The notes beneath the pieces were generated by a model. The model was not told the origin of the DNA and searched no databases. It saw only the letters and a program-made list of their open reading frames with translations. A stretch of DNA of 64,000 bases. Origin: Kitasatospora albolonga (GTDB lineage: Bacteria; Actinomycetota; Actinomycetes; Streptomycetales; Streptomycetaceae). How positions within the stretch are numbered: the first letter of the stretch is position 1; each line of letters begins with the position of its first letter. A program made the translations under genes and the position numbers. The stretch spans positions 6,442,001 to 6,506,000 of the forward strand of contig CP020563.1 of NCBI GenBank assembly GCA_002082585.1, in the 5' to 3' direction. Below, in pieces: positions 1 through 64,000 of this stretch.

Positions 1-916
1 TCCGGTTGGCCAGCAGCACCCGGCCGCCCTGGACGGCCAGCAGGTCCTCGCCCACCACCCGCCCCGCCAGCACGTCCGCCGTCCGGCCGCCGTCCAGCAC
101 CGCCTCCAGCGGCCTGCCCGCCGCTTCCGGGCCGAGCCCGAGCAGCCGCTGCGCCTCGTCGTTGAGCAGCCGGATACGGCCCGTGCCGTCGAGCGCGACG
201 ACCCCTTCGCGTATGGAGTGCAGCATCGCCTCGCGCTCGGTCAGCAGCGCGGAGATATCGGAGAACGCCAGGTCATGGGTCTGCCGCTGGAGCCGCCGGG
301 AGATCAGGTACGCGGCGAGGGCGCCGACGGCCAGGGCGCCGCCCGCGTACGCGAGGAGCCCCGGGATCGCGCCGAGGAGGCGGGCGCGGACGCTGTCGTA
401 CGCGATCCCGACCGAGACCGCCCCGACCACCTCGCCCGAGGCGTCACGCAGCGGCGCCTTGCCCCGGGCCGAACGGCCGAGGGTGCCGCTGTCGATCTCC
501 ATCACGTCCTCGCCGCGCAGCACGTCCCCGGGGTCGGTGGAGACCACGTCGCCGATCCGGTCCGCCTCCGGGTGCGACCAGCGCACGCCCCGGCGGTCCA
601 TGACGACGACGTACTCCGCGCCGGTGGCCCGCCGGACGCGTTCGGCGGCGGACTGTACGGGGCCCGGGGCGGACGGTTCCGTGGTGCGCAGGTCCTCCGC
701 GATCCCCGGCTGGGCGGCCGTGCTCCGGGCGATGGCCAGCGCGCGGAGCATGGCCTCCTCGTCGAGCCGGTCGCCGAGTGGGGCCAGGAAGAGGCCGGTG
801 ACCAGCACGGTGACGCCCGTGACGACGGCCAGCTGCATCAGCAGGACCTGGGAGAAGACCCGCTGAGGCCAGCCGAACCGGCGGGGTCCCCGGCCGGAGG
901 GCGGTGGGGCGTTCAT
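1..916 (-). CDS. Sensor histidine kinase, DcuS/CitA type, N-terminal part
   Basis: Amino-terminal 305 codons of a membrane sensor kinase that runs off the left edge; read from ATG at 916. A basic head is followed by a first membrane segment at about residues 22-45, an extracytoplasmic PDC/sCache-like domain with the motif YVVVMDRRGVRWSHP near 102-116, a second membrane segment near 181-205, and the beginning of a cytoplasmic PAS domain from about 222. This order is that of citrate/C4-dicarboxylate sensor kinases. The kinase core and the partner response regulator would lie to the left and are not seen. The ligand cannot be told from this fragment. Confidence 0.85.
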   Translation of the reverse strand, partial: MNAPPPSGRGPRRFGWPQRVFSQVLLMQLAVVTGVTVLVTGLFLAPLGDRLDEEAMLRALAIARSTAAQPGIAEDLRTTEPSAPGPVQSAAERVRRATGAEYVVVMDRRGVRWSHPEADRIGDVVSTDPGDVLRGEDVMEIDSGTLGRSARGKAPLRDASGEVVGAVSVGIAYDSVRARLLGAIPGLLAYAGGALAVGALAAYLISRRLQRQTHDLAFSDISALLTEREAMLHSIREGVVALDGTGRIRLLNDEAQRLLGLGPEAAGRPLEAVLDGGRTADVLAGRVVGEDLLAVQGGRVLLANR

Positions 917-1005
917 CGTACGAACGGTAGAGGGCGCGGGGCCGCCCGGAAACCCGCGGGGTTCCCCGGCCGTCCCCCTTGCCTGGCGGCGCGCCTTCTG
1001 TGAGC

Positions 1006-1046
1006 GTTCTCGTACGGGGAGTTCGTACGCGGAGTTCGTACGGGGT
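1006..1046. repeat. Three tandem CGTACG-containing repeats
   Basis: Three successive 13-15 bp units, each starting GTTC and containing the palindrome CGTACG (units at 1006-1020, 1021-1033, 1034-1046), lie in the divergent space between the sensor kinase and the LacI gene. Position suggests a regulatory site; this is inference. Confidence 0.5.
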
Positions 1047-1117
1047 GTCCGTCGGGTGTTCCGGGGGCGTCGCGCGGAGAGTTCGCCGGTGACGCAATTC
1101 GCTTGCACTTCTTGCGC

Positions 1118-1123
1118 TAATCT
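1118..1123 (+). promoter_or_regulatory. -10 box of leaderless lacI-family gene
   Basis: TAATCT ends 7 nt before the ATG at 1131, so transcription would begin at or next to the start codon. Three TTGC half-motifs at 1103, 1112 and 1123 overlap it and could be an autoregulatory operator. No good -35 box is visible. Confidence 0.45.
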
Positions 1124-1130
1124 TGCGTTC

Positions 1131-2150
1131 ATGACGCGACGACTTGCTCAAGTGGCCCAGAAGGTGGGAGTCAGCGAGGCGACGGTCAGCCGGGTGCTGA
1201 ACGGTAAGCCGGGCGTCTCCGACGCCACCCGGCAGGCCGTGCTCTCCGCGCTGGACGTCCTCGGCTACGAGCGGCCCACCCAGCTGCGGGGCGAACGCGC
1301 CCGGCTGGTCGGGCTCGTCCTGCCCGAGCTCCAGAACCCGATCTTCCCGGCCTTCGCCGAAGTGGTCGGCGGCGCCCTCGCCCAGCAGGGGCTCACCCCG
1401 GTGCTCTGCACCCAGACCAAGGGCGGGGTCTCGGAGGCCGACTACGTCGAGCTCCTCCTCCAGCAGCAGGTCTCCGGCGTGGTCTTCGCGGGCGGCCTCT
1501 ACCACCAGGAGGACGCCCCGCACGACCACTACAAGGTGCTCGCCGACCGCAAGATCCCCGTCGTCCTGATCAACGCGGCCATCGACCGCCTCGGCTTTCC
1601 GGGCGTCTCCTGCGACGACTCCGTCGCCGTCGAGCAGGCATGGCGCCACCTCGTCTCGCTCGGCCACGAGCGCATCGGCCTCGTCCTCGGCCCCTCCGAC
1701 CACGTGCCCTCGCAGCGCAAGCTCGCCGCCGCCCGGGTGCTCGCGGCGGAGACCGGCACCTCCGTCCCCGACGAATGGGTGGCGCGGGCCATGTTCTCGC
1801 TGGAGGGCGGCCAGGCGGCGGCCATGCGGCTGCTGGAGCGGGGCGTCACCGGCATCATCTGCGCCAGCGACCCGCTCGCCCTGGGCGCGGTCCGGGCCGC
1901 CCGCCGCCGGGGGCTCTCGGTGCCCGCCGACGTCTCGGTCGTGGGCTACGACGACTCGGCGTTCATGAACTGCACCGAGCCGCCGCTGACCACCGTCCGC
2001 CAGCCCATCGAGGCCATGGGGCGCGCGGCCGTGGAGCTGCTCTCGGTCCAGATCGGCGGGCGGGCCGTACCCTCGGACGAGCTGCTCTTCGAACCCGAAC
2101 TGGTGGTGCGCGGCTCCACCGCCCAGCCGCCGCGCGAGAATTCCCTCTGA
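1131..2150 (+). CDS. LacI-family transcriptional regulator
   Basis: Cytoplasmic DNA-binding repressor of 339 residues, the usual length of the family. The helix-turn-helix and hinge are at the very N-terminus (VAQKVGVSEATVSRVLNG, then the GYERP hinge near residue 47), followed by a periplasmic-binding-protein-like sugar-sensing core that ends with the typical DDS...TTVRQP segment. I start it at ATG 1131 because the HTH begins there and a -10 box lies just before it; a start at 1056 would add 25 unlike residues. It diverges from the kinase and is followed by the CobW gene. Its effector is unknown; sugar or sugar-derivative sensing is the family norm. Confidence 0.9.
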   Translation: MTRRLAQVAQKVGVSEATVSRVLNGKPGVSDATRQAVLSALDVLGYERPTQLRGERARLVGLVLPELQNPIFPAFAEVVGGALAQQGLTPVLCTQTKGGVSEADYVELLLQQQVSGVVFAGGLYHQEDAPHDHYKVLADRKIPVVLINAAIDRLGFPGVSCDDSVAVEQAWRHLVSLGHERIGLVLGPSDHVPSQRKLAAARVLAAETGTSVPDEWVARAMFSLEGGQAAAMRLLERGVTGIICASDPLALGAVRAARRRGLSVPADVSVVGYDDSAFMNCTEPPLTTVRQPIEAMGRAAVELLSVQIGGRAVPSDELLFEPELVVRGSTAQPPRENSL

Positions 2151-2269
2151 TCCGTAGCTAATTTGCGCTGCTCGGCCCCTTGGTCCGGACCTACAGGGCA
2201 GGCAGCGGCCCCTTCAAGGCGCCGAGACCGGTCCCCGCGCCCCGACCGCTCACCCGAGGAAGGCCCCCG

Positions 2270-3397
2270 TTGACCCCGCCCCGCACCCCGCAGATCCCGG
2301 TCGTCGTCCTGGCGGGCTTCCTCGGCTCCGGCAAGACCACCCTCCTGAACCACCTCCTCCGCAACCGCGAGGGCACCCGGATCGGCGTGATCGTCAACGA
2401 CTTCGGGTCCATCGAGATCGACGCCATGACCGTCGCGGGGCAGGTCGGCTCGACGGTCTCCCTCGGCAACGGCTGCCTGTGCTGCGCGGTCGACGCGAGC
2501 GAACTCGACATCTTCCTGGAGACGCTCACCCGCCCCTCTGCCCGGCTGGACGTGATTGTCATCGAGGCGAGCGGCCTCGCCGAACCCCAGGAGCTCGTCC
2601 GGATGCTGCTGGCCAGTGAGAACCCGCACATCCTGTACGGCGGTCTGGTCGAGGTCGTCGACGCCGCCGAGTTCGACGCCACCCGGGAGCGCCACCCCGA
2701 GCTCGACCGGCATCTGGCCGTCGCCGACCTCGTCGTCCTGAACAAGACCGACCGGGTGGGAGAGGCCGAGCGGGAACGGCTGCTGAGGGCGGTCGGAGCG
2801 CTGAGCGGGCCCGCCGCCGTCATCACCGCCGTGCACGGCCGGATCGACCCCGAGCTGCTCTTCGACCCCGCGATGCGGCCGGACGGCGACGAGAGGACCC
2901 GTCAGCTCACCTTCGAGGACCTGCTGCGGGAGGAGGAGGGCGACGGCGGTCACGGGGACCATCTGCACGCGGCCTACGAGAGCGTCGAGTTCACCTCGGA
3001 CGTCCCCATGGACCCGCGCCGCTTCATCGCGTTCCTGGACTCCCGGCCCGAGGGCCTCTACCGGATCAAGGGGTTCGCGGACTTCGGCGCGGGGGACCGG
3101 GACAACCGGTACGCGCTGCACGCGGTCGGCCGGTTCCTGCGCTTCGTGCCGCAGCCGTGGGCGCGGGGCGAACAGCGGCTCACCCAGCTCGTCATGATCG
3201 GCTCCGGGATCGACGCCGAGGCGCTGCGCGCCGGGCTCGCCGCCTGCCGCACGGAGCCCGGCACCGACACCCCGGACGCCGAACGCGCCATGTGGGGCGT
3301 GCTCCGGTACGTACAACAGGAACCGGACCCCGTGGACGTACGAGAAGGAGACGTACGCGAAGGGGCGGACGTGGAGGAAGCGGCCGCGGAGGCGTAA
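2270..3397 (+). CDS. CobW/G3E-family GTP-binding protein (COG0523)
   Basis: GTPase of the G3E metallochaperone family, 375 residues from a TTG start at 2270 with a strong GAGGAAGG ribosome site 6 nt upstream; an in-frame TTG at 2180 lacks one. Visible motifs: Walker A GFLGSGKTTLL, Walker B-side NDFG, the metal-binding CxCC motif (GNGCLCCAV), NKTD guanine specificity, and a C-terminal CobW_C domain. COG0523 proteins deliver zinc or other metals to client proteins, often under metal limitation. No client gene or Zur box is evident here. It converges on parC, with a strong hairpin and 26-bp repeats between. Confidence 0.88.
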   Translation: MTPPRTPQIPVVVLAGFLGSGKTTLLNHLLRNREGTRIGVIVNDFGSIEIDAMTVAGQVGSTVSLGNGCLCCAVDASELDIFLETLTRPSARLDVIVIEASGLAEPQELVRMLLASENPHILYGGLVEVVDAAEFDATRERHPELDRHLAVADLVVLNKTDRVGEAERERLLRAVGALSGPAAVITAVHGRIDPELLFDPAMRPDGDERTRQLTFEDLLREEEGDGGHGDHLHAAYESVEFTSDVPMDPRRFIAFLDSRPEGLYRIKGFADFGAGDRDNRYALHAVGRFLRFVPQPWARGEQRLTQLVMIGSGIDAEALRAGLAACRTEPGTDTPDAERAMWGVLRYVQQEPDPVDVREGDVREGADVEEAAAEA

Positions 3398-3403
3398 CAG
3401 GCA

Positions 3404-3435
3404 GCGGCCCGGAGGCATGAACACCTCCGGGCCGC
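3404..3435. terminator. Hairpin terminator after cobW-like gene
   Basis: Perfect 12-bp stem (3404-3415 with 3424-3435) and 8-nt loop, starting 6 nt after the stop codon; no T-tract. It lies between convergent genes. Confidence 0.75.
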
Positions 3436-3438
3436 TCC

Positions 3439-3510
3439 CGACCGTACGGAACGGGCCCTGCCCTCGACCGTACGGAACAGAGCCTGCCCCCGACCGTACG
3501 GAACAGGGGC
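3439..3510. repeat. 26-bp tandem repeat, three copies
   Basis: Units beginning CGACCGTACGGAAC start at 3439, 3465 and 3491, an exact 26-bp period, and fill the space up to the parC stop codon. Copies differ by a few bases. No spacers, so not CRISPR. Confidence 0.85.
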
Positions 3511-5964
3511 CTACAGCGGCGGTCCGGCGATCACGGCCACCGGCTGGAGCAGCGGAGTGCCCGAGCCGTCGCGGCGCGGGTCCGGCTCCGGCAGCTGCGA
3601 CGGGGTGCCGTTCCGCTGCGCGGCGCGGGCCGGGGTGGCGCCCGCCCAGGCGAAGACCAGGACGTCCTCGCCCTTCAGGAACCGCTGGCAGCGCACCCCG
3701 CCGGTCGCCCGGCCCTTGCGCGGATACTGGTCGAACGGCGTCAGCTTCGACGTCAGCACCGAGTCGTCCAGCGTGCCGTGCGAACCGGCCACCGTGAACA
3801 CGGCCGCGTCCGCCGCCGGGTCCACCGCCGTGAACGACAGCACCTCGGCCCCGGCCCCCAGCTTGACGCCCGCCATGCCCCCGGCGGCCCGCCCCTGCGG
3901 ACGCACCGAGGCCGCCGGGTAGCGCAGGAGCTGGGCGTCGGAGGTGATGAAGACCAGGTCCTCCTCGCCCGTACGCAGCTCGGTCGCGCCCACGATGCGG
4001 TCACCGTCCTTGAGGGCGATGACCTCCAACTCGTCCTTGTTGGCCGGATAGTCCGGCACGACGCGCTTCACCACGCCCTGGAGCGTCCCGATCGCCAGCC
4101 CGGGGGAGGCGTCGTCGAGCGTGGTGAGGCAGATCAGCTCCTCGTCCGGGTCCAGGTTGAGGAACTCCGAAATCATCGCCCCGCCCGAGAGGTTGGGCTC
4201 CGCGTGGGTGTCCGGAAGCTGCGGCAGGTCGATCACCGAGAGCCGCAGCAGCCGCCCGGTGGAGGTCACCGCCCCCACATCGCCGCGCGCCGTCGCGGCG
4301 ACCGCCGAGACGATCACGTCGTGCTTGGTCCGCCGGGCGTCCTCGGCGATCTCCACCGGCTCCGCGTTGGCCGTACGGGCCAGCAGGCCCGTCGAGGAGA
4401 GCAGCACCCGGCACGGGTCGTCGGCGACCTCCAGCGGTACGGAGGCGATCTGCGAACCCGCCGACTCCAGCAGCACCGTGCGCCGGTCCGTGCCGAACTT
4501 CTTCGCCACCGCCGCCAGCTCCGAGGAGACCAGCTTGCGCAGCTCCGCGTCCGACTCCAGGATCGCCGTCAGCGCCTCGATCTCGCTGTTGAGCTTGTCG
4601 CGCTCGCTCTCCAGCTCGATCCGGTCGAAGCGGGTGAGGCGGCGCAGCGGGGTGTCCAGGATGTACTGCGTCTGGGTCTCGCTCAGCGAGAAGCGCTCCA
4701 TCAGGCGCTCCTTCGCCTGCGCCGAGTTGTCGCTGTCCCGGATGATCCGGATGACCTCGTCGATGTCGAGGAGCGCGACGAGCAGCCCCTCGACCAGGTG
4801 CAGCCGGTCGCGGCGCTTGGTGCGGCGGAACTCGCTGCGCCGGCGCACCACCTCGAAGCGGTGGTCGAGATAGACCTCCAGCAGCTCCTTGAGGCCCAGG
4901 GTGAGCGGCTGGCCGTCGACCAGCGCCACGTTGTTGATACCGAAGGACTCCTCCATCGGCGTCAGCTTGTAGAGCTGCTCCAGCACCGCTTCCGGCACGA
5001 AGCCGTTCTTCACCTCGATGACCAGACGCAGGCCGTGCGCCCGGTCGGTGAGGTCCTTGACGTCGGCGATGCCCTGGAGCTTCTTCGCCGAGACCAGGTC
5101 CTTGATCTTGGCGATCACCTTCTCCGGGCCGACGGTGAAGGGCAGTTCGGTGACGACGAGGCCCTTGCGGCGGGGCGTCACGTTCTCCACGGCCACGGTC
5201 GCGCGGATCTTGAACGTGCCGCGGCCGGATGTGTACGCGTCCTTGATGCCGGTGAGCCCGACGATCCGGCCGCCGGTCGGCAGGTCGGGGCCGGGGACGA
5301 AACGCATCAGCGTCTCGATGTCGGCGCCCGGGTGCTTGATCAGGTGGCGGGCGGCGGCGATGACCTCGCCCAGGTTGTGCGGGGGCATGTTGGTCGCCAT
5401 ACCGACCGCGATGCCCGAGACGCCGTTGACCAGGAGGTTGGGGTAGGCGGCCGGGAGGACGACCGGCTCGCGCTCCTGGCCGTCGTAGTTCGACTGGAAG
5501 TCGACCGTGTCCTCGTCGATCGCCTCCGTCATCAGAGAGGTGGCGTCGGCCATCCGGCACTCGGTGTACCGCATGGCGGCCGGCGGGTCGTCGTTGCCCA
5601 GCGAGCCGAAGTTGCCGTGGCCGTCGACCAGGGGCAGCCGCATCGAGAAGGGCTGCGCCATCCGCACCAGGGCGTCGTAGATCGACGCGTCACCGTGGGG
5701 GTGCAGCTTGCCCATGACCTCGCCGACGACGCGCGCGCACTTCACATAGCCGCGGTCGGGGCGCAGTCCCATCTCGTTCATCTGGGACACGATGCGCCGG
5801 TGCACCGGCTTCATGCCGTCGCGGGCGTCGGGCAGGGCCCTGGAGTAGATCACCGAGTACGCGTACTCGAGGAAGGAGCCCTGCATTTCGTCGACGACGT
5901 CGATGTCGAGGATCTTCTCCTCGAAGTCGTCCGGCGGCGGGGTCTTCGTGCTACGGCGGGCCAT
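3511..5964 (-). CDS. parC: DNA topoisomerase IV subunit A / gyrase A-like
   Basis: 817-residue A subunit of a type IIA topoisomerase that breaks and rejoins DNA through a tyrosine. The catalytic tyrosine is Tyr133 in AAMRYTECR; the N-terminal winged helix, tower and coiled-coil regions follow, then a six-bladed C-terminal beta-propeller with GAMISEF and related blades. Streptomyces carries a second GyrA/ParC-type gene of this kind besides canonical gyrA, and the length and loop sequences fit it. The quinolone-region motif [10 protein letters not shown] (88-97) has Ala where E. coli GyrA has Ser83. The ATG at 5964 follows a GAAGGAG ribosome site. The B subunit (parE) is not in the window. Confidence 0.9.
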
Positions 5965-6243
5965 CGCGGCTGCGACTCCTTCTCGGATTCACGGATTCTG
6001 ATCGGACAACCTGGGGTACTGATGCGGACCATTGTGGACCTCCGCACTGACAACGCGGACCTCGACCCGTCCGAAGCGGTCCGAGGGGCCCCGTGGCGGC
6101 TCCGCTCGCGGCGGCCGCGACACCATCGACGGAAACTTCCGCGGAACGGGAACTTCGCGAGGTGCCGGTGCGCTTGCTTAGAGTGGCAGGTCTGGCGGGG
6201 AGTACCGGTCAGGAAGTCCAGCATCGCGATCGAAGGGACGTAC

Positions 6244-7620
6244 ATGCCCATGGGTCACACGGCCACCGCACAGGCCGGTTCCGGCGGCTTGACAGCGACC
6301 GAGCACCGCCTGGCCAACGGCCTGCGCGTGGTGCTCTCCGAGGACCATCTGACCCCGGTCGCCGCGGTCTGCCTCTGGTACGACGTCGGTTCGCGCCACG
6401 AGGTCAAGGGACGCACCGGCCTGGCTCACCTCTTCGAGCACCTGATGTTCCAGGGCTCGGGACAGGTCAAGGGGAACGGCCACTTCGAGCTCGTCCAGGG
6501 GGCCGGCGGCTCGCTCAACGGGACGACGAGCTTCGAGCGGACCAACTACTTCGAGACCATGCCCACCCATCAGGTGGAGCTGGCCCTCTGGCTGGAGGCC
6601 GACCGCATGGGCTCCCTCCTCGCCGCGCTCGACGAGGAGTCCATGGAGAACCAGCGCGACGTCGTCAAGAACGAACGGCGCCAGCGCTACGACAACGTGC
6701 CCTACGGCACCGCGTTCGAGAAGCTCACCGCCCTCGCCTACCCCGAGGGCCACCCGTACCACCACACCCCGATCGGCTCCATGGCCGACCTGGACGCGGC
6801 GACCCTGGAGGACGCCCGCGCGTTCTTCCGTACGTACTACGCGCCCAACAACGCGGTGCTCTCGATCGTCGGGGACATCGACCCCGAGCAGACCCTCGCC
6901 TGGGTCGAGAAGTACTTCGGCTCCATCCCGTCCCACGACGGCAAGCAGCCGCCGCGCGACGGCACCCTGCCCGAGATCATCGGCGAGCAGCTGCGCGAAG
7001 TGGTCCACGAGGAGGTTCCGGCGCGCGCCCTGATGGCCGCCTACCGCCTCCCGCACGACGGCACCCGCGCCTGCGACGCGGCCGACCTGGCGCTCACCGT
7101 GCTCGGCGGCGGCGAGTCCTCCCGGCTGCACAACCGCCTGGTCCGCCGCGACCGTACGGCGGTGGCGGCGGGCTTCGGGCTGCTGCGGCTCGCCGGGGCG
7201 CCTTCGCTGGGCTGGCTGGACGTGAAGACCTCCGGCGGGGTCGAGGTGGAGACGATCGAGGCCGCCGTCGACGAGGAGCTCGCCCGGTTCGCCGCCGAGG
7301 GCCCTACCCCGGAGGAAATGGAGCGCGCCCAGGCCCAGTTGGAGCGCGAGTGGCTGGACCGCCTCGGTACGGTCGCGGGCCGCGCCGACGAACTGTGCCG
7401 GTACGCGGTCCTGTTCGGCGACCCGCAGCTCGCCCTGACCGCCGTGGGACGCGTCCTGGACATCACCGCCGACGAGGTGCGCGAGGCGGCCGCCGCGGCC
7501 CTGCGCCCCGACAACCGGGCGGTGCTGGTCTACGAGCCCGTCGAGCCGGCCGAGGCCGACGGGACCGACGGCTCTGACGGGGCCGCGGGCACCGACGCGC
7601 TCGAGGGAGCGGACAAGTGA
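6244..7620 (+). CDS. M16 family zinc metallopeptidase, catalytic subunit
   Basis: Zinc protease of the pitrilysin/processing-peptidase family, 458 residues. The inverted zinc motif HLFEH is at 62-66 and the third ligand is probably Glu144 in KNERRQRYDN, so this is the active partner. Two M16 domains follow in order. Starts at ATG 6244 with GAAGGGA 5 nt upstream; ATG 6250 is possible. It is divergent from parC and its last bases overlap the second M16 gene by 4 nt (GTGA), so the two are translationally coupled. M16 heterodimers clip peptides or signal-like presequences; the substrate here is unknown. Confidence 0.92.
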   Translation: MPMGHTATAQAGSGGLTATEHRLANGLRVVLSEDHLTPVAAVCLWYDVGSRHEVKGRTGLAHLFEHLMFQGSGQVKGNGHFELVQGAGGSLNGTTSFERTNYFETMPTHQVELALWLEADRMGSLLAALDEESMENQRDVVKNERRQRYDNVPYGTAFEKLTALAYPEGHPYHHTPIGSMADLDAATLEDARAFFRTYYAPNNAVLSIVGDIDPEQTLAWVEKYFGSIPSHDGKQPPRDGTLPEIIGEQLREVVHEEVPARALMAAYRLPHDGTRACDAADLALTVLGGGESSRLHNRLVRRDRTAVAAGFGLLRLAGAPSLGWLDVKTSGGVEVETIEAAVDEELARFAAEGPTPEEMERAQAQLEREWLDRLGTVAGRADELCRYAVLFGDPQLALTAVGRVLDITADEVREAAAAALRPDNRAVLVYEPVEPAEADGTDGSDGAAGTDALEGADK

Positions 7621-9017
7621 GCGACGCCGCCGTGACGGGAGTAGCCATGGAGTACCACCCGCAGCCGACCCCGGGCACCGCCCGGCCGTGGGCCTTCCCC
7701 GCCCCCGAGCGCGGCGCCCTGCCCAACGGGCTGACCGTGCTGCGCTGCCACCGCCCCGGCCAGCAGGTCGTGGCCGTGGAGATCTTCCTGGACGCGCCGC
7801 TGGACGCCGAGCCCGAGGGCCTGGACGGCGTGGCCACGATCATGTCGCGCGCGCTCTCCGAGGGCACCGACAAGCACAGCGCCGAGGAGTTCGCCGCCGA
7901 GCTGGAGCGGTGCGGCGCCACCCTGGACGCGCACGCCGACCACCCCGGCGTCCGGGTCTCCCTGGAGGTCCCGGCCTCCCGGCTGGCCAAGGCGCTCGGC
8001 CTGGTCGCCGAGGCCCTGCGCGCCCCGGCCTTCGCCGAGAGCGAGATCGAGCGGCTCGTCGGCAACAGGCTGGACGAGATCCCGCACGAGCAGGCCAACC
8101 CGTCCCGGCGCGCCGCCAAGCAGCTCTCCAAGGAGCTGTTCCCGGCCACCGCCCGGATGTCCCGCCCCCGGCTGGGCACCGAGGAGACGGTGCGGCGGAT
8201 CGACGTCGCCGCCGTGCGCGCCTTCTTCGACGCCCATGTCCGCCCGGCCACCGCGACGGCCGTGATCGTCGGCGACCTCACGGGCATCGACCTGGACGCC
8301 CTCCTCGCCGACACCCTCGGCGACTGGTCGGGCGACCCGGGCCAGGCCCGCCCGGTCCCGCCGATCACCGCCGACGACACCGGCCGCGTGGTCATCGTGG
8401 ACCGCCCCGGCGCGGTCCAGACCCAGCTGCTGATCGGCCGCATCGGCGCCGACCGGCACGAGCGCGTCTGGCCCGCCCAGGTGCTCGGCACGTACTGCCT
8501 GGGCGGCACCCTCACCTCCCGGCTGGACCGGGTGCTGCGCGAGGAGAAGGGCTACACCTACGGCGTACGGGCCTTCGCCCAGGTCCTGCGCTCCTCCGGC
8601 CCCGACGCGGGCGGCGCGGCGATGCTCGCCATCAGCGGTTCTGTGGACACCGAGTCCACCGGCCCGGCGCTGGAGGACCTCTGGAAGGTCCTGCGGACAC
8701 TGGCGGCCGAGGGGCTGACCGACGCCGAGCGCGAGACGGCCGTGCAGAACCTGGTGGGCGTCGCCCCGCTGAAGTTCGAGACGGCCGCCTCGGTCGCGAG
8801 CACCCTGGCCGACCAGGTCGAGCAGCACCTGCCCGACGACTACCAGGCCCAGCTGTACGCCCGCCTCGCCGAGACGGGCACCGTGGAGGCGACCGCGGCC
8901 GTGGTCAGCGCCTTCCCGGTGGACCGGCTGGTCACGGTCCTGGTGGGGGACGCGTCCCGGATCGAGGAGCCGGTGAAGGCGCTCGGCATCGGAGAGGTGA
9001 CCGTCGTCAGCGGCTGA
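7617..9017 (+). CDS. M16 family peptidase-like protein, non-catalytic subunit
   Basis: 466-residue M16 protein whose GTG start overlaps the stop of the catalytic partner. At the place of the zinc motif it has VATIMSRALSEG, with no HxxEH, so it cannot bind zinc in the usual way; the rest of the fold, including the C-terminal glycine-rich and EEKGYTYGVR segment, is kept. Such pairs act like the beta/alpha subunits of mitochondrial processing peptidase, where the inactive chain binds substrate. That role is inferred from the family and the gene overlap. Confidence 0.88.
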   Translation: MSDAAVTGVAMEYHPQPTPGTARPWAFPAPERGALPNGLTVLRCHRPGQQVVAVEIFLDAPLDAEPEGLDGVATIMSRALSEGTDKHSAEEFAAELERCGATLDAHADHPGVRVSLEVPASRLAKALGLVAEALRAPAFAESEIERLVGNRLDEIPHEQANPSRRAAKQLSKELFPATARMSRPRLGTEETVRRIDVAAVRAFFDAHVRPATATAVIVGDLTGIDLDALLADTLGDWSGDPGQARPVPPITADDTGRVVIVDRPGAVQTQLLIGRIGADRHERVWPAQVLGTYCLGGTLTSRLDRVLREEKGYTYGVRAFAQVLRSSGPDAGGAAMLAISGSVDTESTGPALEDLWKVLRTLAAEGLTDAERETAVQNLVGVAPLKFETAASVASTLADQVEQHLPDDYQAQLYARLAETGTVEATAAVVSAFPVDRLVTVLVGDASRIEEPVKALGIGEVTVVSG

Positions 9018-9030
9018 CACACCGTCGGCG

Positions 9031-9060
9031 CACCGGCACCGGCACCGGCACCGGCACCGG
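9031..9060. repeat. Hexamer repeat (CACCGG)x5
   Basis: Five perfect tandem copies of CACCGG just after the second M16 stop codon. A simple-sequence tract in untranslated DNA. Confidence 0.9.
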
Positions 9061-9103
9061 ACAACCGGCACGTCGGAATGCCGACACATGGATATCGCCG
9101 CAC

Positions 9104-9147
9104 AAGGGAGTGCCCCGGCGGGCAGCGGCTCGCCGGGGCACTCCCTT
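9104..9147. terminator. Terminator of M16 operon
   Basis: 17-bp perfect stem (9104-9120 with 9131-9147) and a 10-nt loop, about 90 nt after the M16 operon. Confidence 0.8.
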
Positions 9148-9307
9148 ATGTCCGCTTATCGGCCATTTAGGGAACTTAGGTAGTCAACTTCCCTTCTGCC
9201 CTGTGGGATGCGCGACAAATCCCCCTCTCCGTTTGGCGCGGGCGAGGCGGCCCGCCTAGCGTCGGCCCGGCTGTCCGTCACCCGTATGCCGCATCCGCGG
9301 CGCCGGG

Positions 9308-9470
9308 CAGCCATCGCCGAGTCCCCGTCAGGCGCGAGCCTGGGGAGCCGGGGACCCACACGCAGTCCCTGGGGTGAATCGGAGGTCCGTGCCGCGAACC
9401 GGCCCGGACGTCCGTAGGAGACCTTCCTGCTCCGAACCCGTCAGCTAACCCGGTAGGCGAGAAGGAAGGA
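9308..9470 (+). ncRNA. ydaO-type cyclic di-AMP riboswitch leader
   Basis: The leader of the M23 peptidase gene carries the conserved blocks I associate with actinobacterial ydaO riboswitches: GGGGAGCCGGGGACCCA (9342-9358), GGGGTGAATC (9371-9380) and CCGAACCCGTCAGCTAACC followed by GGTAGGCG (9432-9459). In Streptomyces this class sits before cell-wall hydrolase genes such as rpfA and M23/NlpC proteins and turns expression down when c-di-AMP is high. The ribosome site GAAGGAAGGAAAGGA follows directly. Exact ends are estimates; comparison with Rfam RF00379 would settle them. Confidence 0.85.
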
Positions 9471-9486
9471 AAGGATCAGCCCCTCC

Positions 9487-10314
9487 ATGGCGTTCACCCG
9501 TGCCACCGGGAAGCACCGTGCCCCGAGCCGCCTGACCCGCCGCAGCGCGCGGGCCGCCGGCGTCGCGGCCCTGGCCACCACCGGAGTCATCGGTTCCCTG
9601 GCCTCCCCGGCCGCGGCGGCGGACTCCGGGTCCCCCAAGGCCACCGAGACCGGACTCACCCGGACCATCGCCCTCAACGCCACGCTCGCCGAGCAGATCG
9701 AGGCCCAGGCCCGTGCGCAGGAGCAGCGGGCCGAGGCCGTCGCGAAGGCCGAGGCCGAGGCGGCCGCCGCGGCGAAGGCCAAGGCCGAGAAGGCGAAGGC
9801 CAAGGCCAGGGCGAAGGCGGAGGCCGAGCGCAAGGCCGAGGCCCGCGCGAAGGAGATCCGTGAGGAGAAGGCCCGGGCCGCCCGCGCCGCCGAGCGCACC
9901 CGCCTCAACTCCTTCCACCTCCCGGTCGCGGGCTCGTACGTCACCACCGGCTACAAGTCGGGCGGCGCGCTCTGGTCCTCCGGCAGCCACTCCGGCGTGG
10001 ACTTCCGCGCGGCCTCCGGCAGCTCCGTCGTCGCGGTCGGCGCCGGTACGGTCGTCGAGGCGGGCTGGGGCGGCGCGTACGGCAACAACATCGTGCTCCG
10101 GATGGCGGACGGCACGTACACCCAGTACGGCCACCTCTCCTCGATCGGCGTCTCCGTCGGCCAGAGCGTCACCTCCGGCCAGCAGATCGGCCTCTCCGGC
10201 TCCACCGGCAACTCCACCGGCCCGCACCTCCACTTCGAGGCCCGGACCACCCCGGAGTACGGCTCGGACATGGACCCCGTCGGCTACCTCCGCTCGCACG
10301 GCGTGAACGTCTGA
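9487..10314 (+). CDS. Secreted M23 family metallopeptidase
   Basis: 275-residue cell-wall hydrolase. A long N-terminal signal peptide (cleavage near AAAADSG, about residue 45) leads to an Ala/Lys/Glu-rich coiled coil (about 65-135), and then a LytM/M23 domain with zinc ligands in HSGVDF (HxxxD) and GPHLHFE (HxH). M23 enzymes cut peptidoglycan cross-bridges or stem peptides outside the membrane; the coiled coil is often regulatory or a docking element. Preceded by a c-di-AMP riboswitch, so expression is probably tied to osmotic or developmental c-di-AMP levels. Monocistronic, closed by a hairpin at 10342. Confidence 0.92.
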   Translation: MAFTRATGKHRAPSRLTRRSARAAGVAALATTGVIGSLASPAAAADSGSPKATETGLTRTIALNATLAEQIEAQARAQEQRAEAVAKAEAEAAAAAKAKAEKAKAKARAKAEAERKAEARAKEIREEKARAARAAERTRLNSFHLPVAGSYVTTGYKSGGALWSSGSHSGVDFRAASGSSVVAVGAGTVVEAGWGGAYGNNIVLRMADGTYTQYGHLSSIGVSVGQSVTSGQQIGLSGSTGNSTGPHLHFEARTTPEYGSDMDPVGYLRSHGVNV

Positions 10315-10341
10315 CCCCACCCCGCGCGACCCCTTCACTCC

Positions 10342-10372
10342 CGAAGGCCCCGGTTTCCCGCCGGGGCCTTCG
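10342..10372. terminator. Terminator of M23 peptidase gene
   Basis: Perfect 12-bp stem and 7-nt loop 27 nt after the stop codon. Confidence 0.8.
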
Positions 10373-10537
10373 GCGTGCGCCGCGAAAGCCCTGTACCGCG
10401 TCACTCCACCCCGACCCTTGGCCAGAAGATATCCATCAATTCCGGCCTGCCATCGGAAATTGCGGCGGATTGCCATAGAGTCACGGAACAGGCGTCGGCC
10501 GGCCGCGTTTCGCGGGGATGAAGGCGGAGGTTCGGAC

Positions 10538-11245
10538 ATGCGCATTCCCGCGCATTCGGTATGCACGGCAATCCGTGACGACATCGTCTCCGGTGTCTAC
10601 GAGCGCGGCAGCCGCCTCACCGAGGAGCTGCTGGCACGGCGGTACGGGGTCTCCCGCGTCCCGGTCCGCGAGGCGCTGCGCACCCTGGAGTCCGAGGGCT
10701 TCGTCACCACCCGCAGGCACGCCGGGGCCTGTGTCGCCGAACCCACCGAACGGGAGGCGGCCGATCTGCTGGAGCTGCGGATGCTCCTGGAGCCGCTCGG
10801 CGCGGCACGGGCCGCCCAGCGCCGTACGGAGGCCCACCTCAAGGTCCTGCGCGGGCTGGTCAGACTGGGCCAGGAGCGGGCCCGCAGAGGGGAGGGGGAG
10901 GATCTGCGGTCGCTGGGCGGCTGGTTCCACGAGACCCTCGCCCAGGCGTCCGGCAGCCCCGGCCTGATCGCCCTGCTCACCCAGCTCAGACACAAGATCG
11001 CCTGGATGTACGCGGTCGAGCAGCCTGCCCGCCCGGCCGAGTCCTGGGCCGAGCACGGCGCCATTGTGGACGCGGTGGCGCGCGGTGACGCGGAGCGGGC
11101 CAGGGCGCTGACCGCCCAGCACGCGGAACGGGCCGTCGGCGCCCACCGGCTGCGCCGCCCGGACCGCTCCGGCCGCCGCGCCGCGCCCCCGCCCCGGGTG
11201 AGTTCTTCGCAACACGGCGTAAACATCGCGGGTGTCCGCCATTAA
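10538..11245 (+). CDS. GntR-family (FadR/FCD type) regulator
   Basis: 235-residue transcriptional regulator. The winged helix is at the N-terminus (LTEELLARRYGVSRVPVREA, residues about 26-45), followed by an all-helical FCD ligand domain whose His residues (for example GWFHETLAQ) may bind a metal. ATG 10538 is chosen because it has GGAGG 7 nt upstream and begins the HTH domain correctly. Ends with a basic, low-complexity tail. No obvious target operon is adjacent; ptsH is convergent downstream. The effector, probably a small carboxylate, is not identifiable. Confidence 0.85.
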   Translation: MRIPAHSVCTAIRDDIVSGVYERGSRLTEELLARRYGVSRVPVREALRTLESEGFVTTRRHAGACVAEPTEREAADLLELRMLLEPLGAARAAQRRTEAHLKVLRGLVRLGQERARRGEGEDLRSLGGWFHETLAQASGSPGLIALLTQLRHKIAWMYAVEQPARPAESWAEHGAIVDAVARGDAERARALTAQHAERAVGAHRLRRPDRSGRRAAPPPRVSSSQHGVNIAGVRH

Positions 11246-11294
11246 CAAGGACGCCGTATACAAAGAGAGAAGTAATTCCGGAGGGCGGCGACGG

Positions 11295-11319
11295 CTTTAT
11301 TCGCGCTGTCCGAATAAAG
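11295..11319. terminator. Hairpin after GntR gene
   Basis: 9-bp AT-rich stem CTTTATTCG/CGAATAAAG with a 7-nt loop, 50 nt after the GntR stop codon. Confidence 0.55.
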
Positions 11320-11351
11320 CTTGCGATAGCTCGCTGTCGGAAATAGCGAAA

Positions 11352-11384
11352 GAGCCGTGGTCCCCCTCAGGGGAACCACGGCTC
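11352..11384. terminator. Terminator of ptsH
   Basis: 15-bp near-perfect stem with a 3-nt loop, about 35 nt beyond the ptsH stop (minus strand), also able to stop the convergent transcript. Confidence 0.75.
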
Positions 11385-11419
11385 AGATCCGTCACCGTCG
11401 TACGGCCCGGGGCGGGTCG

Positions 11420-11701
11420 TCAGACGGTTTCGGGAAGCTCCTCGAGACCCTCGGCGACCAGCTTCGCCAGGCGGTCCAGGGCGGCCTCGGCGTTGTCCGC
11501 GTCGGACGCGAGCACGATCTCCTCGCCGCCCTGCGCACCCAGACCCAGCACCGCGAGCATGGAGGCGGCGTTGACCGGGTTGCCGTCGGCCTTGGCGATC
11601 GTCACGGGGACGCCGGAAGCCGTGGCGGCACGGACGAAGATGGAAGCGGGGCGGGCGTGCAGGCCCTCGGCCCAACCGACGTTTACGCGGCGCTCAGCCA
11701 T
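11420..11701 (-). CDS. ptsH: Phosphocarrier protein HPr
   Basis: 93-residue general phosphocarrier of the sugar phosphotransferase system; it passes phosphate from enzyme I to sugar-specific EIIA proteins in the cytoplasm. The phospho-acceptor is His15 in GLHARPAS, and the regulatory Ser46 equivalent is Ser47 in NAASMLAVLGLG. The ATG at 11701 has GAAGGGCAG upstream; a GTG-type extension to 11716 lacks support. It stands alone with its own terminator, as in other Streptomyces, where ptsI and crr are elsewhere. Confidence 0.95.
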   Translation of the reverse strand: MAERRVNVGWAEGLHARPASIFVRAATASGVPVTIAKADGNPVNAASMLAVLGLGAQGGEEIVLASDADNAEAALDRLAKLVAEGLEELPETV

Positions 11702-11854
11702 GGTTCTGCCCTTCACATATCAACGGTTGTCTAGACCAGTCTCTCATGCGGTGCGCGATGCTGTGCCCGGCCTCCCTCCCCTCCGACGGGCCCCGGCCGG
11801 GGCCGTCCTCACACTGCCCCGGTACCGATCCCTCCGCGACCGGGACGTCGGCCG

Positions 11855-11860
11855 TAGGCT
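11855..11860 (+). promoter_or_regulatory. -10 box of leaderless GNAT fusion gene
   Basis: TAGGCT ends 6 nt before the ATG at 11867, with no ribosome site, which is the leaderless arrangement common in actinobacteria. Confidence 0.5.
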
Positions 11861-11866
11861 TTGCCC

Positions 11867-14800
11867 ATGGAGCCCACCCCGGAGCAGAGTCCGCATCACG
11901 CGTACCCCGACCACTGGGAAGCGGACGTGGTCCTCCGCGACGGTGGCACCGCACGCATCAGGCCGATCACCACGGACGACGCCGAGCGGCTGGTCAGCTT
12001 CTACGAGCAGGTGTCCGACGAGTCGAAGTACTACCGGTTCTTCGCCCCGTACCCCCGCCTTTCCGACCGGGACGTGCACCGCTTCACCCATCACGACTAC
12101 GTCGACCGGGTGGGACTGGCCGTCACGATCGGCGGCGAGTTCATCGGAACCGTCCGCTACGACCGCATCAACGAGCAGGGCAGGCCCGCCTCCGCCCCCG
12201 CCGACGGGGCCGAGGTCGCCTTCCTCGTCCAGGACGCCCACCAGGGCCGCGGAGTCGCCTCGGCGCTGCTCGAACACATCGCCGCCGTCGCCCGGGAGCG
12301 GGGCATCCGGCGCTTCGCCGCCGAGGTGCTCCCCGCCAACAACAAGATGATCAAGGTGTTCCGGCACGCCGGGTACACCCAGCAGCGCAGCTTCGAGGAC
12401 GGCTCCGTCCATCTCACCCTCGACCTCGAGCCCACCGAGAAGTCCCTCGCCGTGCAGCGCGGCCGGGAGCAGCGCGCCGAGGCCCGGTCGGTGCAGCGCC
12501 TCCTCGCCCCCGGCTCCGTCGCGGTGATCGGCGCGGGCCGCACACCCGGGGGAGTGGGCCGTACGGTCCTGCGCAACCTCCTCGCCGCCGGGTTCACCGG
12601 CCGCGCCTACGCCGTGAACCGCGCCTTCGACGAGGACCTCACCACCCTCGACGGGGTCCCCGCCCACCGCTCCGTCGGCGAGATCGACGAACAGGTCGAC
12701 CTCGCCGTCATCGCGGTCCCCGCCCACCGCGTCCCCGAAGCCGTCGCCGACTGCGGGGAGCACGGCGTCCAGGGCCTCGTCGTCCTCTCCGCCGGTTACG
12801 CCGAGCGGGGCTCCGCCGGCCGCGAGCTCCAGCGCGAACTGGTCCGCCAGGCCCGCTCGTACGGCATGCGGATCATCGGCCCCAACGCCTTCGGCATCAT
12901 CAACACCGCCGACTCCGTCCGGCTGAACGCCTCCCTCGCCCCCGAGTCGCCCGCCCGCGGCCGGATCGGCCTCTTCACCCAGTCCGGCGCGATCGGCATC
13001 GCCCTCCTCTCCGGCCTCCACCGGCGCGGCGCGGGCCTCTCCTCGTTCATCTCGGCGGGCAACCGGGCCGATGTCTCCGGCAACGACTTCCTTCAGTACT
13101 CGTTCGAGGACCAGGACACCGACGTCGCCCTCCTCTACCTCGAATCGCTCGGCAACCCCCGCAAGTTCACCCGCCTCGCCCGCCGCACCGCCGCCGTGAA
13201 GCCGGTCGTCGTGGTGAAGGGCGCCCGGCACAGCGGCTCCAACCCGCCCGGCCACGCCGTCCCGGTCAGCCGCATCCCCGACACCACCGTCTCCGCCCTG
13301 ATGCGGCAGGCGGGCGTCATCCGGGTCGACACGGTGACCGAGATGGTCGACGCCGGACTGCTCCTGGCCGACCAGCCGCTCCCGGCCGGCCCCCGGGTCG
13401 CGATCCTCGGCAACTCCGAGTCCCTCGGCCTCCTCACGTACGACGCCTGCCTCGCCGAGGGGCTCCGCCCGCGCCCGCCGCGCGACCTCACGACGGCCGC
13501 CTCCCCGCAGGACTTCCGGGACGCGCTGACCGAGGCGCTCGCCGACGGGACCTGCGACGCCGTGATCGTCACCGCCATCCCGTGGGTGGGGGAGAACGGC
13601 GAGGCCGAGACCGGTGACGGCGAGGTGCTGGCCGCCGCGCTGCGCGGCGCCGCCGCCGGGGGCCCGGCCAAGCCCGTCGCGGTCGTCCATGTGGAGATCG
13701 GCGGCCTCGCGGAGGCCCTGGCCGCCGCGAGCAGCACGGCCGCGCCCCGCACCCGGCCCACGACGCTCGCCGCCCAGCCCTCCGCCGCCTCAGGAGCGCC
13801 CACCGGGCCGGGCGCGGCAGCCGCACAGACCCCGGACACCCCGGCACCCCCCACCCCCTCGGGCACCCCGGCGGACCCCGCACCGGAAGCCGCCCCCGAG
13901 CCTCCCCAGCCTCCCGCCCGCCCCGGCCGCATCCCCGCCTACCCGGCCGCCGAACGCGCCGTACGGGCCCTCGCCGAAGCCGTGAAGTACGCCCAGTGGC
14001 GGCGTCAGGCGGCCACCCCCGGCAAGGTGCCCGAGTTCCTCGACGAGACCATCGACGAGCCCGGCGCCGCCGCCCTGATCGACACCCTGCTGGGCACCGC
14101 CGCCGACCCGCGCGGCCGGGCCCTCACCCACGACGAGGCCCGCGAGCTGCTCGGCCGCTACGGCATCCCCGTACGCCCCACCTTCCCCGCCCCGGACGCC
14201 GAGGCCGCCGTGGCCGCCGCCGCCCGGCTCGGCTACCCGGTGGCGCTGAAGACCACCGCACCCCATCTGCGCCACCGCGCCGACCTCGGCGGCGTACGGC
14301 TCGACCTCGCGGACGAGGACGCGCTGCGCCGCGCGTACGGAGACCTCACCGACCTCCTCGGCAAGCCCGCCGAACTCCTCCCGGTCGTCCAGTCCATGGC
14401 CCCGCGCGGTGTGGACACCGTCGTACGGGCCTCCATCGACGCCGCCGCCGGGGCCATCCTCTCCTTCGGCCTCGCGGGCGCCCCCTCCGAGCTCCTCGGC
14501 GACACCGCGCACCGGCTGGTTCCGGCCACCGACCGCGATGCCGCCGAGCTGATCCGGTCGATCAAGGCGGCCCCGGTGCTGTTCGGCTGGCGAGGCTCGG
14601 CGCCCGTCGACACCCCGGCCCTGGAGGAGCTGCTGCTGCGGCTGTCCCGGCTGGTCGACGACCACCCCGAAGTGGTCTCCGTGGCGCTGGAGCCGGTGGT
14701 CGTCGCCCCCCACGGCCTGACCGTGCTCGGCGCGAGCGTCCGCCTCGCCCCGCCGCCCCCGCGCGGCGACCTCGGCCCCCGCCGCCTCCCGAACTACTGA
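11867..14800 (+). CDS. Bifunctional GNAT acetyltransferase / acyl-CoA synthetase-like protein
   Basis: 977-residue fusion of the PatA type described in S. lividans, a protein lysine acetyltransferase that controls acyl-CoA synthetases. Order: GNAT domain (about 15-180; acetyl-CoA loop in QGRGVASALL), CoA-binding Rossmann domain (from LLAPGSVAVIGAG near 205), two succinyl-CoA-synthetase-like flavodoxin domains (GPNAFGIIN, FTQSGAIG), an Ala/Pro-rich linker near 620-690, and a C-terminal ATP-grasp domain (DEARELLGRYGIPV, VALKTTAPHLRHR). The GNAT domain is N-terminal, unlike Salmonella Pat. In the IGIALLS segment I see no clear phospho-His motif, so the synthetase half may be regulatory. Leaderless start. 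Confidence 0.87.
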   Translation: MEPTPEQSPHHAYPDHWEADVVLRDGGTARIRPITTDDAERLVSFYEQVSDESKYYRFFAPYPRLSDRDVHRFTHHDYVDRVGLAVTIGGEFIGTVRYDRINEQGRPASAPADGAEVAFLVQDAHQGRGVASALLEHIAAVARERGIRRFAAEVLPANNKMIKVFRHAGYTQQRSFEDGSVHLTLDLEPTEKSLAVQRGREQRAEARSVQRLLAPGSVAVIGAGRTPGGVGRTVLRNLLAAGFTGRAYAVNRAFDEDLTTLDGVPAHRSVGEIDEQVDLAVIAVPAHRVPEAVADCGEHGVQGLVVLSAGYAERGSAGRELQRELVRQARSYGMRIIGPNAFGIINTADSVRLNASLAPESPARGRIGLFTQSGAIGIALLSGLHRRGAGLSSFISAGNRADVSGNDFLQYSFEDQDTDVALLYLESLGNPRKFTRLARRTAAVKPVVVVKGARHSGSNPPGHAVPVSRIPDTTVSALMRQAGVIRVDTVTEMVDAGLLLADQPLPAGPRVAILGNSESLGLLTYDACLAEGLRPRPPRDLTTAASPQDFRDALTEALADGTCDAVIVTAIPWVGENGEAETGDGEVLAAALRGAAAGGPAKPVAVVHVEIGGLAEALAAASSTAAPRTRPTTLAAQPSAASGAPTGPGAAAAQTPDTPAPPTPSGTPADPAPEAAPEPPQPPARPGRIPAYPAAERAVRALAEAVKYAQWRRQAATPGKVPEFLDETIDEPGAAALIDTLLGTAADPRGRALTHDEARELLGRYGIPVRPTFPAPDAEAAVAAAARLGYPVALKTTAPHLRHRADLGGVRLDLADEDALRRAYGDLTDLLGKPAELLPVVQSMAPRGVDTVVRASIDAAAGAILSFGLAGAPSELLGDTAHRLVPATDRDAAELIRSIKAAPVLFGWRGSAPVDTPALEELLLRLSRLVDDHPEVVSVALEPVVVAPHGLTVLGASVRLAPPPPRGDLGPRRLPNY

Positions 14801-14837
14801 CCGCCCCAGGGCGTCCCCGGCAGTCACCGGCCCCCCG

Positions 14838-14843
14838 TAGGAT
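14838..14843 (+). promoter_or_regulatory. -10 box of leaderless DUF5998 gene
   Basis: TAGGAT ends 7 nt before the ATG at 14851; no ribosome site. Confidence 0.5.
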
Positions 14844-14850
14844 GGTGCAC

Positions 14851-15447
14851 ATGGCAAAGACCGGTACGACGACCCAGGGGCTGCGCGCGGCGATCGAGCG
14901 CAGCGGCTACTACCCGGCCCTCGTGGCCGAGGCGGTCGAGGCCGCCGTCGGCGGGGAGCCGGTCGCCTCGTACCTGGTCCATCAGGAGACCACCTTCGAC
15001 TCCAACGAGGTCCGCCGCCACGCCACGGTCCTCGTCCTGACCGAGAACCGGTTCATCGTCAGCCACACCGACGAGCAGGCCGCCGACACCAGCTCCCCGA
15101 CGCCGTACGCCACCACCTCCACCGAGTCGGTGAAGCTGGAGCGGATCTCCTCCGTCGTGGTCAGCCGGGTGGTCGCCGACCCGGAGAAGTACGTCCCGGG
15201 CACCCTGCCCCGCGAGGTCGTCCTCACCATCGGCTGGGGCGCGGTCTCCCGGATCGACCTGGAGCCCGCCGCCTGCGGCGACAGCAACTGCGAGGCCGAC
15301 CACGGCTACACGGGCAGCTCCACCGCCGACGACCTGAGCCTGCGCGTCAGCGAGGCCGGTGACGGCCCGGACGCCGTGCGCCAGACCCTCGCCTTCGCCC
15401 AGTCCCTCTCCGAGGCCACGGCCGCCACCGCCGCGACCGGCCGGTGA
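14851..15447 (+). CDS. DUF5998 family protein
   Basis: 198-residue soluble protein conserved in Streptomyces and relatives; function unknown. Contains a pattern of beta strands with ATVLVLTENRFIVSHTDE and a cysteine pair in AACGDSNCEADHGYTG that could bind metal. The last codons overlap the start of the following phosphodiesterase gene (TGATG), so both come from one leaderless transcript. I see no transmembrane segment or signal. Confidence 0.75.
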   Translation: MAKTGTTTQGLRAAIERSGYYPALVAEAVEAAVGGEPVASYLVHQETTFDSNEVRRHATVLVLTENRFIVSHTDEQAADTSSPTPYATTSTESVKLERISSVVVSRVVADPEKYVPGTLPREVVLTIGWGAVSRIDLEPAACGDSNCEADHGYTGSSTADDLSLRVSEAGDGPDAVRQTLAFAQSLSEATAATAATGR

Positions 15448-16634
15448 TGGCCCAGCCCGCCTGGCAGGACCCGGTCCCGCTCGCGCTCGGCACCGCGCCC
15501 GTCCCCGCGTACGGCAGCGGCTCGCTGGCCGACCTGCTGCCGACGCTCGCCGCCGGGCAGGGGGTGGAAGGGCTCACCGCCGCCATCCCCGAGCTGACGC
15601 CCGCCGACCGCAACTGCGTCTTCCTGATCGACGGCCTCGGCTGGGAGCAGATCAAGGCCCACCCCGACGAGGCCCCCTTCCTGCACTCGCTGCTCCCCAC
15701 CTCGCGCGGCGGCACCGGCCGCCCCATCACCGCCGGCTTCCCCTCCACCACCGCGACCTCGCTCGCCTCGGTCGGTACGGGACTCCCGCCCGGCGCCCAC
15801 GGCCTGCCCGGCTACACCGTGCGCGACCCGGAGACCGGCGCGCTGATGAACCAGCTCCGCTGGCGGCCGTGGACCGAGCCGAAGGTCTGGCAGCCCTACC
15901 CCACGGTCTTCCAGCTGGCCGACGCGGCGGGCGTGCGCACCGCCCAGGTCTCCTCCCCGGACTTCGAGCACACCCCGCTCACGAAGATCGCGCTCAGCGG
16001 CGGCTCCTTCCTCGGCCGGCTCTCCGGCGAAGAGCGGATGGACGTCTCGGCCCAGCGCCTCGCCGCGGGCGACCGCTCGCTCGTCTACACGTACTACAGC
16101 GAGGTCGACGGCAAGGGCCACCGCTTCGGCGTCGACTCCGACGCCTGGCGCGGCCAGTTGATGTACGTCGACGGGCTCGCCCAGCGCCTCGCCGAGCAGC
16201 TCCCGCCGCGCTCCGCGCTCTACATCACCGCCGACCACGGCATGATCGACATCCCGTTCGACGAGCAGTCCCGGATCGACTTCGACGAGGACTGGGAGCT
16301 GCGCGCGGGCGTCGCCCTGCTCGGCGGCGAGGGCCGCGCCCGCCATGTCTACGCGGTGCCCGGCGCCCAGGGGGACGTCCTGGCCGTCTGGCGCGAGGTG
16401 CTCGGCGAGCAGTTCTGGGTGGCGAGCCGGGACGAGGCCGTCGCGGCGGGCTGGTTCGGGCCCGTCATTGACGAGCGCGTGTACGGCCGGATCGGCGATG
16501 TGGTCGCCGCCGCCCACGACGACGTCGTCATCACCGCCTCGGTCAACGAGCCGAACGAGTCGGCCATGGTCGGCATGCACGGCTCCCTGACCCCCGTCGA
16601 ACAGCTCGTCCCGCTGCTCGAAGTACGCTCGTAA
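15447..16634 (+). CDS. Alkaline phosphatase superfamily (nucleotide pyrophosphatase/phosphodiesterase-like)
   Basis: 395-residue metal-dependent phosphodiesterase of the NPP/autotaxin-like branch. Metal-binding motifs are FLIDGLGWEQ (first Asp), PSTTATSLASVGTG (nucleophile Thr), YTYYSEVDGKGHRFG and TADHGMIDIP. It lacks a signal peptide, so probably acts in the cytoplasm; the substrate, a nucleotide or phosphodiester, is not determined. Starts at ATG 15447, one base after an alternative GTG, coupled to the DUF5998 gene. Confidence 0.85.
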   Translation: MAQPAWQDPVPLALGTAPVPAYGSGSLADLLPTLAAGQGVEGLTAAIPELTPADRNCVFLIDGLGWEQIKAHPDEAPFLHSLLPTSRGGTGRPITAGFPSTTATSLASVGTGLPPGAHGLPGYTVRDPETGALMNQLRWRPWTEPKVWQPYPTVFQLADAAGVRTAQVSSPDFEHTPLTKIALSGGSFLGRLSGEERMDVSAQRLAAGDRSLVYTYYSEVDGKGHRFGVDSDAWRGQLMYVDGLAQRLAEQLPPRSALYITADHGMIDIPFDEQSRIDFDEDWELRAGVALLGGEGRARHVYAVPGAQGDVLAVWREVLGEQFWVASRDEAVAAGWFGPVIDERVYGRIGDVVAAAHDDVVITASVNEPNESAMVGMHGSLTPVEQLVPLLEVRS

Positions 16635-16690
16635 CCGCGTTTCTCCCCCCACTGTTCCGATCCGCTGTTCTGAAAGGTGCTCGACCCCTC

Positions 16691-17344
16691 ATGCCCGAGC
16701 TGGTGTTCTTCTCCGGAACCATGGACTGCGGAAAGAGCACGCTGGCCCTGCAGATCGGTCACAACCGCTCCGCGCGCGGCCTCCAGGGTGTGATCTTCAC
16801 CCGCGACGACCGGGCGGGGCAGGGCAAGCTCTCCTCCCGGCTCGGCCTGGTGACGGACGCCGTCGAGGCCGACGAGGGCATGGACGTGTACGCGCACATC
16901 GTCGACCGGGTCAGCCGCGGCGGCCGGGTCGACTATGTGATCGTGGACGAGGCGCAGTTCCTCGCCCCGGTCCAGATCGACCAGTTGGCCCGGGTCGTCG
17001 ACGATCTGGGCCTGGATGTCTTCGCGTTCGGCATCACCACGGACTTCCGCACCAAGCTCTTCCCCGGCTCCCAGCGGCTGATCGAGCTGGCCGACCGGAT
17101 AGAGGCCCTCCAGGTCGAGGCGCTCTGCTGGTGCGGCGCCCGCGCCACGCACAACGCCCGTACGGTGGACGGCGAAATGGTCGTCGAGGGCGCCCAGGTG
17201 GTCGTCGGAGACGTCAACCGGCAGGCGGGCGAGGTCGGGTACGAGGTGCTGTGCCGACGCCACCACCGCCGCAGGCTCACCGCCGAGACCGCCCGCGCCG
17301 GAGCCCTCTCCCCGGACGTGCTCCCGGTGGCCGCCGAGGGCTGA
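16691..17344 (+). CDS. tdk: Thymidine kinase
   Basis: 217-residue type II thymidine kinase that phosphorylates thymidine to dTMP in the salvage pathway. Shows the Walker A loop GTMDCGKST, the Walker B-like VIVDEAQFL, the lasso region FGITTDFRTKLFPGS, and structural zinc cysteines in CWCGARATHN and LCRRHH. RBS GAAAGGTG precedes ATG 16691. It follows the phosphodiesterase gene by 56 nt and its end is 5 nt from the convergent VOC gene. Confidence 0.93.
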   Translation: MPELVFFSGTMDCGKSTLALQIGHNRSARGLQGVIFTRDDRAGQGKLSSRLGLVTDAVEADEGMDVYAHIVDRVSRGGRVDYVIVDEAQFLAPVQIDQLARVVDDLGLDVFAFGITTDFRTKLFPGSQRLIELADRIEALQVEALCWCGARATHNARTVDGEMVVEGAQVVVGDVNRQAGEVGYEVLCRRHHRRRLTAETARAGALSPDVLPVAAEG

Positions 17345-17349
17345 GGCCC

Positions 17350-18126
17350 TCAGCCCTCGGACGTCCGTACGATCGTGAAGGCTGCGCCCTCCGGATCGGC
17401 CACCGCCGCCAGCCTGCCGCTCGCCCCCTCGCGCGGCGGCTGGAGGATGTGCCCGCCCAGCTCCACCACCCGGGCGGCGGACTCGTCGACGTCGGCGACC
17501 TCGAAGTACGTCATCCAGTGCGGGCCCCGGTCGCGCGGCAGCGCCTGGCCCACCCCGTGCAGTGCGGCCACCGGGCTGCCGCCCAGGTGCAGGGTCTGGT
17601 AGTCGAAGTCGGCGGAGACCACCGCCTCGGTCTCGTAGCCGAAGACCGTCTGGTAGAACTTCGCGACCATCGAGGTCTCCCGGGTCACCAGCTCGTTCCA
17701 GACGGGGGTGCCGGGGATGCCCGCCGTCATGGTCCCGATGTGCTCCGAACCCTGCCAGGCGCCGAAGACCGCCCCGCCCGGGTCCGAGGCGATGACGAGC
17801 CGCCCCGCCTCGCCCGCGTCCAGCGGGCCGACCGCGACCGTGCCGCCGCAGGAGCGGATCACCTCGGCCGTCAGGTCCGCGTCGTCCGTCGCCAGATAGG
17901 TGGTCCAGGCGATCGGGAGGTGCCGGTCGGGCGGCAGCTGGCCGATGCCCGCGACCTCCTTCCCGTCGAGCAGCCCGCGGACATAGGGGCCCAGCTGGTC
18001 GGGCCCCGGCCGGAACTCCCAGCCGAACAGGGCTCCGTAGAACTCCTGGGTCGCGGTCAGGCCGTGCACGATCAGACTCACCCAGCAAGGGGTTCCGGGC
18101 GTGCGCCGGGCAGCAGCCTCGGTCAT
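17350..18126 (-). CDS. VOC family protein with two glyoxalase-like domains
   Basis: 258 residues made of two vicinal-oxygen-chelate domains (about 10-125 and 135-255), similar to mycobacterial Cfp30B/27-kDa antigen-like proteins. Repeated features are WVSLIVHGLTATQEFY with ASDPGGAVFGAWQ, and WMTYFEVADVDES with ADPEGAAFTIV. Start at ATG 18126 with GAGGAG upstream. No enzyme activity can be assigned; members may be glyoxalase-like, resistance or binding proteins. Divergent from the sulfurtransferase. Confidence 0.82.
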   Translation of the reverse strand: MTEAAARRTPGTPCWVSLIVHGLTATQEFYGALFGWEFRPGPDQLGPYVRGLLDGKEVAGIGQLPPDRHLPIAWTTYLATDDADLTAEVIRSCGGTVAVGPLDAGEAGRLVIASDPGGAVFGAWQGSEHIGTMTAGIPGTPVWNELVTRETSMVAKFYQTVFGYETEAVVSADFDYQTLHLGGSPVAALHGVGQALPRDRGPHWMTYFEVADVDESAARVVELGGHILQPPREGASGRLAAVADPEGAAFTIVRTSEG

Positions 18127-18362
18127 CGTCTTGTCTCTCCTCGGACCGTTGTGTGGCCGTACGGGGGAACGGGGGCGGATACGCCGTCCCGGGTCGGGAC
18201 GGGGTCCGTACACCCCGTGCAGATGCTCGCACCACCCGGCGCCGGAGCGGCTCCGGCCGCGCCGCGTCCTCCGGTATCCCGCCGGGGCGAGACCGCTTCG
18301 GCGGGGTGTACCCGTCCGGTCGCCGGTACGGGTGCCCTGCCCGCTGCGCGAGGATGGCACCC

Positions 18363-19193
18363 ATGAAGCCCATCATTACCGCATCCGAATACGCGAGCGA
18401 GTCGGCGGGACCGCGGCCCCCGGTGCTCCTGGACGTCCGCTGGCAGTTGGGCGGTCCGCACGGCCGCCCCGCCTACGAGGCCGGCCATCTGCCCGGTGCC
18501 GTCTTCGTCGACCTCGACACGGAACTGGCCGGACCGGCGGGCAGCGGCGGCCGTCATCCCCTCCCGGACCCGGAGGACTTCGGTGCCGTGATGCGCCGCG
18601 CCGGGGTCGGGCAGTCCACCCCGGTCGTGGTCTACGACGGCGGCCAGGGCTGGGCCGCCGCCCGCGCCTGGTGGCTGCTGCGCTGGACGGGGCACCCGGA
18701 CGTACGGGTCCTGGACGGCGGCCTGGCCGCGTGGACCGGCGGCCTCACCACCGAGATCCCGGACCCGGACGAGGGCGATTTCCGGCCGGAACCCGGAGCC
18801 CTGCCCACCCTGGACGCGGACGGGGCCGCCGCCCTCGCCCGTTCGGGTCTGCTCCTGGACGCACGGGCGGCCGAGCGCTACCGGGGCGATGTCGAGCCGA
18901 TCGACCGCGTCGGCGGCCACATCCCCGGTGCCGTCTCCGCGCCGACCACGTCGAACGTCGCCGAGGACGGGCGCTACCTTCCGGCCGAACGCCTCGCCGA
19001 GCAGTTCGCCGCACTGGGCGCGGGGAAGACCGGCGAGTCCGTCGGCGTCTACTGCGGCTCGGGGGTCTCCGGCGCCCATGAGGTGCTGGCCCTGGAGATC
19101 GCCGGAATCCGCGCCGCGCTCTACCCGGGCTCCTGGTCCGAGTGGTCCGCCGACCCGGCCCGCCCGGTCGCCACGGGCCCGGACCCGCGGTAA
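18363..19193 (+). CDS. Rhodanese-type sulfurtransferase
   Basis: 276 residues with two rhodanese domains. The first (about 5-130, VLLDVRWQLGG) is structural; the second ends in the active-site loop VYCGSGVSGAH, Cys near 231, which carries the persulfide. The CGSGVSA-type loop fits 3-mercaptopyruvate/thiosulfate sulfurtransferases. The ATG at 18363 lies 7 nt after GAGGAT, so the mRNA is probably leaderless. Followed by a 38-bp perfect palindrome terminator. Confidence 0.88.
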   Translation: MKPIITASEYASESAGPRPPVLLDVRWQLGGPHGRPAYEAGHLPGAVFVDLDTELAGPAGSGGRHPLPDPEDFGAVMRRAGVGQSTPVVVYDGGQGWAAARAWWLLRWTGHPDVRVLDGGLAAWTGGLTTEIPDPDEGDFRPEPGALPTLDADGAAALARSGLLLDARAAERYRGDVEPIDRVGGHIPGAVSAPTTSNVAEDGRYLPAERLAEQFAALGAGKTGESVGVYCGSGVSGAHEVLALEIAGIRAALYPGSWSEWSADPARPVATGPDPR

Positions 19194-19210
19194 GGGGCGA
19201 GGGGAGGACG

Positions 19211-19248
19211 GAGAGGGGCCCGTACGCGATCGCGTACGGGCCCCTCTC
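19211..19248. terminator. 38-bp perfect palindrome between convergent genes
   Basis: Both halves (19211-19229 and 19230-19248) are perfect complements; a bidirectional terminator between the sulfurtransferase and sepH. Confidence 0.8.
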
Positions 19249-19268
19249 CTGCCGACCGTCACCTCAGG

Positions 19269-20336
19269 TCAGTCCTGCTTCTTGCGGCGGGTGCCGAAGA
19301 CGATCTCGTCCCAGCTCGGCACGGCGGCCCGGCGCCCTGGCCGGACCCCGTCCGCCTCGGCCTGACGGTCCGTCGTCCCGGTCAGCCGGTCGCGGTGACC
19401 GGCCACCGCCCTCGGCATCAGCACATCCGCGTACGCCGAACCGGCACCGGCGGAGGCCGCGGCGGCGGGTTCCTCGTCCGCCTCGCTCTCCTCGGCGGCC
19501 GGTTCGAGCGCGGGCGGCTCGGGCTGGACGGGCCGCTCCGGCACGACCATGTCGCCGCGGAAGCTCGGCACCGCCTCCAGCAGGCTGGTCAGCGAGTCCC
19601 GCTCACCGGCCGAGGCGCTGCTCACGTACTCCTCCGGCTCGGGAGCCGGTACGGGCCGCTCCGCATGGCGCTCGATCTGCCGGTCGAGCGCACGGTCCAG
19701 CGGCCGGTCGCGCGGCAGCCGGGCGATCCGGGGCACGAACGGGAAGCTCGGCTCGGGCGCCGCGTCGTCGGTCTCCCCGATCAGCGAACGCGCCTCGTCG
19801 TCGACGGCCTGGACCAGCCTGCGCGGCGGATCGTAGGTCCAGCTCGCCGAGTGCGGTTCGCCCGCGACCCGGTAGACCAGCAGGACTTCCCAGGTGCCGT
19901 CGTCACGGCGCCAGGAGTCCCACTGGACGGTCTCCTTGTCGGCGCCGCGCAGCAGGAGCCTCTCCTTCACCGCCTCGCCGAGCTGGGGGCCGGTGTTCTC
20001 GCCGGGACGGCGCACGGGGGTCTTCCGGGCCCGCTCGGCCATGAAGGCGCGCTCCGCGAGCACGGGGCCCTCGAAGCGGCGCACACGGTCGACCGGGATA
20101 CCGGCGAACTGAGCGACCTCCTCCGCGGAGGCACCGGCCCTTATACGGGCCTGGATGTCGCGGGGGCGGAGGTGGCTCTCCACCTCGATCTCGATCTGGC
20201 CGAGCCGGGCGCGGTCGTTGCGCACGGCGGCGCGCAGCCGCTCATCGATCGGAAGCGTGTATTCCGTGCTGTCCGCAGCCTTGAGCACCAGTCGTGTGCC
20301 GTCGTTGGAGACGGCCACGACACGCAGTTCGGGCAT
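19269..20336 (-). CDS. sepH: Cell division protein SepH (DUF3071)
   Basis: 355-residue actinobacterial division regulator that binds FtsZ and promotes filament assembly. The N-terminal DUF3071 domain (about 1-170) starts MPELRVVAVSNDGTRLVL and contains the helix-turn-helix-like IRAGASAEEVAQFAGIPVDRV segment needed for FtsZ activation; the remaining half is disordered, Pro/Glu/Ala-rich, ending in a short basic tail (GTRRKKQD). ATG 20336 has GGGAGG upstream; longer readings are not supported. Single gene with a terminator shared with the convergent sulfurtransferase. Confidence 0.93.
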   Translation of the reverse strand: MPELRVVAVSNDGTRLVLKAADSTEYTLPIDERLRAAVRNDRARLGQIEIEVESHLRPRDIQARIRAGASAEEVAQFAGIPVDRVRRFEGPVLAERAFMAERARKTPVRRPGENTGPQLGEAVKERLLLRGADKETVQWDSWRRDDGTWEVLLVYRVAGEPHSASWTYDPPRRLVQAVDDEARSLIGETDDAAPEPSFPFVPRIARLPRDRPLDRALDRQIERHAERPVPAPEPEEYVSSASAGERDSLTSLLEAVPSFRGDMVVPERPVQPEPPALEPAAEESEADEEPAAAASAGAGSAYADVLMPRAVAGHRDRLTGTTDRQAEADGVRPGRRAAVPSWDEIVFGTRRKKQD

Positions 20337-20831
20337 GGGGACCTCCCGGGTGGTGCCTGCCGACGTCACGTGCGTCGCTGCTTCCGCTAGTCGAGTGTGA
20401 CCTGCCCGGGTGCAGCCTGCCACAACCTTGCCAAGTTGCCCGGCGTGTCGGGCGCTCGCCCTGGAACGCCGCCATGGCACGGTTGTCTCTTGCGTCCCAA
20501 AGTGACCGATTTGGTCGCTCTGTGCAGCAAACACCCGTGCCCTGCCTCGGCGCCGCCGGTTCGAGTGCCGCTGCCGGCCCCCTCCCGTAGCTGCGGATCT
20601 CCCTAGTGGGAGTCCGCCCCAGGGCTCGTACGGTACTCCATTCGGGCCACTTGGGTGGACCGGCACGCCGCCGAACTTCTCGGGAGGCATGGGAGTTGGC
20701 TTACCCGGTTCTCCGCGAAATGCCCCTGATGCGTGTTGTGCTTCACACAATCGCCGGAAACGGAACTATCCACTTCGCTCATTTGTCCCTTCCTGTTGCA
20801 TGGTGGGAGAGATGTCAAGCAGGGGCTGGTA
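20337..20831. other. Divergent intergenic region sepH / membrane protein
   Basis: 495 bp without a convincing gene. It must hold the sepH promoter and that of the membrane protein gene at 20832. A short inverted pair GACC-GATTT-GGTC occurs near 20504-20517, and a CTCCCTAGTGGGAG hairpin near 20600. I could not place -10/-35 boxes with confidence. Confidence 0.5.
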
Positions 20832-22079
20832 ATGGTTCAGAAGCCGGAAAGTGACACAGAACCCAAGGAAAGGCGCATAGATCTGAGTCTGCCGCAGGTC
20901 GCCGGGAGTGCCGTGGCGGCCGTCGCGGCAGCCGTGGCGGCCTCGCAGCTGGGCGTGTACGGCACCATCGCCGGGGCCGGCGTGATGAGCGTCGTCGCCA
21001 CCTGCGGGGGCTCCGTCTTCCAGCACTTCTTCCGCCGTACCGGTGAGCAGATCCGTGAGGTGACGGTCCAGGTGACCCACCCGGAGGGCCGCCAGGTGAC
21101 GGTGCACACCAAGGAGACGACGCCCTCGGGGCGCAGAGCCGCCGAGCGGCGGACGGACCCGGAGCCCGTACCGGCCCCGGCGGACGACGCCACCACGGTG
21201 CTGCCCACGGTCGGCCCGGGCACGGTCCCGGAGGTGGTCCCGGAGACGGGTCCGGACGCGGAGGGCACGCGGCTGCCGAAGCCCGCCGCCGATACGGACC
21301 GGACCCAGCTGCTGGACCTCGGCGACGCCCGGACCCGGATGCTGCGGGCGCAGCCGGAGGCGGCGGGTGCCGGACCGGACCCGGACCGTACGCGGCTGCT
21401 GCGGCAGATCGGGGACCGTACGCAGGCGCTGCCGCCGGTCGGGGACCGTACGCAGGTCCTGCCGCAGGCCGTACCGGGCCCGGCCGGAACCGGTGCCGTC
21501 CCCACTGGCGACGCGTTCACCGACGGCACCACCCACGGCACCCGGCTGCGCGGCTGGAAGCGGCCCGCGCTCGCGGCGGCGGCCGTCTTCGCCGTGTCCA
21601 TGGCCGGGATCACCGCCTTCGAGGCGCTCTCCGACACCAAGCTCGGCGGCGGTGAGGGCACCACCCTCAGCTCCGTCGTCCGCGGTGGCGGCGACCGCGA
21701 CTCCGGACCGGCGGGTCCCACGCCCTCCGGCGAGACCGGCCAGGACGGGGGAGAGGACCGGCGGCCGACCCTCGGCGACGGCGACGGCGACGGCACCGGC
21801 ACCGGTTCCGCCCCGGCCACCGACCCCGGCAACGGCACCGGCCCGAGCCCGGACCCCGGTACGGGCACGGGCGGCGAGGTCCCGGACACCGGCTCCACGC
21901 CCACGCCGACCCCCTCCGGCTCCGGTGGCGGCCCGACCACGCCCGCCCCGACGCCGACCCCCTCCGCCTCCGGCGACGCCGGAACCGGCGCACCCGACCC
22001 GACGACCGGCACGGGCACCGGCGGTGCCCCCGGCCAGGGCGAGCAGGCCCCGCCCGCCAACGGCACCGGAGCCGAGTGA
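20832..22079 (+). CDS. Streptomyces membrane protein with Pro/Thr-rich outer domain
   Basis: 415 residues of unknown function. An N-terminal hydrophobic stretch (about 18-60, rich in Ala/Val/Gly) may enter the membrane; a cytoplasmic segment carries degenerate repeats of the type DRTQxLPxVG (about 150-215); one clear membrane helix lies near 255-275 (AAAAVFAVSMAGITAF); the rest is a Gly/Pro/Thr-rich extracellular tail. ATG 20832 is used; in-frame codons upstream to 20733 give no plausible protein. The repeats with Thr next to Gln/Leu look like possible Ser/Thr-kinase target sites; that is inference. Confidence 0.65.
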   Translation: MVQKPESDTEPKERRIDLSLPQVAGSAVAAVAAAVAASQLGVYGTIAGAGVMSVVATCGGSVFQHFFRRTGEQIREVTVQVTHPEGRQVTVHTKETTPSGRRAAERRTDPEPVPAPADDATTVLPTVGPGTVPEVVPETGPDAEGTRLPKPAADTDRTQLLDLGDARTRMLRAQPEAAGAGPDPDRTRLLRQIGDRTQALPPVGDRTQVLPQAVPGPAGTGAVPTGDAFTDGTTHGTRLRGWKRPALAAAAVFAVSMAGITAFEALSDTKLGGGEGTTLSSVVRGGGDRDSGPAGPTPSGETGQDGGEDRRPTLGDGDGDGTGTGSAPATDPGNGTGPSPDPGTGTGGEVPDTGSTPTPTPSGSGGGPTTPAPTPTPSASGDAGTGAPDPTTGTGTGGAPGQGEQAPPANGTGAE

Positions 22080-22100
22080 CCGGCGTACCGGACAGCACAT

Positions 22101-22142
22101 CGGCCCCCTCGCGACCGGATCGATTCGGTCGCGAGGGGGCCG
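22101..22142. terminator. Bidirectional terminator
   Basis: 17-bp perfect stem (22101-22117 with 22126-22142) and 8-nt loop between the convergent membrane-protein and oxidase genes. Confidence 0.8.
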
Positions 22143-22159
22143 ACGGCGTAACGGGCCCG

Positions 22160-22214
22160 GCCGCCCCGGCCGCGTACCGTGGCTCAGCCGCCCCGGCGGC
22201 GTACCGGGGGCTCA
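22160..22214. repeat. Tandem 27/28-bp duplication at end of oxidase gene
   Basis: Two adjacent near-identical units (22160-22186 and 22187-22214); the second contains the stop codon of the oxidase gene. Confidence 0.7.
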
Positions 22215-23534
22215 GTCGCCGAGGACGCGGCGCAGGTAGTCGTTGCCGAACATCCGGTCCGGGTCGAGCCGGTCGCGTACGGCGGTGAACTCGCCGAAGC
22301 GCGGGTAGACCTCCGCCAGATACGCGGCGTCCCGGGTGTGGATCTTGCCCCAGTGCGGGCGGCCCGCGTACGCGGTCATGATCCGCTCGACCGCCGTGAA
22401 GTACGAGCGGTGGGGCGTGCCCTTGTAGAGGTGGACGGCGATGTACGCGCTGTCGCGGCCCGACGCCGTCGAGAGGGCCATGTCGTCGGCGGGCGCGGTC
22501 CGCACCTCGACCGGGAAGCTGATCTTCAGCGGTGAGCGCTCGACCATCGCCTTCAGCTCCCGCAGCGCCGCCACGGCCCGCTCGCGCGGAACGGCGTACT
22601 CCATCTCCACGAACCTCACCCGGCGCGGGCTGGTGAACACCTTGTACGGGATGTCGGTGTAGGTCCGGGCCGACAGCGCGCGGCTGGAGAGCCTGGCGAT
22701 CGAGGGGATGACCGGCGGGATCGCCCTGCCGACGGAACAGGCCACCTGGAAGATGCCGTTGGAGAGCAGCTCGTCGTCGATCCAGCCGCTCACCCTGCCG
22801 GGCGGGGCGGCGGGGCCCGCGCTGCGGTTGTTGCGCTTGGTGTTGCAGTTGCCGGTGTGCGGGAACCAGTAGAACTCGAAGTGCTCGTTCTCGGCCACCA
22901 GCTGGTCGAAGTCGGCCGTGACCCGGTCGAAGGTCATCGGCTCCTCGCGGGCGGTCAGCAGGAAGACCGGCTCCACGGCGAGGGTGACGGCGGTGATCAC
23001 CCCGAGGGCGCCCAGCCCGACCCGTGCGGCGGCGAACACCTCCGGGTTCTCCCGCTCCGAGCAGACCAGCACCGTGCCGTCGGCGGTGACCAGCTCCAGG
23101 GCGCGGATCTGGGCGGATATCGACGCCGAGTCACGGCCGGTGCCGTGTGTTCCGGTGGAGGTCGCCCCGGCGATCGTCTGCTCCATGATGTCGCCCATGT
23201 TCGTGAGCGAGAGCCCCTCACGGGCGAGCGCGGTGTTGAGGCGCTTGAGCGGAGTGCCCGCCTCCACGGTGACGGTCATCGCCTTTCGGTCGATGTCCCG
23301 GATGCCGGTGAGCAGATCCGGGCGTATCAGCACCCCGTCGGTGGCGGCGGTGGCCGTGAAGGAGTGGCCGGTGCCGACCGGCTTCACCGTGAGGCCGTCC
23401 GCGTGCGCCCGGCGCACCACGTCCACCAGCTCGTCCACGGATGCGGGGGACTCGGTCCTGGCGGGCCGGGCGGTGACGGTCCCCGCCCAGTTACGCCACG
23501 CGCTCGTCGTCGTCCGTGCGTAGGTGTCGGTCAT
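22212..23534 (-). CDS. D-arabinono-1,4-lactone oxidase-like FAD oxidoreductase
   Basis: 440-residue VAO-family flavoprotein. The N-terminal FAD-binding half has WRNWAG near 13-18, VGTGHSFT and the GATSTGTHGTG phosphate-binding loop; the C-terminal ALO domain ends with the HWGK motif and RLDPDRMFGNDYL. Such enzymes oxidise aldonolactones or alditols; the exact substrate is unknown. Its ATG at 23534 lies 44 nt inside the end of the MFS gene, so the pair is cotranscribed. Confidence 0.85.
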   Translation of the reverse strand: MTDTYARTTTSAWRNWAGTVTARPARTESPASVDELVDVVRRAHADGLTVKPVGTGHSFTATAATDGVLIRPDLLTGIRDIDRKAMTVTVEAGTPLKRLNTALAREGLSLTNMGDIMEQTIAGATSTGTHGTGRDSASISAQIRALELVTADGTVLVCSERENPEVFAAARVGLGALGVITAVTLAVEPVFLLTAREEPMTFDRVTADFDQLVAENEHFEFYWFPHTGNCNTKRNNRSAGPAAPPGRVSGWIDDELLSNGIFQVACSVGRAIPPVIPSIARLSSRALSARTYTDIPYKVFTSPRRVRFVEMEYAVPRERAVAALRELKAMVERSPLKISFPVEVRTAPADDMALSTASGRDSAYIAVHLYKGTPHRSYFTAVERIMTAYAGRPHWGKIHTRDAAYLAEVYPRFGEFTAVRDRLDPDRMFGNDYLRRVLGD

Positions 23535-24738
23535 CTTCCCCGCGCCCTCCGGTAGGAGCCGGCTTCGCCAGCCGGCGGTACCCCAGGAACGCCACCGCCG
23601 CCGCGAGCGCCCCCGCCGCGACGGGCACCGCGTACCCCGCCTTCGCCCCGGCGGCGTCGACCACCCAGCCTGCGGCCGAGGAGCCGAGCGCCACTCCGAC
23701 CGCGAGCCCGGTACTGGTCCAGGTCATGCCCTCGGTCAGCTTGGTGCGCGGTACGTGCGCTTCGACGAGGGCCATGGTGGTCACCATCGTCGGTGCGATG
23801 GCGAGGCCCGCGACAAAGAGCGCCACGGCCAGCAACGCGAGGTTCCCGGCCAGTTGGAGGGGGATCATACTCACGGCCATCGCGCAGACACCCACCAGCC
23901 ACCTGGTCGCGGGCTTCCCCTTCAGGTGGAGCAGCCCGAAGACGGCCCCTGCCAGACAGGAACCGAGCGCGTAGACGGCGAGCACGAGCGAGGCCGCCGC
24001 CTTGTGGCCGCTCTCGTCGGCGAACGCCACGGTCACCACGTCCACGCCCCCGAAGATCGCGCCCGTCGCCACGAAGGTCGCCACCAGGACCTGGAGCCCC
24101 GGCGAGCGCAGCGCCGAGCCGCCGGTGTGCTGCGACTTGGGGTGCGGGACGGGCTCGGTGGCGCGCTGGGCGGTCAGCCAGAAGACCCCGATCAGCAGGA
24201 AGACGGCGGCGATCAGCGGACCGGCCTCCGGGAACCAGGCGGTGGAGAGCCCGATCGAGATGATCGGGCCGAAGATGAAGCACACCTCGTCGACGATCGA
24301 CTCCCAGGAGTACGCCGTGTGCAGCTCGCGGTCGGCCCCCCGGTAGATCGCCGCCCAGCGGGCCCGGACCATCGACCCCACGCTCGGCACACAGCCCGCG
24401 CCCGCCGCGAAGACGAACAGCGTCCAGTCCGGCGCCCCCTGCTGGGCGCAGATCAGCAGCCCCGCCACGGCCGCCACCGCGACCAGCGTGGTGGGGCGCA
24501 GCACCCGCCGCTGCCCGTACCGGTCGACCAGGCGCGAGACCTGCGGACCGAAGACCGCGGCCGCCATGGCCAGCGTCGCGGTGAGCGCCCCGGCCAGCCC
24601 GTAGCGGCCGGTGAGCTGGGAGATCATGGTCACGACGCCGATGCCCATCATGGACAGCGGCATCCGTCCGAAGAACCCGGCGGCGGAGAACCCCTTGGAA
24701 CCGGGGGCGGCGAAGATCGTGCGGTAGGGGCTGGGCAA
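23491..24738 (-). CDS. Major facilitator superfamily transporter
   Basis: 415-residue integral membrane protein with about 12 hydrophobic segments and the MFS loop motif RLVDRYGQRR between segments 2 and 3. Family resemblance is to drug/sugar-efflux MFS proteins. TTG start at 24738 with GGAGCA upstream. Gene order (transporter, then the overlapping oxidase) is conserved in my experience of Streptomyces chromosomes and suggests a shared but unknown substrate. Confidence 0.85.
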   Translation of the reverse strand: MPSPYRTIFAAPGSKGFSAAGFFGRMPLSMMGIGVVTMISQLTGRYGLAGALTATLAMAAAVFGPQVSRLVDRYGQRRVLRPTTLVAVAAVAGLLICAQQGAPDWTLFVFAAGAGCVPSVGSMVRARWAAIYRGADRELHTAYSWESIVDEVCFIFGPIISIGLSTAWFPEAGPLIAAVFLLIGVFWLTAQRATEPVPHPKSQHTGGSALRSPGLQVLVATFVATGAIFGGVDVVTVAFADESGHKAAASLVLAVYALGSCLAGAVFGLLHLKGKPATRWLVGVCAMAVSMIPLQLAGNLALLAVALFVAGLAIAPTMVTTMALVEAHVPRTKLTEGMTWTSTGLAVGVALGSSAAGWVVDAAGAKAGYAVPVAAGALAAAVAFLGYRRLAKPAPTGGRGEDDRHLRTDDDERVA

Positions 24739-24965
24739 GAGGTGCTCCGGTCGTGCCTGTCATGCGTGTAGCTGGCTGATACAGCTTACGGCCGTGCGGA
24801 TGTGCCGGACACCGATTTCGGGGCGCGCGGGAGGCGTGCGCAACGGCGCGTGAACGCGGGGCCCCGGTTGCTTCCGACTTCCTGCCTACGGCGGGTGAAC
24901 TCCTGGTTCCGGCACTTGCCGACGGGGCGTCGGATGTCGGTTGCCGCCCTGTCAGTGGCGGGTGG

Positions 24966-24971
24966 CAGGAT
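24966..24971 (+). promoter_or_regulatory. -10 box of leaderless hemH
   Basis: CAGGAT ends 7 nt before the ATG at 24979; no ribosome site is present. Confidence 0.4.
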
Positions 24972-24978
24972 CGGTGTC

Positions 24979-26106
24979 ATGTCCGATCTGCGCGATCCCG
25001 CTCCCTACGACGCCCTGCTGCTGCTCTCCTTCGGCGGTCCCGAGGGCCCGGACGACGTGGTTCCGTTCCTCGCGAACGTGACCCGTGGCCGGGGCATCCC
25101 GGAGGAACGGCTCAAGGAGGTCGGGCAGCACTACTTCCTCTTCGGCGGGGTCAGCCCGATCAACGCCCAGAACCGCGCGCTGCTGGAGGCCCTGCGCAAG
25201 GACTTCGCCGGCCACGGCCTGGACCTGCCGGTCTACTGGGGCAACCGCAACTGGGCGCCGTACCTCACCGACACCCTGCGCGAGATGACCGCCGACGGGC
25301 ACCGCCGCATCGCCGTCCTCGCCACCAGCGCGTACGCCTCGTACTCGGGCTGCCGCCAGTACCGCGAGAACCTCGCGGAGGCCCTGGCCGCCCTGGAGGC
25401 GGAGGGACTGGACGTGCCGCGCGTGGACAAGCTCCGCCACTACTTCAACCACCCCGGTTTCGTACGGCCCATGACCGACGGCGTGCTCGCCTCGCTGGCC
25501 GACCTCCCCGAGGACGTCCGCGCGGGCGCCCACTTCGCCTTCACCACGCACTCCATCCCGACCTCCGCCGCCGACGCCTCCGGCCCCATGGAGGACCACG
25601 GCGACGGCGGCGCGTACGTCGCGGAGCACCTGGACGTGGCCCGGCTGATCGTGGAGGCGGTGCGGGAGGAGACCGGCATCGAGCACCCCTGGCAGCTCGT
25701 CTACCAGTCCCGCAGCGGCGCCCCGCACATCCCGTGGCTGGAGCCCGACATCTGCGACCACCTGGAGACGCTGCACGGCGAGGGCGTCCCCGCCGTCGTG
25801 ATGGCGCCCATCGGCTTCGTCTCGGACCACATGGAGGTCCTGTACGACCTCGACACCGAGGCCACCGCGAAGGCCGCCGAACTGGGCCTGCCGGTCCGCC
25901 GGTCCGCGACCGTGGGCGACGACCCGCGCTTCGCCGCCGCCGTACGGGACCTGCTCCTGGAGCGCGCCGAGCGTGAGCGGGGGCGTGATGTGAAGCCCTG
26001 TGCGCTGGGCTCCCTCGGCCCCTCCCACGACCTCTGCCCGGTCGGCTGCTGCCCGGCCAGGGCCCCCAAACCGGCCGCGGCGGGTGCCGACAGCCCGTAT
26101 GCGTAA
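24979..26106 (+). CDS. hemH: Ferrochelatase (coproporphyrin type)
   Basis: 375-residue chelatase that inserts iron into a porphyrin; actinobacteria use coproporphyrin III in the coproporphyrin-dependent heme pathway. Motifs: [14 protein letters not shown], the catalytic His in FTTHSIP, the metal-side [11 protein letters not shown], and a C-terminal cysteine set ([14 protein letters not shown]) that together with the SGC cysteine fits the [2Fe-2S] cluster known in mycobacterial ferrochelatase. Start at ATG 24979 (leaderless). The inositol monophosphatase gene follows in the same direction. Confidence 0.93.
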
Positions 26107-26146
26107 AGCCTCTGTCCGTCCCCGATCCGAAGCCCCTGTCCGTCCC
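26106..26146. repeat. 24-bp period direct repeat between hemH and IMPase gene
   Basis: AAGCCYCTGTCCGTCCC occurs at 26106-26122 and 26130-26146, in the 60-nt gap. Confidence 0.7.
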
Positions 26147-26166
26147 GTCGAGCCCCTGGGAGCACC

Positions 26167-26967
26167 GTGACCGACCCCGCCCTGACCGAACTGCTCGACC
26201 TCGCCCTGGAGGCCGCGCGCCGTGCCGGAGCCCTGCTGCGCGACGGCCGCCCCGCCGACCTGGGGGTGGCCGCGACCAAGTCCAGCCCCATCGACGTGGT
26301 CACCGAGATGGACATCGCCGCCGAGAAGCTGATCACCGGCTACCTCACTGACTTCCGCCCCGACGACGGCTTCCTCGGCGAGGAGGGCGCCAGCTCCCCG
26401 GGGACCACCGGCATCCGCTGGGTCATCGACCCGCTCGACGGCACCGTGAACTATCTCTACGGGCTGCCGACCTGGGCCGTCTCCATCGCCGCCGAGCGCG
26501 ACGGCGAGCGGGTCGTGGGCGTCGTCGAGGCCCCGATGCGCGGCGAGACGTACCGGGCGGTCCTGGGCGGCGGTGCGTACGCGAACGGCAACGCCCTGCG
26601 CTGCCGCCCCGCCCCGCCGCTCGACCAGGCCCTCGTCTCGACCGGCTTCAACTACGTCGGCCACGTCCGCGCCCACCAGGCGGAGGTCGCCCAGCAGCTG
26701 ATCCCGCGCCTGCGCGACATCCGGCGCAGCGGGTCGGCGGCCGTCGACCTCTGCGATGTGGCGGCCGGGCGGCTGGACGGCTTCTACGAGCGCGGGCTGC
26801 ACCCCTGGGACCTGGCGGCGGGCGACCTCATCGCCCGGGAGGCGGGCGCGCTGACCGGCGGCCGTCCCGGGCTGCCCGCCGACGGCGACCTCACGGTGGC
26901 GGCCACCCCCGGGGTCTTCGAGCCGCTCCAGGCGGCCCTGGAGGAGCTGGGCGCCTGGCACGACTGA
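26167..26967 (+). CDS. Inositol monophosphatase family protein
   Basis: 266-residue Mg-dependent sugar-phosphate phosphatase. Metal sites: VTEMDIAAEK, GEEGAS, the signature WVIDPLDGTVNYLYG, and the second signature WDLAAGDLIAREAG. Might act on inositol-1-phosphate, histidinol-phosphate or a related substrate; the window does not decide. GTG start at 26167 with GGGAG 5 nt upstream. It ends at a strong bidirectional terminator. Confidence 0.9.
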   Translation: MTDPALTELLDLALEAARRAGALLRDGRPADLGVAATKSSPIDVVTEMDIAAEKLITGYLTDFRPDDGFLGEEGASSPGTTGIRWVIDPLDGTVNYLYGLPTWAVSIAAERDGERVVGVVEAPMRGETYRAVLGGGAYANGNALRCRPAPPLDQALVSTGFNYVGHVRAHQAEVAQQLIPRLRDIRRSGSAAVDLCDVAAGRLDGFYERGLHPWDLAAGDLIAREAGALTGGRPGLPADGDLTVAATPGVFEPLQAALEELGAWHD

Positions 26968-27013
26968 GCGGCCGAAGCCCTGGTGGGAGCTGTGCGGGCC
27001 GCACGGCACAGCA

Positions 27014-27050
27014 GAGGGCCCCGGGAGCCGTGGCGGCTCCCGGGGCCCTC
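27014..27050. terminator. Bidirectional terminator
   Basis: 17-bp perfect stem and 3-nt loop between the convergent IMPase gene and the 57-residue gene. Confidence 0.85.
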
Positions 27051-27061
27051 TGTCGTACGGC

Positions 27062-27235
27062 TCAGACGCTCGTGGCGCCGATTTCCACGCCGTGCTCGGC
27101 CGCGAGGCGGTGCAGGTCGTCCAGCTCGCCCTGCTCGACGTCCGCCAGGAAGTCGTCGCCGTCCTCGCGAGCCCGCGTGAGGTCGGACTCGGTCGTCTTG
27201 ATGCGTTGCAGCAGACCTGCGGTGAAAGCGTCCAT
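27062..27235 (-). CDS. Small conserved Streptomyces protein (57 aa)
   Basis: A 57-residue acidic helical protein beginning MDAFTAGLLQRIKTTES; conserved in my memory of the cutRS neighbourhood of Streptomyces, without assigned function. Heptad-like pattern (LLQRI, LADVEQGELDDLHRLA) suggests a short coiled coil. ATG 27235 has GAGGGGGC upstream and is preferred over 27250. Ends 12 nt from a strong terminator. Confidence 0.7.
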   Translation of the reverse strand: MDAFTAGLLQRIKTTESDLTRAREDGDDFLADVEQGELDDLHRLAAEHGVEIGATSV

Positions 27236-27587
27236 GATGCGCCCCCTCATCGTGGGTCGGTGGCACGGGGGTGTGCCCGGGATTCCTCCGGCAGGGGAGC
27301 CGGAGGGGCGGGTGATCTCGCCGCTTCTCCGGGGAAAACGGAGAGGGGCCGTGGCGTGCCACGGGCCGGACGTGATCGCGGGTGTGAACCCCTCATCCCC
27401 AGGCGCAACCTCACGGAAACCTCAACTGGCCGGTAAATCCGCCGGATTCCCCGGGTCCGGGGCGTCCCAGCGCCGTCTTACCGCCGGTTTATACGCGTTG
27501 CGGGCAGGATGGAAGCACACAGTCGGCCTCCCCTGGGGGCCGTTCGCTGTGTGAACCCGTAGAAGGACCTGAGGGAAGGACTGCGCT
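27236..27587. other. Intergenic region before cutR
   Basis: 352 bp without a gene. A stable hairpin at 27516-27553 (arms CACACAG and CTGTGTG, with a nested CGGCC/GGCCG stem) lies in the probable cutR leader, and CAGGAT at 27506-27511 may be the -10 box. Another hairpin (CTCCGGC/GCCGGAG) lies near 27286. Confidence 0.5.
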
Positions 27588-28241
27588 GTGCGCGTACTCG
27601 TCGTCGAGGACGAGCAGCTGCTCGCCGATGCGGTGGCCACCGGACTGCGCCGGGAGGCCATGGCCGTCGACGTTGTCTACGACGGTGCCGCGGCCCTGGA
27701 GCGCGTCGGGGTCAACGACTACGACGTCGTCGTGCTGGACCGGGACCTTCCTCTGGTGCACGGTGACGACGTCTGCCGCCGGATCGTCGAGCTCGGCATG
27801 CCCACCCGGGTGCTCATGCTCACCGCCTCCGGTGACGTCAGCGACCGGGTCGAGGGGCTGGAGCTGGGCGCCGACGACTATCTGCCCAAGCCCTTCGCCT
27901 TCAGCGAGCTGACCGCCCGGGTCCGCGCCCTGGGCCGCCGTACGACGGTCGCCCTGCCGCCCGTCCTGGAGCGCGCCGGGATCAAGCTCGACCCCAACCG
28001 CCGCGAGGTCTTCCGGGACGACGCGGAGATCCAGCTCGCCCCGAAGGAGTTCGCGGTGCTGGAGGTCCTCATGCGCAGCGAGGGCGCCGTCGTCTCGGCG
28101 GAACAGCTCCTGGAGAAGGCATGGGACGAGAACACCGACCCCTTCACCAACGTGGTGCGGGTCACGGTCATGACGCTCCGCCGCAAGCTCGGCGAACCGC
28201 CCGTCATCGTCACCGTCCCGGGCTCCGGATACCGGATCTGA
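27588..28241 (+). CDS. cutR: Response regulator CutR (OmpR/PhoB type)
   Basis: 217-residue DNA-binding response regulator. Receiver domain with phospho-acceptor Asp51 (VVVLDRDLP), acidic pocket near VEDEQ and Lys in YLPKPFAF; C-terminal winged helix ending in TVPGSGYRI. The CutRS pair is known in S. lividans and S. coelicolor, where it affects actinorhodin production and, in later work, the response to secreted-protein stress. GTG start at 27588 with a GAGGGAAGG site. cutS follows after 5 nt. Confidence 0.93.
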   Translation: MRVLVVEDEQLLADAVATGLRREAMAVDVVYDGAAALERVGVNDYDVVVLDRDLPLVHGDDVCRRIVELGMPTRVLMLTASGDVSDRVEGLELGADDYLPKPFAFSELTARVRALGRRTTVALPPVLERAGIKLDPNRREVFRDDAEIQLAPKEFAVLEVLMRSEGAVVSAEQLLEKAWDENTDPFTNVVRVTVMTLRRKLGEPPVIVTVPGSGYRI

Positions 28242-28246
28242 GCACC

Positions 28247-29479
28247 ATGGCCACCACCCCGCCCCCTCCGACGGCCCCCCCGAAGCCCACCTGGGAGCCC
28301 AAGCCCCAGGAGCCTCCGTACCCCTGGCTGCGCCCGACCATCCGGATACGGCTCACGCTGCTGTACGGCGGGATGTTCCTGATCGCGGGCATCCTGCTGC
28401 TCTCGATCATCTACATGCTGGCGGCGCAGGCGCTGCACGTCGGCAGCGAGCTGCCGTTCGAGATCGTCAGCGGCAAGGTCACCAGCGAGATCTGCGACCT
28501 GCCGACGAACGCCAGCCCGAACGACTTCAACGCGGCGATGAACGCCTGTGTCAACAACCAGCGCAAGGCCGCGCTGGACACCCTGCTCAACCGCTCGCTC
28601 CTGGCCCTCGTCGGCCTCAGCGTCATCGCGTTCGCCTTCGGCTACGCCATGGCCGGGCGCGTCCTGTCCCCGCTGGGCCGGATCACCCGGACCGCGCGCA
28701 GGGTGGCCGGTACGGACCTCAGCCGGCGGATCGAGCTGGACGGCCCGGACGACGAGCTCAAGGAGCTCGCGGACACCTTCGACGACATGCTGGACCGGCT
28801 GGAGCGGGCCTTCACCGCGCAGCAGCGGTTCGTCGGCAACGCCTCGCACGAGCTGCGCACCCCGCTGGCGATCAACCGCACGCTGCTGGAGGTCCATCTC
28901 TCCGACCCGCAGGCCCCGCCCGAGCTCCAGCAGCTCGGGAAGACGCTCCTGGCCACCAACGAACGCAGTGAGCAGCTCGTCGAGGGCCTGCTGCTGCTGG
29001 CCCGCAGCGACAACCAGATCATCGAGCGCAAACCGGTCGACCTCGCCGAGGTCGCGGACCGCGCCATCGACCAGGCCCGGGCCGAGGCGGTGGAGCGGAA
29101 CGTCGAGATCCGCGGCGAGCGGGCCGGTGCCGTCGTCCAGGGCAACGGGGTCCTGCTGGAGCGGATCGCGCTCAACCTCGTACAGAACGCCGTGCGCTAC
29201 AACGTGGCCGAGGACGGCTGGGTGGAGGTCACCACCTCCCTCCAGCCCGGCCAGGCCCTGCTGGTCGTCTCGAACACCGGGCCCGTGGTACCCGCGTACG
29301 AGATCGACAACCTCTTCGAGCCCTTCCGGCGGCTGCGTACGGAGCGCACGGGCAGCGACAAGGGGGTCGGACTCGGCCTGTCGATCGCCCGGTCCGTCGC
29401 GCGGGCCCACGGAGGCCGTATCATCGCGGAGCCCCGCGAGGGCGGTGGTCTCGTGATGCGCGTCACCCTGCCGGTCTGA
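28247..29479 (+). CDS. cutS: Sensor histidine kinase CutS
   Basis: 410-residue membrane kinase partner of CutR. Pro-rich cytoplasmic head, membrane segment near 37-58, a short extracytoplasmic sensor of about 55 residues with two cysteines (Cys83 and Cys101) that could form a disulfide switch, second membrane segment near 113-135, HAMP, the phospho-acceptor His in GNASHELRTPLAIN near 201, and the ATPase with N, G1 and G2 boxes (LVQNAVRYN, GLGLSIARS). ATG 28247, 5 nt after cutR. The thiol-sensing role is inferred from the cysteines and from published CutS work as I recall it. Confidence 0.93.
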   Translation: MATTPPPPTAPPKPTWEPKPQEPPYPWLRPTIRIRLTLLYGGMFLIAGILLLSIIYMLAAQALHVGSELPFEIVSGKVTSEICDLPTNASPNDFNAAMNACVNNQRKAALDTLLNRSLLALVGLSVIAFAFGYAMAGRVLSPLGRITRTARRVAGTDLSRRIELDGPDDELKELADTFDDMLDRLERAFTAQQRFVGNASHELRTPLAINRTLLEVHLSDPQAPPELQQLGKTLLATNERSEQLVEGLLLLARSDNQIIERKPVDLAEVADRAIDQARAEAVERNVEIRGERAGAVVQGNGVLLERIALNLVQNAVRYNVAEDGWVEVTTSLQPGQALLVVSNTGPVVPAYEIDNLFEPFRRLRTERTGSDKGVGLGLSIARSVARAHGGRIIAEPREGGGLVMRVTLPV

Positions 29480-29536
29480 GAGGCTGCGCGGTGTGACTCC
29501 GCACCGAATCTTCATGTTCGCTTTGAGCGGAATTTT

Positions 29537-29562
29537 CAGGACCCGTTCCCCGGCGGGTCCTG
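29537..29562 (+). terminator. Terminator of cutRS
   Basis: 9-bp stem CAGGACCCG/CGGGTCCTG with 8-nt loop, 58 nt after the cutS stop codon. Confidence 0.65.
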
Positions 29563-29701
29563 TGTGATCGATCACAGAAGCCGTTTGGGGGCCATCTACG
29601 CTCCGTGATGACGCCTCGGTCGGAAAGCCGGTAATCGTCCGGGTTTTCGGAGGGGGTTATCACGGGAAGTACACGGGGTGGCGCCTGTGAACTGCGCAGT
29701 C

Positions 29702-29763
29702 GGGACCGTGTACGGTCCCCATCGCCACCCAAGCCGAGCCTCGCCGAGGCGGCCGGTTGGGTG
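29702..29763 (+). ncRNA. Two-hairpin RNA leader candidate upstream of DUF4193 gene
   Basis: Hairpin 1: GGGACCG (29702-29708), TGTA loop, CGGTCCC (29713-29719). Hairpin 2: CACCCAAGCCG (29726-29736) pairs with CGGC and TTGGGTG (29750-29753, 29757-29763), enclosing CCTC/GAGG. No T-tract follows, so they look more like a structured 5' leader or small RNA than a terminator. No known Rfam family recognised. Confidence 0.4.
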
Positions 29764-29882
29764 TCGATTGAGTAACAGACCTTGATGTGAGGCAAAATCT
29801 CCGCCTCAGGTCGGGCACAAGTCCGGCCTCTCACGCGTTACGAGCGCTGAGACACCTAGACACCCAAGAGGGGGAGAGCGAC

Positions 29883-30179
29883 ATGGCGACGGATTACGAC
29901 ACCCCACGCAAGACCGACGACGACGTGGACCAGGACAGCCTCGAGGAGCTCAAGGCGCGTCGGAGCGACAAGACGGCCTCCGCCGTCGACGTCGACGAGT
30001 TCGACGCGGCCGAAGGACTCGAGCTGCCCGGCGCGGACCTCTCCAACGAGGAGCTGGCCGTCCGGGTCCTGCCCAAGCAGGCCGACGAGTTCACCTGCAT
30101 GAGCTGCTTCCTGGTGCACCACCGCAGCCAGCTGGCCCGCGAGAAGAACGGTCAGCCCATCTGCCGCGACTGCGACTGA
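29883..30179 (+). CDS. DUF4193 family zinc-ribbon protein
   Basis: 98-residue acidic protein typical of actinobacteria. The N-terminal half is Asp/Glu-rich and disordered; the C-terminus has a zinc ribbon with CxxC pairs, FTCMSCFLVHHR and ICRDCD. Family members are strongly conserved and of unknown function, perhaps in transcription or RNA. ATG 29883 preceded by GGGGGAGAG. It has an unusually long, structured upstream region and is followed after 13 nt by the EcsC-like gene. Confidence 0.85.
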   Translation: MATDYDTPRKTDDDVDQDSLEELKARRSDKTASAVDVDEFDAAEGLELPGADLSNEELAVRVLPKQADEFTCMSCFLVHHRSQLAREKNGQPICRDCD

Positions 30180-30192
30180 GATCGGGTCGGCC

Positions 30193-31149
30193 GTGGCAGG
30201 CGACACACCGTTCCGGAAGCGGCGCCCCTGGCGCCGGCACGGACCGGAGGCGAATCAGGGCGGCACAGGCCCGGCAGCAGGCGTCAGCCCGTCTGCCGAG
30301 CGGTCCGCCGCCCTGCCCGACCCCTCCGGTGTTTCCGGTACGTCCGACGACGGGCGGGGCCGTTCGGCCTCGCTCGAAGTGGCGGGGGCGGCAGATCTGC
30401 CGGACCGGAGCGGAGAGCAGGACCAGGCGGCGCCCACGACCGGGGCAGGCCGCCTGCACGCAGTGAAACGGGGGGTGCGCAAGGGCGGGGAGAGCGCCCG
30501 TGCCCTGGTCGGCCAGCTGGCCGACCGGATCATCGAAACGGCTCCCCGCGTCCCGGTGCGCGATCTCGCCACCCTGCGCGAGCAGTTCCCCGGGCTGGGG
30601 CCCGAGGAGCTCGCCGACAAGCTCGTACTGGGCGCGAGCCGCGCCAGTGCCACCGTCGGCGCGGGCATCGGCGCCGCCGCCATGCTGCCCGTACCGCCCG
30701 CCATGCTCGCCGAGCTGGCGGCCGAGGTCACCGGCGTCGCCGCGATCGAGATGAAGCTCGTCGCCGAGCTCCACGAGGTCTACGGCCGCCGCCCGCCGGG
30801 CAATCTCGCCCAGCGCTCCACCGCGTATCTGACGTCGTGGACGGAGGAGCGCGGCATCGACGTCACCCGGCCCACCACGCTCAACGCGGCCCTGGGCGGC
30901 CAGATGAAGCGTGAGCTGCGCCAGCAGATCACCAAGCGCATGGCCCGCAATCTGCCCAACCTGATCCCGTTCATGATCGGCGCCGCCGTCGGCGCCACGA
31001 TGAACCGCCGCGACACCCGCAAGCTCGCCGACCAGGTCAGGGCCGACCTGCGCAAGCAGCAGATCCCCTGGGACCGGCTCACCGGACTGCCCCCGCTGGA
31101 GCGCCCCGCCGTGCCGGTCGTGCTCCCCAAGGAGATCGAGGGCGCCTGA
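30193..31149 (+). CDS. Conserved protein, EcsC-like
   Basis: 318 residues. A disordered Ser/Pro/Gly-rich head (1-95) leads to a mostly helical domain with hydrophobic stretches: LGASRASATVGAGIGAAAM near 148 and LPNLIPFMIGAAVGATMNRR near 256. This pattern resembles EcsC-family proteins, a weak recognition. Possibly membrane-associated. Start GTG 30193. Function unknown. Confidence 0.6.
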   Translation: MAGDTPFRKRRPWRRHGPEANQGGTGPAAGVSPSAERSAALPDPSGVSGTSDDGRGRSASLEVAGAADLPDRSGEQDQAAPTTGAGRLHAVKRGVRKGGESARALVGQLADRIIETAPRVPVRDLATLREQFPGLGPEELADKLVLGASRASATVGAGIGAAAMLPVPPAMLAELAAEVTGVAAIEMKLVAELHEVYGRRPPGNLAQRSTAYLTSWTEERGIDVTRPTTLNAALGGQMKRELRQQITKRMARNLPNLIPFMIGAAVGATMNRRDTRKLADQVRADLRKQQIPWDRLTGLPPLERPAVPVVLPKEIEGA

Positions 31150-31184
31150 CCCGCGCCCCGGTCCGCTCCGGGCGCCCGGGCCGC

Positions 31185-31643
31185 TCAGGCCGCCGGTACG
31201 GAGCTCAGCGCCGCCGCCAGGCCCTTCGGGTCCCGGGTGGAGAGGAAGACGTACGGAGTCGGGTCCTGCGGGTCCGTGACCTCCACCCGCACCGCCGTCC
31301 CCACATAGCTGCGCAGCAGCATGAACGCGCGCGCGTTCGCCTTGTGCGTGCGCCAGGCCCGCGCCTCCTCGGCGTCCAGCACCTCGGGCTCCCCGAGCGC
31401 GGAGAGCGGAATGCGGGCGTCCCCGGCCACCAGCGCCCCGGCGACCACCCGGATACGGGCGGAGCCGTAACTGCTCACCGCCGCCGCGGCCGCCGCCGTA
31501 CCGCCGACCAGCCCGGCCAGCATCGGCAGGGTGCCGAGCGGCAGGAGCATCAGCGCACAGGCGACACCGATCCCGAAGGCGATGAACCACCAGGAGCGGG
31601 GTGCGGTGAGACGTTCGTCGAAGGGCGGTGCGGAAGGCTGCAT
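31185..31643 (-). CDS. DUF3093 family membrane protein
   Basis: 152 residues with two N-terminal membrane helices (about 18-38 and 40-58) and a small cytoplasmic beta domain (RIPLSALGEPEVLDAEEARAW). Matches the DUF3093 pattern of actinobacteria next to dut. Function unknown. Divergent from the thioesterase by 58 nt. Confidence 0.8.
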   Translation of the reverse strand: MQPSAPPFDERLTAPRSWWFIAFGIGVACALMLLPLGTLPMLAGLVGGTAAAAAAVSSYGSARIRVVAGALVAGDARIPLSALGEPEVLDAEEARAWRTHKANARAFMLLRSYVGTAVRVEVTDPQDPTPYVFLSTRDPKGLAAALSSVPAA

Positions 31644-31687
31644 GACAGCAAGCTTGGCACGGCGCGACCGGCGGACTGCCGCGCGGG

Positions 31688-31693
31688 TAAGGT
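31688..31693 (+). promoter_or_regulatory. -10 box of leaderless thioesterase-dut operon
   Basis: TAAGGT ends 8 nt before the GTG at 31702; no ribosome site, so the first gene of the operon is probably leaderless. Confidence 0.45.
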
Positions 31694-31701
31694 CTGCGCC
31701 T

Positions 31702-32286
31702 GTGAGTGGAACATCAGCGGCTCTGAGACCCCCGGCCGACGCCGTCGCGCCGGTCCGGCACCCCGACGCCCCCGCCCCCGGGGAGCTCCTCGGCGCGCAC
31801 TACGAGTACTGCTTCGGCTGCGGCGAGGGACAGCCGCACGGCCTGCACCTCCAGGCGCGGGCCGGTGAGGGCGTGAGCGTGACCGCCGAGTTCACCGTCA
31901 AGCCCGCCCACCAGGGCGCCCCCGGCCTCGCCCACGGCGGCGTCCTCGCCACCGCGCTGGACGAGACCCTCGGCTCGCTGAACTGGCTGCTGCGCACCAT
32001 CGCGGTGACCGGACGGCTGGAGACCGACTTCGTGCGCCCCGTCCCGGTGGACACCGTGCTGCACCTGGACGCCCGCATCACCGCCGTGCACGGCCGGAAG
32101 ATCTACTCCACGGCCACCGGCCGCATCGGCGGCCCCGAGGGTCCCGTCGCCGTCCGCGCCGACGCCCTGTTCATCGAGGTCAAGGTGGACCACTTCATCG
32201 AGAACGGGCGGCCCGCCGAGATCCAGGCGGCGATGGCCGACCCGGACCAGGTCAAGCGTGCCCGAGCCTTCGAGGTGAACCCCTGA
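31702..32286 (+). CDS. PaaI-type hotdog thioesterase
   Basis: 194-residue acyl-CoA thioesterase of the hotdog fold. Motifs: HYEYCFGCGEGQPHGLHL near the front, and the helix AHGGVLATALDETLGSLNW that carries the catalytic Asp/Glu and His-Gly-Gly turn. GTG 31702 is chosen for the leaderless -10 box and because the hotdog domain begins soon after. Overlaps dut by TGATG. Substrate unknown. Confidence 0.85.
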   Translation: MSGTSAALRPPADAVAPVRHPDAPAPGELLGAHYEYCFGCGEGQPHGLHLQARAGEGVSVTAEFTVKPAHQGAPGLAHGGVLATALDETLGSLNWLLRTIAVTGRLETDFVRPVPVDTVLHLDARITAVHGRKIYSTATGRIGGPEGPVAVRADALFIEVKVDHFIENGRPAEIQAAMADPDQVKRARAFEVNP

Positions 32287-32813
32287 TGCGCAGCCCCGTC
32301 GACGTACTGATCCGCCTGCTCGACCCGGACGTGCCGATTCCGGCGTACGGACACCCGGGGGACGCCGGGGCCGACCTGGTCACCACCGAGGCCGCCGAAC
32401 TCGCCCCCGGCGAGCGCGTGGTGCTGCCCACCGGGGTCTCGATCGCCCTGCCCGACGGGTACGCGGCCTTCGTGCACCCGCGCTCCGGCCTCGCGGCCCG
32501 CTGCGGAGTGGCCCTCGTGAATGCCCCAGGGACGGTGGATGCCGGGTACCGTGGGGAGATCAAGGTGATCGTGGTCAACCTCGATCCGCGCGAGAGCGTG
32601 CGGTTCGAGCGGTTCGACCGGATTGCCCAACTGGTTGTCCAGCAGGTCGAGAAGGTGCGCTTCCACGAGGTGGCGGAACTTCCCGGCTCGGCGCGGGCCG
32701 GAGGGGGCTTCGGGTCCACCGGTGGCCATGCGTCGGTGGACGTCGCCGAGGGCGGGATCACCCACGGTGGGAACAGCTACGCTTCGGTCGTATCCGACCG
32801 GGAAGGACAGTGA
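32286..32813 (+). CDS. dut: Deoxyuridine 5'-triphosphate nucleotidohydrolase
   Basis: 175-residue trimeric dUTPase; hydrolyses dUTP to dUMP and pyrophosphate to keep uracil out of DNA. All five motifs are seen: GDAGADLV, PRSGLAARCG, NAPGTVDAGYRGEIKV, RIAQLVV and the C-terminal GGGFGSTGGH arm. The tail after this arm is about 25 residues longer than in E. coli. Coupled to the thioesterase (TGATG overlap) and followed after one base by the DUF3710 gene. Confidence 0.94.
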   Translation: MRSPVDVLIRLLDPDVPIPAYGHPGDAGADLVTTEAAELAPGERVVLPTGVSIALPDGYAAFVHPRSGLAARCGVALVNAPGTVDAGYRGEIKVIVVNLDPRESVRFERFDRIAQLVVQQVEKVRFHEVAELPGSARAGGGFGSTGGHASVDVAEGGITHGGNSYASVVSDREGQ

Positions 32814-32814
32814 C

Positions 32815-33582
32815 GTGTTCGGACGTCGCAAGAAGAGTGGTTCCGCCGAGGACGCGGCGGACGAGGTGCGCGAGACCGAGCAGGTCGCCGACGAGAGCGC
32901 CGACGGGGCCGTGACCGGCGCCCGGCGGACGAATCTTCCGCCTGCCCCCCGGCCCGACGGACCCTGGGACAGCACCGAGGTCTCCCAGCCCGGCGAGGGC
33001 CGGGTCGACCTGGGCGGCATCTTCGTCCCCGGTGTCGAGGGCATGGAGCTGCGGGTGGAGGTGGCCGGGGACGCGATCGTCGCCGCCACCGTCGTGCTGC
33101 GCGACAGCGCCATCCAGCTCCAGGCGTTCGCCGCCCCCAAGCGCGAGGGCATCTGGGGCGAGGTCCGCGAGGAGATCGCCTCCGGCATCACCCAGCAGGG
33201 CGGCATCATCGACGAGGTCGAGGGCCCGCTGGGCTGGGAGCTGCGCGCGCAGGTCCCCGTACAGCTCCCGGACGGCACCAACGGGGTCCAGCTGGTGCGC
33301 TTCGTCGGTGTCGACGGCCCCCGCTGGTTCCTGCGCGGTGTCATCTCCGGCCAGGGCGCCGTCCAGCCGGAGGCCGCGGGCCTGCTGGAGACGGTCTTCC
33401 GGGACACCGTGGTGGTCCGCGGGGACGGCCCGATGGCTCCCCGCGACCCGATCGTCCTGAAGCTCCCGAACGACGCCCAGATGGTGCCCGAGGGCGTCCA
33501 GCAGGAGGAGCAGGAGGGCTCGAAGTTCTCCGGCGGCATGGGCCAGCTCCAGCGCGGACCGGAGATCACCGAGGTCCGCTAG
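32815..33582 (+). CDS. DUF3710 family protein
   Basis: 255 residues: acidic disordered head (1-60), then a beta-rich domain (VDLGGIFVPGVEGMELRVEV to RDPIVLKLP). Conserved next to dut in actinobacteria; function unknown. GTG 32815 with GGAAGGA upstream. Ends at the hairpin at 33635. Confidence 0.85.
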   Translation: MFGRRKKSGSAEDAADEVRETEQVADESADGAVTGARRTNLPPAPRPDGPWDSTEVSQPGEGRVDLGGIFVPGVEGMELRVEVAGDAIVAATVVLRDSAIQLQAFAAPKREGIWGEVREEIASGITQQGGIIDEVEGPLGWELRAQVPVQLPDGTNGVQLVRFVGVDGPRWFLRGVISGQGAVQPEAAGLLETVFRDTVVVRGDGPMAPRDPIVLKLPNDAQMVPEGVQQEEQEGSKFSGGMGQLQRGPEITEVR

Positions 33583-33634
33583 CGGCGGCCGGTGCGTCGG
33601 CGGTCCGCCGCTCGCACCGGCAGGCATCAGTACC

Positions 33635-33681
33635 GGCCGGTGGGCCGCACCCCTCTCCGGGGTGCGGCCCACCGGCCTTTT
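33635..33681 (+). terminator. Strong terminator after thioesterase-dut-DUF3710 operon
   Basis: 19-bp perfect stem (33635-33653 with 33659-33677), 5-nt loop and TTTT tail, a classic intrinsic terminator. Confidence 0.9.
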
Positions 33682-33786
33682 CCGTGCTTCGGCCCTCCGG
33701 AGGGCCTTCGGCCATTGCCCGACCGTGTGCCGCATGCACATACTGGCGGGCGACGACGCAGGCAAACACATGTACGGGGGTACAGC

Positions 33787-34521
33787 ATGACCGAGAGCAC
33801 CAGCGGGCAGTCCGGCACGGCCCTCGCCGAGGACCCGGCCCGCACGGCCATGGTCCGGGTCGAGGACCTGCACCGCTCGTACGGGAGCGGAGCCGCCGCC
33901 GTGCACGCCCTGCGCGGCGTCTCCTTCGAGATACCCCGGGGCGAGCTGGTCGCCCTCAAGGGCCGCTCCGGCTCCGGCAAGACCACCCTGCTCAACCTGG
34001 TCGGCGGGCTGGACACCCCGGACGGCGGGCGGATCACCGTCGACGGCACCGAGCTGGCGGGGCTCGGCGAGAAGGGTCTCCTGGAGCTCCGCCGGGACCG
34101 GGTCGGCTTCATCTTCCAGTCCTTCGGCCTCATCCCGATCCTGACCGCCGCCGAGAACATCGGCGTACCGCTGCGGCTGCGCAAGGCCGACCCGGCCGAG
34201 CGCGAGGAGCGGGTCGCGCTGCTGCTCTCCCTCGTCGGCCTCGCCGACCACGCCGAGCAGCGCCCCGGCGAGCTCTCCGGCGGCCAGCAGCAGCGCGTCG
34301 CCATCGCCCGCGCCCTCGCCAACCGCCCCGCCCTCCTGATCGCCGACGAGCCCACCGGACAGCTGGACGCCGAGACCGGGCTCGCCGTGATGGAGCTGCT
34401 CCGCGCGGTCGTGCGCAGCGAGAACGTCACCGCCCTCGTCGCCACCCACGACCCCCAGCTGCTCGGTCTGGCCGACCGGGTCCTGGAGCTGAGCGACGGC
34501 CACATCGTGGAACACGCCTGA
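33787..34521 (+). CDS. ABC transporter ATP-binding protein (LolD/MacB type), orphan
   Basis: 244-residue ATPase. Walker A GRSGSGKTTLL, Q-loop FIFQSFGLIP, signature LSGGQQQRVAIARAL, Walker B LLIADEPTGQLD, H-loop VATHD. This is the class that works with FtsX/MacB-like permeases in lipoprotein or peptide export, yet no permease gene is adjacent on either side, so it must work with a distant partner or be an isolated ATPase. ATG 33787. Confidence 0.88.
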   Translation: MTESTSGQSGTALAEDPARTAMVRVEDLHRSYGSGAAAVHALRGVSFEIPRGELVALKGRSGSGKTTLLNLVGGLDTPDGGRITVDGTELAGLGEKGLLELRRDRVGFIFQSFGLIPILTAAENIGVPLRLRKADPAEREERVALLLSLVGLADHAEQRPGELSGGQQQRVAIARALANRPALLIADEPTGQLDAETGLAVMELLRAVVRSENVTALVATHDPQLLGLADRVLELSDGHIVEHA

Positions 34522-34690
34522 GGCCCTCGCCGCGGGCCCCGCCCTGCGTCAGGAAACCGTCAAAGCGGCCCGCTCACGCTCCGTCCGTGCCCTGACCACG
34601 GGCGGAGCGGAGTAGCGTCGGCGGTGGCAGCCGCACCGGGCGCCACCGGCCGTCGGTCAGGACGGCCGGACGGTAGAAGACAATGGGGCC

Positions 34691-37336
34691 ATGGGACGCG
34701 GCACACTCCGGATCTACCTGGGCGCGGCACCGGGCGTCGGCAAGACGTACGCGATGCTCTCCGAGGCCCACCGCAGGGTCGAGCGGGGCACCGACTGCGT
34801 GGTGGCCTTCGTGAACCACCACGGGCGGCCGCGCACCGAGGCGCTGCTGCACGGCCTGGAGCAGGTCCGGCGCAGCGAGATCACGGACGGCCCGGACCGC
34901 TCCACCGGGACCGGTTCGCCCCACTCCACCGGCACCGGTTCGGCCGACTCCGCCGGGTCCGGGGCGGCCCCCTCCACCGGGGCCGGCCCGGCGCACTCCG
35001 CCCGGTCCGAGATGGACGTCGACGCCGTCCTGGAGCGCGCCCCCGCCGTCGCCCTGGTGGACGAGCTGGCCCACACCAACCTCCCCGGCGCCCGCAACGC
35101 CAAGCGCTGGCAGGACGTCGAAGAGCTCCTGCGGGCCGGGATCGACGTCATATCGACGGTCAACATCCAGCACCTGGAGTCGCTGGGCGACGTCGTCGAG
35201 TCGATCACCGGCGTACGCCAGCAGGAGACCGTCCCCGACGAGGTGGTGCGCCGGGCCGACCAGATCGAGCTGGTCGACATGTCGCCCCAGGCGCTGCGCC
35301 GCCGGCTGGCGCACGGCAACATCTGCCGCCCCGACGAGCTGGACGCCGCCCTGTCGAACTACTTCCGCCCCGGCAACCTCACCGCCCTGCGCGAGCTGGC
35401 CCTCCTGTGGACCGCCGACCGGGCCGACGAGTACCTCCAGAAGTACCGGGGCGAACACGGCATCCGCACCACCTGGCAGGCCCGCGAGCGCATCGTCGTC
35501 GGCCTGACCGGCGGACCCGAGGGCCGTACGCTCATCCGCCGCGCCTCCCGGATGGCCGCCAAGGGCTCCGGCAGCGAGATCCTCGCCGTCTACATCGCGC
35601 GCAGCGACGGGCTGACCGCCGCGTCGCCCAAGGAGCTCGCCGTCCAGCGCACCCTGGTCGAGGACGTCGGCGGAACGTTCCACCACGTCATCGGCGACGA
35701 CGTGCCCGCCGCCCTCCTGGAGTTCGCGCGCGGGGTCAACGCCACCCAGATCGTGCTGGGCTCCAGCCGCCGCAAGACCTGGCAGTACATCTACGGCCCC
35801 GGGGTCGGCGCCACCGTCGCCCGGGAGTCCGGGCCCGACCTGGACGTCCACATCGTCACCCACGGCGAGGTCGCCAAGGGCCGGGGGCTGCCCATCGCCC
35901 GCGGCGCCCGGCTCGGACGGGCCCGGATCATCTCGGGCTGGCTCGTCGGTGTCGTCGGCCCGGTCCTGCTCTCCCTGCTGCTGCGGAGCCTGGAGAGCGG
36001 CCCCGGCCTCGCCAACGACGTCCTGCTCTTCCTCTTCCTGACGGTCGCCGCGGCCCTGCTCGGCGGACTCCGGCCCGCCCTCGCCTCGGCCGCCGTCGGC
36101 TCGATGCTCCTGAACTACTGGTTCACCCCGCCGACCCACACCCTGACCGTCCAGGACCCGGAGAACTTCGTCGCCATCGTGATCTTCTTCGCGGTGGCCG
36201 TGGCGGTCTCCTCGGTGGTGGACCTGGCGGCCCGGCGCACCCACCAGGCCGCCCGGCTGCGCGCCGAGTCGGAGATCCTCTCCTTCCTGGCGGGCAGCGT
36301 GCTGCGCGGCGAGACCGCCCTGGACGCCCTGCTGGAGCGGGTCCGCGAGACCTTCGCGATGGAGTCCGTCGCCCTGCTGGAGCGCACCAGCGACGTCGAC
36401 CCGTGGACCTGCGCCGGGTCCGTGGGGCCCGCCCCGGTCGCCCGGCCCGACGACGCGGACGTGGACATGCCGGTCGGCGACAACATGGCCCTCGCGCTCT
36501 CCGGCCGGGTGCTGCCCGCCGAGGACCGCCGGGTGCTCGGCGCGTTCGCCGCCCAGGCCGCCGTCGTCCTGGACCGCCAGCGGCTGGTCTGGGAGGCCGA
36601 GCAGGCCCGCAGGCTCGCCGAGGGCAACCGGATCAGGACCGCGCTGCTCGCCGCCGTCAGCCATGACCTGCGCACCCCGCTCGCCGGGATCAAGGCCGCC
36701 GTCAGCTCGCTCCGCTCCGACGATGTGGCCTGGTCCGAGGAGGACGAGGCGGAGCTCCTCGCGGGCATCGAGGACGGCGCCGACCGGCTCGACCACCTGG
36801 TCGGCAACCTGCTGGACATGTCCCGCCTCCAGACCGGCACGGTGACCCCGCTGATCCGGGAGATCGACCTCGACGAGGTGGTGCCGATGGCGCTCGGCGG
36901 GGTCCCCGAGGGCAGCGTGGAGCTGGACATCCCCGAGACGCTGCCCATGGTCGCGGTCGACCCGGGGCTGCTGGAGCGGGTCGTCGCCAACGTGGTCGAG
37001 AACGCCGTCAAGTACGGCCCCGCCGGGGAGCGCATCGCGGTGGCCGCCAGCGCCCTCGGCGAACGCGTCGAGCTCCGGGTCACCGACCGGGGGCGCGGCG
37101 TCCCCGACGAGGCCAAGGAGCGGATCTTCGAGCCCTTCCAGCGGTACGGTGACGCCCCGCGCGGCGCCGGAGTGGGCCTCGGCCTCGCCGTCTCCCGGGG
37201 CTTCGCCGAGGCGATGGGCGGCACCCTGGACGCCGAGGACACCCCCGGCGGCGGGCTGACCATGGTCCTGACGCTCACCGCCGCACCCGGGCGCCCCCGG
37301 GGCGAGGCGGCCCTCCCCGCCGAGGCCACCTCATGA
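34691..37336 (+). CDS. kdpD: Potassium-responsive sensor kinase KdpD
   Basis: 881-residue sensor kinase of potassium/turgor stress. KdpD domain (1-230; Walker A GAAPGVGKT at 11-19, DELAHTN, STVNIQHLES), universal-stress-protein-like domain (about 255-375; GSSRRKTW), four membrane helices (about 415-510), GAF-like region, and the kinase core with SHDLRTPLAG, VVENAVKYG and GVGLGLAVS. Odd: a low-complexity insertion of about 38 residues (67-106) inside the ATP-binding KdpD domain, made of four 8-residue repeats, which enterobacterial KdpD lacks. No kdpFABC genes lie in the window. kdpE follows. Confidence 0.92.
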   Translation: MGRGTLRIYLGAAPGVGKTYAMLSEAHRRVERGTDCVVAFVNHHGRPRTEALLHGLEQVRRSEITDGPDRSTGTGSPHSTGTGSADSAGSGAAPSTGAGPAHSARSEMDVDAVLERAPAVALVDELAHTNLPGARNAKRWQDVEELLRAGIDVISTVNIQHLESLGDVVESITGVRQQETVPDEVVRRADQIELVDMSPQALRRRLAHGNICRPDELDAALSNYFRPGNLTALRELALLWTADRADEYLQKYRGEHGIRTTWQARERIVVGLTGGPEGRTLIRRASRMAAKGSGSEILAVYIARSDGLTAASPKELAVQRTLVEDVGGTFHHVIGDDVPAALLEFARGVNATQIVLGSSRRKTWQYIYGPGVGATVARESGPDLDVHIVTHGEVAKGRGLPIARGARLGRARIISGWLVGVVGPVLLSLLLRSLESGPGLANDVLLFLFLTVAAALLGGLRPALASAAVGSMLLNYWFTPPTHTLTVQDPENFVAIVIFFAVAVAVSSVVDLAARRTHQAARLRAESEILSFLAGSVLRGETALDALLERVRETFAMESVALLERTSDVDPWTCAGSVGPAPVARPDDADVDMPVGDNMALALSGRVLPAEDRRVLGAFAAQAAVVLDRQRLVWEAEQARRLAEGNRIRTALLAAVSHDLRTPLAGIKAAVSSLRSDDVAWSEEDEAELLAGIEDGADRLDHLVGNLLDMSRLQTGTVTPLIREIDLDEVVPMALGGVPEGSVELDIPETLPMVAVDPGLLERVVANVVENAVKYGPAGERIAVAASALGERVELRVTDRGRGVPDEAKERIFEPFQRYGDAPRGAGVGLGLAVSRGFAEAMGGTLDAEDTPGGGLTMVLTLTAAPGRPRGEAALPAEATS
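34901..34996 (+). repeat. 24-bp minisatellite inside kdpD, four copies
   Basis: Four in-frame 24-bp units (34901, 34925, 34949, 34973) code for STGTGSPH, STGTGSAD, SAGSGAAP and STGAGPAH. Copies diverge at several bases, so it is not a recent expansion only. Confidence 0.9.
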
Positions 37337-37520
37337 CGGGCCCGCCCCGCGCCCGCGTACGCCCCGCGCCTCTCCCGTACCGCGGGACCTCCCGTACGCC
37401 CTCCCCGTACGCTCCCGTCGGCGCCCTGCACGGCCCGTACGCCGCGCACACCTCGAACACCGTCCAGCACATCCCGCAGCACATCCCGCACACCCCGTAC
37501 AGCAGAAAGGCAGGTCCGCG
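37337..37520 (+). other. kdpD-kdpE spacer rich in GTAC repeats
   Basis: 184 bp with six CCGTAC/GCGTAC elements (ending at 37360, 37380, 37396, 37410, 37440, 37500) and a 12-bp tandem repeat AGCACATCCCGC at 37466-37489. Such a long spacer is unusual for a kinase-regulator pair. Confidence 0.6.
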
Positions 37521-38213
37521 ATGACCCGGGTGCTTGTGGTCGACGACGAGCCGCAGATCGTACGCGCCCTCGTGATCAACCTGAAGGCACGCCAGTACGA
37601 GGTCGACGCCGCCCCCGACGGGGCGACCGCCCTCCAGCTCGCCGCCGCCCTCCACCCCGACGTCGTCGTCCTCGACCTCGGGCTGCCCGACATGGACGGG
37701 GTCGAGGTGATCAAGGGCCTGCGCGGCTGGACCCGGGTCCCGATCCTCGTCCTCTCCGCGCGCCACACCTCCGACGAGAAGGTGGAGGCCCTGGACGCGG
37801 GCGCCGACGACTACGTCACCAAGCCGTTCGGCATGGACGAGCTGCTGGCCCGGCTGCGCGCCTCCGTACGCCGCTCGGAGCCGATCGGGCAGGACGTCAC
37901 CGAGGACGTGGCGATCGTCGAGACGGCCGGCTTCACCGTCGACCTGGCGGCGAAGAAGGTGCACCGCGCGGGCCGCGACGTACGCCTCACCCCCACGGAG
38001 TGGCACCTCCTGGAGGTGCTCGTCCGCAACGGCGGCCGCCTGGTCAGCCAGAAACAGCTCCTCCAGGAGGTCTGGGGCCCCTCCTACGGCACCGAGACCA
38101 ACTATCTGCGGGTCTACATGGCCCAGCTGCGCCGCAAGCTGGAGGCCGACCCCTCGCACCCCCGCCACTTCGTCACCGAGCCGGGCATGGGGTACCGCTT
38201 CGAGCGCGGCTGA
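37521..38213 (+). CDS. kdpE: Response regulator KdpE
   Basis: 230-residue OmpR-type regulator. Receiver with Asp52 (VVVLDLGLPDMDG), VDDEPQ acidic pair and Lys in YVTKPFGM; winged-helix effector ending in FVTEPGMGYRFE. Partner of KdpD; the target would be a high-affinity Kdp pump encoded elsewhere, or the potassium genes nearby (inference). ATG 37521. Confidence 0.93.
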   Translation: MTRVLVVDDEPQIVRALVINLKARQYEVDAAPDGATALQLAAALHPDVVVLDLGLPDMDGVEVIKGLRGWTRVPILVLSARHTSDEKVEALDAGADDYVTKPFGMDELLARLRASVRRSEPIGQDVTEDVAIVETAGFTVDLAAKKVHRAGRDVRLTPTEWHLLEVLVRNGGRLVSQKQLLQEVWGPSYGTETNYLRVYMAQLRRKLEADPSHPRHFVTEPGMGYRFERG

Positions 38214-38275
38214 GACCGCCGTCTCATCCTTTCGAGTGGTTCGCCCGGCCCTGCGTCCGGGTGACGCGGGACCGG

Positions 38276-38281
38276 TACCCT
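38276..38281 (+). promoter_or_regulatory. -10 box of leaderless OB-fold gene
   Basis: TACCCT ends 6 nt before the ATG at 38288; no ribosome site. Confidence 0.4.
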
Positions 38282-38287
38282 TCGGGT

Positions 38288-38704
38288 ATGAGTGCTGTTC
38301 CCCGACGTGAGAAGGCCGGCAGGGCGGAGAGGCCGTCCGGCCGCTTCCGCCGTATGCTCGACCGGCTCTCCAGCTCCCAGGAGGACCTGGAGTCCCAGGA
38401 GCTGCGGGAGGACACCCAGGCCACCGGCTGCACCCGGATATCCGAGTGCTCCGACCGGCAGATCGTGAAGGTGGCTGGTACGTTGCGGACCGTCACCCTC
38501 CGCCCCCGGGCCGGAGTGCCCGCCCTGGAGGCGGAGCTCTTCGACGGCACCGAGCCGCTGGACGTGGTCTGGCTGGGCCGCCGCTCGATCGTCGGCATAG
38601 AGCCCGGCCGCCGGATCATCGCCTCGGGCCGGGTCGCCATGAGCCACGGGCGCCGGGTGCTGTTCAACCCCACATACGAACTCCGACCGCTCGGCAAGGA
38701 GTAG
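38288..38704 (+). CDS. OB-fold nucleic acid-binding domain protein
   Basis: 138 residues: basic, helical head (1-40) and a five-stranded OB fold (IVKVAGTLRTVTLRP to GRVLFNPTYEL). Related small actinobacterial proteins are found next to the DUF3159 and trkA genes. May bind RNA or single-stranded DNA; unproven. The DUF3159 gene starts 3 nt after its stop, so one operon. Confidence 0.8.
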   Translation: MSAVPRREKAGRAERPSGRFRRMLDRLSSSQEDLESQELREDTQATGCTRISECSDRQIVKVAGTLRTVTLRPRAGVPALEAELFDGTEPLDVVWLGRRSIVGIEPGRRIIASGRVAMSHGRRVLFNPTYELRPLGKE

Positions 38705-38707
38705 CCG

Positions 38708-39502
38708 GTGACGTCTCTCGACAAGCCGACGTCCGAAACGGACCAGCCCCACCCCACCGACCGGCAGGACGCCGGCGGGAAGCATGCCGCCCGGCAGGAC
38801 GCGGAGACGAAGGCGGTCACCGAAGCCGCGCTCTTCGAAGCCTTCGGCGGTGTGCGCGGCATGGTGGAGACAGTCCTGCCCGGGCTGCTCTTCGTCACGA
38901 TCTTCACCATCAACAAGGACCTGCACAGCTCGGCCATCGCGGCCCTGGCCGTCTCCCTGGTCCTGGTGGTCGTCCGGCTGATCCGCCGGGACACCATGAA
39001 GCACGCCTTCAGCGGCGTCTTCGGGGTGGCCTTCGGTGTCGTCTTCGCGATGATGACGGGTGACGCCAAGGACTTCTATCTCCCCGGCATGCTCTACACG
39101 CTGGGGCTCTCCGTCGCCTACCTCGGCACCGCCGCCGCCGGGGTGCCGCTGATCGGCCTGATCCTGGGCCCGGTCTTCAAGGAGAACCTCTCCTGGCGGA
39201 CGCGCAACCCCGGCCGGAAGAAGGCGTACACCAAGGCCAGTTACGCCTGGGGCCTCATCCTGCTCACCAAGTGCGCGATCCTCTTCCCGCTCTACTGGTG
39301 GGCCGACACCACCCAGTTCGGCTGGGTGCTGATCGCGCTGAAGATCCCGCCGTTCCTGCTCGCCGTCTATCTGACCTGGGTCTTCCTCGCGAAGGCACCG
39401 CCGCCCATCGACGTCTTCGCCGAGATGGAGGCCGAGGAGCAGGCCGAGAAGGACCGCAAGGCCGCGCAGGCCGCGGCGGCTCTCCGCAACCCGGAGGCGT
39501 AA
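38708..39502 (+). CDS. DUF3159 family membrane protein
   Basis: 264-residue integral membrane protein with about six helices between residues 55 and 235 and a charged cytoplasmic tail (FAEMEAEEQAEKDRKAAQ). Conserved in actinobacteria beside TrkA/KimA-type potassium genes, so a transport-related role is often supposed; unproven. GTG start at 38708. Ends at a strong bidirectional terminator. Confidence 0.82.
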   Translation: MTSLDKPTSETDQPHPTDRQDAGGKHAARQDAETKAVTEAALFEAFGGVRGMVETVLPGLLFVTIFTINKDLHSSAIAALAVSLVLVVVRLIRRDTMKHAFSGVFGVAFGVVFAMMTGDAKDFYLPGMLYTLGLSVAYLGTAAAGVPLIGLILGPVFKENLSWRTRNPGRKKAYTKASYAWGLILLTKCAILFPLYWWADTTQFGWVLIALKIPPFLLAVYLTWVFLAKAPPPIDVFAEMEAEEQAEKDRKAAQAAAALRNPEA

Positions 39503-39514
39503 GCAACGTAAAGG

Positions 39515-39552
39515 AAGGGCCCGTAACCGCTGCTGTGCGGTTACGGGCCCTT
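39515..39552. terminator. Bidirectional terminator DUF3159 / trkA
   Basis: 16-bp perfect stem and 6-nt loop between convergent operons. Confidence 0.85.
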
Positions 39553-39617
39553 CTTATGCCCACGCGTCGGCTTTACGGACGCTTACGGACGCTGGGCACC
39601 GGCCGTACGTTGACGAG

Positions 39618-40298
39618 TCAGCTGCCCGACGACGGGTCGCGGCGGACCGACAGCAGGTCCTCCAACTGCTCCTCGCGCGCCTGGGCGGCCACGAACAGCA
39701 GCTCGTCACCGGCCTCCAGGGACTCCTCGGCGCTCGGCGTCAGCACCCGCGTCCCCCGGATGATGGTGACCAGCGAGGTGTCCTGGGGCCATGCCACCTG
39801 CCCGACCCGGGTGCCCGCCAGCGCCGACTCCGGCGGCAGCGTCAGCTCCACCAGGTTGGCGTCGCCGTGGCTGAAGCGCAGCAGCCGGACCAGATCGCCG
39901 ACGCTCACCGCCTCCTCCACCAGGGCCGACATCAGCCGCGGGGTCGAGACCGCGACATCGACGCCCCAGGACTCGTTGAACAGCCACTCGTTCTTCGGGT
40001 GGTTGACCCGGGCCACCACCCGGGGCACGCCGTACTCGGTCTTCGCGAGCAGCGAGACGACCAGGTTCACCTTGTCGTCGCCCGTCGCGGCGATGACCAC
40101 GTTGCACCGCTGCAACGCCGCCTCGTCCAGCGACGTGATCTCGCAGGCGTCCGCGAGCAGCCACTCCGCCGACGGGACCCGCTCCACCGAGATGGCGCTC
40201 GGCGCCTTGTCGATGAGCAGCACCTCGTGCCCGTTCTCCAGCAGCTCGGTGGCGATGGAACGGCCCACCGCACCCGCCCCGGCAATCGACACACGCAT
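39618..40298 (-). CDS. TrkA-family potassium uptake protein (second of pair)
   Basis: 226-residue cytoplasmic gating subunit. RCK_N Rossmann domain with GAGAVGRSIATELL and the acidic end of strand 2 (LLIDKAP), then RCK_C domain (about 135-218; ATLVT-type TSLVTIIRG). Binds NAD(H)/ATP and, in the C-domain of some relatives, c-di-AMP. Its ATG overlaps the stop of the upstream trkA gene by one base, as in the CeoB/CeoC pair of mycobacteria. Confidence 0.9.
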   Translation of the reverse strand: MRVSIAGAGAVGRSIATELLENGHEVLLIDKAPSAISVERVPSAEWLLADACEITSLDEAALQRCNVVIAATGDDKVNLVVSLLAKTEYGVPRVVARVNHPKNEWLFNESWGVDVAVSTPRLMSALVEEAVSVGDLVRLLRFSHGDANLVELTLPPESALAGTRVGQVAWPQDTSLVTIIRGTRVLTPSAEESLEAGDELLFVAAQAREEQLEDLLSVRRDPSSGS

Positions 40299-40966
40299 CA
40301 GTGACCGCCCTCCTCGGGACCCTCGGCGAATGCCTCTTCGACCTTGGCGATCTCGTCCGTACGCATCATCACGTGCACCAGGTCACCCTCCTGAAGGACG
40401 GTCTGCGACGTGGGCAGTATGGCCTCGCCCAACCGGGTGAGGAAGGCGACACGGACACCGGTCTCCTCTTGGAGCGTGCTGATCCGGTGGCCGATCCAGG
40501 ACGGCGTCGTGTGCACCTCGGCGAGCTGCACGCCCCCGCTCGGGTCGCGCCACAGCGGCTCCGCGCCCGAGGGCAGCAGCCGCCGCAGCATCTGGTCCGC
40601 CGTCCAGCGGACCGTCGCCACGGTGGGGATGCCGAGCCGCTGGTAGACCTCGGCCCGCTTCGGGTCGTAGATGCGGGCCGCGACGTTCTCGATGGAGAAC
40701 ATCTCGCGGGCCACCCGGGCCGCGATGATGTTGGAGTTGTCGCCGCTGCTGACCGCGGCGAACGCCCCGGCCTCCTCGATGCCCGCCTCGCGGAGCGTGT
40801 CCTGGTCGAAGCCGACCCCGGTGACCCGGCGGCCGCCGAACCCGGACCCGAGACGGCGGAACGCCGTGGGGTCCTGGTCGATCACCGCGACGGTGTGCCC
40901 CTGCTGCTCCAGGGTCTGCGCGAGAGCGGCTCCGACGCGCCCGCAGCCCATGATGACGATGTGCAC
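40298..40966 (-). CDS. TrkA-family potassium uptake protein (first of pair)
   Basis: 222-residue RCK protein: Rossmann motif GCGRVGAALAQTLEQQG, VAVIDQDP, and a C-terminal RCK_C domain (SWIGHRISTLQEETGVRVAF). First gene of a two-gene operon with the second TrkA. No TrkH/KtrB pore gene is adjacent; the divergent KimA-like transporter across the 321-bp gap is the likely functional neighbour. Confidence 0.9.
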   Translation of the reverse strand: MHIVIMGCGRVGAALAQTLEQQGHTVAVIDQDPTAFRRLGSGFGGRRVTGVGFDQDTLREAGIEEAGAFAAVSSGDNSNIIAARVAREMFSIENVAARIYDPKRAEVYQRLGIPTVATVRWTADQMLRRLLPSGAEPLWRDPSGGVQLAEVHTTPSWIGHRISTLQEETGVRVAFLTRLGEAILPTSQTVLQEGDLVHVMMRTDEIAKVEEAFAEGPEEGGH

Positions 40967-41287
40967 GGTGCGCCTACCTCGCCGTCCTGGTAGTCCGGCT
41001 GACCTGCGAAAACACGCTGCTCACACTCTCTCTCGGCTTGCCGGGCAAACAACGGGGCAACCACCTTCGGCGTTGCCCGGAGATGAGCTTATGCCGCTAC
41101 GGGGCCGTCCCTTCATCCGAGTGTGCGTTCGTCCGGACACATGGGCAAAGGGGGAGTAAAGGAACAGCGCCGCTCGCAAGGATTCCGTTAAGGATTACGG
41201 CCGGTTTCCGCTCCTTCCGCAGGCAGCGGGGGGCCACGGCCGATCAGACGTCCTCGACCGGCGCGGGCTGCCCTTACGATCCTCTGC
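40967..41287. other. Divergent promoter region trkA pair / KimA-like gene
   Basis: 321 bp, no gene. Contains an 8-bp inverted repeat CCGGGCAA/TTGCCCGG (41041-41048, 41073-41080, 24-nt loop) and the leaderless promoter of the transporter. I see no ydaO-type riboswitch here, though relatives of this transporter in Bacillus have one. Confidence 0.55.
41275..41280 (+). promoter_or_regulatory. -10 box of leaderless KimA-like gene
   Basis: TACGAT ends 7 nt before the GTG at 41288; no ribosome site. Confidence 0.5.
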
Positions 41288-43336
41288 GTGTCCAAACTGA
41301 CCGACCTGCCCAAAAGGATTCTGATCGGGCGGGCGCTGCGCAGCGACAGGCTGGGGGAGACCCTCCTCCCCAAGCGCGTCGCGCTCCCCGTCTTCGCGTC
41401 CGACCCGCTCTCCTCGGTGGCGTACGCCCCCGGCGAGGTCCTCATCGTCCTGTCCCTCGCGGGCCTGTCGGCGTACCACTTCAGCCCCTGGATCGCGCTG
41501 GCCGTCGTGGTCCTCATGTTCACGGTCGTCGCCTCCTACCGGCAGAACGTCCGCGCCTATCCGAGCGGCGGCGGCGACTACGAGGTCGCCACCACCAACC
41601 TCGGCCCCCGGGCCGGACTGACCGTCGCCAGCGCGCTGCTGGTCGACTACGTCCTCACCGTGGCCGTGTCGGTCTCCGCCGGGGTGGAGAACCTGGGCTC
41701 CGCGGTCCCCTTCGTCATCGAGAACAAGACCCTCTGCGCCGTCGGCGCGATCGTCCTGCTCGCCCTGATGAACCTGCGCGGGGTCAGGGAGTCGGGGAAG
41801 CTGTTCGCCGTCCCCACCTACCTCTTCGTGGCGGGCGTCTTCGCCATGATCCTGTGGGGCGGGTTCCGCTCCCTGGTCCTCGGCGACACGATGCACGCCC
41901 CGACCGCCGAGTTCGAGATCAAGCCCGAGCACCAGGGCCTGGCCGGTTTCGCCCTGGTCTTCCTCCTCCTGCGCGCCTTCTCCTCCGGCTGCGCCGCCCT
42001 CACCGGGGTCGAGGCGATCAGCAACGGGGTGCCCGCCTTCCGCAAGCCGAAGAGCCGGAACGCCGCGACCACGCTCGCCCTGATGGGCCTGCTCGCCGTC
42101 ACCATGTTCTGCGGGATCATCGCCCTGGCCATGGCCACCGACGTCAAGATGGCCGAGAACCCGGCGAAGGACCTGATCCGCGACGGCGTCCCCGTCGGCG
42201 AGGGATTCACCCAGGACCCGGTGATCGCCCAGGTGGCGGAGGCGGTCTTCGGCCACGGATCGTTCCTCTTCATGGTCCTCGCCGCGGCCACCGCGCTGGT
42301 CCTCTTCCTGGCCGCGAACACCGCGTACAACGGCTTCCCGCTGCTCGGCTCGATCCTCGCCCAGGACCGCTACCTGCCGCGCCAGCTCCACACCCGCGGC
42401 GACCGGCTCGCCTTCTCCAACGGCATCGTGCTGCTGGCCGGGGCCGCCGTCCTGCTGGTCTGGATCTACGGCGCCGACACCACGCACCTGATCCAGCTGT
42501 ACATCGTCGGCGTCTTCGTCTCCTTCACCCTCAGCCAGACCGGCATGGTCCGGCACTGGAACCGCCTTCTGGCCGCCGAACGCGACCCCGCCCGGCGCCG
42601 CCACATGGTCCGCTCCCGCGCCATCAACGCCTTCGGGGCCTTCTTCACCGGCCTGGTCCTCGTGGTCGTCCTCGCCACCAAGTTCACCCACGGCGCCTGG
42701 GTCGCCCTGCTCGGCATGGTGATCTTCTACGGCACGATGACCGCGATCCGGAAGCACTACGACCGGGTCGCCGCCGAGATCGCCGCGGACGACGCCTCCC
42801 CGGACGAGAGCGCCCGCCCCTCCCGCGTCCACGCGATCGTCCTGGTCTCCAAGCTCCACCGCCCGACCCTGCGCGCCCTCGCCTACGCCCAGCTGATCCG
42901 CGCCGACCACTTGGAGGCGCTCTCCATCAGCGTCGACCCGGCCGAGACGAAGGCGCTCCGCGAGGACTGGGAGCGGCACGGCGTCAACGTACCGCTCAAG
43001 ATCCTCGACTCGCCCTACCGCGAGGTGACCCGCCCGGTCATCGAGTACGTCAAGGGCCTGCGCCGCCGCAGCCCGCGCGATGTGGTCAGCGTCTACATCC
43101 CGGAGTACGTGGTCGGCCACTGGTACGAGCACCTGCTCCACAACCAGAGCGCCCTGCGCCTCAAGGGCCGCCTCCTCTTCACCCCCGGCGTGATGGTCAC
43201 CTCCGTCCCGTACCAGCTCCAGTCCTCCGAGGCCGCGAAGAAACGGGCCCGCAAGCGCGCGGACTGGAGCGCGCCGGGTTCGGTACGCCGGGGCCCGGTG
43301 GAACGTCGGCACAAGGAGCCGAACCGCAAGGGGTGA
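41288..43336 (+). CDS. KimA-like APC/KUP-superfamily potassium transporter
   Basis: 682-residue membrane transporter. Twelve helices span about 30-480, starting with FASDPLSSVAYAPGE, the conserved KUP/KimA helix 1 motif, and YPSGGGDYEVA. A cytoplasmic domain of about 180 residues follows (VHAIVLVSKLHRPTLRAL), of USP type as in KimA, which in Bacillus is a proton-coupled potassium importer inhibited by c-di-AMP. Older annotation would call it an amino acid permease; the helix 1 motif and the C-terminal domain favour potassium. GTG 41288, leaderless. Confidence 0.85.
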   Translation: MSKLTDLPKRILIGRALRSDRLGETLLPKRVALPVFASDPLSSVAYAPGEVLIVLSLAGLSAYHFSPWIALAVVVLMFTVVASYRQNVRAYPSGGGDYEVATTNLGPRAGLTVASALLVDYVLTVAVSVSAGVENLGSAVPFVIENKTLCAVGAIVLLALMNLRGVRESGKLFAVPTYLFVAGVFAMILWGGFRSLVLGDTMHAPTAEFEIKPEHQGLAGFALVFLLLRAFSSGCAALTGVEAISNGVPAFRKPKSRNAATTLALMGLLAVTMFCGIIALAMATDVKMAENPAKDLIRDGVPVGEGFTQDPVIAQVAEAVFGHGSFLFMVLAAATALVLFLAANTAYNGFPLLGSILAQDRYLPRQLHTRGDRLAFSNGIVLLAGAAVLLVWIYGADTTHLIQLYIVGVFVSFTLSQTGMVRHWNRLLAAERDPARRRHMVRSRAINAFGAFFTGLVLVVVLATKFTHGAWVALLGMVIFYGTMTAIRKHYDRVAAEIAADDASPDESARPSRVHAIVLVSKLHRPTLRALAYAQLIRADHLEALSISVDPAETKALREDWERHGVNVPLKILDSPYREVTRPVIEYVKGLRRRSPRDVVSVYIPEYVVGHWYEHLLHNQSALRLKGRLLFTPGVMVTSVPYQLQSSEAAKKRARKRADWSAPGSVRRGPVERRHKEPNRKG

Positions 43337-43445
43337 GGGCGCCGCGGCTCCCTGGCCGTCACCCCGGCCGGACCCACGTAGACTGGTGGGCTGTTGTCCG
43401 GCCGCGTTCCCGCCCCACCCCCCTTCCTCCCTGGAGCCTCCCCTC

Positions 43446-44774
43446 ATGCAGAACGAACCCACGTCGTCGCTGGTCGGGGAGGAGTACGAGGTCGAGGTCG
43501 GGCCCGTCGCACACGGCGGCCACTGCATCGCCCGTACGGCGGAGAACCAGGTCCTCTTCGTCCGCCACACGCTCCCCGGCGAGAAGATCATCGCGAAGGT
43601 CACCGACGGCGACACGGACTCCCGCTTCCTGCGGGCCGACGCGGTACGCATCCTGGAGCCGTCCAAGGACCGGATTCAGGCCCCCTGCCCGTACGCGGGC
43701 CCCGGCATGTGCGGCGGCTGCGACTGGCAGCACGCCAAGCCCGGCGCCCAGCGCCGCCTCAAGGGCGAGGTGATCGCCGAGCAGCTCCAGCGCCTGGCGG
43801 GCCTGACGCCCGAGGAGGCCGGCTGGGACGGCACGGTCATGCCCGCCGACGGCGACAAGCTCCCGGCGGGCGAGGTCCCGGCCTGGCGCACCCGGGTCCA
43901 GTACGCGATCGACGCGGACGGCCGGGCGGGCCTGCGCAAGCACCGCTCGCACGACGTCCAGCCGATCGACCACTGCCTGATCGCCGCCCCCGGCGTATCC
44001 GAACTCGGCGTCGAGAAGCGGGAATGGCCGCAGATCGCCGCCGTCGAGGCGATCACCGCCACCGGCTCGAACGACCGCCAGGTCATCCTGACCCCCCGCC
44101 CCGGCGGCCGGCTCCCCCTGGTCGAGCTGGACAAGCCGGTCTCCGTACTCCGCGTCGACGAGAAGGACGGCGGCGTCCACCGCGTCCACGGCCGCGCCTT
44201 CGTCCGCGAACGCGCCGACGACCGCACGTACCGCGTCGGCTCCGGCGGCTTCTGGCAGATCCACCCGCAGGCGGCCAACACCCTGGTCCGCGCGGTCATG
44301 CAGGGCCTCCTGCCCCGCAAGAACGACACGGCCCTCGACCTCTACTGCGGCGTCGGCCTCTTCGCCGGAGCCATCGGCCAGCGCATCGGCGAGAAGGGCG
44401 CGGTGCTCGGCATCGAGTCCGGCAAACGCGCGGTCGAGGACGCCCGCCACAACCTCAAGGACCTGGACCGCGTCCGCATCGAACACGGCAAGGTCGACCA
44501 GGTCCTGCCCCGCACGGGCATCACCGAGTGCGACCTGATCGTCCTGGACCCGCCCCGCGCGGGCGCGGGCAAGCAGGTGGTCAAGCACCTGGTGTCGCTG
44601 GGGGCGCGTCGTATCGCGTACGTGGCCTGCGACCCGGCGGCGCTGGCCCGGGACCTGGCGTACTTCGCGGAGGGCGGGTACCGGGTGCGGACGCTGCGGG
44701 CGTTCGACCTGTTTCCGATGACGCATCATGTGGAGTGCGTGGCGATTCTGGAGCCGGTGAAGAAGGACGCCTGA
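43446..44774 (+). CDS. Class I SAM-dependent RNA methyltransferase with TRAM domain
   Basis: 442-residue TrmA/RlmD-type 5-methyluridine methyltransferase. TRAM domain (1-65; VGPVAHGGHCIAR), Fe-S cysteines in CPYAGPGMCGGCDWQH, SAM site LDLYCGVGLFAGA, and catalytic motifs LDPPRAG and YVACDPAALARDL (nucleophile Cys). ATG 43446 with GGAG upstream. Odd: its last codons (FPMTHHVECVAILEPVK) lie in a 51-bp direct repeat found again at 51861, so the gene's 3' end is the edge of an accessory island and its final four codons may have been supplied by the island. Confidence 0.92.
   Translation: MQNEPTSSLVGEEYEVEVGPVAHGGHCIARTAENQVLFVRHTLPGEKIIAKVTDGDTDSRFLRADAVRILEPSKDRIQAPCPYAGPGMCGGCDWQHAKPGAQRRLKGEVIAEQLQRLAGLTPEEAGWDGTVMPADGDKLPAGEVPAWRTRVQYAIDADGRAGLRKHRSHDVQPIDHCLIAAPGVSELGVEKREWPQIAAVEAITATGSNDRQVILTPRPGGRLPLVELDKPVSVLRVDEKDGGVHRVHGRAFVRERADDRTYRVGSGGFWQIHPQAANTLVRAVMQGLLPRKNDTALDLYCGVGLFAGAIGQRIGEKGAVLGIESGKRAVEDARHNLKDLDRVRIEHGKVDQVLPRTGITECDLIVLDPPRAGAGKQVVKHLVSLGARRIAYVACDPAALARDLAYFAEGGYRVRTLRAFDLFPMTHHVECVAILEPVKKDA
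44712..44762 (+). repeat. 51-bp direct repeat, left copy (candidate attL)
   Basis: Identical base for base to 51861-51911. In this copy it is codons 423-439 of the methyltransferase gene. Confidence 0.95.
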
Positions 44775-44803
44775 CCTGGGGGTTTGAGCGGGCCGGTCCC
44801 TGA

Positions 44804-44822
44804 ACCCGTGGTCGCCACGGGT
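44804..44822 (+). terminator. Hairpin after methyltransferase gene
   Basis: 8-bp stem ACCCGTGG/CCACGGGT with 3-nt loop, 30 nt beyond the stop codon; weak. Confidence 0.5.
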
Positions 44823-44938
44823 GCAACGCGTTCTCGTGTCCGCTTGCCGCGCCGTGCTCACCTTCACAGGAACTGCTGCTCCATCAAACGCGTCTCGACG
44901 TACGAAGCCGAGTTCGCGATGAGAGCGGGGGAGGGGCC

Positions 44939-45361
44939 GTGGAGCAGGCAGGAACAGCGCTCGCCGAGCGCATCGCCGAGCGGAGAAGGGGAGTCGGTGA
45001 CCCTCGTGCGCTGGTCGGTGAGATGCGGCGATCGGGCCTTCTGGTGCCGACTACCGGCAGCGGCCTCTGGTCGGCGCGGTCGGGCGGGGTGCGGTGGATC
45101 TGCGGGTTCACCGACGAGGCCGCCCTGGCCCGCTTCGCCCTGCTGCACGCACCCGGTGACCGGCCCATGGAGTATGCGGCGCTGCTGGGCGCGCGCATCG
45201 TCGACGAGATCCTGCCGTCCCTGGACGAGCCCGCCGGCCTCGCCGTCGACATCGCCACCGAGGGCGGGTCGATGTTCTTCCCGCCGGTCGTCGGCATCGT
45301 TCCGGACGGCGTCGCCGTCGACTCCGCTGAAGAGATGGAGAGGCGTGGCCATGGGGGGTGA
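44939..45361 (+). CDS. SseB-like protein of toxin locus
   Basis: 140-residue soluble protein, beginning at GTG 44939 with GGGAGGGG upstream. The sequence WICGFTDEAALARFALLH and the overall strand-helix pattern resemble the SseB N-terminal domain fold, a recurring member of actinobacterial Rhs/type VII-type toxin loci. Its role there is not known; it may be a chaperone or accessory to export. The next gene starts 11 nt before its stop codon. Confidence 0.6.
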   Translation: MEQAGTALAERIAERRRGVGDPRALVGEMRRSGLLVPTTGSGLWSARSGGVRWICGFTDEAALARFALLHAPGDRPMEYAALLGARIVDEILPSLDEPAGLAVDIATEGGSMFFPPVVGIVPDGVAVDSAEEMERRGHGG

Positions 45362-46007
45362 CGGGGCTGACCTGCGATTCGACAAGGTGTCCGTCGCGAA
45401 GTTCACGCAGGGTGTGGGGTCGACGATCGACCAGCTCGGTGACCTCGGCGGGGCGACCGGCTCGAAGATGGGCAAGGGCTTCTCGGCGCTGTCGATGACG
45501 GGGATGGAGGCCGGGTCCCACGGGCTGTCGGCCGACTTCGAGGACTTCTGCGAGCGCTGGGAGTGGGGCGTGCGCGCCCTGGTGAACGACGCCAGTGCGA
45601 TCGCCAACCGTCTCGGCCTGGCCGCGGGCACCCAGTGGGAGCACGATCAGTACGTGCAGGGCACGCTGAAGGTGGGCGTCAACTCCGTGATGGGCGGCAG
45701 CCCGCACGCCACGGAGGAGGAGATCATCCAGCAGGGCTGGGGGGAGGTGTTCACGCCCGACTACCTCACCCCGGACTGGAGCGCGGAGTCCTTCGAGCAG
45801 GCCGGTCAGGAGATGGGCCAGACGTGGAAGGACACCGCCCGCACCGTCCTCACCGAGGGGCAGGGCGGCCAGCGGTCCGAGATACTCAAAGACAAGCTCG
45901 GCATCTCCGACGACCAGTGGGACCGGGCGCTGGACGACACCTTCGGCCCGTCGCCGGAGGAACGCGCCCGGCAGGCGCGGGAGCAGGGTGAGTCCGGGGG
46001 GAACTGA
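45351..46007 (+). CDS. Helical WXG/ESX-like protein of toxin locus
   Basis: 218 residues, all-helical in character: an N-terminal pair (KFTQGVGSTIDQLGDL; FEDFCERWEWGVRALVND with a WxWG turn) like WXG100 substrates or their chaperones, and a Glu/Gln-rich C-terminal part. ATG 45351 is chosen because GGAGAGG lies about 8 nt upstream; GTG 45345 is too close. It sits 2 nt before the Rhs gene, so probably escorts the toxin to a type VII-like exporter. Weak family recognition. Confidence 0.55.
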   Translation: MGGDGADLRFDKVSVAKFTQGVGSTIDQLGDLGGATGSKMGKGFSALSMTGMEAGSHGLSADFEDFCERWEWGVRALVNDASAIANRLGLAAGTQWEHDQYVQGTLKVGVNSVMGGSPHATEEEIIQQGWGEVFTPDYLTPDWSAESFEQAGQEMGQTWKDTARTVLTEGQGGQRSEILKDKLGISDDQWDRALDDTFGPSPEERARQAREQGESGGN

Positions 46008-46009
46008 CC

Positions 46010-49000
46010 ATGGGAATCGGCGACTTCATCAAGGACATCACGCCCGACGCGGTAGAGGACGCGGTCGAGGACGGCGTCGAGTGGGTCGGGGACCGGGTCG
46101 AGGACGCGGGGAACTGGACCGCCGACCGGCTGGACGACGCCGGGTGGGAGTCCGGTGCGGACTGGGTGCGTGAGCAGTCCCGTTCGGTCGCCAACCGGAT
46201 GGGCGCCGAGGTCGACGAGATGGACCTCGGGCAGACCGAGGACAGGACCAAGCTGGTCTACGGGAGTCCGGAGAAGATCCGCTCCACGGCCAAGCAGCTC
46301 CGCGCCTTCCAGCAGTCCTTCGACAACGCCGGTGAAGGTCTCAAGGGCCTGGACTCGTCCCGGCTCAAGGGTGAGGCAGCCGAGGCGTTGCGGGCCGCCG
46401 TGCGCACCCAGCCGCCCAAGTGGTTCACCGGCGCCGACGCCTGCGAGAAGGCGGCCGCCGCGCTGGAGGGTTTCGCCTCCACCGTCACCTGGGCGCAGGG
46501 GCAGGCACAGACGGCGATCGACAAGTGGAAGGAGGGCGTCAAGGCATCCGAGGACGCCGCCGATGCCCACCGCAAGAAGGTCGACGCTTACAACAGCGCG
46601 GTGGATCGCTACAACGCTCAGCCCGCCGACGAGCGCAACCCTTCCACCCTCCCGCCCCGTCCCGCCTCGACGTTCGCCGACCCCGGCATGAAGCTGATGC
46701 GGGAGGCGCAGGAGATCCTTGCCGAGGCCCGTAAGCAGCGGAACACGGCCGCGGAGACCGCGCGCACCGCAGTCCGCGCCGCCCGCGACGAGGCCCCGGA
46801 GAAACCCTCGTACGCCCAGCAGTTGGGTGACGGGGTCCAGGAACTGCGGTACATGGGCGACCACATCGGCGGCGGCGCCGTCAAGGGCACCGCGGGGCTG
46901 CTGAACTTCGTGCGCCAGGTCAACCCCCTGGATGCGTACAACATCACGCACCCGGCCGAGTACGTCACCTCCCTCAACAGCCTGGCCGCAGGGCTGGTGG
47001 TCGCCGCCAACGACCCGGTGGGCACCGGCAAGCAGATGATCAGCGACTTCATGAAGGACCCGTACGAGGGCTTCGGCCGCCTGCTGCCCGACGCCGCGCT
47101 GACTGTGGCCACCGGCGGGGGCGGCGCGGCGGTGAAGGGCGTACGCGTCGTCAAGGAGGCCGCCGACGCCGCGAAGGCCCGCAGGCTGGTCGACGACTCC
47201 CCGGACGGCACCCACAACACCCCGGACGGCGACCGCGACGCCGGGGGCGACCCGGTGGACTTTGCCACGGGCCGGATGTACCTCCCCCAGACCGATGTCG
47301 AGCTGCCCGGCATCCTGCCGCTGGTCTTCACCCGCCGCACCGAGTCCGGTTGCGCGGTCGGCCGGTTCCTTGGGCCCGCCTGGACGTCCACCGTCGATGA
47401 GCGGCTGGAGATCGACGCCATCGGCGTCGTCCACGTCACCGCCGAAGGGCTCCTCGTCCCCTACCCGCACCCGGTGCCCGGCGCCCCCACCCGGCCGGAG
47501 ACGGGCCGGGCCCGTACCCTGCTGGCCCGCGACGCCCACGGCGACTACACGGTCACCGACCCCGACAGCGGCCTGGTCTTCCACTTCACCGCCCCGTACG
47601 GCAGCGGGCCGGGCGGTGACGGCGACGCCTGGCTGTCCGGGATCAGCGAACGCAACGGCCACTCCCTCACCGTCGACCGTGCCGAGGACGGCCTGCCGCT
47701 GGCGCTGGTCCACTCGTCGGGCCGACAGGTGCGGCTTTCGTCCGCCGACGGCCTGGTCACCGCGCTGTCCCTGACCGGTGCAGGGGAGGGCGGCGCGGAC
47801 CTGCCCCTGATGAACTACGGCTATCAGGACGGCAACCTCACCACCGTCACCAGGCCCTCCGGCGCCACCACCACCTTCGTCTACGACGACCGCCGCCGTG
47901 TCATCGCCTGGATCGACTCGAACAACAGCCGCTACGACTACGTCTACGACGACCGCGACCGTGTCGTGGCGGAGGGCGGCGAGGCAGGCCACGTACAGAT
48001 CACTCTCGCCTACACCGACCCGGACCCCGAGACCGGCCACCACGTCACCACCGTCACCACCGCCGACGGGCACACGGCCCGCCACCTGTTCGGCCCCGGC
48101 TGCCGTCTCCTGGCCATCACCGACCCGCTCGGCCACACCACCCGGTTCGCCCACGACCCGCGCGGCAACCTCCTGAGCCGTACCGACCCGCTGGGCCTCA
48201 CCACCGTCTTCTCCTACGACGAGCACGACCGTCTCATATCCGCCACCCGCCCCGACGGAAGCGAACTGCGCACCGTACGCGGCCCGTTCGGCCTTCCGGT
48301 GGAAGTCCTCGGGCCCGACGGCGCCCGTACGGTCCACGAGTTCGACGAGCACGGCAACCGTACGGCGGTCACCGATCCGGCGGGCGCGACCACCCGTTAC
48401 ACCTACGACCGCTCCGGTCGGCTCACCTCCGTCACCGACGCCCTCGGGGCCACGGCACACGTGGTGTGCGACGCGGCGGGGCTGCCCGTCGAGGTGACCG
48501 GTCCGGCCGGGGCCACCACCCGCACGGAGCGCGACGCCCTGGGCCGCCCGGTCCGCGTCACCGACCCGGTGGGAGGGGTCACGCACCTGGAGTGGAACGC
48601 CGACGGCCTCCTCGCCCGCCGTACGGGCCCCGACGGCGCCACGGAGTCATGGACCTACGACGGCGAGGGCAACCGGCTCACCCACACCGACGCGTCTGGT
48701 GGCGTCTCCCGCTTCGAGTACACCCACTTCGACCTGCCCCTCGCCCGTGTCCAGCCCGACGGCGTGCGCTACGAGTTCGAGCACGACGCCGAGCTGCGCC
48801 TCACCCGCGTCATCAACCCGCAGGGGCTGACCTGGACCTACACGTACGACGCCGCGGGCAACACCGTCTCCGAGACCGACTTCGACGGCCGCACCCTCAC
48901 CTACCGGGTGGACCCCGCAGGCCGGCTCGCCGCCCGCACCGACGCGCTCGGCGGAACGATCTCGTTCGAGCGTGACCGGCTCGGCCAGGTGATCCGCAAG

Positions 49001-50773
49001 GATGTCGACGGCCAGGTGACGGCGTACGCCTACGACAAGGCCGGACGCCTGCTGGAGGCGGCCGGACCGGACGGCGAACTCCGGTACCAGTACGACCGCC
49101 GCGGCCTCACCAAGACGGAACTGGTCGACGGCCGCCCCATCGTGTACGCGTACGACGTCCTGGGCCGCCGTACGCGCCGCACCACACCCACCGGCCATGT
49201 CACCTCTTACGCCTACGATGACAGCGGACAGGCTCACCGCCTCACCACCGGTGACCGGCGCATCGACTTCACGTACGACGCCGCCGGACGCGAACTGGCC
49301 CGCGCCCTCGGTGACACGATCACCATGACCTCCGCCCGCGACGAGGCCGGAAGGCTCTCCGAGCAGCACATCACCGCCGCAGGACGCACCGTCAACAGCC
49401 GCGCCTACTCCTACCGCGCCGACGGCCAGCTGACCTCCGTCGCTGACCGGCTGACGGGCACTCGCACCTTCGACCTTGACGGGGCGGGCCGCGTCACCGC
49501 CGTCCACGCCAAAGGCTGGACGGAGCGGTACGCCTACGACGACGCCGGCAACCAGACCTCGGCGTCCTGGCCGTCCGGCCACCCCGGCCATGAAGCCACC
49601 GGGCCACGCACCTACACCGGCACCACCGTCACCCGGGCCGGCGATGTGCGCTTCGAGCACGACGCCCTCGGCCGGGTGATCCTGCGTCGGAAGGCCCGCC
49701 TCTCCCGCAAGCCCGACATCTGGCGCTACACATGGGACACGGAGAACCGCCTCACCTCCGTGACCACCCCCGACGGGACCCGGTGGAGGTACCGCTACGA
49801 CCCGCTGGGCCGACGCACCGCGAAGCAGCGCATGGCGGACGACGGTGAGAGCGTGGTCGAGGAGGTCCGGTTCACCTGGGACGGCCTAACCCTGTGCGAA
49901 CAGACCAGCCACGGACCCGACCAGTTGAGCACGGTCGCCCTGACCTGGGACCACCGCGGCCACACCCCCCTGGCCCAGACCGAGCGCCTCCTCACCGCCG
50001 ACGATCGGCAGAACGAGATCGACCGCCGCTTCTTCGCCATCGCCAGCGACCTCATCGGCACTCCCACCGAACTGGTCGACGAATCCGGCGACATCGCCTG
50101 GCGCTCCCGAGCCACGTTGTGGGGCACCACGGCATGGGCCCGCGACGGCAGCACCTATACCCCTCTCCGCTTCCCGGGCCAGTACTACGACCCTGAGACC
50201 GGCCTCCACTACAACTACCTCCGGCACTACGACCCGGAGACCGGCCGCTACACCTCCCCCGACCCCCTCGGCCTCGCTCCCGCCCCGAACCCCGTCAGCT
50301 ACGTGGACAACCCGAACACCGAGTCGGACCCGCTGGGGCTCATGCCCAAATACCCGAAGGAGGAGAAAGCACAGAGGCGGATCGACAAGGTTCTGGACGG
50401 GATCGCAGAGAGGGCAGAGAACGGTGAGATCAACAAGCATCCCAAGTACCACGGGGACACCCGACATGCCTTCACCGACGAACGGGTCCTGGACATCCTG
50501 AAGAACCCCGATGCTGTGTACCACTCGTCGGGCACGGCAGGTAACTTCATCTTCCGGAAGGACAACGACATCGTCGTGGCCTACGGGCCCGGCTCCAAGC
50601 AGGGCCAGGCCATCACGGCGTACGGAGAGTCGGGTATCAAGGGTGACTCCGGCGCGCAGGCGCTCGGTGGCAAACCGACGGATCCCGGTAGGCCGGTTAC
50701 CCATGAGGACATCGTGGAGGGCAGGATTCCGACCGATGGCGGCTACTTGGCCCCAGCACAGCAAATCAGATGA
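46010..50773 (+). CDS. Rhs/YD-repeat polymorphic toxin with type VII-like N-terminus
   Basis: 1587 residues. Order: helical T7SS-signal-like N-terminus (1-300; GVEWVGDRVEDAGNW and LXG/WXG-like helices), short hydrophobic segment, DUF6531 start GDPVDFATGRMYLPQTDVELPG-type region near 413, about 800 residues of YD repeats (for example YDYVYDDRDRVV), the Rhs core (YYDPETGLHYNYLRHYDPE near 1392) with DPLGL twice, and a variable tip from about 1444 to the end (about 144 residues). The shell encapsulates the tip, which is released at the DPLGL site in known Rhs proteins. The tip DNA is A-richer than the shell, as expected for an exchanged toxin domain. Confidence 0.9.
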   Translation: MGIGDFIKDITPDAVEDAVEDGVEWVGDRVEDAGNWTADRLDDAGWESGADWVREQSRSVANRMGAEVDEMDLGQTEDRTKLVYGSPEKIRSTAKQLRAFQQSFDNAGEGLKGLDSSRLKGEAAEALRAAVRTQPPKWFTGADACEKAAAALEGFASTVTWAQGQAQTAIDKWKEGVKASEDAADAHRKKVDAYNSAVDRYNAQPADERNPSTLPPRPASTFADPGMKLMREAQEILAEARKQRNTAAETARTAVRAARDEAPEKPSYAQQLGDGVQELRYMGDHIGGGAVKGTAGLLNFVRQVNPLDAYNITHPAEYVTSLNSLAAGLVVAANDPVGTGKQMISDFMKDPYEGFGRLLPDAALTVATGGGGAAVKGVRVVKEAADAAKARRLVDDSPDGTHNTPDGDRDAGGDPVDFATGRMYLPQTDVELPGILPLVFTRRTESGCAVGRFLGPAWTSTVDERLEIDAIGVVHVTAEGLLVPYPHPVPGAPTRPETGRARTLLARDAHGDYTVTDPDSGLVFHFTAPYGSGPGGDGDAWLSGISERNGHSLTVDRAEDGLPLALVHSSGRQVRLSSADGLVTALSLTGAGEGGADLPLMNYGYQDGNLTTVTRPSGATTTFVYDDRRRVIAWIDSNNSRYDYVYDDRDRVVAEGGEAGHVQITLAYTDPDPETGHHVTTVTTADGHTARHLFGPGCRLLAITDPLGHTTRFAHDPRGNLLSRTDPLGLTTVFSYDEHDRLISATRPDGSELRTVRGPFGLPVEVLGPDGARTVHEFDEHGNRTAVTDPAGATTRYTYDRSGRLTSVTDALGATAHVVCDAAGLPVEVTGPAGATTRTERDALGRPVRVTDPVGGVTHLEWNADGLLARRTGPDGATESWTYDGEGNRLTHTDASGGVSRFEYTHFDLPLARVQPDGVRYEFEHDAELRLTRVINPQGLTWTYTYDAAGNTVSETDFDGRTLTYRVDPAGRLAARTDALGGTISFERDRLGQVIRKDVDGQVTAYAYDKAGRLLEAAGPDGELRYQYDRRGLTKTELVDGRPIVYAYDVLGRRTRRTTPTGHVTSYAYDDSGQAHRLTTGDRRIDFTYDAAGRELARALGDTITMTSARDEAGRLSEQHITAAGRTVNSRAYSYRADGQLTSVADRLTGTRTFDLDGAGRVTAVHAKGWTERYAYDDAGNQTSASWPSGHPGHEATGPRTYTGTTVTRAGDVRFEHDALGRVILRRKARLSRKPDIWRYTWDTENRLTSVTTPDGTRWRYRYDPLGRRTAKQRMADDGESVVEEVRFTWDGLTLCEQTSHGPDQLSTVALTWDHRGHTPLAQTERLLTADDRQNEIDRRFFAIASDLIGTPTELVDESGDIAWRSRATLWGTTAWARDGSTYTPLRFPGQYYDPETGLHYNYLRHYDPETGRYTSPDPLGLAPAPNPVSYVDNPNTESDPLGLMPKYPKEEKAQRRIDKVLDGIAERAENGEINKHPKYHGDTRHAFTDERVLDILKNPDAVYHSSGTAGNFIFRKDNDIVVAYGPGSKQGQAITAYGESGIKGDSGAQALGGKPTDPGRPVTHEDIVEGRIPTDGGYLAPAQQIR
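50341..50773 (+). other. C-terminal toxin tip of Rhs protein (uncharacterised)
   Basis: About 144 residues after the DPLGLMP hinge. Shows KYHGDTRHAFTDERVLDILKN and FIFRKDNDIVVAYGPGS then ITAYGESG. This His...Arg...strand-strand pattern recalls the BECR fold (DUF4258-like RNases), but I cannot match it to a named toxin family. Confidence 0.45.
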
Positions 50774-50786
50774 GGCAGGAATGGCC

Positions 50787-51536
50787 ATGAAGCTGTCGTT
50801 TGACGGAGGCTGGTGTGCGACGGTGACGGACGATCCGCTGCATATCACCCCCCGCTTCACGGGCGACTCCCTGGACGTGGCTCAGTACGTGGGCGTGAAG
50901 GAGCGTGAGCGGTTTCTCTCGCACACCTTCGGTAGCCAGGACTGGCTGTGGGACGCCCCCGACGTCCTCCGGTTCGATCCGGACAGCCGGGAACTGGCCG
51001 GGACCGAATTCCGGATGCCGTACGTGTCCGCGAACGCCGAGACCGTGCCTCACGTTCCCGTCCTGCCCGAGGTTCGTCCGGGCGGACTCCGTGCGGACGA
51101 GGTCCGGGACTTCCGCCACGAGATGTGTACGGTGCTGTGTCGGGCTCCCGGCGATGCCGTTCTGGCCTGCTTTCGTGACCTCGATGTCCTCGATAGACCC
51201 CTGGATGCCTGTGTCGGCATCGCACCCGATGTGGCGCTTCTCGTCCAGGACGGTACCGTCGTCGGCTGGAGCATCACCGACCCCGCGCGGTACCTCACCG
51301 CCGCGCACACCGTTCCCGACTCGGGCTCGCCTTCCGCGGCCACCCGTCGGCTGCTCACGGAGTGCCTGGACCTCGTCACCTCGCCGCTGGTGGACGACCT
51401 GGTGGAAGGCGAACCGGCCGCCCTGACGCGCCTCCGGGTCGCCGACGAGGCCCTGCGCGTCCAGCGCGAGGACCGGCACCGGGCCGACGCCCTGCTCAGC
51501 CTGATCGCCACGTACGTGGAGGACTACGCAACCTGA
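50787..51536 (+). CDS. Probable immunity protein for the Rhs toxin
   Basis: 249-residue acidic protein directly after the toxin gene, the standard place for immunity. It begins MKLSFDGGW; ATG 50787 is favoured over 50781 because GAGGCAGG then has proper spacing. No known domain recognised. A decayed relative lies immediately downstream. Cognate protection is inferred from position and from the repeat of the family. Confidence 0.7.
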   Translation: MKLSFDGGWCATVTDDPLHITPRFTGDSLDVAQYVGVKERERFLSHTFGSQDWLWDAPDVLRFDPDSRELAGTEFRMPYVSANAETVPHVPVLPEVRPGGLRADEVRDFRHEMCTVLCRAPGDAVLACFRDLDVLDRPLDACVGIAPDVALLVQDGTVVGWSITDPARYLTAAHTVPDSGSPSAATRRLLTECLDLVTSPLVDDLVEGEPAALTRLRVADEALRVQREDRHRADALLSLIATYVEDYAT

Positions 51537-51561
51537 TGGTGAACCGGCCGGGGATGGATGT

Positions 51562-51775
51562 GTGCGCGTCGCGGAGTACGCGGACGTGAAGGAAAGGCAA
51601 CAGTCCCTCGGGGGACACCTTCAACGGCCAGGAGCGACTGTGGGGCGGCCTCGACGGGCTCCGGTCGGACCCGGACAGCCGGGAACCGGTCGCTGCCGGG
51701 TTTCCGCCTGTCCACGAGGCCGTCGGCACCGAGGGCTGTGACCGTGTTCCCGCCCCTGCCGTGACGCTCGTCCGA
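51562..51775 (+). pseudogene. Decayed second copy of the immunity gene
   Basis: Reads VRVAEYADVKERQQSLG in one frame, then after a run of five G (about 51609-51614) DTFNGQERLWGGLDGL and DPDSREPVAAGF in the next, matching VAQYVGVKERERFLS and DTFGSQ/DPDSRELAGTEF-type segments of the intact immunity protein (residues about 30-75). The first ~30 codons and everything past this part are lost or unrecognisable. It shows past replacement of a toxin-immunity pair. Confidence 0.75.
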
Positions 51776-51860
51776 CGCTCCGAGCCCTGGAAGCCCGCTT
51801 GCAGAGCCGAACAGACGCATCCGGCCTGCAGTTTCTTTCGCGTCGACTGTCGGCGACGTC

Positions 51861-51911
51861 TTTCCGATGACGCATCATGTGGAGTGCGTGGCGATTCTGG
51901 AGCCGGTGAAG
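51861..51911 (+). repeat. 51-bp direct repeat, right copy (candidate attR)
   Basis: Exact copy of 44712-44762. Here it reads the same methyltransferase C-terminus and is followed at once by TAG; the DNA just upstream is not homologous to the methyltransferase gene beyond a few bases. Confidence 0.95.
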
Positions 51912-51928
51912 TAGGGAGCACCTCGGTA

Positions 51929-53290
51929 TCAACCGGTGGGCGGTCGGCGGTACATGTCGGCCAGGCGGAAGGCCAGGTCGATCGACTGCTCCTGGTTGAG
52001 TCTCGGATCGCATGCCGACTCGTAACGCCTTCCGAGGTCCTGCGCGCCTACCGGGCGGCCGCCCCCGAGGCACTCCGTGACCTCGCTCCCGGTCAGCTCG
52101 ACATGGATGCCTCCCGGGTGGGTGCCCAGGGCCCGGTGGACCGCCATGAATCCGCTCAGCTCGTCCAGGATCGTCTCCACGTGGCGGGTCTTGTAGCCGT
52201 CCGGCGTGGTGAAGGTGTTCCCGTGCATGGGATCGGACAGCCAGCACACCTGGGCGCCCTCGGCGGAGACCTTCTCGACGAGGAGCGGCAGTACGTCACG
52301 CACCCGGTCCGCGCCTGCCCGCATCACGAAGGTCAGACGGCCGGGCTCCCTGTCGGGGTCGAGTCGGTCCAGATAGCGGAGCACGGTCTCGGGGCCCACC
52401 GTCGGGCCGAGTTTGACCGCGATGGGGTTCCGGACCCGGGAAAGGAATGCGATGTGGGCGCCGTCCGCCTCCCGGGTGCGTTCGCCCGCCCACAGCAGAT
52501 GCCCGCTGGTGGCGTACAGCCGTCCCGTCCGCTCGTCCACCCGGGTCAGCGGAGTCTCGTAGTCGAGCAGCAGGGCCTCATGGCTGACGAAGAACTCGGT
52601 GGTCGCGAGCGGGGCCGTATCGCCGCCGCAGGCTCGCAGAAAGGCCAGCGCACTCTCGATCTCGTCGGTCAGCCGTCGGTAGCGTTCGCCCGCGGGCGAC
52701 GAGGCGACGAACTCCCGGTTCCACGTGCGGACCTCGGCCAGGTCCGCGAAACCGCCGGTGGTGAGCGCGCGGACAAGATTCAGGGTGGCCGCCGACGCCT
52801 CGTACGCGCGGTTCAGCCGGGAGGCGTCCGGTGTCCGGGAACCGCTGGAGAACTCCAGCCCGTTGACGGCGTCCCCCCGATAGGACGGGAGCCGGACACC
52901 GCCCCGTTCCTCGAAGGCGGTGGACCGCGGCTTGGCGAACTGGCCCGCCATGCGGCCGATCTTGACCACGGGCAGCGAAGAGGCATGGGTCAGGACGACC
53001 GCCATGTGGAGCAGAGTCCGCAGGGTGGCGCGCACCGTGTCCGCGCCGACCCCGGAGAAGGTCTCCGCGCAGTCCCCGCCCTGCAGGACCAGTGCCTCGC
53101 CCCGCGCGACCGCCGCCAGACGGCGGGTCAGCAGATCGCACTCGGCCGGCAGGACCAGCGGAGGTGAACCCGCCAACTTCCGGCCCGCTGCCCGGAGCGC
53201 GTCCGGGTCCGGCCAGTCCGGCTGCTGCGCGGCCGGCAGCCCGAGCCAGGGGGCCGTGGAAAGGCCGCCGTCAGCGGCTTCTGCGGTCAT
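51929..53290 (-). CDS. Class II DAHP synthase
   Basis: 453-residue 3-deoxy-D-arabino-heptulosonate 7-phosphate synthase, the first step of the shikimate pathway (PEP plus erythrose 4-phosphate). Signature LVLQGGDCAETF, MAVVLTHASSLPVVKIGRMAG, and C-terminal metal-binding WLSDPMHGN and TGGVHVE-like GGIHVELTGS are present. Type II enzymes in secondary clusters are usually insensitive to feedback. ATG 53290 is preferred; GTG 53329 lacks a good ribosome site. Its end is 17 nt from the 51-bp repeat, and it diverges from trpE. Confidence 0.92.
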   Translation of the reverse strand: MTAEAADGGLSTAPWLGLPAAQQPDWPDPDALRAAGRKLAGSPPLVLPAECDLLTRRLAAVARGEALVLQGGDCAETFSGVGADTVRATLRTLLHMAVVLTHASSLPVVKIGRMAGQFAKPRSTAFEERGGVRLPSYRGDAVNGLEFSSGSRTPDASRLNRAYEASAATLNLVRALTTGGFADLAEVRTWNREFVASSPAGERYRRLTDEIESALAFLRACGGDTAPLATTEFFVSHEALLLDYETPLTRVDERTGRLYATSGHLLWAGERTREADGAHIAFLSRVRNPIAVKLGPTVGPETVLRYLDRLDPDREPGRLTFVMRAGADRVRDVLPLLVEKVSAEGAQVCWLSDPMHGNTFTTPDGYKTRHVETILDELSGFMAVHRALGTHPGGIHVELTGSEVTECLGGGRPVGAQDLGRRYESACDPRLNQEQSIDLAFRLADMYRRPPTG

Positions 53291-53544
53291 CTCGGAATTC
53301 CACCCGTTCTCGCTCGTACCGAACACCAATGCCCGAGCGTGAACCTCTCGTGTGCTCCGGGCTTTTCCCCTGCCAACTTCAATTCGCGGCGCGGGGCCGC
53401 GTCAAGCGATTCGGGATTGGTCCGCTTCAGCCGTTCCCGATTGGTCTGGTGCCGGCCCGGGCCCGCCTGGTTCGCTGGGGGAGGCGACGTGGAGTGAAGC
53501 GTGGCCGTGAGACCCATCGCAGATAAACGACAGGGGAATTCTTC
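53291..53544. other. Divergent promoter region DAHP synthase / trpE
   Basis: 254 bp with two direct repeats of an 11-bp box (53414-53424 and 53438-53448) exactly 24 bp apart, described as operators below. Confidence 0.7.
53414..53448. promoter_or_regulatory. Candidate MocR operator, trpE promoter
   Basis: GGATTGGTCCG at 53414-53424 and CGATTGGTCTG at 53438-53448 start 24 bp apart; 97 bp to the trpE start codon. The same kind of pair occurs before trpD. Confidence 0.6.
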
Positions 53545-55095
53545 ATGGTGGGTAATGTTCCGCTTCCGGTCACGGTGACCCGTACCGAATTGGCACCGCA
53601 CGACCCGCTCGACCTCTACTCGGCGCTGCGCCGCACCCTGCCTGCCGACGGGGTGTTCCTCTTCGAGAGCGTCGAGGGAGCCGACGAGGACCGGCGTTTC
53701 GCGGTTGTCGGATTCGGCCGCCTCGCGGAACTCCGGGTCTTCGGGGGTGACGGCCGGGCCGGGCGCATCGAGGCGGAAGGGCCGCCCGTGCTCGTGAGGG
53801 CGATCGAGGCGGAGGCGCGACGGGCGGGCCTGACCGTGGCCGGACCCGAGGGGGCACCGCCGGGCCCCGGAACGGCAGCCATGGAATTCGTCGGCAACGA
53901 CGCCCTGTGGACCGTACTGGACTCGGTGCGGGGGCTGTTCACCGTCGAGACCGATGTGCCACGGACCACGTACGCCTTCGGGTTCCTCTCCTCCTTCGCC
54001 TACGAGTCGATGTGGAACATGGACACGCCGGGGCGGCGGACGAAGCCGTCCCAGGCGCCCGACATCACGCTCACCCTCTTCCGGGACACCCTCTGGTACG
54101 ACCTGGGAACGGGCGCCGTCCGCCTGCACCACGCGGCGAGCCCGGCCTTCACCGACCCGGCCGGGCCACCCGCCGACGCGCTCCCCGACGTCCGGGCCCT
54201 GGCCGAGGAGGCCGCCCGCGCCGACGGCCCTCGCCCGGAGATGCCGAGCGCGCCGCGGCCGCACTGGGTGCGCGACAGTGTGGACCGGGACACGTTCCTG
54301 CAGTGGGCCGACCGCTGCCTGGAGCACATCAGGGCCGGGGACATCTACCAGATCCAGATCGGACACCGGCTGGACGTGCGGACCGACTTGGCGCCCGAGG
54401 ACGTCTACCGGCGGTTGCGCCGACGCAATCCCTCGCCCTACATGTACGTGATGCCGAGTGCCGGGCAGTTGCTCATCGGCGCGAGTCCCGAGCTGTTCCT
54501 CCGGATCGAGGACGACACGATCGTCATGCGGCCCATCGCCGGAACGGCCCGCCGGGGCCCGGACGACGAGGAGAACCAGCGGCGGATCAAGGAGATGCGC
54601 GAGAGCACCAAGGAACAGGCCGAACACATCATGCTGGTGGACCTCTGCCGGAATGACATCGGCAGGGTCAGCCGCCCCTCCACCCGGCCGGTCGACGAGC
54701 TGATGGCGGTGGAGACGTTCTCCCATGTCTTCCACCTGGTGTCGACGGTCAGCGGCCGCCTCAGGAGCGGGACCAGCCCGCTGGACGCCGTACGGGCCAC
54801 CTTCCCGGCCGGGACGATGACGGGAGCCCCGAAGCTGCGTGCCATGGAGATCATCGACAGTCTGGAGCAGGAGCCGAGGGGCAGCTACGCCGGTGCCGTC
54901 GGGCTGATGGACGTCCGTGGCTGGACCGAACTCGCCCTGTGCATCCGGACGATCGTCCACGACGGGACGGTCTACTCCACCCAGAGCTCGGCGGGCATGG
55001 TCGCCCAGTCCCGGCCCGCGGACGAGTGGCAGGAGACGCTGGCGAAGATGGGAGCGGCCCACTGGGCCCTGACCGGTGAGGAGTTGCTGTCATGA
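53545..55095 (+). CDS. trpE: Anthranilate synthase component I
   Basis: 516-residue chorismate-utilising subunit; with TrpG it makes anthranilate. The PIAGT signature (MRPIAGTARRG near 330) points to anthranilate rather than aminodeoxychorismate synthase (PIKGT). HIMLVDLCRNDIG, TFPAGTMTGAPK and NPSPYMYVMPS are in place. A tryptophan-site-like triad FES at 40-42 (E. coli LLES) is kept, so feedback inhibition by tryptophan may persist. AGGGGAA site before ATG 53545. trpG overlaps by 4 nt. Confidence 0.93.
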   Translation: MVGNVPLPVTVTRTELAPHDPLDLYSALRRTLPADGVFLFESVEGADEDRRFAVVGFGRLAELRVFGGDGRAGRIEAEGPPVLVRAIEAEARRAGLTVAGPEGAPPGPGTAAMEFVGNDALWTVLDSVRGLFTVETDVPRTTYAFGFLSSFAYESMWNMDTPGRRTKPSQAPDITLTLFRDTLWYDLGTGAVRLHHAASPAFTDPAGPPADALPDVRALAEEAARADGPRPEMPSAPRPHWVRDSVDRDTFLQWADRCLEHIRAGDIYQIQIGHRLDVRTDLAPEDVYRRLRRRNPSPYMYVMPSAGQLLIGASPELFLRIEDDTIVMRPIAGTARRGPDDEENQRRIKEMRESTKEQAEHIMLVDLCRNDIGRVSRPSTRPVDELMAVETFSHVFHLVSTVSGRLRSGTSPLDAVRATFPAGTMTGAPKLRAMEIIDSLEQEPRGSYAGAVGLMDVRGWTELALCIRTIVHDGTVYSTQSSAGMVAQSRPADEWQETLAKMGAAHWALTGEELLS

Positions 55096-55736
55096 AGGTG
55101 CTGTTGATCGACGCGTACGACAGCTTCGTGCACATCATCGACCAGTACGTGCAGACCCTGGGCGCCGAGACGACCGTCGTACGCTCCCGTACGCGGACCC
55201 CCGCCGAACTCGCCGCGCTGGAACCGGACGCCGTCGTCCTCGGTCCCGGCCCCGGTCATCCCGCGGACTCCGGACACGTCGAGCTGGTGCACCACTTCTC
55301 CGGCGTGGTGCCCGTGCTCGGTGTCTGCCTCGGCCATCAGGCCATCGCCCTCGCCCACGGCGGCACGGTCGAGCGGGCCGAGCAGGTCATGCACGGCAGG
55401 GTCAGCGCCGTCCGGCACGACGGTGCCGGAGTGTTCCAGGGGCTCGGCAACACCCTGGAGGCGACCCGCTATCACTCCTTGATCGTCGGGGACCCGCTGC
55501 CCGAGGAACTGGTGACGACCGCGGTCTCCGTCGACCACGGATACGTGATGGGCCTGCGTCACCGCACGCTGCCCGTCGAGGGCGTGCAGTTCCACCCGGA
55601 GAGCATTCTGACGACGGGCGGGCTCCAGCTCTTCCGTAACTTCCTGGGATTCGCACAGGGCGCCGACGTACGATCCCGTCCGGACGTGAACATCGCGGAA
55701 CCCCGGCCGGACGTCACCGCGGTCACCTCCCGCTGA
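55092..55736 (+). CDS. trpG: Anthranilate synthase component II (glutamine amidotransferase)
   Basis: 214-residue class I amidotransferase that supplies ammonia to TrpE. Catalytic Cys in GVCLGHQ, and His/Glu in VQFHPESI. ATGA overlap with trpE ensures equal expression. Its 3' end overlaps the convergent MocR gene by 14 nt; the last ~25 residues extend past the usual end. Confidence 0.93.
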   Translation: MKVLLIDAYDSFVHIIDQYVQTLGAETTVVRSRTRTPAELAALEPDAVVLGPGPGHPADSGHVELVHHFSGVVPVLGVCLGHQAIALAHGGTVERAEQVMHGRVSAVRHDGAGVFQGLGNTLEATRYHSLIVGDPLPEELVTTAVSVDHGYVMGLRHRTLPVEGVQFHPESILTTGGLQLFRNFLGFAQGADVRSRPDVNIAEPRPDVTAVTSR

Positions 55737-57114
55737 GTGCGGCCCCCACCTCCCGGACGGCCTCCGTCACACCGGACTTGGGGAGATGCGCGAAGCCGAC
55801 CACCAGGCCGGCGTCGCCGGGGCGGGGGAGAGCGCGATAGCCGCCCCCGCCCCGGACCAGCACCGAGCGACGCAGCGCGCCGCCGACCACGGCCGTCTCG
55901 TCGGTGTGGGGCGGCAGCCGTACATAGGCGTGGACCCCGGCGGCGGAGCCCAGCACCGCGGCGCCGGGCAGATGACGGCGCACCGCCTCGTCCAGGGCGC
56001 TCCGTCGGGCCGCACAGGTCTCCGTGAGCCTGCGCAGATGCCGGTCGAAGAGGCCGCTGCCCAGGAACTCCGCGAAGGCCGCCTGGGTGAACGCGTCCGT
56101 GCCCAGGTCCTGGCGGCCACGCAGACGCAGCAGCCGGTGGAGCAGCTGTTCCGGTCCGGCCAGCCACCCCAGCCGCAGCCCCGCCCCCAGCACCTTGCTC
56201 GCCGTCCCCGCGTAGACCACATGGTCGGGAGCGAGCCGCTGGAGGGCGAGGGGGCGCGCCGCCCGGTCGTACCAGAGGGCCCCGTCGTAATCGTCCTCGA
56301 TCACCAGCCCGTCCACGTCCCGCGCCCAACGGGCCAATGCTTCCCGACGGGACGCGGAGAGCGTGTACCCGACGGGGAACTGGTGCGCCGGAGTCACCAG
56401 CACGGCCCGCGCGGAGGTGGCCGCGAGCGCTTCCACATCGATCCCCTCGGCGTCCACCGGCACCGGGACCGGCCGCAGTCCGTTCTCCGCGACGAAGTGG
56501 CGCTGCCCGGGGTGCCCGGGCTCCTCCACGGCCAGCTCCCGCTGTCCCGACGCGACCAGGTCGGCGCAGAGCAGGCTCAGCCCCTGGGCGAAACCGGCCG
56601 TCACCATCACCTGGGACGGAGTGGCGCGCACACCCCGTAACCGTCCCAGATGACGGGAGAGTTCGGACCGCAGCTCGGGCACGCCGGCGAGCGGCGGATA
56701 GCCGTCCGGCACCGCCCCGGGCGACCGCAGCACCCGCTGGTACGCGGTGAGCCACTCCTTGTGCGGAAAGGCCGGAGCTCCCTGCCCCGAGACCCGCAGG
56801 TCCCAGCGGGCGACCGGAACGTCCGAGGAGTCCAGCAGGCACGGCACGACGGGCTCGCGGGGCAGGTGGCGGACCACGCGCGTGCCCGCGCCCCGCGCGG
56901 CTTCCAGGAACCCCTCGGCCACCAACTGCCCGTACGCCTCCACCACCACGCTGCGGGAGACCCCGAGGTCCGCGGCCAGTTGGCGGCTGGAGGGCAGACG
57001 GGTACCGGGCTGAAGAATTCCCCCTTCGATCTCTTCGCATATCGACGTTCTTATCTGCGCATTCAGGGACTGTTCCGCTGAGCGGGAAATCGCGACCGAC
57101 AGATGCAGGGGCAT
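55723..57114 (-). CDS. MocR-type (GntR/aminotransferase) regulator
   Basis: 463-residue regulator joining an N-terminal GntR winged helix (about 15-85; LPSSRQLAADLGVSRSVVVE) to a fold-type I aminotransferase-like domain. The PLP lysine is in AGTASKVLGAGLRLG near 300 and the Asp/Tyr pocket in VIEDDYDG, so PLP binding is likely. GAGGAGGAGCGG precedes ATG 57114. Divergent from trpD and convergent with trpG, it is well placed to control the cluster. Regulators of this class bind direct-repeat sites, which are found in both nearby promoters. Effector probably an amino acid or amine. Confidence 0.9.
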   Translation of the reverse strand: MPLHLSVAISRSAEQSLNAQIRTSICEEIEGGILQPGTRLPSSRQLAADLGVSRSVVVEAYGQLVAEGFLEAARGAGTRVVRHLPREPVVPCLLDSSDVPVARWDLRVSGQGAPAFPHKEWLTAYQRVLRSPGAVPDGYPPLAGVPELRSELSRHLGRLRGVRATPSQVMVTAGFAQGLSLLCADLVASGQRELAVEEPGHPGQRHFVAENGLRPVPVPVDAEGIDVEALAATSARAVLVTPAHQFPVGYTLSASRREALARWARDVDGLVIEDDYDGALWYDRAARPLALQRLAPDHVVYAGTASKVLGAGLRLGWLAGPEQLLHRLLRLRGRQDLGTDAFTQAAFAEFLGSGLFDRHLRRLTETCAARRSALDEAVRRHLPGAAVLGSAAGVHAYVRLPPHTDETAVVGGALRRSVLVRGGGGYRALPRPGDAGLVVGFAHLPKSGVTEAVREVGAALSGR

Positions 57115-57264
57115 CCGCTCCTCCTCACGACGATGTGGACTGCAATAAAGGGCACGAAGTGGTCTGTCGGCGAGATCCGTTGCCGCGAACAATGAGGCAC
57201 GACAGCCGCACGTGCCCTTCCGGCACACACATTCGGGCACCCGGACTCGGGAAAGGAAAAACAC
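57115..57264. other. Divergent promoter region mocR / trpD
   Basis: 150 bp. Carries two 11-bp boxes 24 bp apart (57132-57142, 57156-57166) and a separate 9-bp inverted repeat AAGGGCACG/CGTGCCCTT (57148-57156 and 57211-57219). Confidence 0.7.
57132..57166. promoter_or_regulatory. Candidate MocR operator, mocR-trpD promoter
   Basis: GATGTGGACTG (57132-57142) and GAAGTGGTCTG (57156-57166), 24 bp apart. The second box ends 99 nt before trpD and the first lies 18 nt before the mocR start, so both autoregulation and trpD control are possible. Confidence 0.6.
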
Positions 57265-58329
57265 ATGTCCGCGAAACCGCCAGAACTCCGTTGGCCCGCT
57301 CTGATCAACACCCTGGTGGCAGGCCGGGACCTGACCTCCGACGAGGCGGCTCTGGCGATGGAGGACATCATGACGGGGGCCGTCGGCGGCCCCCGTCTCG
57401 CGGGATTCCTGATGGCGCTGCGGTGCAAGGGCGAGACGGTCCAGGAGATGGAAGGGCTGACCCGCACCATGCGGGCGCACGCGGTGCCGCTGCGGATACC
57501 GGGCCCCACCCTGGACATCGTCGGCACCGGTGGCGACGGCTCGGACAGCGTGAACATCTCCACCATGTCGGCGATCGTGGCCGCCGGGGCCGGGGCACGG
57601 GTCGTCAAGCACGGGAACCGTTCAGCCTCCTCGCAGTGCGGTTCGGCGGACGTGCTCGAGGAGCTGGGGGTCACGCTCGATCTGCCGCCCTCGTCGGTCG
57701 AGGCCGTCGCCCTGGACACCGGGATCACCTTCTGTTTCGCTCCCGCCTTCCACCCCGCGATGCGCCACGCCGCCCCGACCCGAAGGGAACTGGGCGTGCG
57801 CACGGCGTTCAACCTGCTGGGCCCGCTCTCGAACCCGGCGTCCCCCACGGCACTGGCAGTCGGGGTGGCCGATGCCGATGCCGCGCCCCTGATCGCCGGT
57901 GTGCTGGCCCGCCAGGGCGTGTCGGCACTCGTCTTCCGGGGCGACGACGGGATGGACGAGCTGACGGTCACCACATCCTCCACGGTCTGGTCGGTCGGCG
58001 ACGACGCCGTGCACCAGGAGGTCTTCGACCCCCGCGAGCTGGGAATCCCCCTCGCCGCACCGGACGCGCTGCGCGGCGGCGACCGGAGACACAACGCCCG
58101 GATCGCACGGGAACTGCTGGCCGGAGCACGCGGGCCGGTACGGGACGCGGTCCTGCTCTCCGCCGCCGCCGCGCTGGCAGCCGCGACACCGGTCGCGGGG
58201 CGGAGCCGGGTGGCCGAACGTATCGCCGCCGAACTGCCCCGAGCGGCCGAGGCCATCGACACCGGTGCGGCGGCCGACGTACTGGAGCGCTGGGCCGCGG
58301 TGAGCACCAAACACGCCGCAGGCGGCTGA
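57265..58329 (+). CDS. trpD: Anthranilate phosphoribosyltransferase
   Basis: 354-residue enzyme attaching phosphoribosyl to anthranilate. Motifs [35 protein letters not shown] and [14 protein letters not shown] (here LSNPA, the usual x position being variable) cover the PRPP and anthranilate sites. ATG 57265 with GGAAAGGAAA upstream. Convergent with trpC, which ends 96 nt away across a terminator hairpin. Confidence 0.93.
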
Positions 58330-58376
58330 CCCGCGTGTGCCCCGCCCCGTGCCCGACGCACACAGGCCAGGGCCAC

Positions 58377-58411
58377 GCCCGGTGACCCGGAAGCGATCCG
58401 GGTCACCGGGC
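58377..58411. terminator. Bidirectional terminator trpD / trpC
   Basis: 14-bp perfect stem (58377-58390 with 58398-58411) and 7-nt loop. Confidence 0.8.
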
Positions 58412-58425
58412 CCGCACCACCGGCC

Positions 58426-59235
58426 TCAGCGAGATCCGGGGCACCCGGCACGGCTGCCCGCCGCGATCAGCCCGGCCACGGCAGCACGCGGGTCACCGCT
58501 GGTCACCAGGGACTCACCGACCAGCACCGCGTCCGCCGACGCCTCCCGGAGCCGGGCCGCGTCGGCCGGCGACGCGATACCCGACTCGGCGACCCGCACC
58601 ACATCGGCCGGTATCCGCGGGGCGAGCCGGCCGAACACCGTGGGGTCCACCTCCAGCGTCCGCAGATCCCGTGCGTTCACCCCGATGACCCGGGCCCCGG
58701 CGGCCAGCGCCCGGTCCACCTCCGCTTCGTCGTGCACCTCCACCAGCGGGGTGAGCCCCGCATCCGAGGCCACGGCCAGCAGATCCGTCAGCCGCGCCCC
58801 GTCCAGCGCCGCCACGATCAGCAGGACGAGGTCGGCCCCGTGGGCCCGCGCCTCCCACAGCTGGTACGGCTCCACGACGAAGTCCTTGCACAGCACCGGC
58901 ACCGACACCCGCGCCCGTACGGCGGCCAGGTCCTCGACCGAACCGCCGAAACGGCGTCGTTCGGTCAGCACGCTCACCGCGGTGGCACCGCCCGCCTCGA
59001 ACTCCACCGCCAGAGCGCCCGGGTCGGTGATCGGGGCGAGGGCGCCCCTGGAAGGGCTGGCCCGTTTCACCTCCGCGATGACATGCAGGCGCCCCTTCAC
59101 CCCGAGCAGCTCAGCCGCCGGGAGCGGCGGGGACGCGGCCGCGGCCAGCTCCCGCATCTCCCGCTCGGGGAGAGCCGCACGCCGTCCGGTGAGTTCGGCC
59201 CGCACCCCTTCGATGATCCCGTCGAGTACGGTCAT
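58426..59235 (-). CDS. trpC: Indole-3-glycerol phosphate synthase
   Basis: 269-residue TIM-barrel enzyme that closes the indole ring. Catalytic residues sit in [11 protein letters not shown] (Lys), PVLCKDFVV (Lys), and the C-terminal [15 protein letters not shown] phosphate site. ATG 59235 overlaps the stop of the FAD oxidase gene by 4 nt, making it the last gene of the minus-strand operon. trpA and trpB are not present, so the product must use the housekeeping tryptophan synthase or an indole branch. Confidence 0.93.
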
Positions 59236-60863
59236 CGCCTGCCTCCTCGGAGGCCGGGCAGCTCCACCGAGAGCGCGTGCCGGAACACGTCCCGTGGGTC
59301 CCAGCGCTTCTTGACCTGCTGGAGCCGGGGGTAGTTGCCGCCGTAGTAGAGCTCCTGCCATCCGGTGCGGGACCGGTTGCGGGAGGTGTCGCGCAGGTCA
59401 ATGTCCGGGTAGTTGATGTAGGCGCCCCCGGTGGAGGCGCCGGGAACCGGCACCCCGCCGGTCGGCGCGTACACGTCCTCGTACAGGTCCCGGAGAAAGG
59501 CGATGTGCCGCTCGTCCTCGGCCGGGTCGGTCCACTCGCTGATGTACATCAGCATCAGGGCGCTGTCCCGGTGGACCAGCGCCGTCGCGTCCGCCGCCAC
59601 GGTGTTGACCTGCCCCCCGTAAGGCGCGATCAGCACACCGCTGCCCGGGTGCGCGTAGTCGGTGCGGGTCAGGTGCCGGTACAGCGCGGCGGTCTGAGGC
59701 GCGTCGAACGTCCGCCGGTGGTAGGCGGACTTGCCCTTGATCCGCTTGCCGGTGGGCCGGTCGGCGAAGCCCGCCCACTGCGTGGACAGGAGCCACGGGA
59801 ACCGGCCGCGTTCCACCGTCTTCGGCGCGACGCCCACCCCCCGGCCCACCTCCGCGAGGAACCGCTCCAGCCGCCGTTCAGGATTCCCGCGTTGCGTGGA
59901 CAGCTGCACGTTCAGCGCCACCGCGCCCCCGGAGCGGTGGAAGACGGCGAGATGGCTGTAGAGATCGCTTTCGGGATCGCCCGCTCCGTTGTGGGCGACG
60001 TGCCAGGCACCGTAGTTGCGCAGCAGGCGGCTGAACGAGGACTCGTCCAGGGCGTCCCACGGCCAGACCACGCTGCTGACGAGCAACTCCTTCGGAGGGA
60101 CGGGCAGGAGCCGGCCGGCATCGGCACCCGCCGCACCGGGAGAACGGAACCAGTAACGGGTCACCACACCGAAGTTGCCTCCGCCACCGCCGGTGTGCGC
60201 CCACCACAGATCCCGTCGCGGATCGTTCTTGTCACGGGTGGCGATCACCGCCCGTGCCCTGCCCGAGCTGTCGACCACGACGACCTCCACGGCGAGCAGA
60301 TGATCGACCGTCAGGCCGTGGAGCCGGTTCAGGGGGCCGTAGCCGCCCCCGCTGATATGACCACCGATGCCCACCGTCGGGCAGGCACCCGCCGGGAGCG
60401 CGACGCCCCAGCGTTTGAAGAGCTGCTCGTTGACCTGGCCCAGCCGCGCGCCCGCACCCACGGCCAGGGCACGCCGCCGTGGGTCGTGTTCGACGGAGTC
60501 CAGGGCGGACAGGTCGATCACGGCGCGCACGCCCGGGCCCGACACGAAGTCCTCGAAGCAGTGCCCGCCGCTGCGCACCGCGATCCGGCGGCCCGAGTCG
60601 ACCGCCTTCTGCACGGCCGCCACGACCTGCTCGGTGGTGCGTGGCACCCTGATCCAGTCGGGGGTTCCGGCCCAGCGCCGGTTCACCCCCCGGGAGAGAT
60701 CCTCGTACTGCACGCTGCCGGGGACGACCGGAGGCCCGGCATCGGTGGCCGCAGGGCCCCGGCCCTGTGCCGAGGAGGCGGTGGCACCGGCGACACCGGT
60801 GGCCGAGGCCGCCCCCACCAGCGCGGTCGTGCCGAGGAACCGTCGCCGCGTCGTGGAGTTCAT
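59232..60863 (-). CDS. Tat-signal bicovalent FAD oxidase (BBE-like)
   Basis: 543-residue oxidase of the berberine-bridge/GOOX type. Twin-arginine leader [17 protein letters not shown] suggests export. FAD anchors: His101 in [10 protein letters not shown] and Cys161 in [15 protein letters not shown], i.e. bicovalent flavin. Ends with the BBE domain (YINYPD near 490; [18 protein letters not shown]). Related enzymes (TamL, AknOx type) perform late oxidation of alcohols or C-N/C-C bonds in natural product pathways. Overlaps trpC and the DsbA-like gene by 4 nt each. Confidence 0.9.
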
Positions 60864-61519
60864 TCCTGGTCCTTCCTGGTGGTGCCGGCCGTATCGGATG
60901 TGCGCGCGAGTGCGCTGCGGTACACCTCGGGGTCCTCCTGCGCCCCCTCGACGCGTCGCGCGCCGCCGAAGACGATCAGGGGGACCTGGGTGACGCCCGC
61001 GGACCGGGCCGCCCGGATCTCCTGGCGGACCTCGGCCAGCCCCTCGTCCGAAGCGAGCAGATCCGCGGCCCGTGCCCGGCCGAAGCCGGAGCGCACCGCG
61101 CGGTCCAGGAGCAGAGCCGGGTCCGAGACATCGCCGTTCTGCGTGAAGTAGGCCGCGAAGAGCAGCTCCTCGAGCCGGCTCTGCACGCTGCGGCCGTACT
61201 CACGGCCCGCGTACCACAGCATCCGGTGCGCCTGAAGCGTGTTCGCCGCCAAGCCCGTGCGATTGCGGAAGGCGATGCCGTGCCGGTTGCCGGCCTCGGT
61301 CACCTCCTTGCTCATCGTCTCGGCCGTCTCCCGCCCGTACTTGCCCGCCAGCCAGTCGAGCATCGGCATCGGCTCGGCCGGCCGCTCCCCGTCGATCTGG
61401 TACGGGTGCAGCACGATGTCGAGATCGTGACGGCCTGCCGCCGCCAGGCCCAGTTCGAAGGTGCGCTTGGTGATGTAGCACCACGGGCAGGAGATGTCCG
61501 ACCAGATGTCGACTCTCAT
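60860..61519 (-). CDS. FrnE/DsbA-family 2-carboxychromene isomerase-like oxidoreductase
   Basis: 219-residue thioredoxin-like DsbA protein. CPWC active site at 11-14 (WSDISCPWCYI), helical insertion, cis-Pro region TQVPLIVFGG. FrnE relatives are linked to polyketide clusters and disulfide chemistry. It has no signal peptide, so works in the cytoplasm. ATG 61519 overlaps the stop of the flavin monooxygenase gene (ATGA). Role in the pathway is not evident; it might also help fold the exported oxidase. Confidence 0.88.
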   Translation of the reverse strand: MRVDIWSDISCPWCYITKRTFELGLAAAGRHDLDIVLHPYQIDGERPAEPMPMLDWLAGKYGRETAETMSKEVTEAGNRHGIAFRNRTGLAANTLQAHRMLWYAGREYGRSVQSRLEELLFAAYFTQNGDVSDPALLLDRAVRSGFGRARAADLLASDEGLAEVRQEIRAARSAGVTQVPLIVFGGARRVEGAQEDPEVYRSALARTSDTAGTTRKDQE

Positions 61520-62790
61520 CGGTGAGCCCTCACTCCTGTCGCCGCGCCCGGCGGCATCGTCGTGTTCACGGCGTTCGGATCGAAGCCGCCCAGCCGCGCG
61601 AAGCCGGCCGAGATGTCCTCCAGTTCGGTGCCGGGGAAGACCTCCCGTACGTCGGAGAATCCGCCCGGCGCCCGCTCGTGCGCCAGATCGATCACGACCT
61701 CGGGCCCCCGCCTGCGCGTGCTGTGCTGGAGGCGGGTGAGCACCGGCAGCCGTTCGGCCTCGTACGCGGCGAACGCCTCGGTCACCCCGGCCCGGGCCAG
61801 ATGCCCCGCCAGCACCCGGGCGTCCACGATGGCCTGGGTCGCTCCGTTGGACCCCATCGGGTACATGGCGTGAGCGGCGTCGCCGATCAGGGTGACCGCC
61901 CCGTGGCTCCACCGGGGGAGAGGGTCGCGGTCGACCATGGGATAGACGTACGCCTCGGTCGCCGAACGGATCAGCGCGGGCACATCGAGCCAGTCGAAGG
62001 CCAGATCCTCGAAATGCCCGACGAAGGACTCCGGCGGCACGGACCGGTTCCAGTCCGCGGCCTCGAACTCGGCATCCGGCTCGGCAGCCTTGGCGACCGC
62101 CCAGTTCATCAGGGTCAGGCCGCGCTCGTCCGCCGCCGACATCGGGTAGACGACGGCACGGCGCCGGTCGTCACCGGCGATCACCATCGACCGGCCGTCC
62201 AGGAAGGGCGGCGCCCAGGCCGTGCCCCGCCAGACCACCAGACCGTTCCACGGCGGTGGCCCCTCGCCGGGGCCGAGCACCGCGCGGACCGCGGAGTGGA
62301 TGCCGTCGGCACCGATCAGTCCGGCCGCGTCGACCGTCGACACCGTGCCCGCCACCGGGTGACGAGCCATCACCCGCACGCCGCCGTCGGTGGGGACGAC
62401 ATCCACGACCCTGGTGTCGGTGACGACGGCGTCCGGCCCCAGTCGCTCGCGGACGGCCTCGGCCAGCACCGCCTGGAGCCGGCCGCGGTGGATGGAGAGC
62501 TGCGGCCATCGGTGGCCGGCGGCCCGGCCCCGCGGTTCACGCCAGATGAGCTGGCCGTGGCGGTTGTAGTAGCTCAGGTCGCCGGTGGCGACCGAGACTT
62601 CGGCGAGTCGCGACAGCAGGCCCAGCCCGTCGAGTTCCTTCACGGCGTTGGGAAGGATGTTCAGGCCGACGCCGAGCGGACGGATCTCGGGTACGGCCTC
62701 CAGGACGCGCACATCCCTGATGCCCTCGGCATGCAGGCTGAGGGCCGCGGTGAGACCGCCGATGCCACCACCGGCGACGAGGAGCGTCAC
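61516..62790 (-). CDS. FAD-dependent monooxygenase, PhzS-like
   Basis: 424-residue group A flavin hydroxylase. Rossmann motif LLVAGGGIGGLTAAL, SIRPLGVGLNILPNAV-like EIRPLGVGLNILPNAVKEL, the DG motif GADGIHSAVRA, and GDAAHAMYPMGSNGATQA. The arrangement closely resembles PhzS of Pseudomonas, which oxidatively decarboxylates and hydroxylates phenazine-1-carboxylate derivatives. GTG start overlaps the PrnB-like gene. Probably hydroxylates an aromatic, carboxylate-bearing intermediate. Confidence 0.9.
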   Translation of the reverse strand: MTLLVAGGGIGGLTAALSLHAEGIRDVRVLEAVPEIRPLGVGLNILPNAVKELDGLGLLSRLAEVSVATGDLSYYNRHGQLIWREPRGRAAGHRWPQLSIHRGRLQAVLAEAVRERLGPDAVVTDTRVVDVVPTDGGVRVMARHPVAGTVSTVDAAGLIGADGIHSAVRAVLGPGEGPPPWNGLVVWRGTAWAPPFLDGRSMVIAGDDRRRAVVYPMSAADERGLTLMNWAVAKAAEPDAEFEAADWNRSVPPESFVGHFEDLAFDWLDVPALIRSATEAYVYPMVDRDPLPRWSHGAVTLIGDAAHAMYPMGSNGATQAIVDARVLAGHLARAGVTEAFAAYEAERLPVLTRLQHSTRRRGPEVVIDLAHERAPGGFSDVREVFPGTELEDISAGFARLGGFDPNAVNTTMPPGAATGVRAHR

Positions 62791-63938
62791 GCGGTCCTCC
62801 CATGGGCGTACGCGGCCTCGCCCTTCGGCGCCTGGCCGTCGGGCGGCCGGTGGCCCTGGCGTGTGCCGGTGAGCCGGGCGGTGGCACGAGTCAGGTCGAT
62901 GATCTGCTTCAGCAGGTCGACACTGGCCCCGCCGCTGCCGACCGGGAAGAGGCGCAGGTCGGCGTCGTACGCCTTGCGCGCGATGCCCAGATGGCGGCCG
63001 CGGAACACGACGATCACCCGCAGCAGCCGGGCGAGCGCCTCGGCTCCGTCCCGGAGGTCGGGCATCCGGCGTTCGGCCTCGGCCGGGTCGTCCCCGTACG
63101 CCTCGACCAGCCGGGACACCACCGACGGCACCCGGGTCCAGTCCTCGTACAGTTCACGCCAGCGCGGCAGGCTGTACGGCACCGAGTCGCGGACGAACTC
63201 CTCGTACGAGGGCTCGCTGAGGTCCGATGCCCAGATGGCCTGGTCGATCAGCCACAGCGGGACCTGGGCCGCGGCCGGTCCCAGCAGGACCTCTCCCCCC
63301 ACGGTGATCTCGTCGAAGTAGGCGCGCAGTTCCCGGGCGAAGAACTCGGGTGTCACGTTGGCGACCACCATGCTGATGGAGGTCACCATGGTTTCCACAT
63401 GGTCGGTCAGCGCCTGCGTCAGCAGGGCGAACTTGGGGTCGTGGACCTCGGTCCGGCTGAGGATGGCGCACAGTTCGAGGCCCTCGCGCAGATGCGGGAA
63501 GACCATGCGGACCGATTCCTGGAGGTACGCCTCCTGCACATCACCGAGATACATGCGCTGACGGCCGCCCGTCGGGTTCCAGGTGCAGTAGTGGTGCACG
63601 ACGTCGCGCGGCACCATGTCGGTGCGGTGCCCCAGGATGCGCAGGACGGGCAGGACCTCGGGGACCAGCTCCAGCGGCTCCGGTCCGTGGCGCTTGATCG
63701 AGCCGAGGAACATCCCCAGGTCGCGCATGGCCGCGACGGACTGCTGCGGGTCGAATCCCTCGGCGGTGTCCAGACGCGGCACCAGCCTGCGCAGTTCGGC
63801 GGCCATGGCCGGGACGTCCGCGCGCGCGTTCTGCTCGCGCAGCACGAAGCAGGCTCGGTCGGCGGCCAGCGGGTCGAGTTCCCGGATGGCCGCCACGCGT
63901 ATGGAACTTCCCAGATCCAGGTCGGTGATCATTGTCAT
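62787..63938 (-). CDS. PrnB-like heme-dependent tryptophan-modifying enzyme
   Basis: 383-residue member of the PrnB/DUF1864 family of the tryptophan dioxygenase superfamily. Shared blocks with PrnB as I remember it: AAMRDLGMFLGSIKRHGPEP, TWNPTGG, ITVGGEVLLGPAAAQVPLW, and the candidate heme ligand His316 in VFRGRHLGIARKAY, near PrnB His313. PrnB turns 7-chlorotryptophan into an aminophenylpyrrole by ring rearrangement. ATG 63938 has GGAGAG upstream; longer readings to 63974 are less likely. First visible gene of the operon; its leader reaches the window edge. Confidence 0.85.
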   Translation of the reverse strand: MTMITDLDLGSSIRVAAIRELDPLAADRACFVLREQNARADVPAMAAELRRLVPRLDTAEGFDPQQSVAAMRDLGMFLGSIKRHGPEPLELVPEVLPVLRILGHRTDMVPRDVVHHYCTWNPTGGRQRMYLGDVQEAYLQESVRMVFPHLREGLELCAILSRTEVHDPKFALLTQALTDHVETMVTSISMVVANVTPEFFARELRAYFDEITVGGEVLLGPAAAQVPLWLIDQAIWASDLSEPSYEEFVRDSVPYSLPRWRELYEDWTRVPSVVSRLVEAYGDDPAEAERRMPDLRDGAEALARLLRVIVVFRGRHLGIARKAYDADLRLFPVGSGGASVDLLKQIIDLTRATARLTGTRQGHRPPDGQAPKGEAAYAHGRTA

Positions 63939-64000
63939 TGCTCTCTCCAGCTGTACGGGCCAGGGGTATGGCACATGGACACGGCGAGGTCCGGCAGGTC

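Follow-up and report, generated by a model that had tools for sequence, protein, structure and literature searches.

A gene cluster with a PrnB-like heme enzyme, tryptophan supply genes and a KSQ-like ketosynthase in Kitasatospora albolonga and related Streptomyces

Among the described systems compared here, the cluster for the antifungal pyrrolnitrin comprises the prnABCD genes, which in Burkholderia pyrrocinia (locus L082) and Azotobacter salinestris (locus L083) form a compact operon with a PrnB-family heme enzyme acting on a presumed tryptophan-type substrate. PrnB rearranges (7-chloro)tryptophan to an aminophenylpyrrole. Its affinity for tryptamine is about 100-fold lower than that for tryptophan, Ser319 of FbPrnB, located in a substrate-closing loop, helps to hold the tryptophan carboxylate, and PrnB proper loses its activity on purification (PMC11791213). 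Outside pyrrolnitrin synthesis, the PrnB homologue PdnC belongs to the NRPS cluster for paenidepsin, and hydroxylation of tryptophan or indole was proposed for it, a role which its authors call speculative (PMC13036774). The mansouramycin pathway of Streptomyces albus (albidoflavus) J1074/Del14 is also tryptophan-derived, and its cluster was left unannotated by antiSMASH (PMC12690601). A link to marinoquinoline was considered and dropped; "marinoquinoline" and "PrnB" occurred together in no paper of the literature searched.

The window analysed here is a stretch of 64,000 nt from Kitasatospora albolonga (contig CP020563.1), for which an earlier note had claimed an operon of five overlapping minus-strand genes at 58426–63938. 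The genes were found exactly at these positions, all four junctions share 4 nt as judged from the ORF ends, and the identities assigned to them were supported by profile and solved-structure matches (Table 1). The operon had also been called "fused to trpC", which is correct in the sense of translational coupling; a protein fusion was ruled out by overlaps of merely 4 nt. Following the right flank, as the note had proposed, showed that the operon continues upstream with genes for a ketosynthase (KS), an NmrA-type reductase, an MFS exporter, the hydroxylase HpaB and a further flavoprotein (FADmo2), next to a divergent araC gene, while the left side adds trpD, a MocR-type regulator, trpG, trpE and a DAHP synthase gene (aroG). 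The five genes are therefore the middle part of a larger cassette of 16 genes and about 20 kb. Its left end is aroG at 51.9 kb, and araC, at the other end, reaches about 8.2 kb past the right end of the window. The claimed absence of NRPS and PKS genes holds inside the window but not for the whole cluster, since the end of a gene for a PKS-type ketosynthase lies just beyond the right edge, some 100 bp upstream of where the PrnB-like gene starts.

Table 1. Genes of the cassette, with window positions and the matches on which the assignments rest.
Gene or product	Position	Strand	Evidence or remark
aroG-like class II DAHP synthase, leftmost cassette gene	51929..53329	-	PF01474, E 3.7e-185
trpE, anthranilate synthase component I	53545..55095	+	PF00425, E 2.3e-83; best NCBIfam TIGR00564, below cut-off
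trpG, anthranilate synthase glutamine amidotransferase, overlaps trpE	55092..55736	+	PF00117, E 2.9e-52; TIGR00566 cut-off exceeded
MocR/PdxR-type regulator (GntR + aminotransferase fold)	55723..57114	-	PF00155, PF00392; NF052282 above cut-off (start taken as the ATG ending at 57114; NF052282 scan run from 57051)
trpD, anthranilate phosphoribosyltransferase	57265..58329	+	TIGR01245 cut-off exceeded, E 1.9e-104
trpC, indole-3-glycerol phosphate synthase, final operon gene	58426..59235	-	NF001369, 367.7 bits vs. cut-off 329
BBE-like bicovalent-FAD oxidase, Tat-type secreted	59232..60863	-	PF01565, PF08031; RRRFLG leader
FrnE/DsbA-like thioredoxin-fold protein, CPWC	60860..61519	-	PF01323, E 7.3e-29
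FADmo1, PhzS-like flavin monooxygenase	61516..62790	-	PF01494; NF005720 above cut-off
PrnB-like heme enzyme	62787..63938	-	PF08933, E 4.5e-39
KSQ-like KS, NmrA, MFS, HpaB, FADmo2, divergent araC	L003:2040-10219, outside window		Upstream of the PrnB-like gene

The cassette recurred in two named strains, Streptomyces sp. SA15 and S. coelicoflavus, and in six further genomes; three of these six have lost genes. Because the same gene order is kept in other Streptomyces at about 56–85% protein identity, the arrangement is not due to chance, and we regard the five genes and their flanks as almost certainly one genuine biosynthetic cluster. The aroG gene adjoins trpE in L006 (a partial locus, which ends there), L037, L038, L115 and L117; the BBE gene is absent from two of the nine type A loci, and a third, G393, lacks both the BBE and the trp genes. 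No homologues were detected in common in the outer flanks of the six genomes compared, except for the close pair G098/G238. A six-gene core without the KS and trp genes was present in 15 of 394 genomes of the family. This type B core of Streptomycetaceae (NmrA / AraC-HpaB-MFS-PrnB-FADmo) shares six homologous genes with the cassette at about 49–70% identity, but lacks KSQ, FrnE, BBE, FADmo2 and all trp and aroG genes. In two related loci, a gene for an IDO/cytochrome b5 protein lies beside araC.

The proposed connection of the operon to tryptophan was strengthened, because its aroG, trpE-type, trpD-type and trpC genes come on top of other copies that the genome carries at different sites. The aroG gene is one of two copies, TrpE one of five chorismate-binding proteins (another is encoded next to the second trpC at 1.62 Mb), TrpD one of three PF00591 proteins and TrpC one of two copies; together with trpG, these genes lie in or beside the operon. 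Tryptophan is probably the substrate of the PrnB-like enzyme. Use of an indole or anthranilate intermediate from TrpE/G/D/C in place of free tryptophan would fit a supply that stops at TrpC, with neither the trpA nor the trpB family among the 16 cassette genes in Pfam scans, yet it appears very unlikely given that the carboxylate-binding Ser is kept and that PrnB discriminates strongly against tryptamine (PMC11791213).

The PrnB-like enzyme matched PF08933 with 134.8 bits (curated cut-off 27), and its closest solved proteins were two structures of PrnB, 2v7i with E 3.8e-60 and 9dfg with E 3.7e-42. Counted from the ATG at 63938, His316 (His328 from an upstream GTG) had rightly been named as a candidate for the proximal His, as it aligns with His313 of PfPrnB, which we take to have this function. 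Likewise, Tyr324 and Ser335 (ATG numbering) align with PfPrnB Tyr321, presumably near the substrate, and Ser332. Every one of the 7 type A/A' and 15 type B proteins of the alignment has all three equivalents, while over all 47 aligned rows the His was present in 45, the Tyr in 41 and the Ser in 45. As judged from the alignment, these residues support tryptophan binding but not a particular reaction, which residue conservation cannot certify because even PrnB proper loses its activity on purification. The enzyme from the window shares only about 35% identity with PrnB of the prn clusters and falls into a clade apart from them, in a tree of 44 of the 47 rows from which L053 (frame-broken), L064 (decayed) and L046 (long branch) had been dropped. 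It carries a Tyr where the two prn-cluster rows have Val; FbPrnB likewise has Tyr. A fold model from three sequences was poor, with a mean pLDDT of 43.8.

The cassette is not a pyrrolnitrin cluster, because the halogenases PrnA and PrnC and the Rieske oxygenase PrnD are all missing. In agreement with the earlier note, Pfam scans of the 16 genes revealed no halogenase above the cut-off and no Rieske protein; FADmo2, the second PhzS-like flavoprotein, gave a sub-threshold Trp_halogenase match of 20.5 bits (cut-off 21). Unlike prnABCD, the cassette combines tryptophan supply with a KSQ-like KS, HpaB, two PhzS-like flavoproteins and a BBE oxidase. A halogen-free arylpyrrole, as suggested in the note, is a plausible product. 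Alternatively, the PrnB-like enzyme may hydroxylate or dioxygenate tryptophan by hydroxytryptophan or kynurenine chemistry, and the two flavoproteins and HpaB would then yield an aminophenol, catechol or quinone instead of an arylpyrrole. IDO, TDO and MarE belong to the same superfamily (PMC11791213 and PMC11904535), PMC13036774 cites the heme-dependent tryptophan 5-hydroxylase Luz15, and mansouramycin provides an example of a quinone precursor derived from tryptophan in Streptomyces (PMC12690601); moreover, relatives of HpaB use phenols, and the IDO/cytochrome b5 protein mentioned above would fit dioxygenation. We nevertheless consider this route somewhat unlikely, as PrnB is the closest solved match, with its His, Tyr and Ser kept, and the kynureninase and formamidase families were not found in Pfam scans of the 16 genes.

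The best solved relatives of FADmo1 were 2rgj and 3c96 (E 3e-87), labelled "flavin-containing monooxygenase", which we take to be PhzS. Although FADmo1 is homologous to PhzS, none of the 16 genes matched a Pfam family of phenazine biosynthesis. Of the 44 matching loci, 25 have the FADmo1 gene immediately behind the PrnB-like gene, and in 16 of these 25 a 4-nt overlap joins the PrnB stop to the nearest FADmo1 start; because 19 of the 44 PrnB-like loci gave no FADmo1 match, the pair is not universal. At locus L065, both frames run together as a protein of 841 aa, which may reflect an assembly indel. A general PrnB-FADmo fusion was rejected, with read-through in one of the 25 loci (L065) and in none of seven more, four of them picked for long frames; further long open frames occur at other loci, e.g. 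in G908. The BBE-like oxidase is most closely related to the solved bicovalent flavin oxidases TamL, AknOx and CrmK (E 5e-176 to 6e-152), from which it differs by its leader RRRFLG, presumably of Tat type, and its setting in a tryptophan cluster. His101 and Cys161 are its candidate flavin ligands and are located in the motifs SGGH and GxCPTV, which we assume to be the flavin-ligand motifs.

In the KS of 573 aa, Gln184 replaces the catalytic Cys, whereas His320, Lys354 and His359 are retained. The same pattern was present in 10 of 10 related A/A' loci, while the KS of the plasmid relative L045 has Cys at the nucleophile position. This arrangement of Gln and His/Lys/His is that of the KSQ loading ketosynthase GfsA (9jj9, 7vee; E ~1e-105), from which the cassette protein differs by standing alone: the Pfam scan of the KS contained neither an AT nor an ACP domain, and none was found in the 16 genes. 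The protein scored higher against CurL and 7zma than against GfsA. The nucleophile position, presumably Gln in native GfsA, is Cys in the chain printed for 9jj9.

We infer each reaction of the following route, the reaction order and the product from the observed gene content, conservation, active-site residues and extra supply genes. AroG, TrpE, TrpG, TrpD and TrpC would direct more flux to indole-3-glycerol phosphate, and chromosomal TrpB and TrpA presumably complete the synthesis of tryptophan. The PrnB-like enzyme would take it up in the conserved PrnB site and rebuild it oxidatively to, most likely, a 3-(2-aminophenyl)pyrrole-type compound, although we put an arylpyrrole intermediate at somewhat below an even chance. 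The translationally coupled FADmo1 may act at once on this product, HpaB could introduce an ortho-hydroxyl group, and the oxidation state may be tuned by the NmrA-type protein and FADmo2. As a putative decarboxylase, the stand-alone KSQ-like protein would act either on a malonyl carrier, to give an acyl group of the acetyl type, or on a thioester of the pathway. Export of the product would fall to the MFS protein, the Tat-secreted bicovalent-FAD oxidase may catalyze a final oxidation outside the cytoplasm, and the AraC and MocR proteins would be the regulators. This overall reading, a self-supplying tryptophan natural-product cluster with PrnB-like remodelling, hydroxylation by flavoproteins and HpaB and exported oxidation, falls just short of an even chance.

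Relatives occur in named public strains, and the product may already be known from another paper or an MIBiG entry. We regard this as quite unlikely, because the full-text literature searched, which did not extend to most subscription papers, MIBiG or antiSMASH, contained no description of the cassette, and the plasmid relatives are annotated merely as "PrnB family protein". Beyond the self-supplying tryptophan cluster proposed above, the cassette might define a new alkaloid class of oxidised arylpyrroles (or pyrroloquinoline-like compounds) free of halogen, for which an obligatory flavoprotein partner of the PrnB-like enzyme would be the missing cellular component for PrnB chemistry in vitro and the stand-alone KSQ would add or remove a carbon unit by decarboxylation; taken as a whole, we think this unlikely. 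This Streptomyces family, in which a PrnB-like gene is coupled to a single flavoprotein gene and once shares one reading frame with it, offers a concrete partner candidate. It points to a tryptophan-derived product class undescribed in the literature searched, and likewise to a KSQ-like protein that is not part of a PKS module.

The operon of five minus-strand genes proposed in the earlier note at positions 58426–63938 of the window was recovered by ORF prediction and family scans, and neighbouring genes overlap by 4 nt at every junction. The window represents G000:C1:6442001–6506000 of an 8.03 Mb genome consisting of one contig. Further genes of the cassette follow on its right flank (see table), and trpD, a MocR regulator gene, trpG, trpE and a class II DAHP synthase gene are located on the left side of the operon. 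Because the genome contains totals of two IGPS, three PF00591, five chorismate-binding and two class II DAHP synthase matches including the cassette copies, the respective cassette genes represent additional copies. A cytochrome P450 gene directly past araC (L003:10386–11645, minus strand) is probably not part of the cassette, since no homologues of the flanks past araC were detected in the five relatives compared. Elsewhere, the window codes for a protein of 1587 amino acids (46010–50773) with a T7SS-type signal domain, DUF6531 and RHS repeats, which looks like a polymorphic-toxin-type protein.

Cassette genes on the right flank (locus L003; L003 coordinate = window coordinate − 62000)
Feature	Coordinates	Orientation
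Type I PKS-like ketosynthase (KS), 573 aa	L003:2040–3761	same strand as operon
NmrA-like reductase	L003:3845–4762	same strand as operon
MFS transporter	L003:4855–6309	same strand as operon
HpaB-type flavin hydroxylase	L003:6296–7798	same strand as operon
Second PhzS-like flavoprotein (FADmo2)	L003:7867–9249	same strand as operon
AraC regulator	L003:9284–10219	divergent

Sequence alignments agree with the previously suggested candidate proximal ligand His316 of the PrnB-like enzyme, given a protein start at the ATG at 63938. The His, Tyr and Ser columns are all intact in the seven aligned proteins of type A (the cassette of the window) and type A' (a shorter relative) and in all 15 of type B (six-gene cores). 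Of the 47 rows in the whole alignment, to which the later loci L103–L105 do not belong, 45 each retain the His and the Ser, and 41 the Tyr. In published FbPrnB complexes, the heme iron binds the amine of tryptophan, while Gly210, Gly211, Ser319 and a heme propionate hold its carboxylate (PMC11791213). If the chain as deposited includes a tag of 20 residues, this Ser319 would correspond to Ser335 of the window enzyme. Gln occupies the nucleophile position of the KS in all ten A/A' loci (7 + 3), with His, Lys and His retained; in KSQ loading domains, Gln at this position is the mark of a decarboxylase. The bicovalent-FAD oxidase (BBE), which is closest to TamL, AknOx and CrmK, starts with a twin-arginine leader and contains the two residues presumed to bind the flavin. 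Gene content, gene order, these residues and the additional supply genes are direct observations; we infer the putative substrate and product, the order of oxidations and the roles of the KSQ, FrnE-like and NmrA-like proteins.

A PrnB-like gene was matched in 44 loci; the first PhzS-like flavoprotein gene (FADmo1) immediately follows it in 25 of them and is unmatched in the other 19. In 16 of these 25 loci, the nearest possible FADmo1 start shares 4 nt with the end of the PrnB-like gene, and such a start is available farther upstream in two more. The start lies 13–89 nt past the PrnB stop in six, the value of 89 stemming from the apparently decayed copy L064. The remaining locus, L065, shows an in-frame read-through of 841 aa, a single case which may be due to an assembly indel; seven loci added later all contain the gene pair, none of them as a fusion. 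PrnB is inactive once purified, which has raised the suspicion that it lacks some component of the cell (PMC11791213). This makes FADmo1 a natural candidate for the partner of the PrnB-like enzyme. The 19 loci without FADmo1 speak against a general need of PrnB-like enzymes for it.

PF08933 was present in 42 of 394 family-drawn genomes, and the window's PrnB-like protein, used as query, gave matches in 51 of 392 genus-drawn genomes and in one of 396 phylum-drawn genomes, the window's own. Gene contexts were compared for 46 loci (L047 and L048 without a match to the query) and the seven later ones. Type B, consisting of NmrA, AraC, HpaB, MFS, PrnB-like and FADmo genes, was identified in 15 of the 394 genomes drawn from the family and three times among the later loci, plus one case truncated by a contig end. 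In L041, this core is flanked by glgE-like and glycogen-phosphorylase-like genes (2079–4076, 12235–14820), and the flanking ORFs of L039 and L044 are similar in size. Apparently decaying copies are L040, where the PrnB-like gene alone remains of the core, L053 with a broken frame, and L064, which lacks HpaB and MFS and has Pro in the His column and Gly in the Ser column. Other PrnB-like genes are accompanied by FADmo and a methyltransferase (L052), by FADmo (L059) or by nearby methyltransferase genes (L067, L071). A plasmid-borne copy in Streptomyces sp. NBC_01717 is accompanied by FADmo, a KS of the Cys type and a phosphopantetheine-binding protein. The ORFs past PrnB-FADmo-KS on this plasmid (L045:19021–20435) include a frame that resembles KASIII on visual inspection, and a small protein with a phosphopantetheine-binding annotation. 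In the PrnB-family tree (44 rows), type A (100/99), type B (100/100, including L040) and two prn-cluster PrnBs (100/99) form separate groups, and A plus A' is supported by 94/91. The position of the prn rows and the root are unsure because long branches meet near these rows, as indicated by a program warning.

Type A was found at nine loci: the window, L005 (Streptomyces sp. SA15, 78% by the PrnB-like query), L006 (S. coelicoflavus NBRC 15399, 74%), L037, L038, L049 and L103–L105. The gene order from AraC to trpE is identical in L005 and L006, the latter extending into aroG. BBE is absent from L037, L038 and L049 (genome G393). L049 is also devoid of the trp genes, which were not found further along either, and the contig of L104 stops after mocR. 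The shorter relative L043 consists of AraC, NmrA, KS, PrnB-like, FADmo1, FrnE and BBE genes, with HpaB, MFS and FADmo2 unmatched on a contig stopping after BBE. G098 and G238 are type A genomes missing BBE and nothing else. In both, an IDO/cytochrome b5 protein of 611–623 aa adjoins araC (L037:432–2303, minus; L110:1691–3526, plus); its IDO match spans only about the first half of the profile, and it is possibly an extra tryptophan-oxidising enzyme with a built-in electron donor. No description of the cassette was found in the full-text literature searched, including passages of PMC11791213, PMC12690601, PMC13036774, PMC12892944, PMC11904535 and PMC11943599. Comparing the flanks of the window, G098, G238, G393, G853 and G937 (>45% identity, >60% coverage) yielded no common homologues outside AraC and aroG, except for the close pair G098/G238. 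The type A cassette therefore has sharp edges and appears to have been acquired horizontally.
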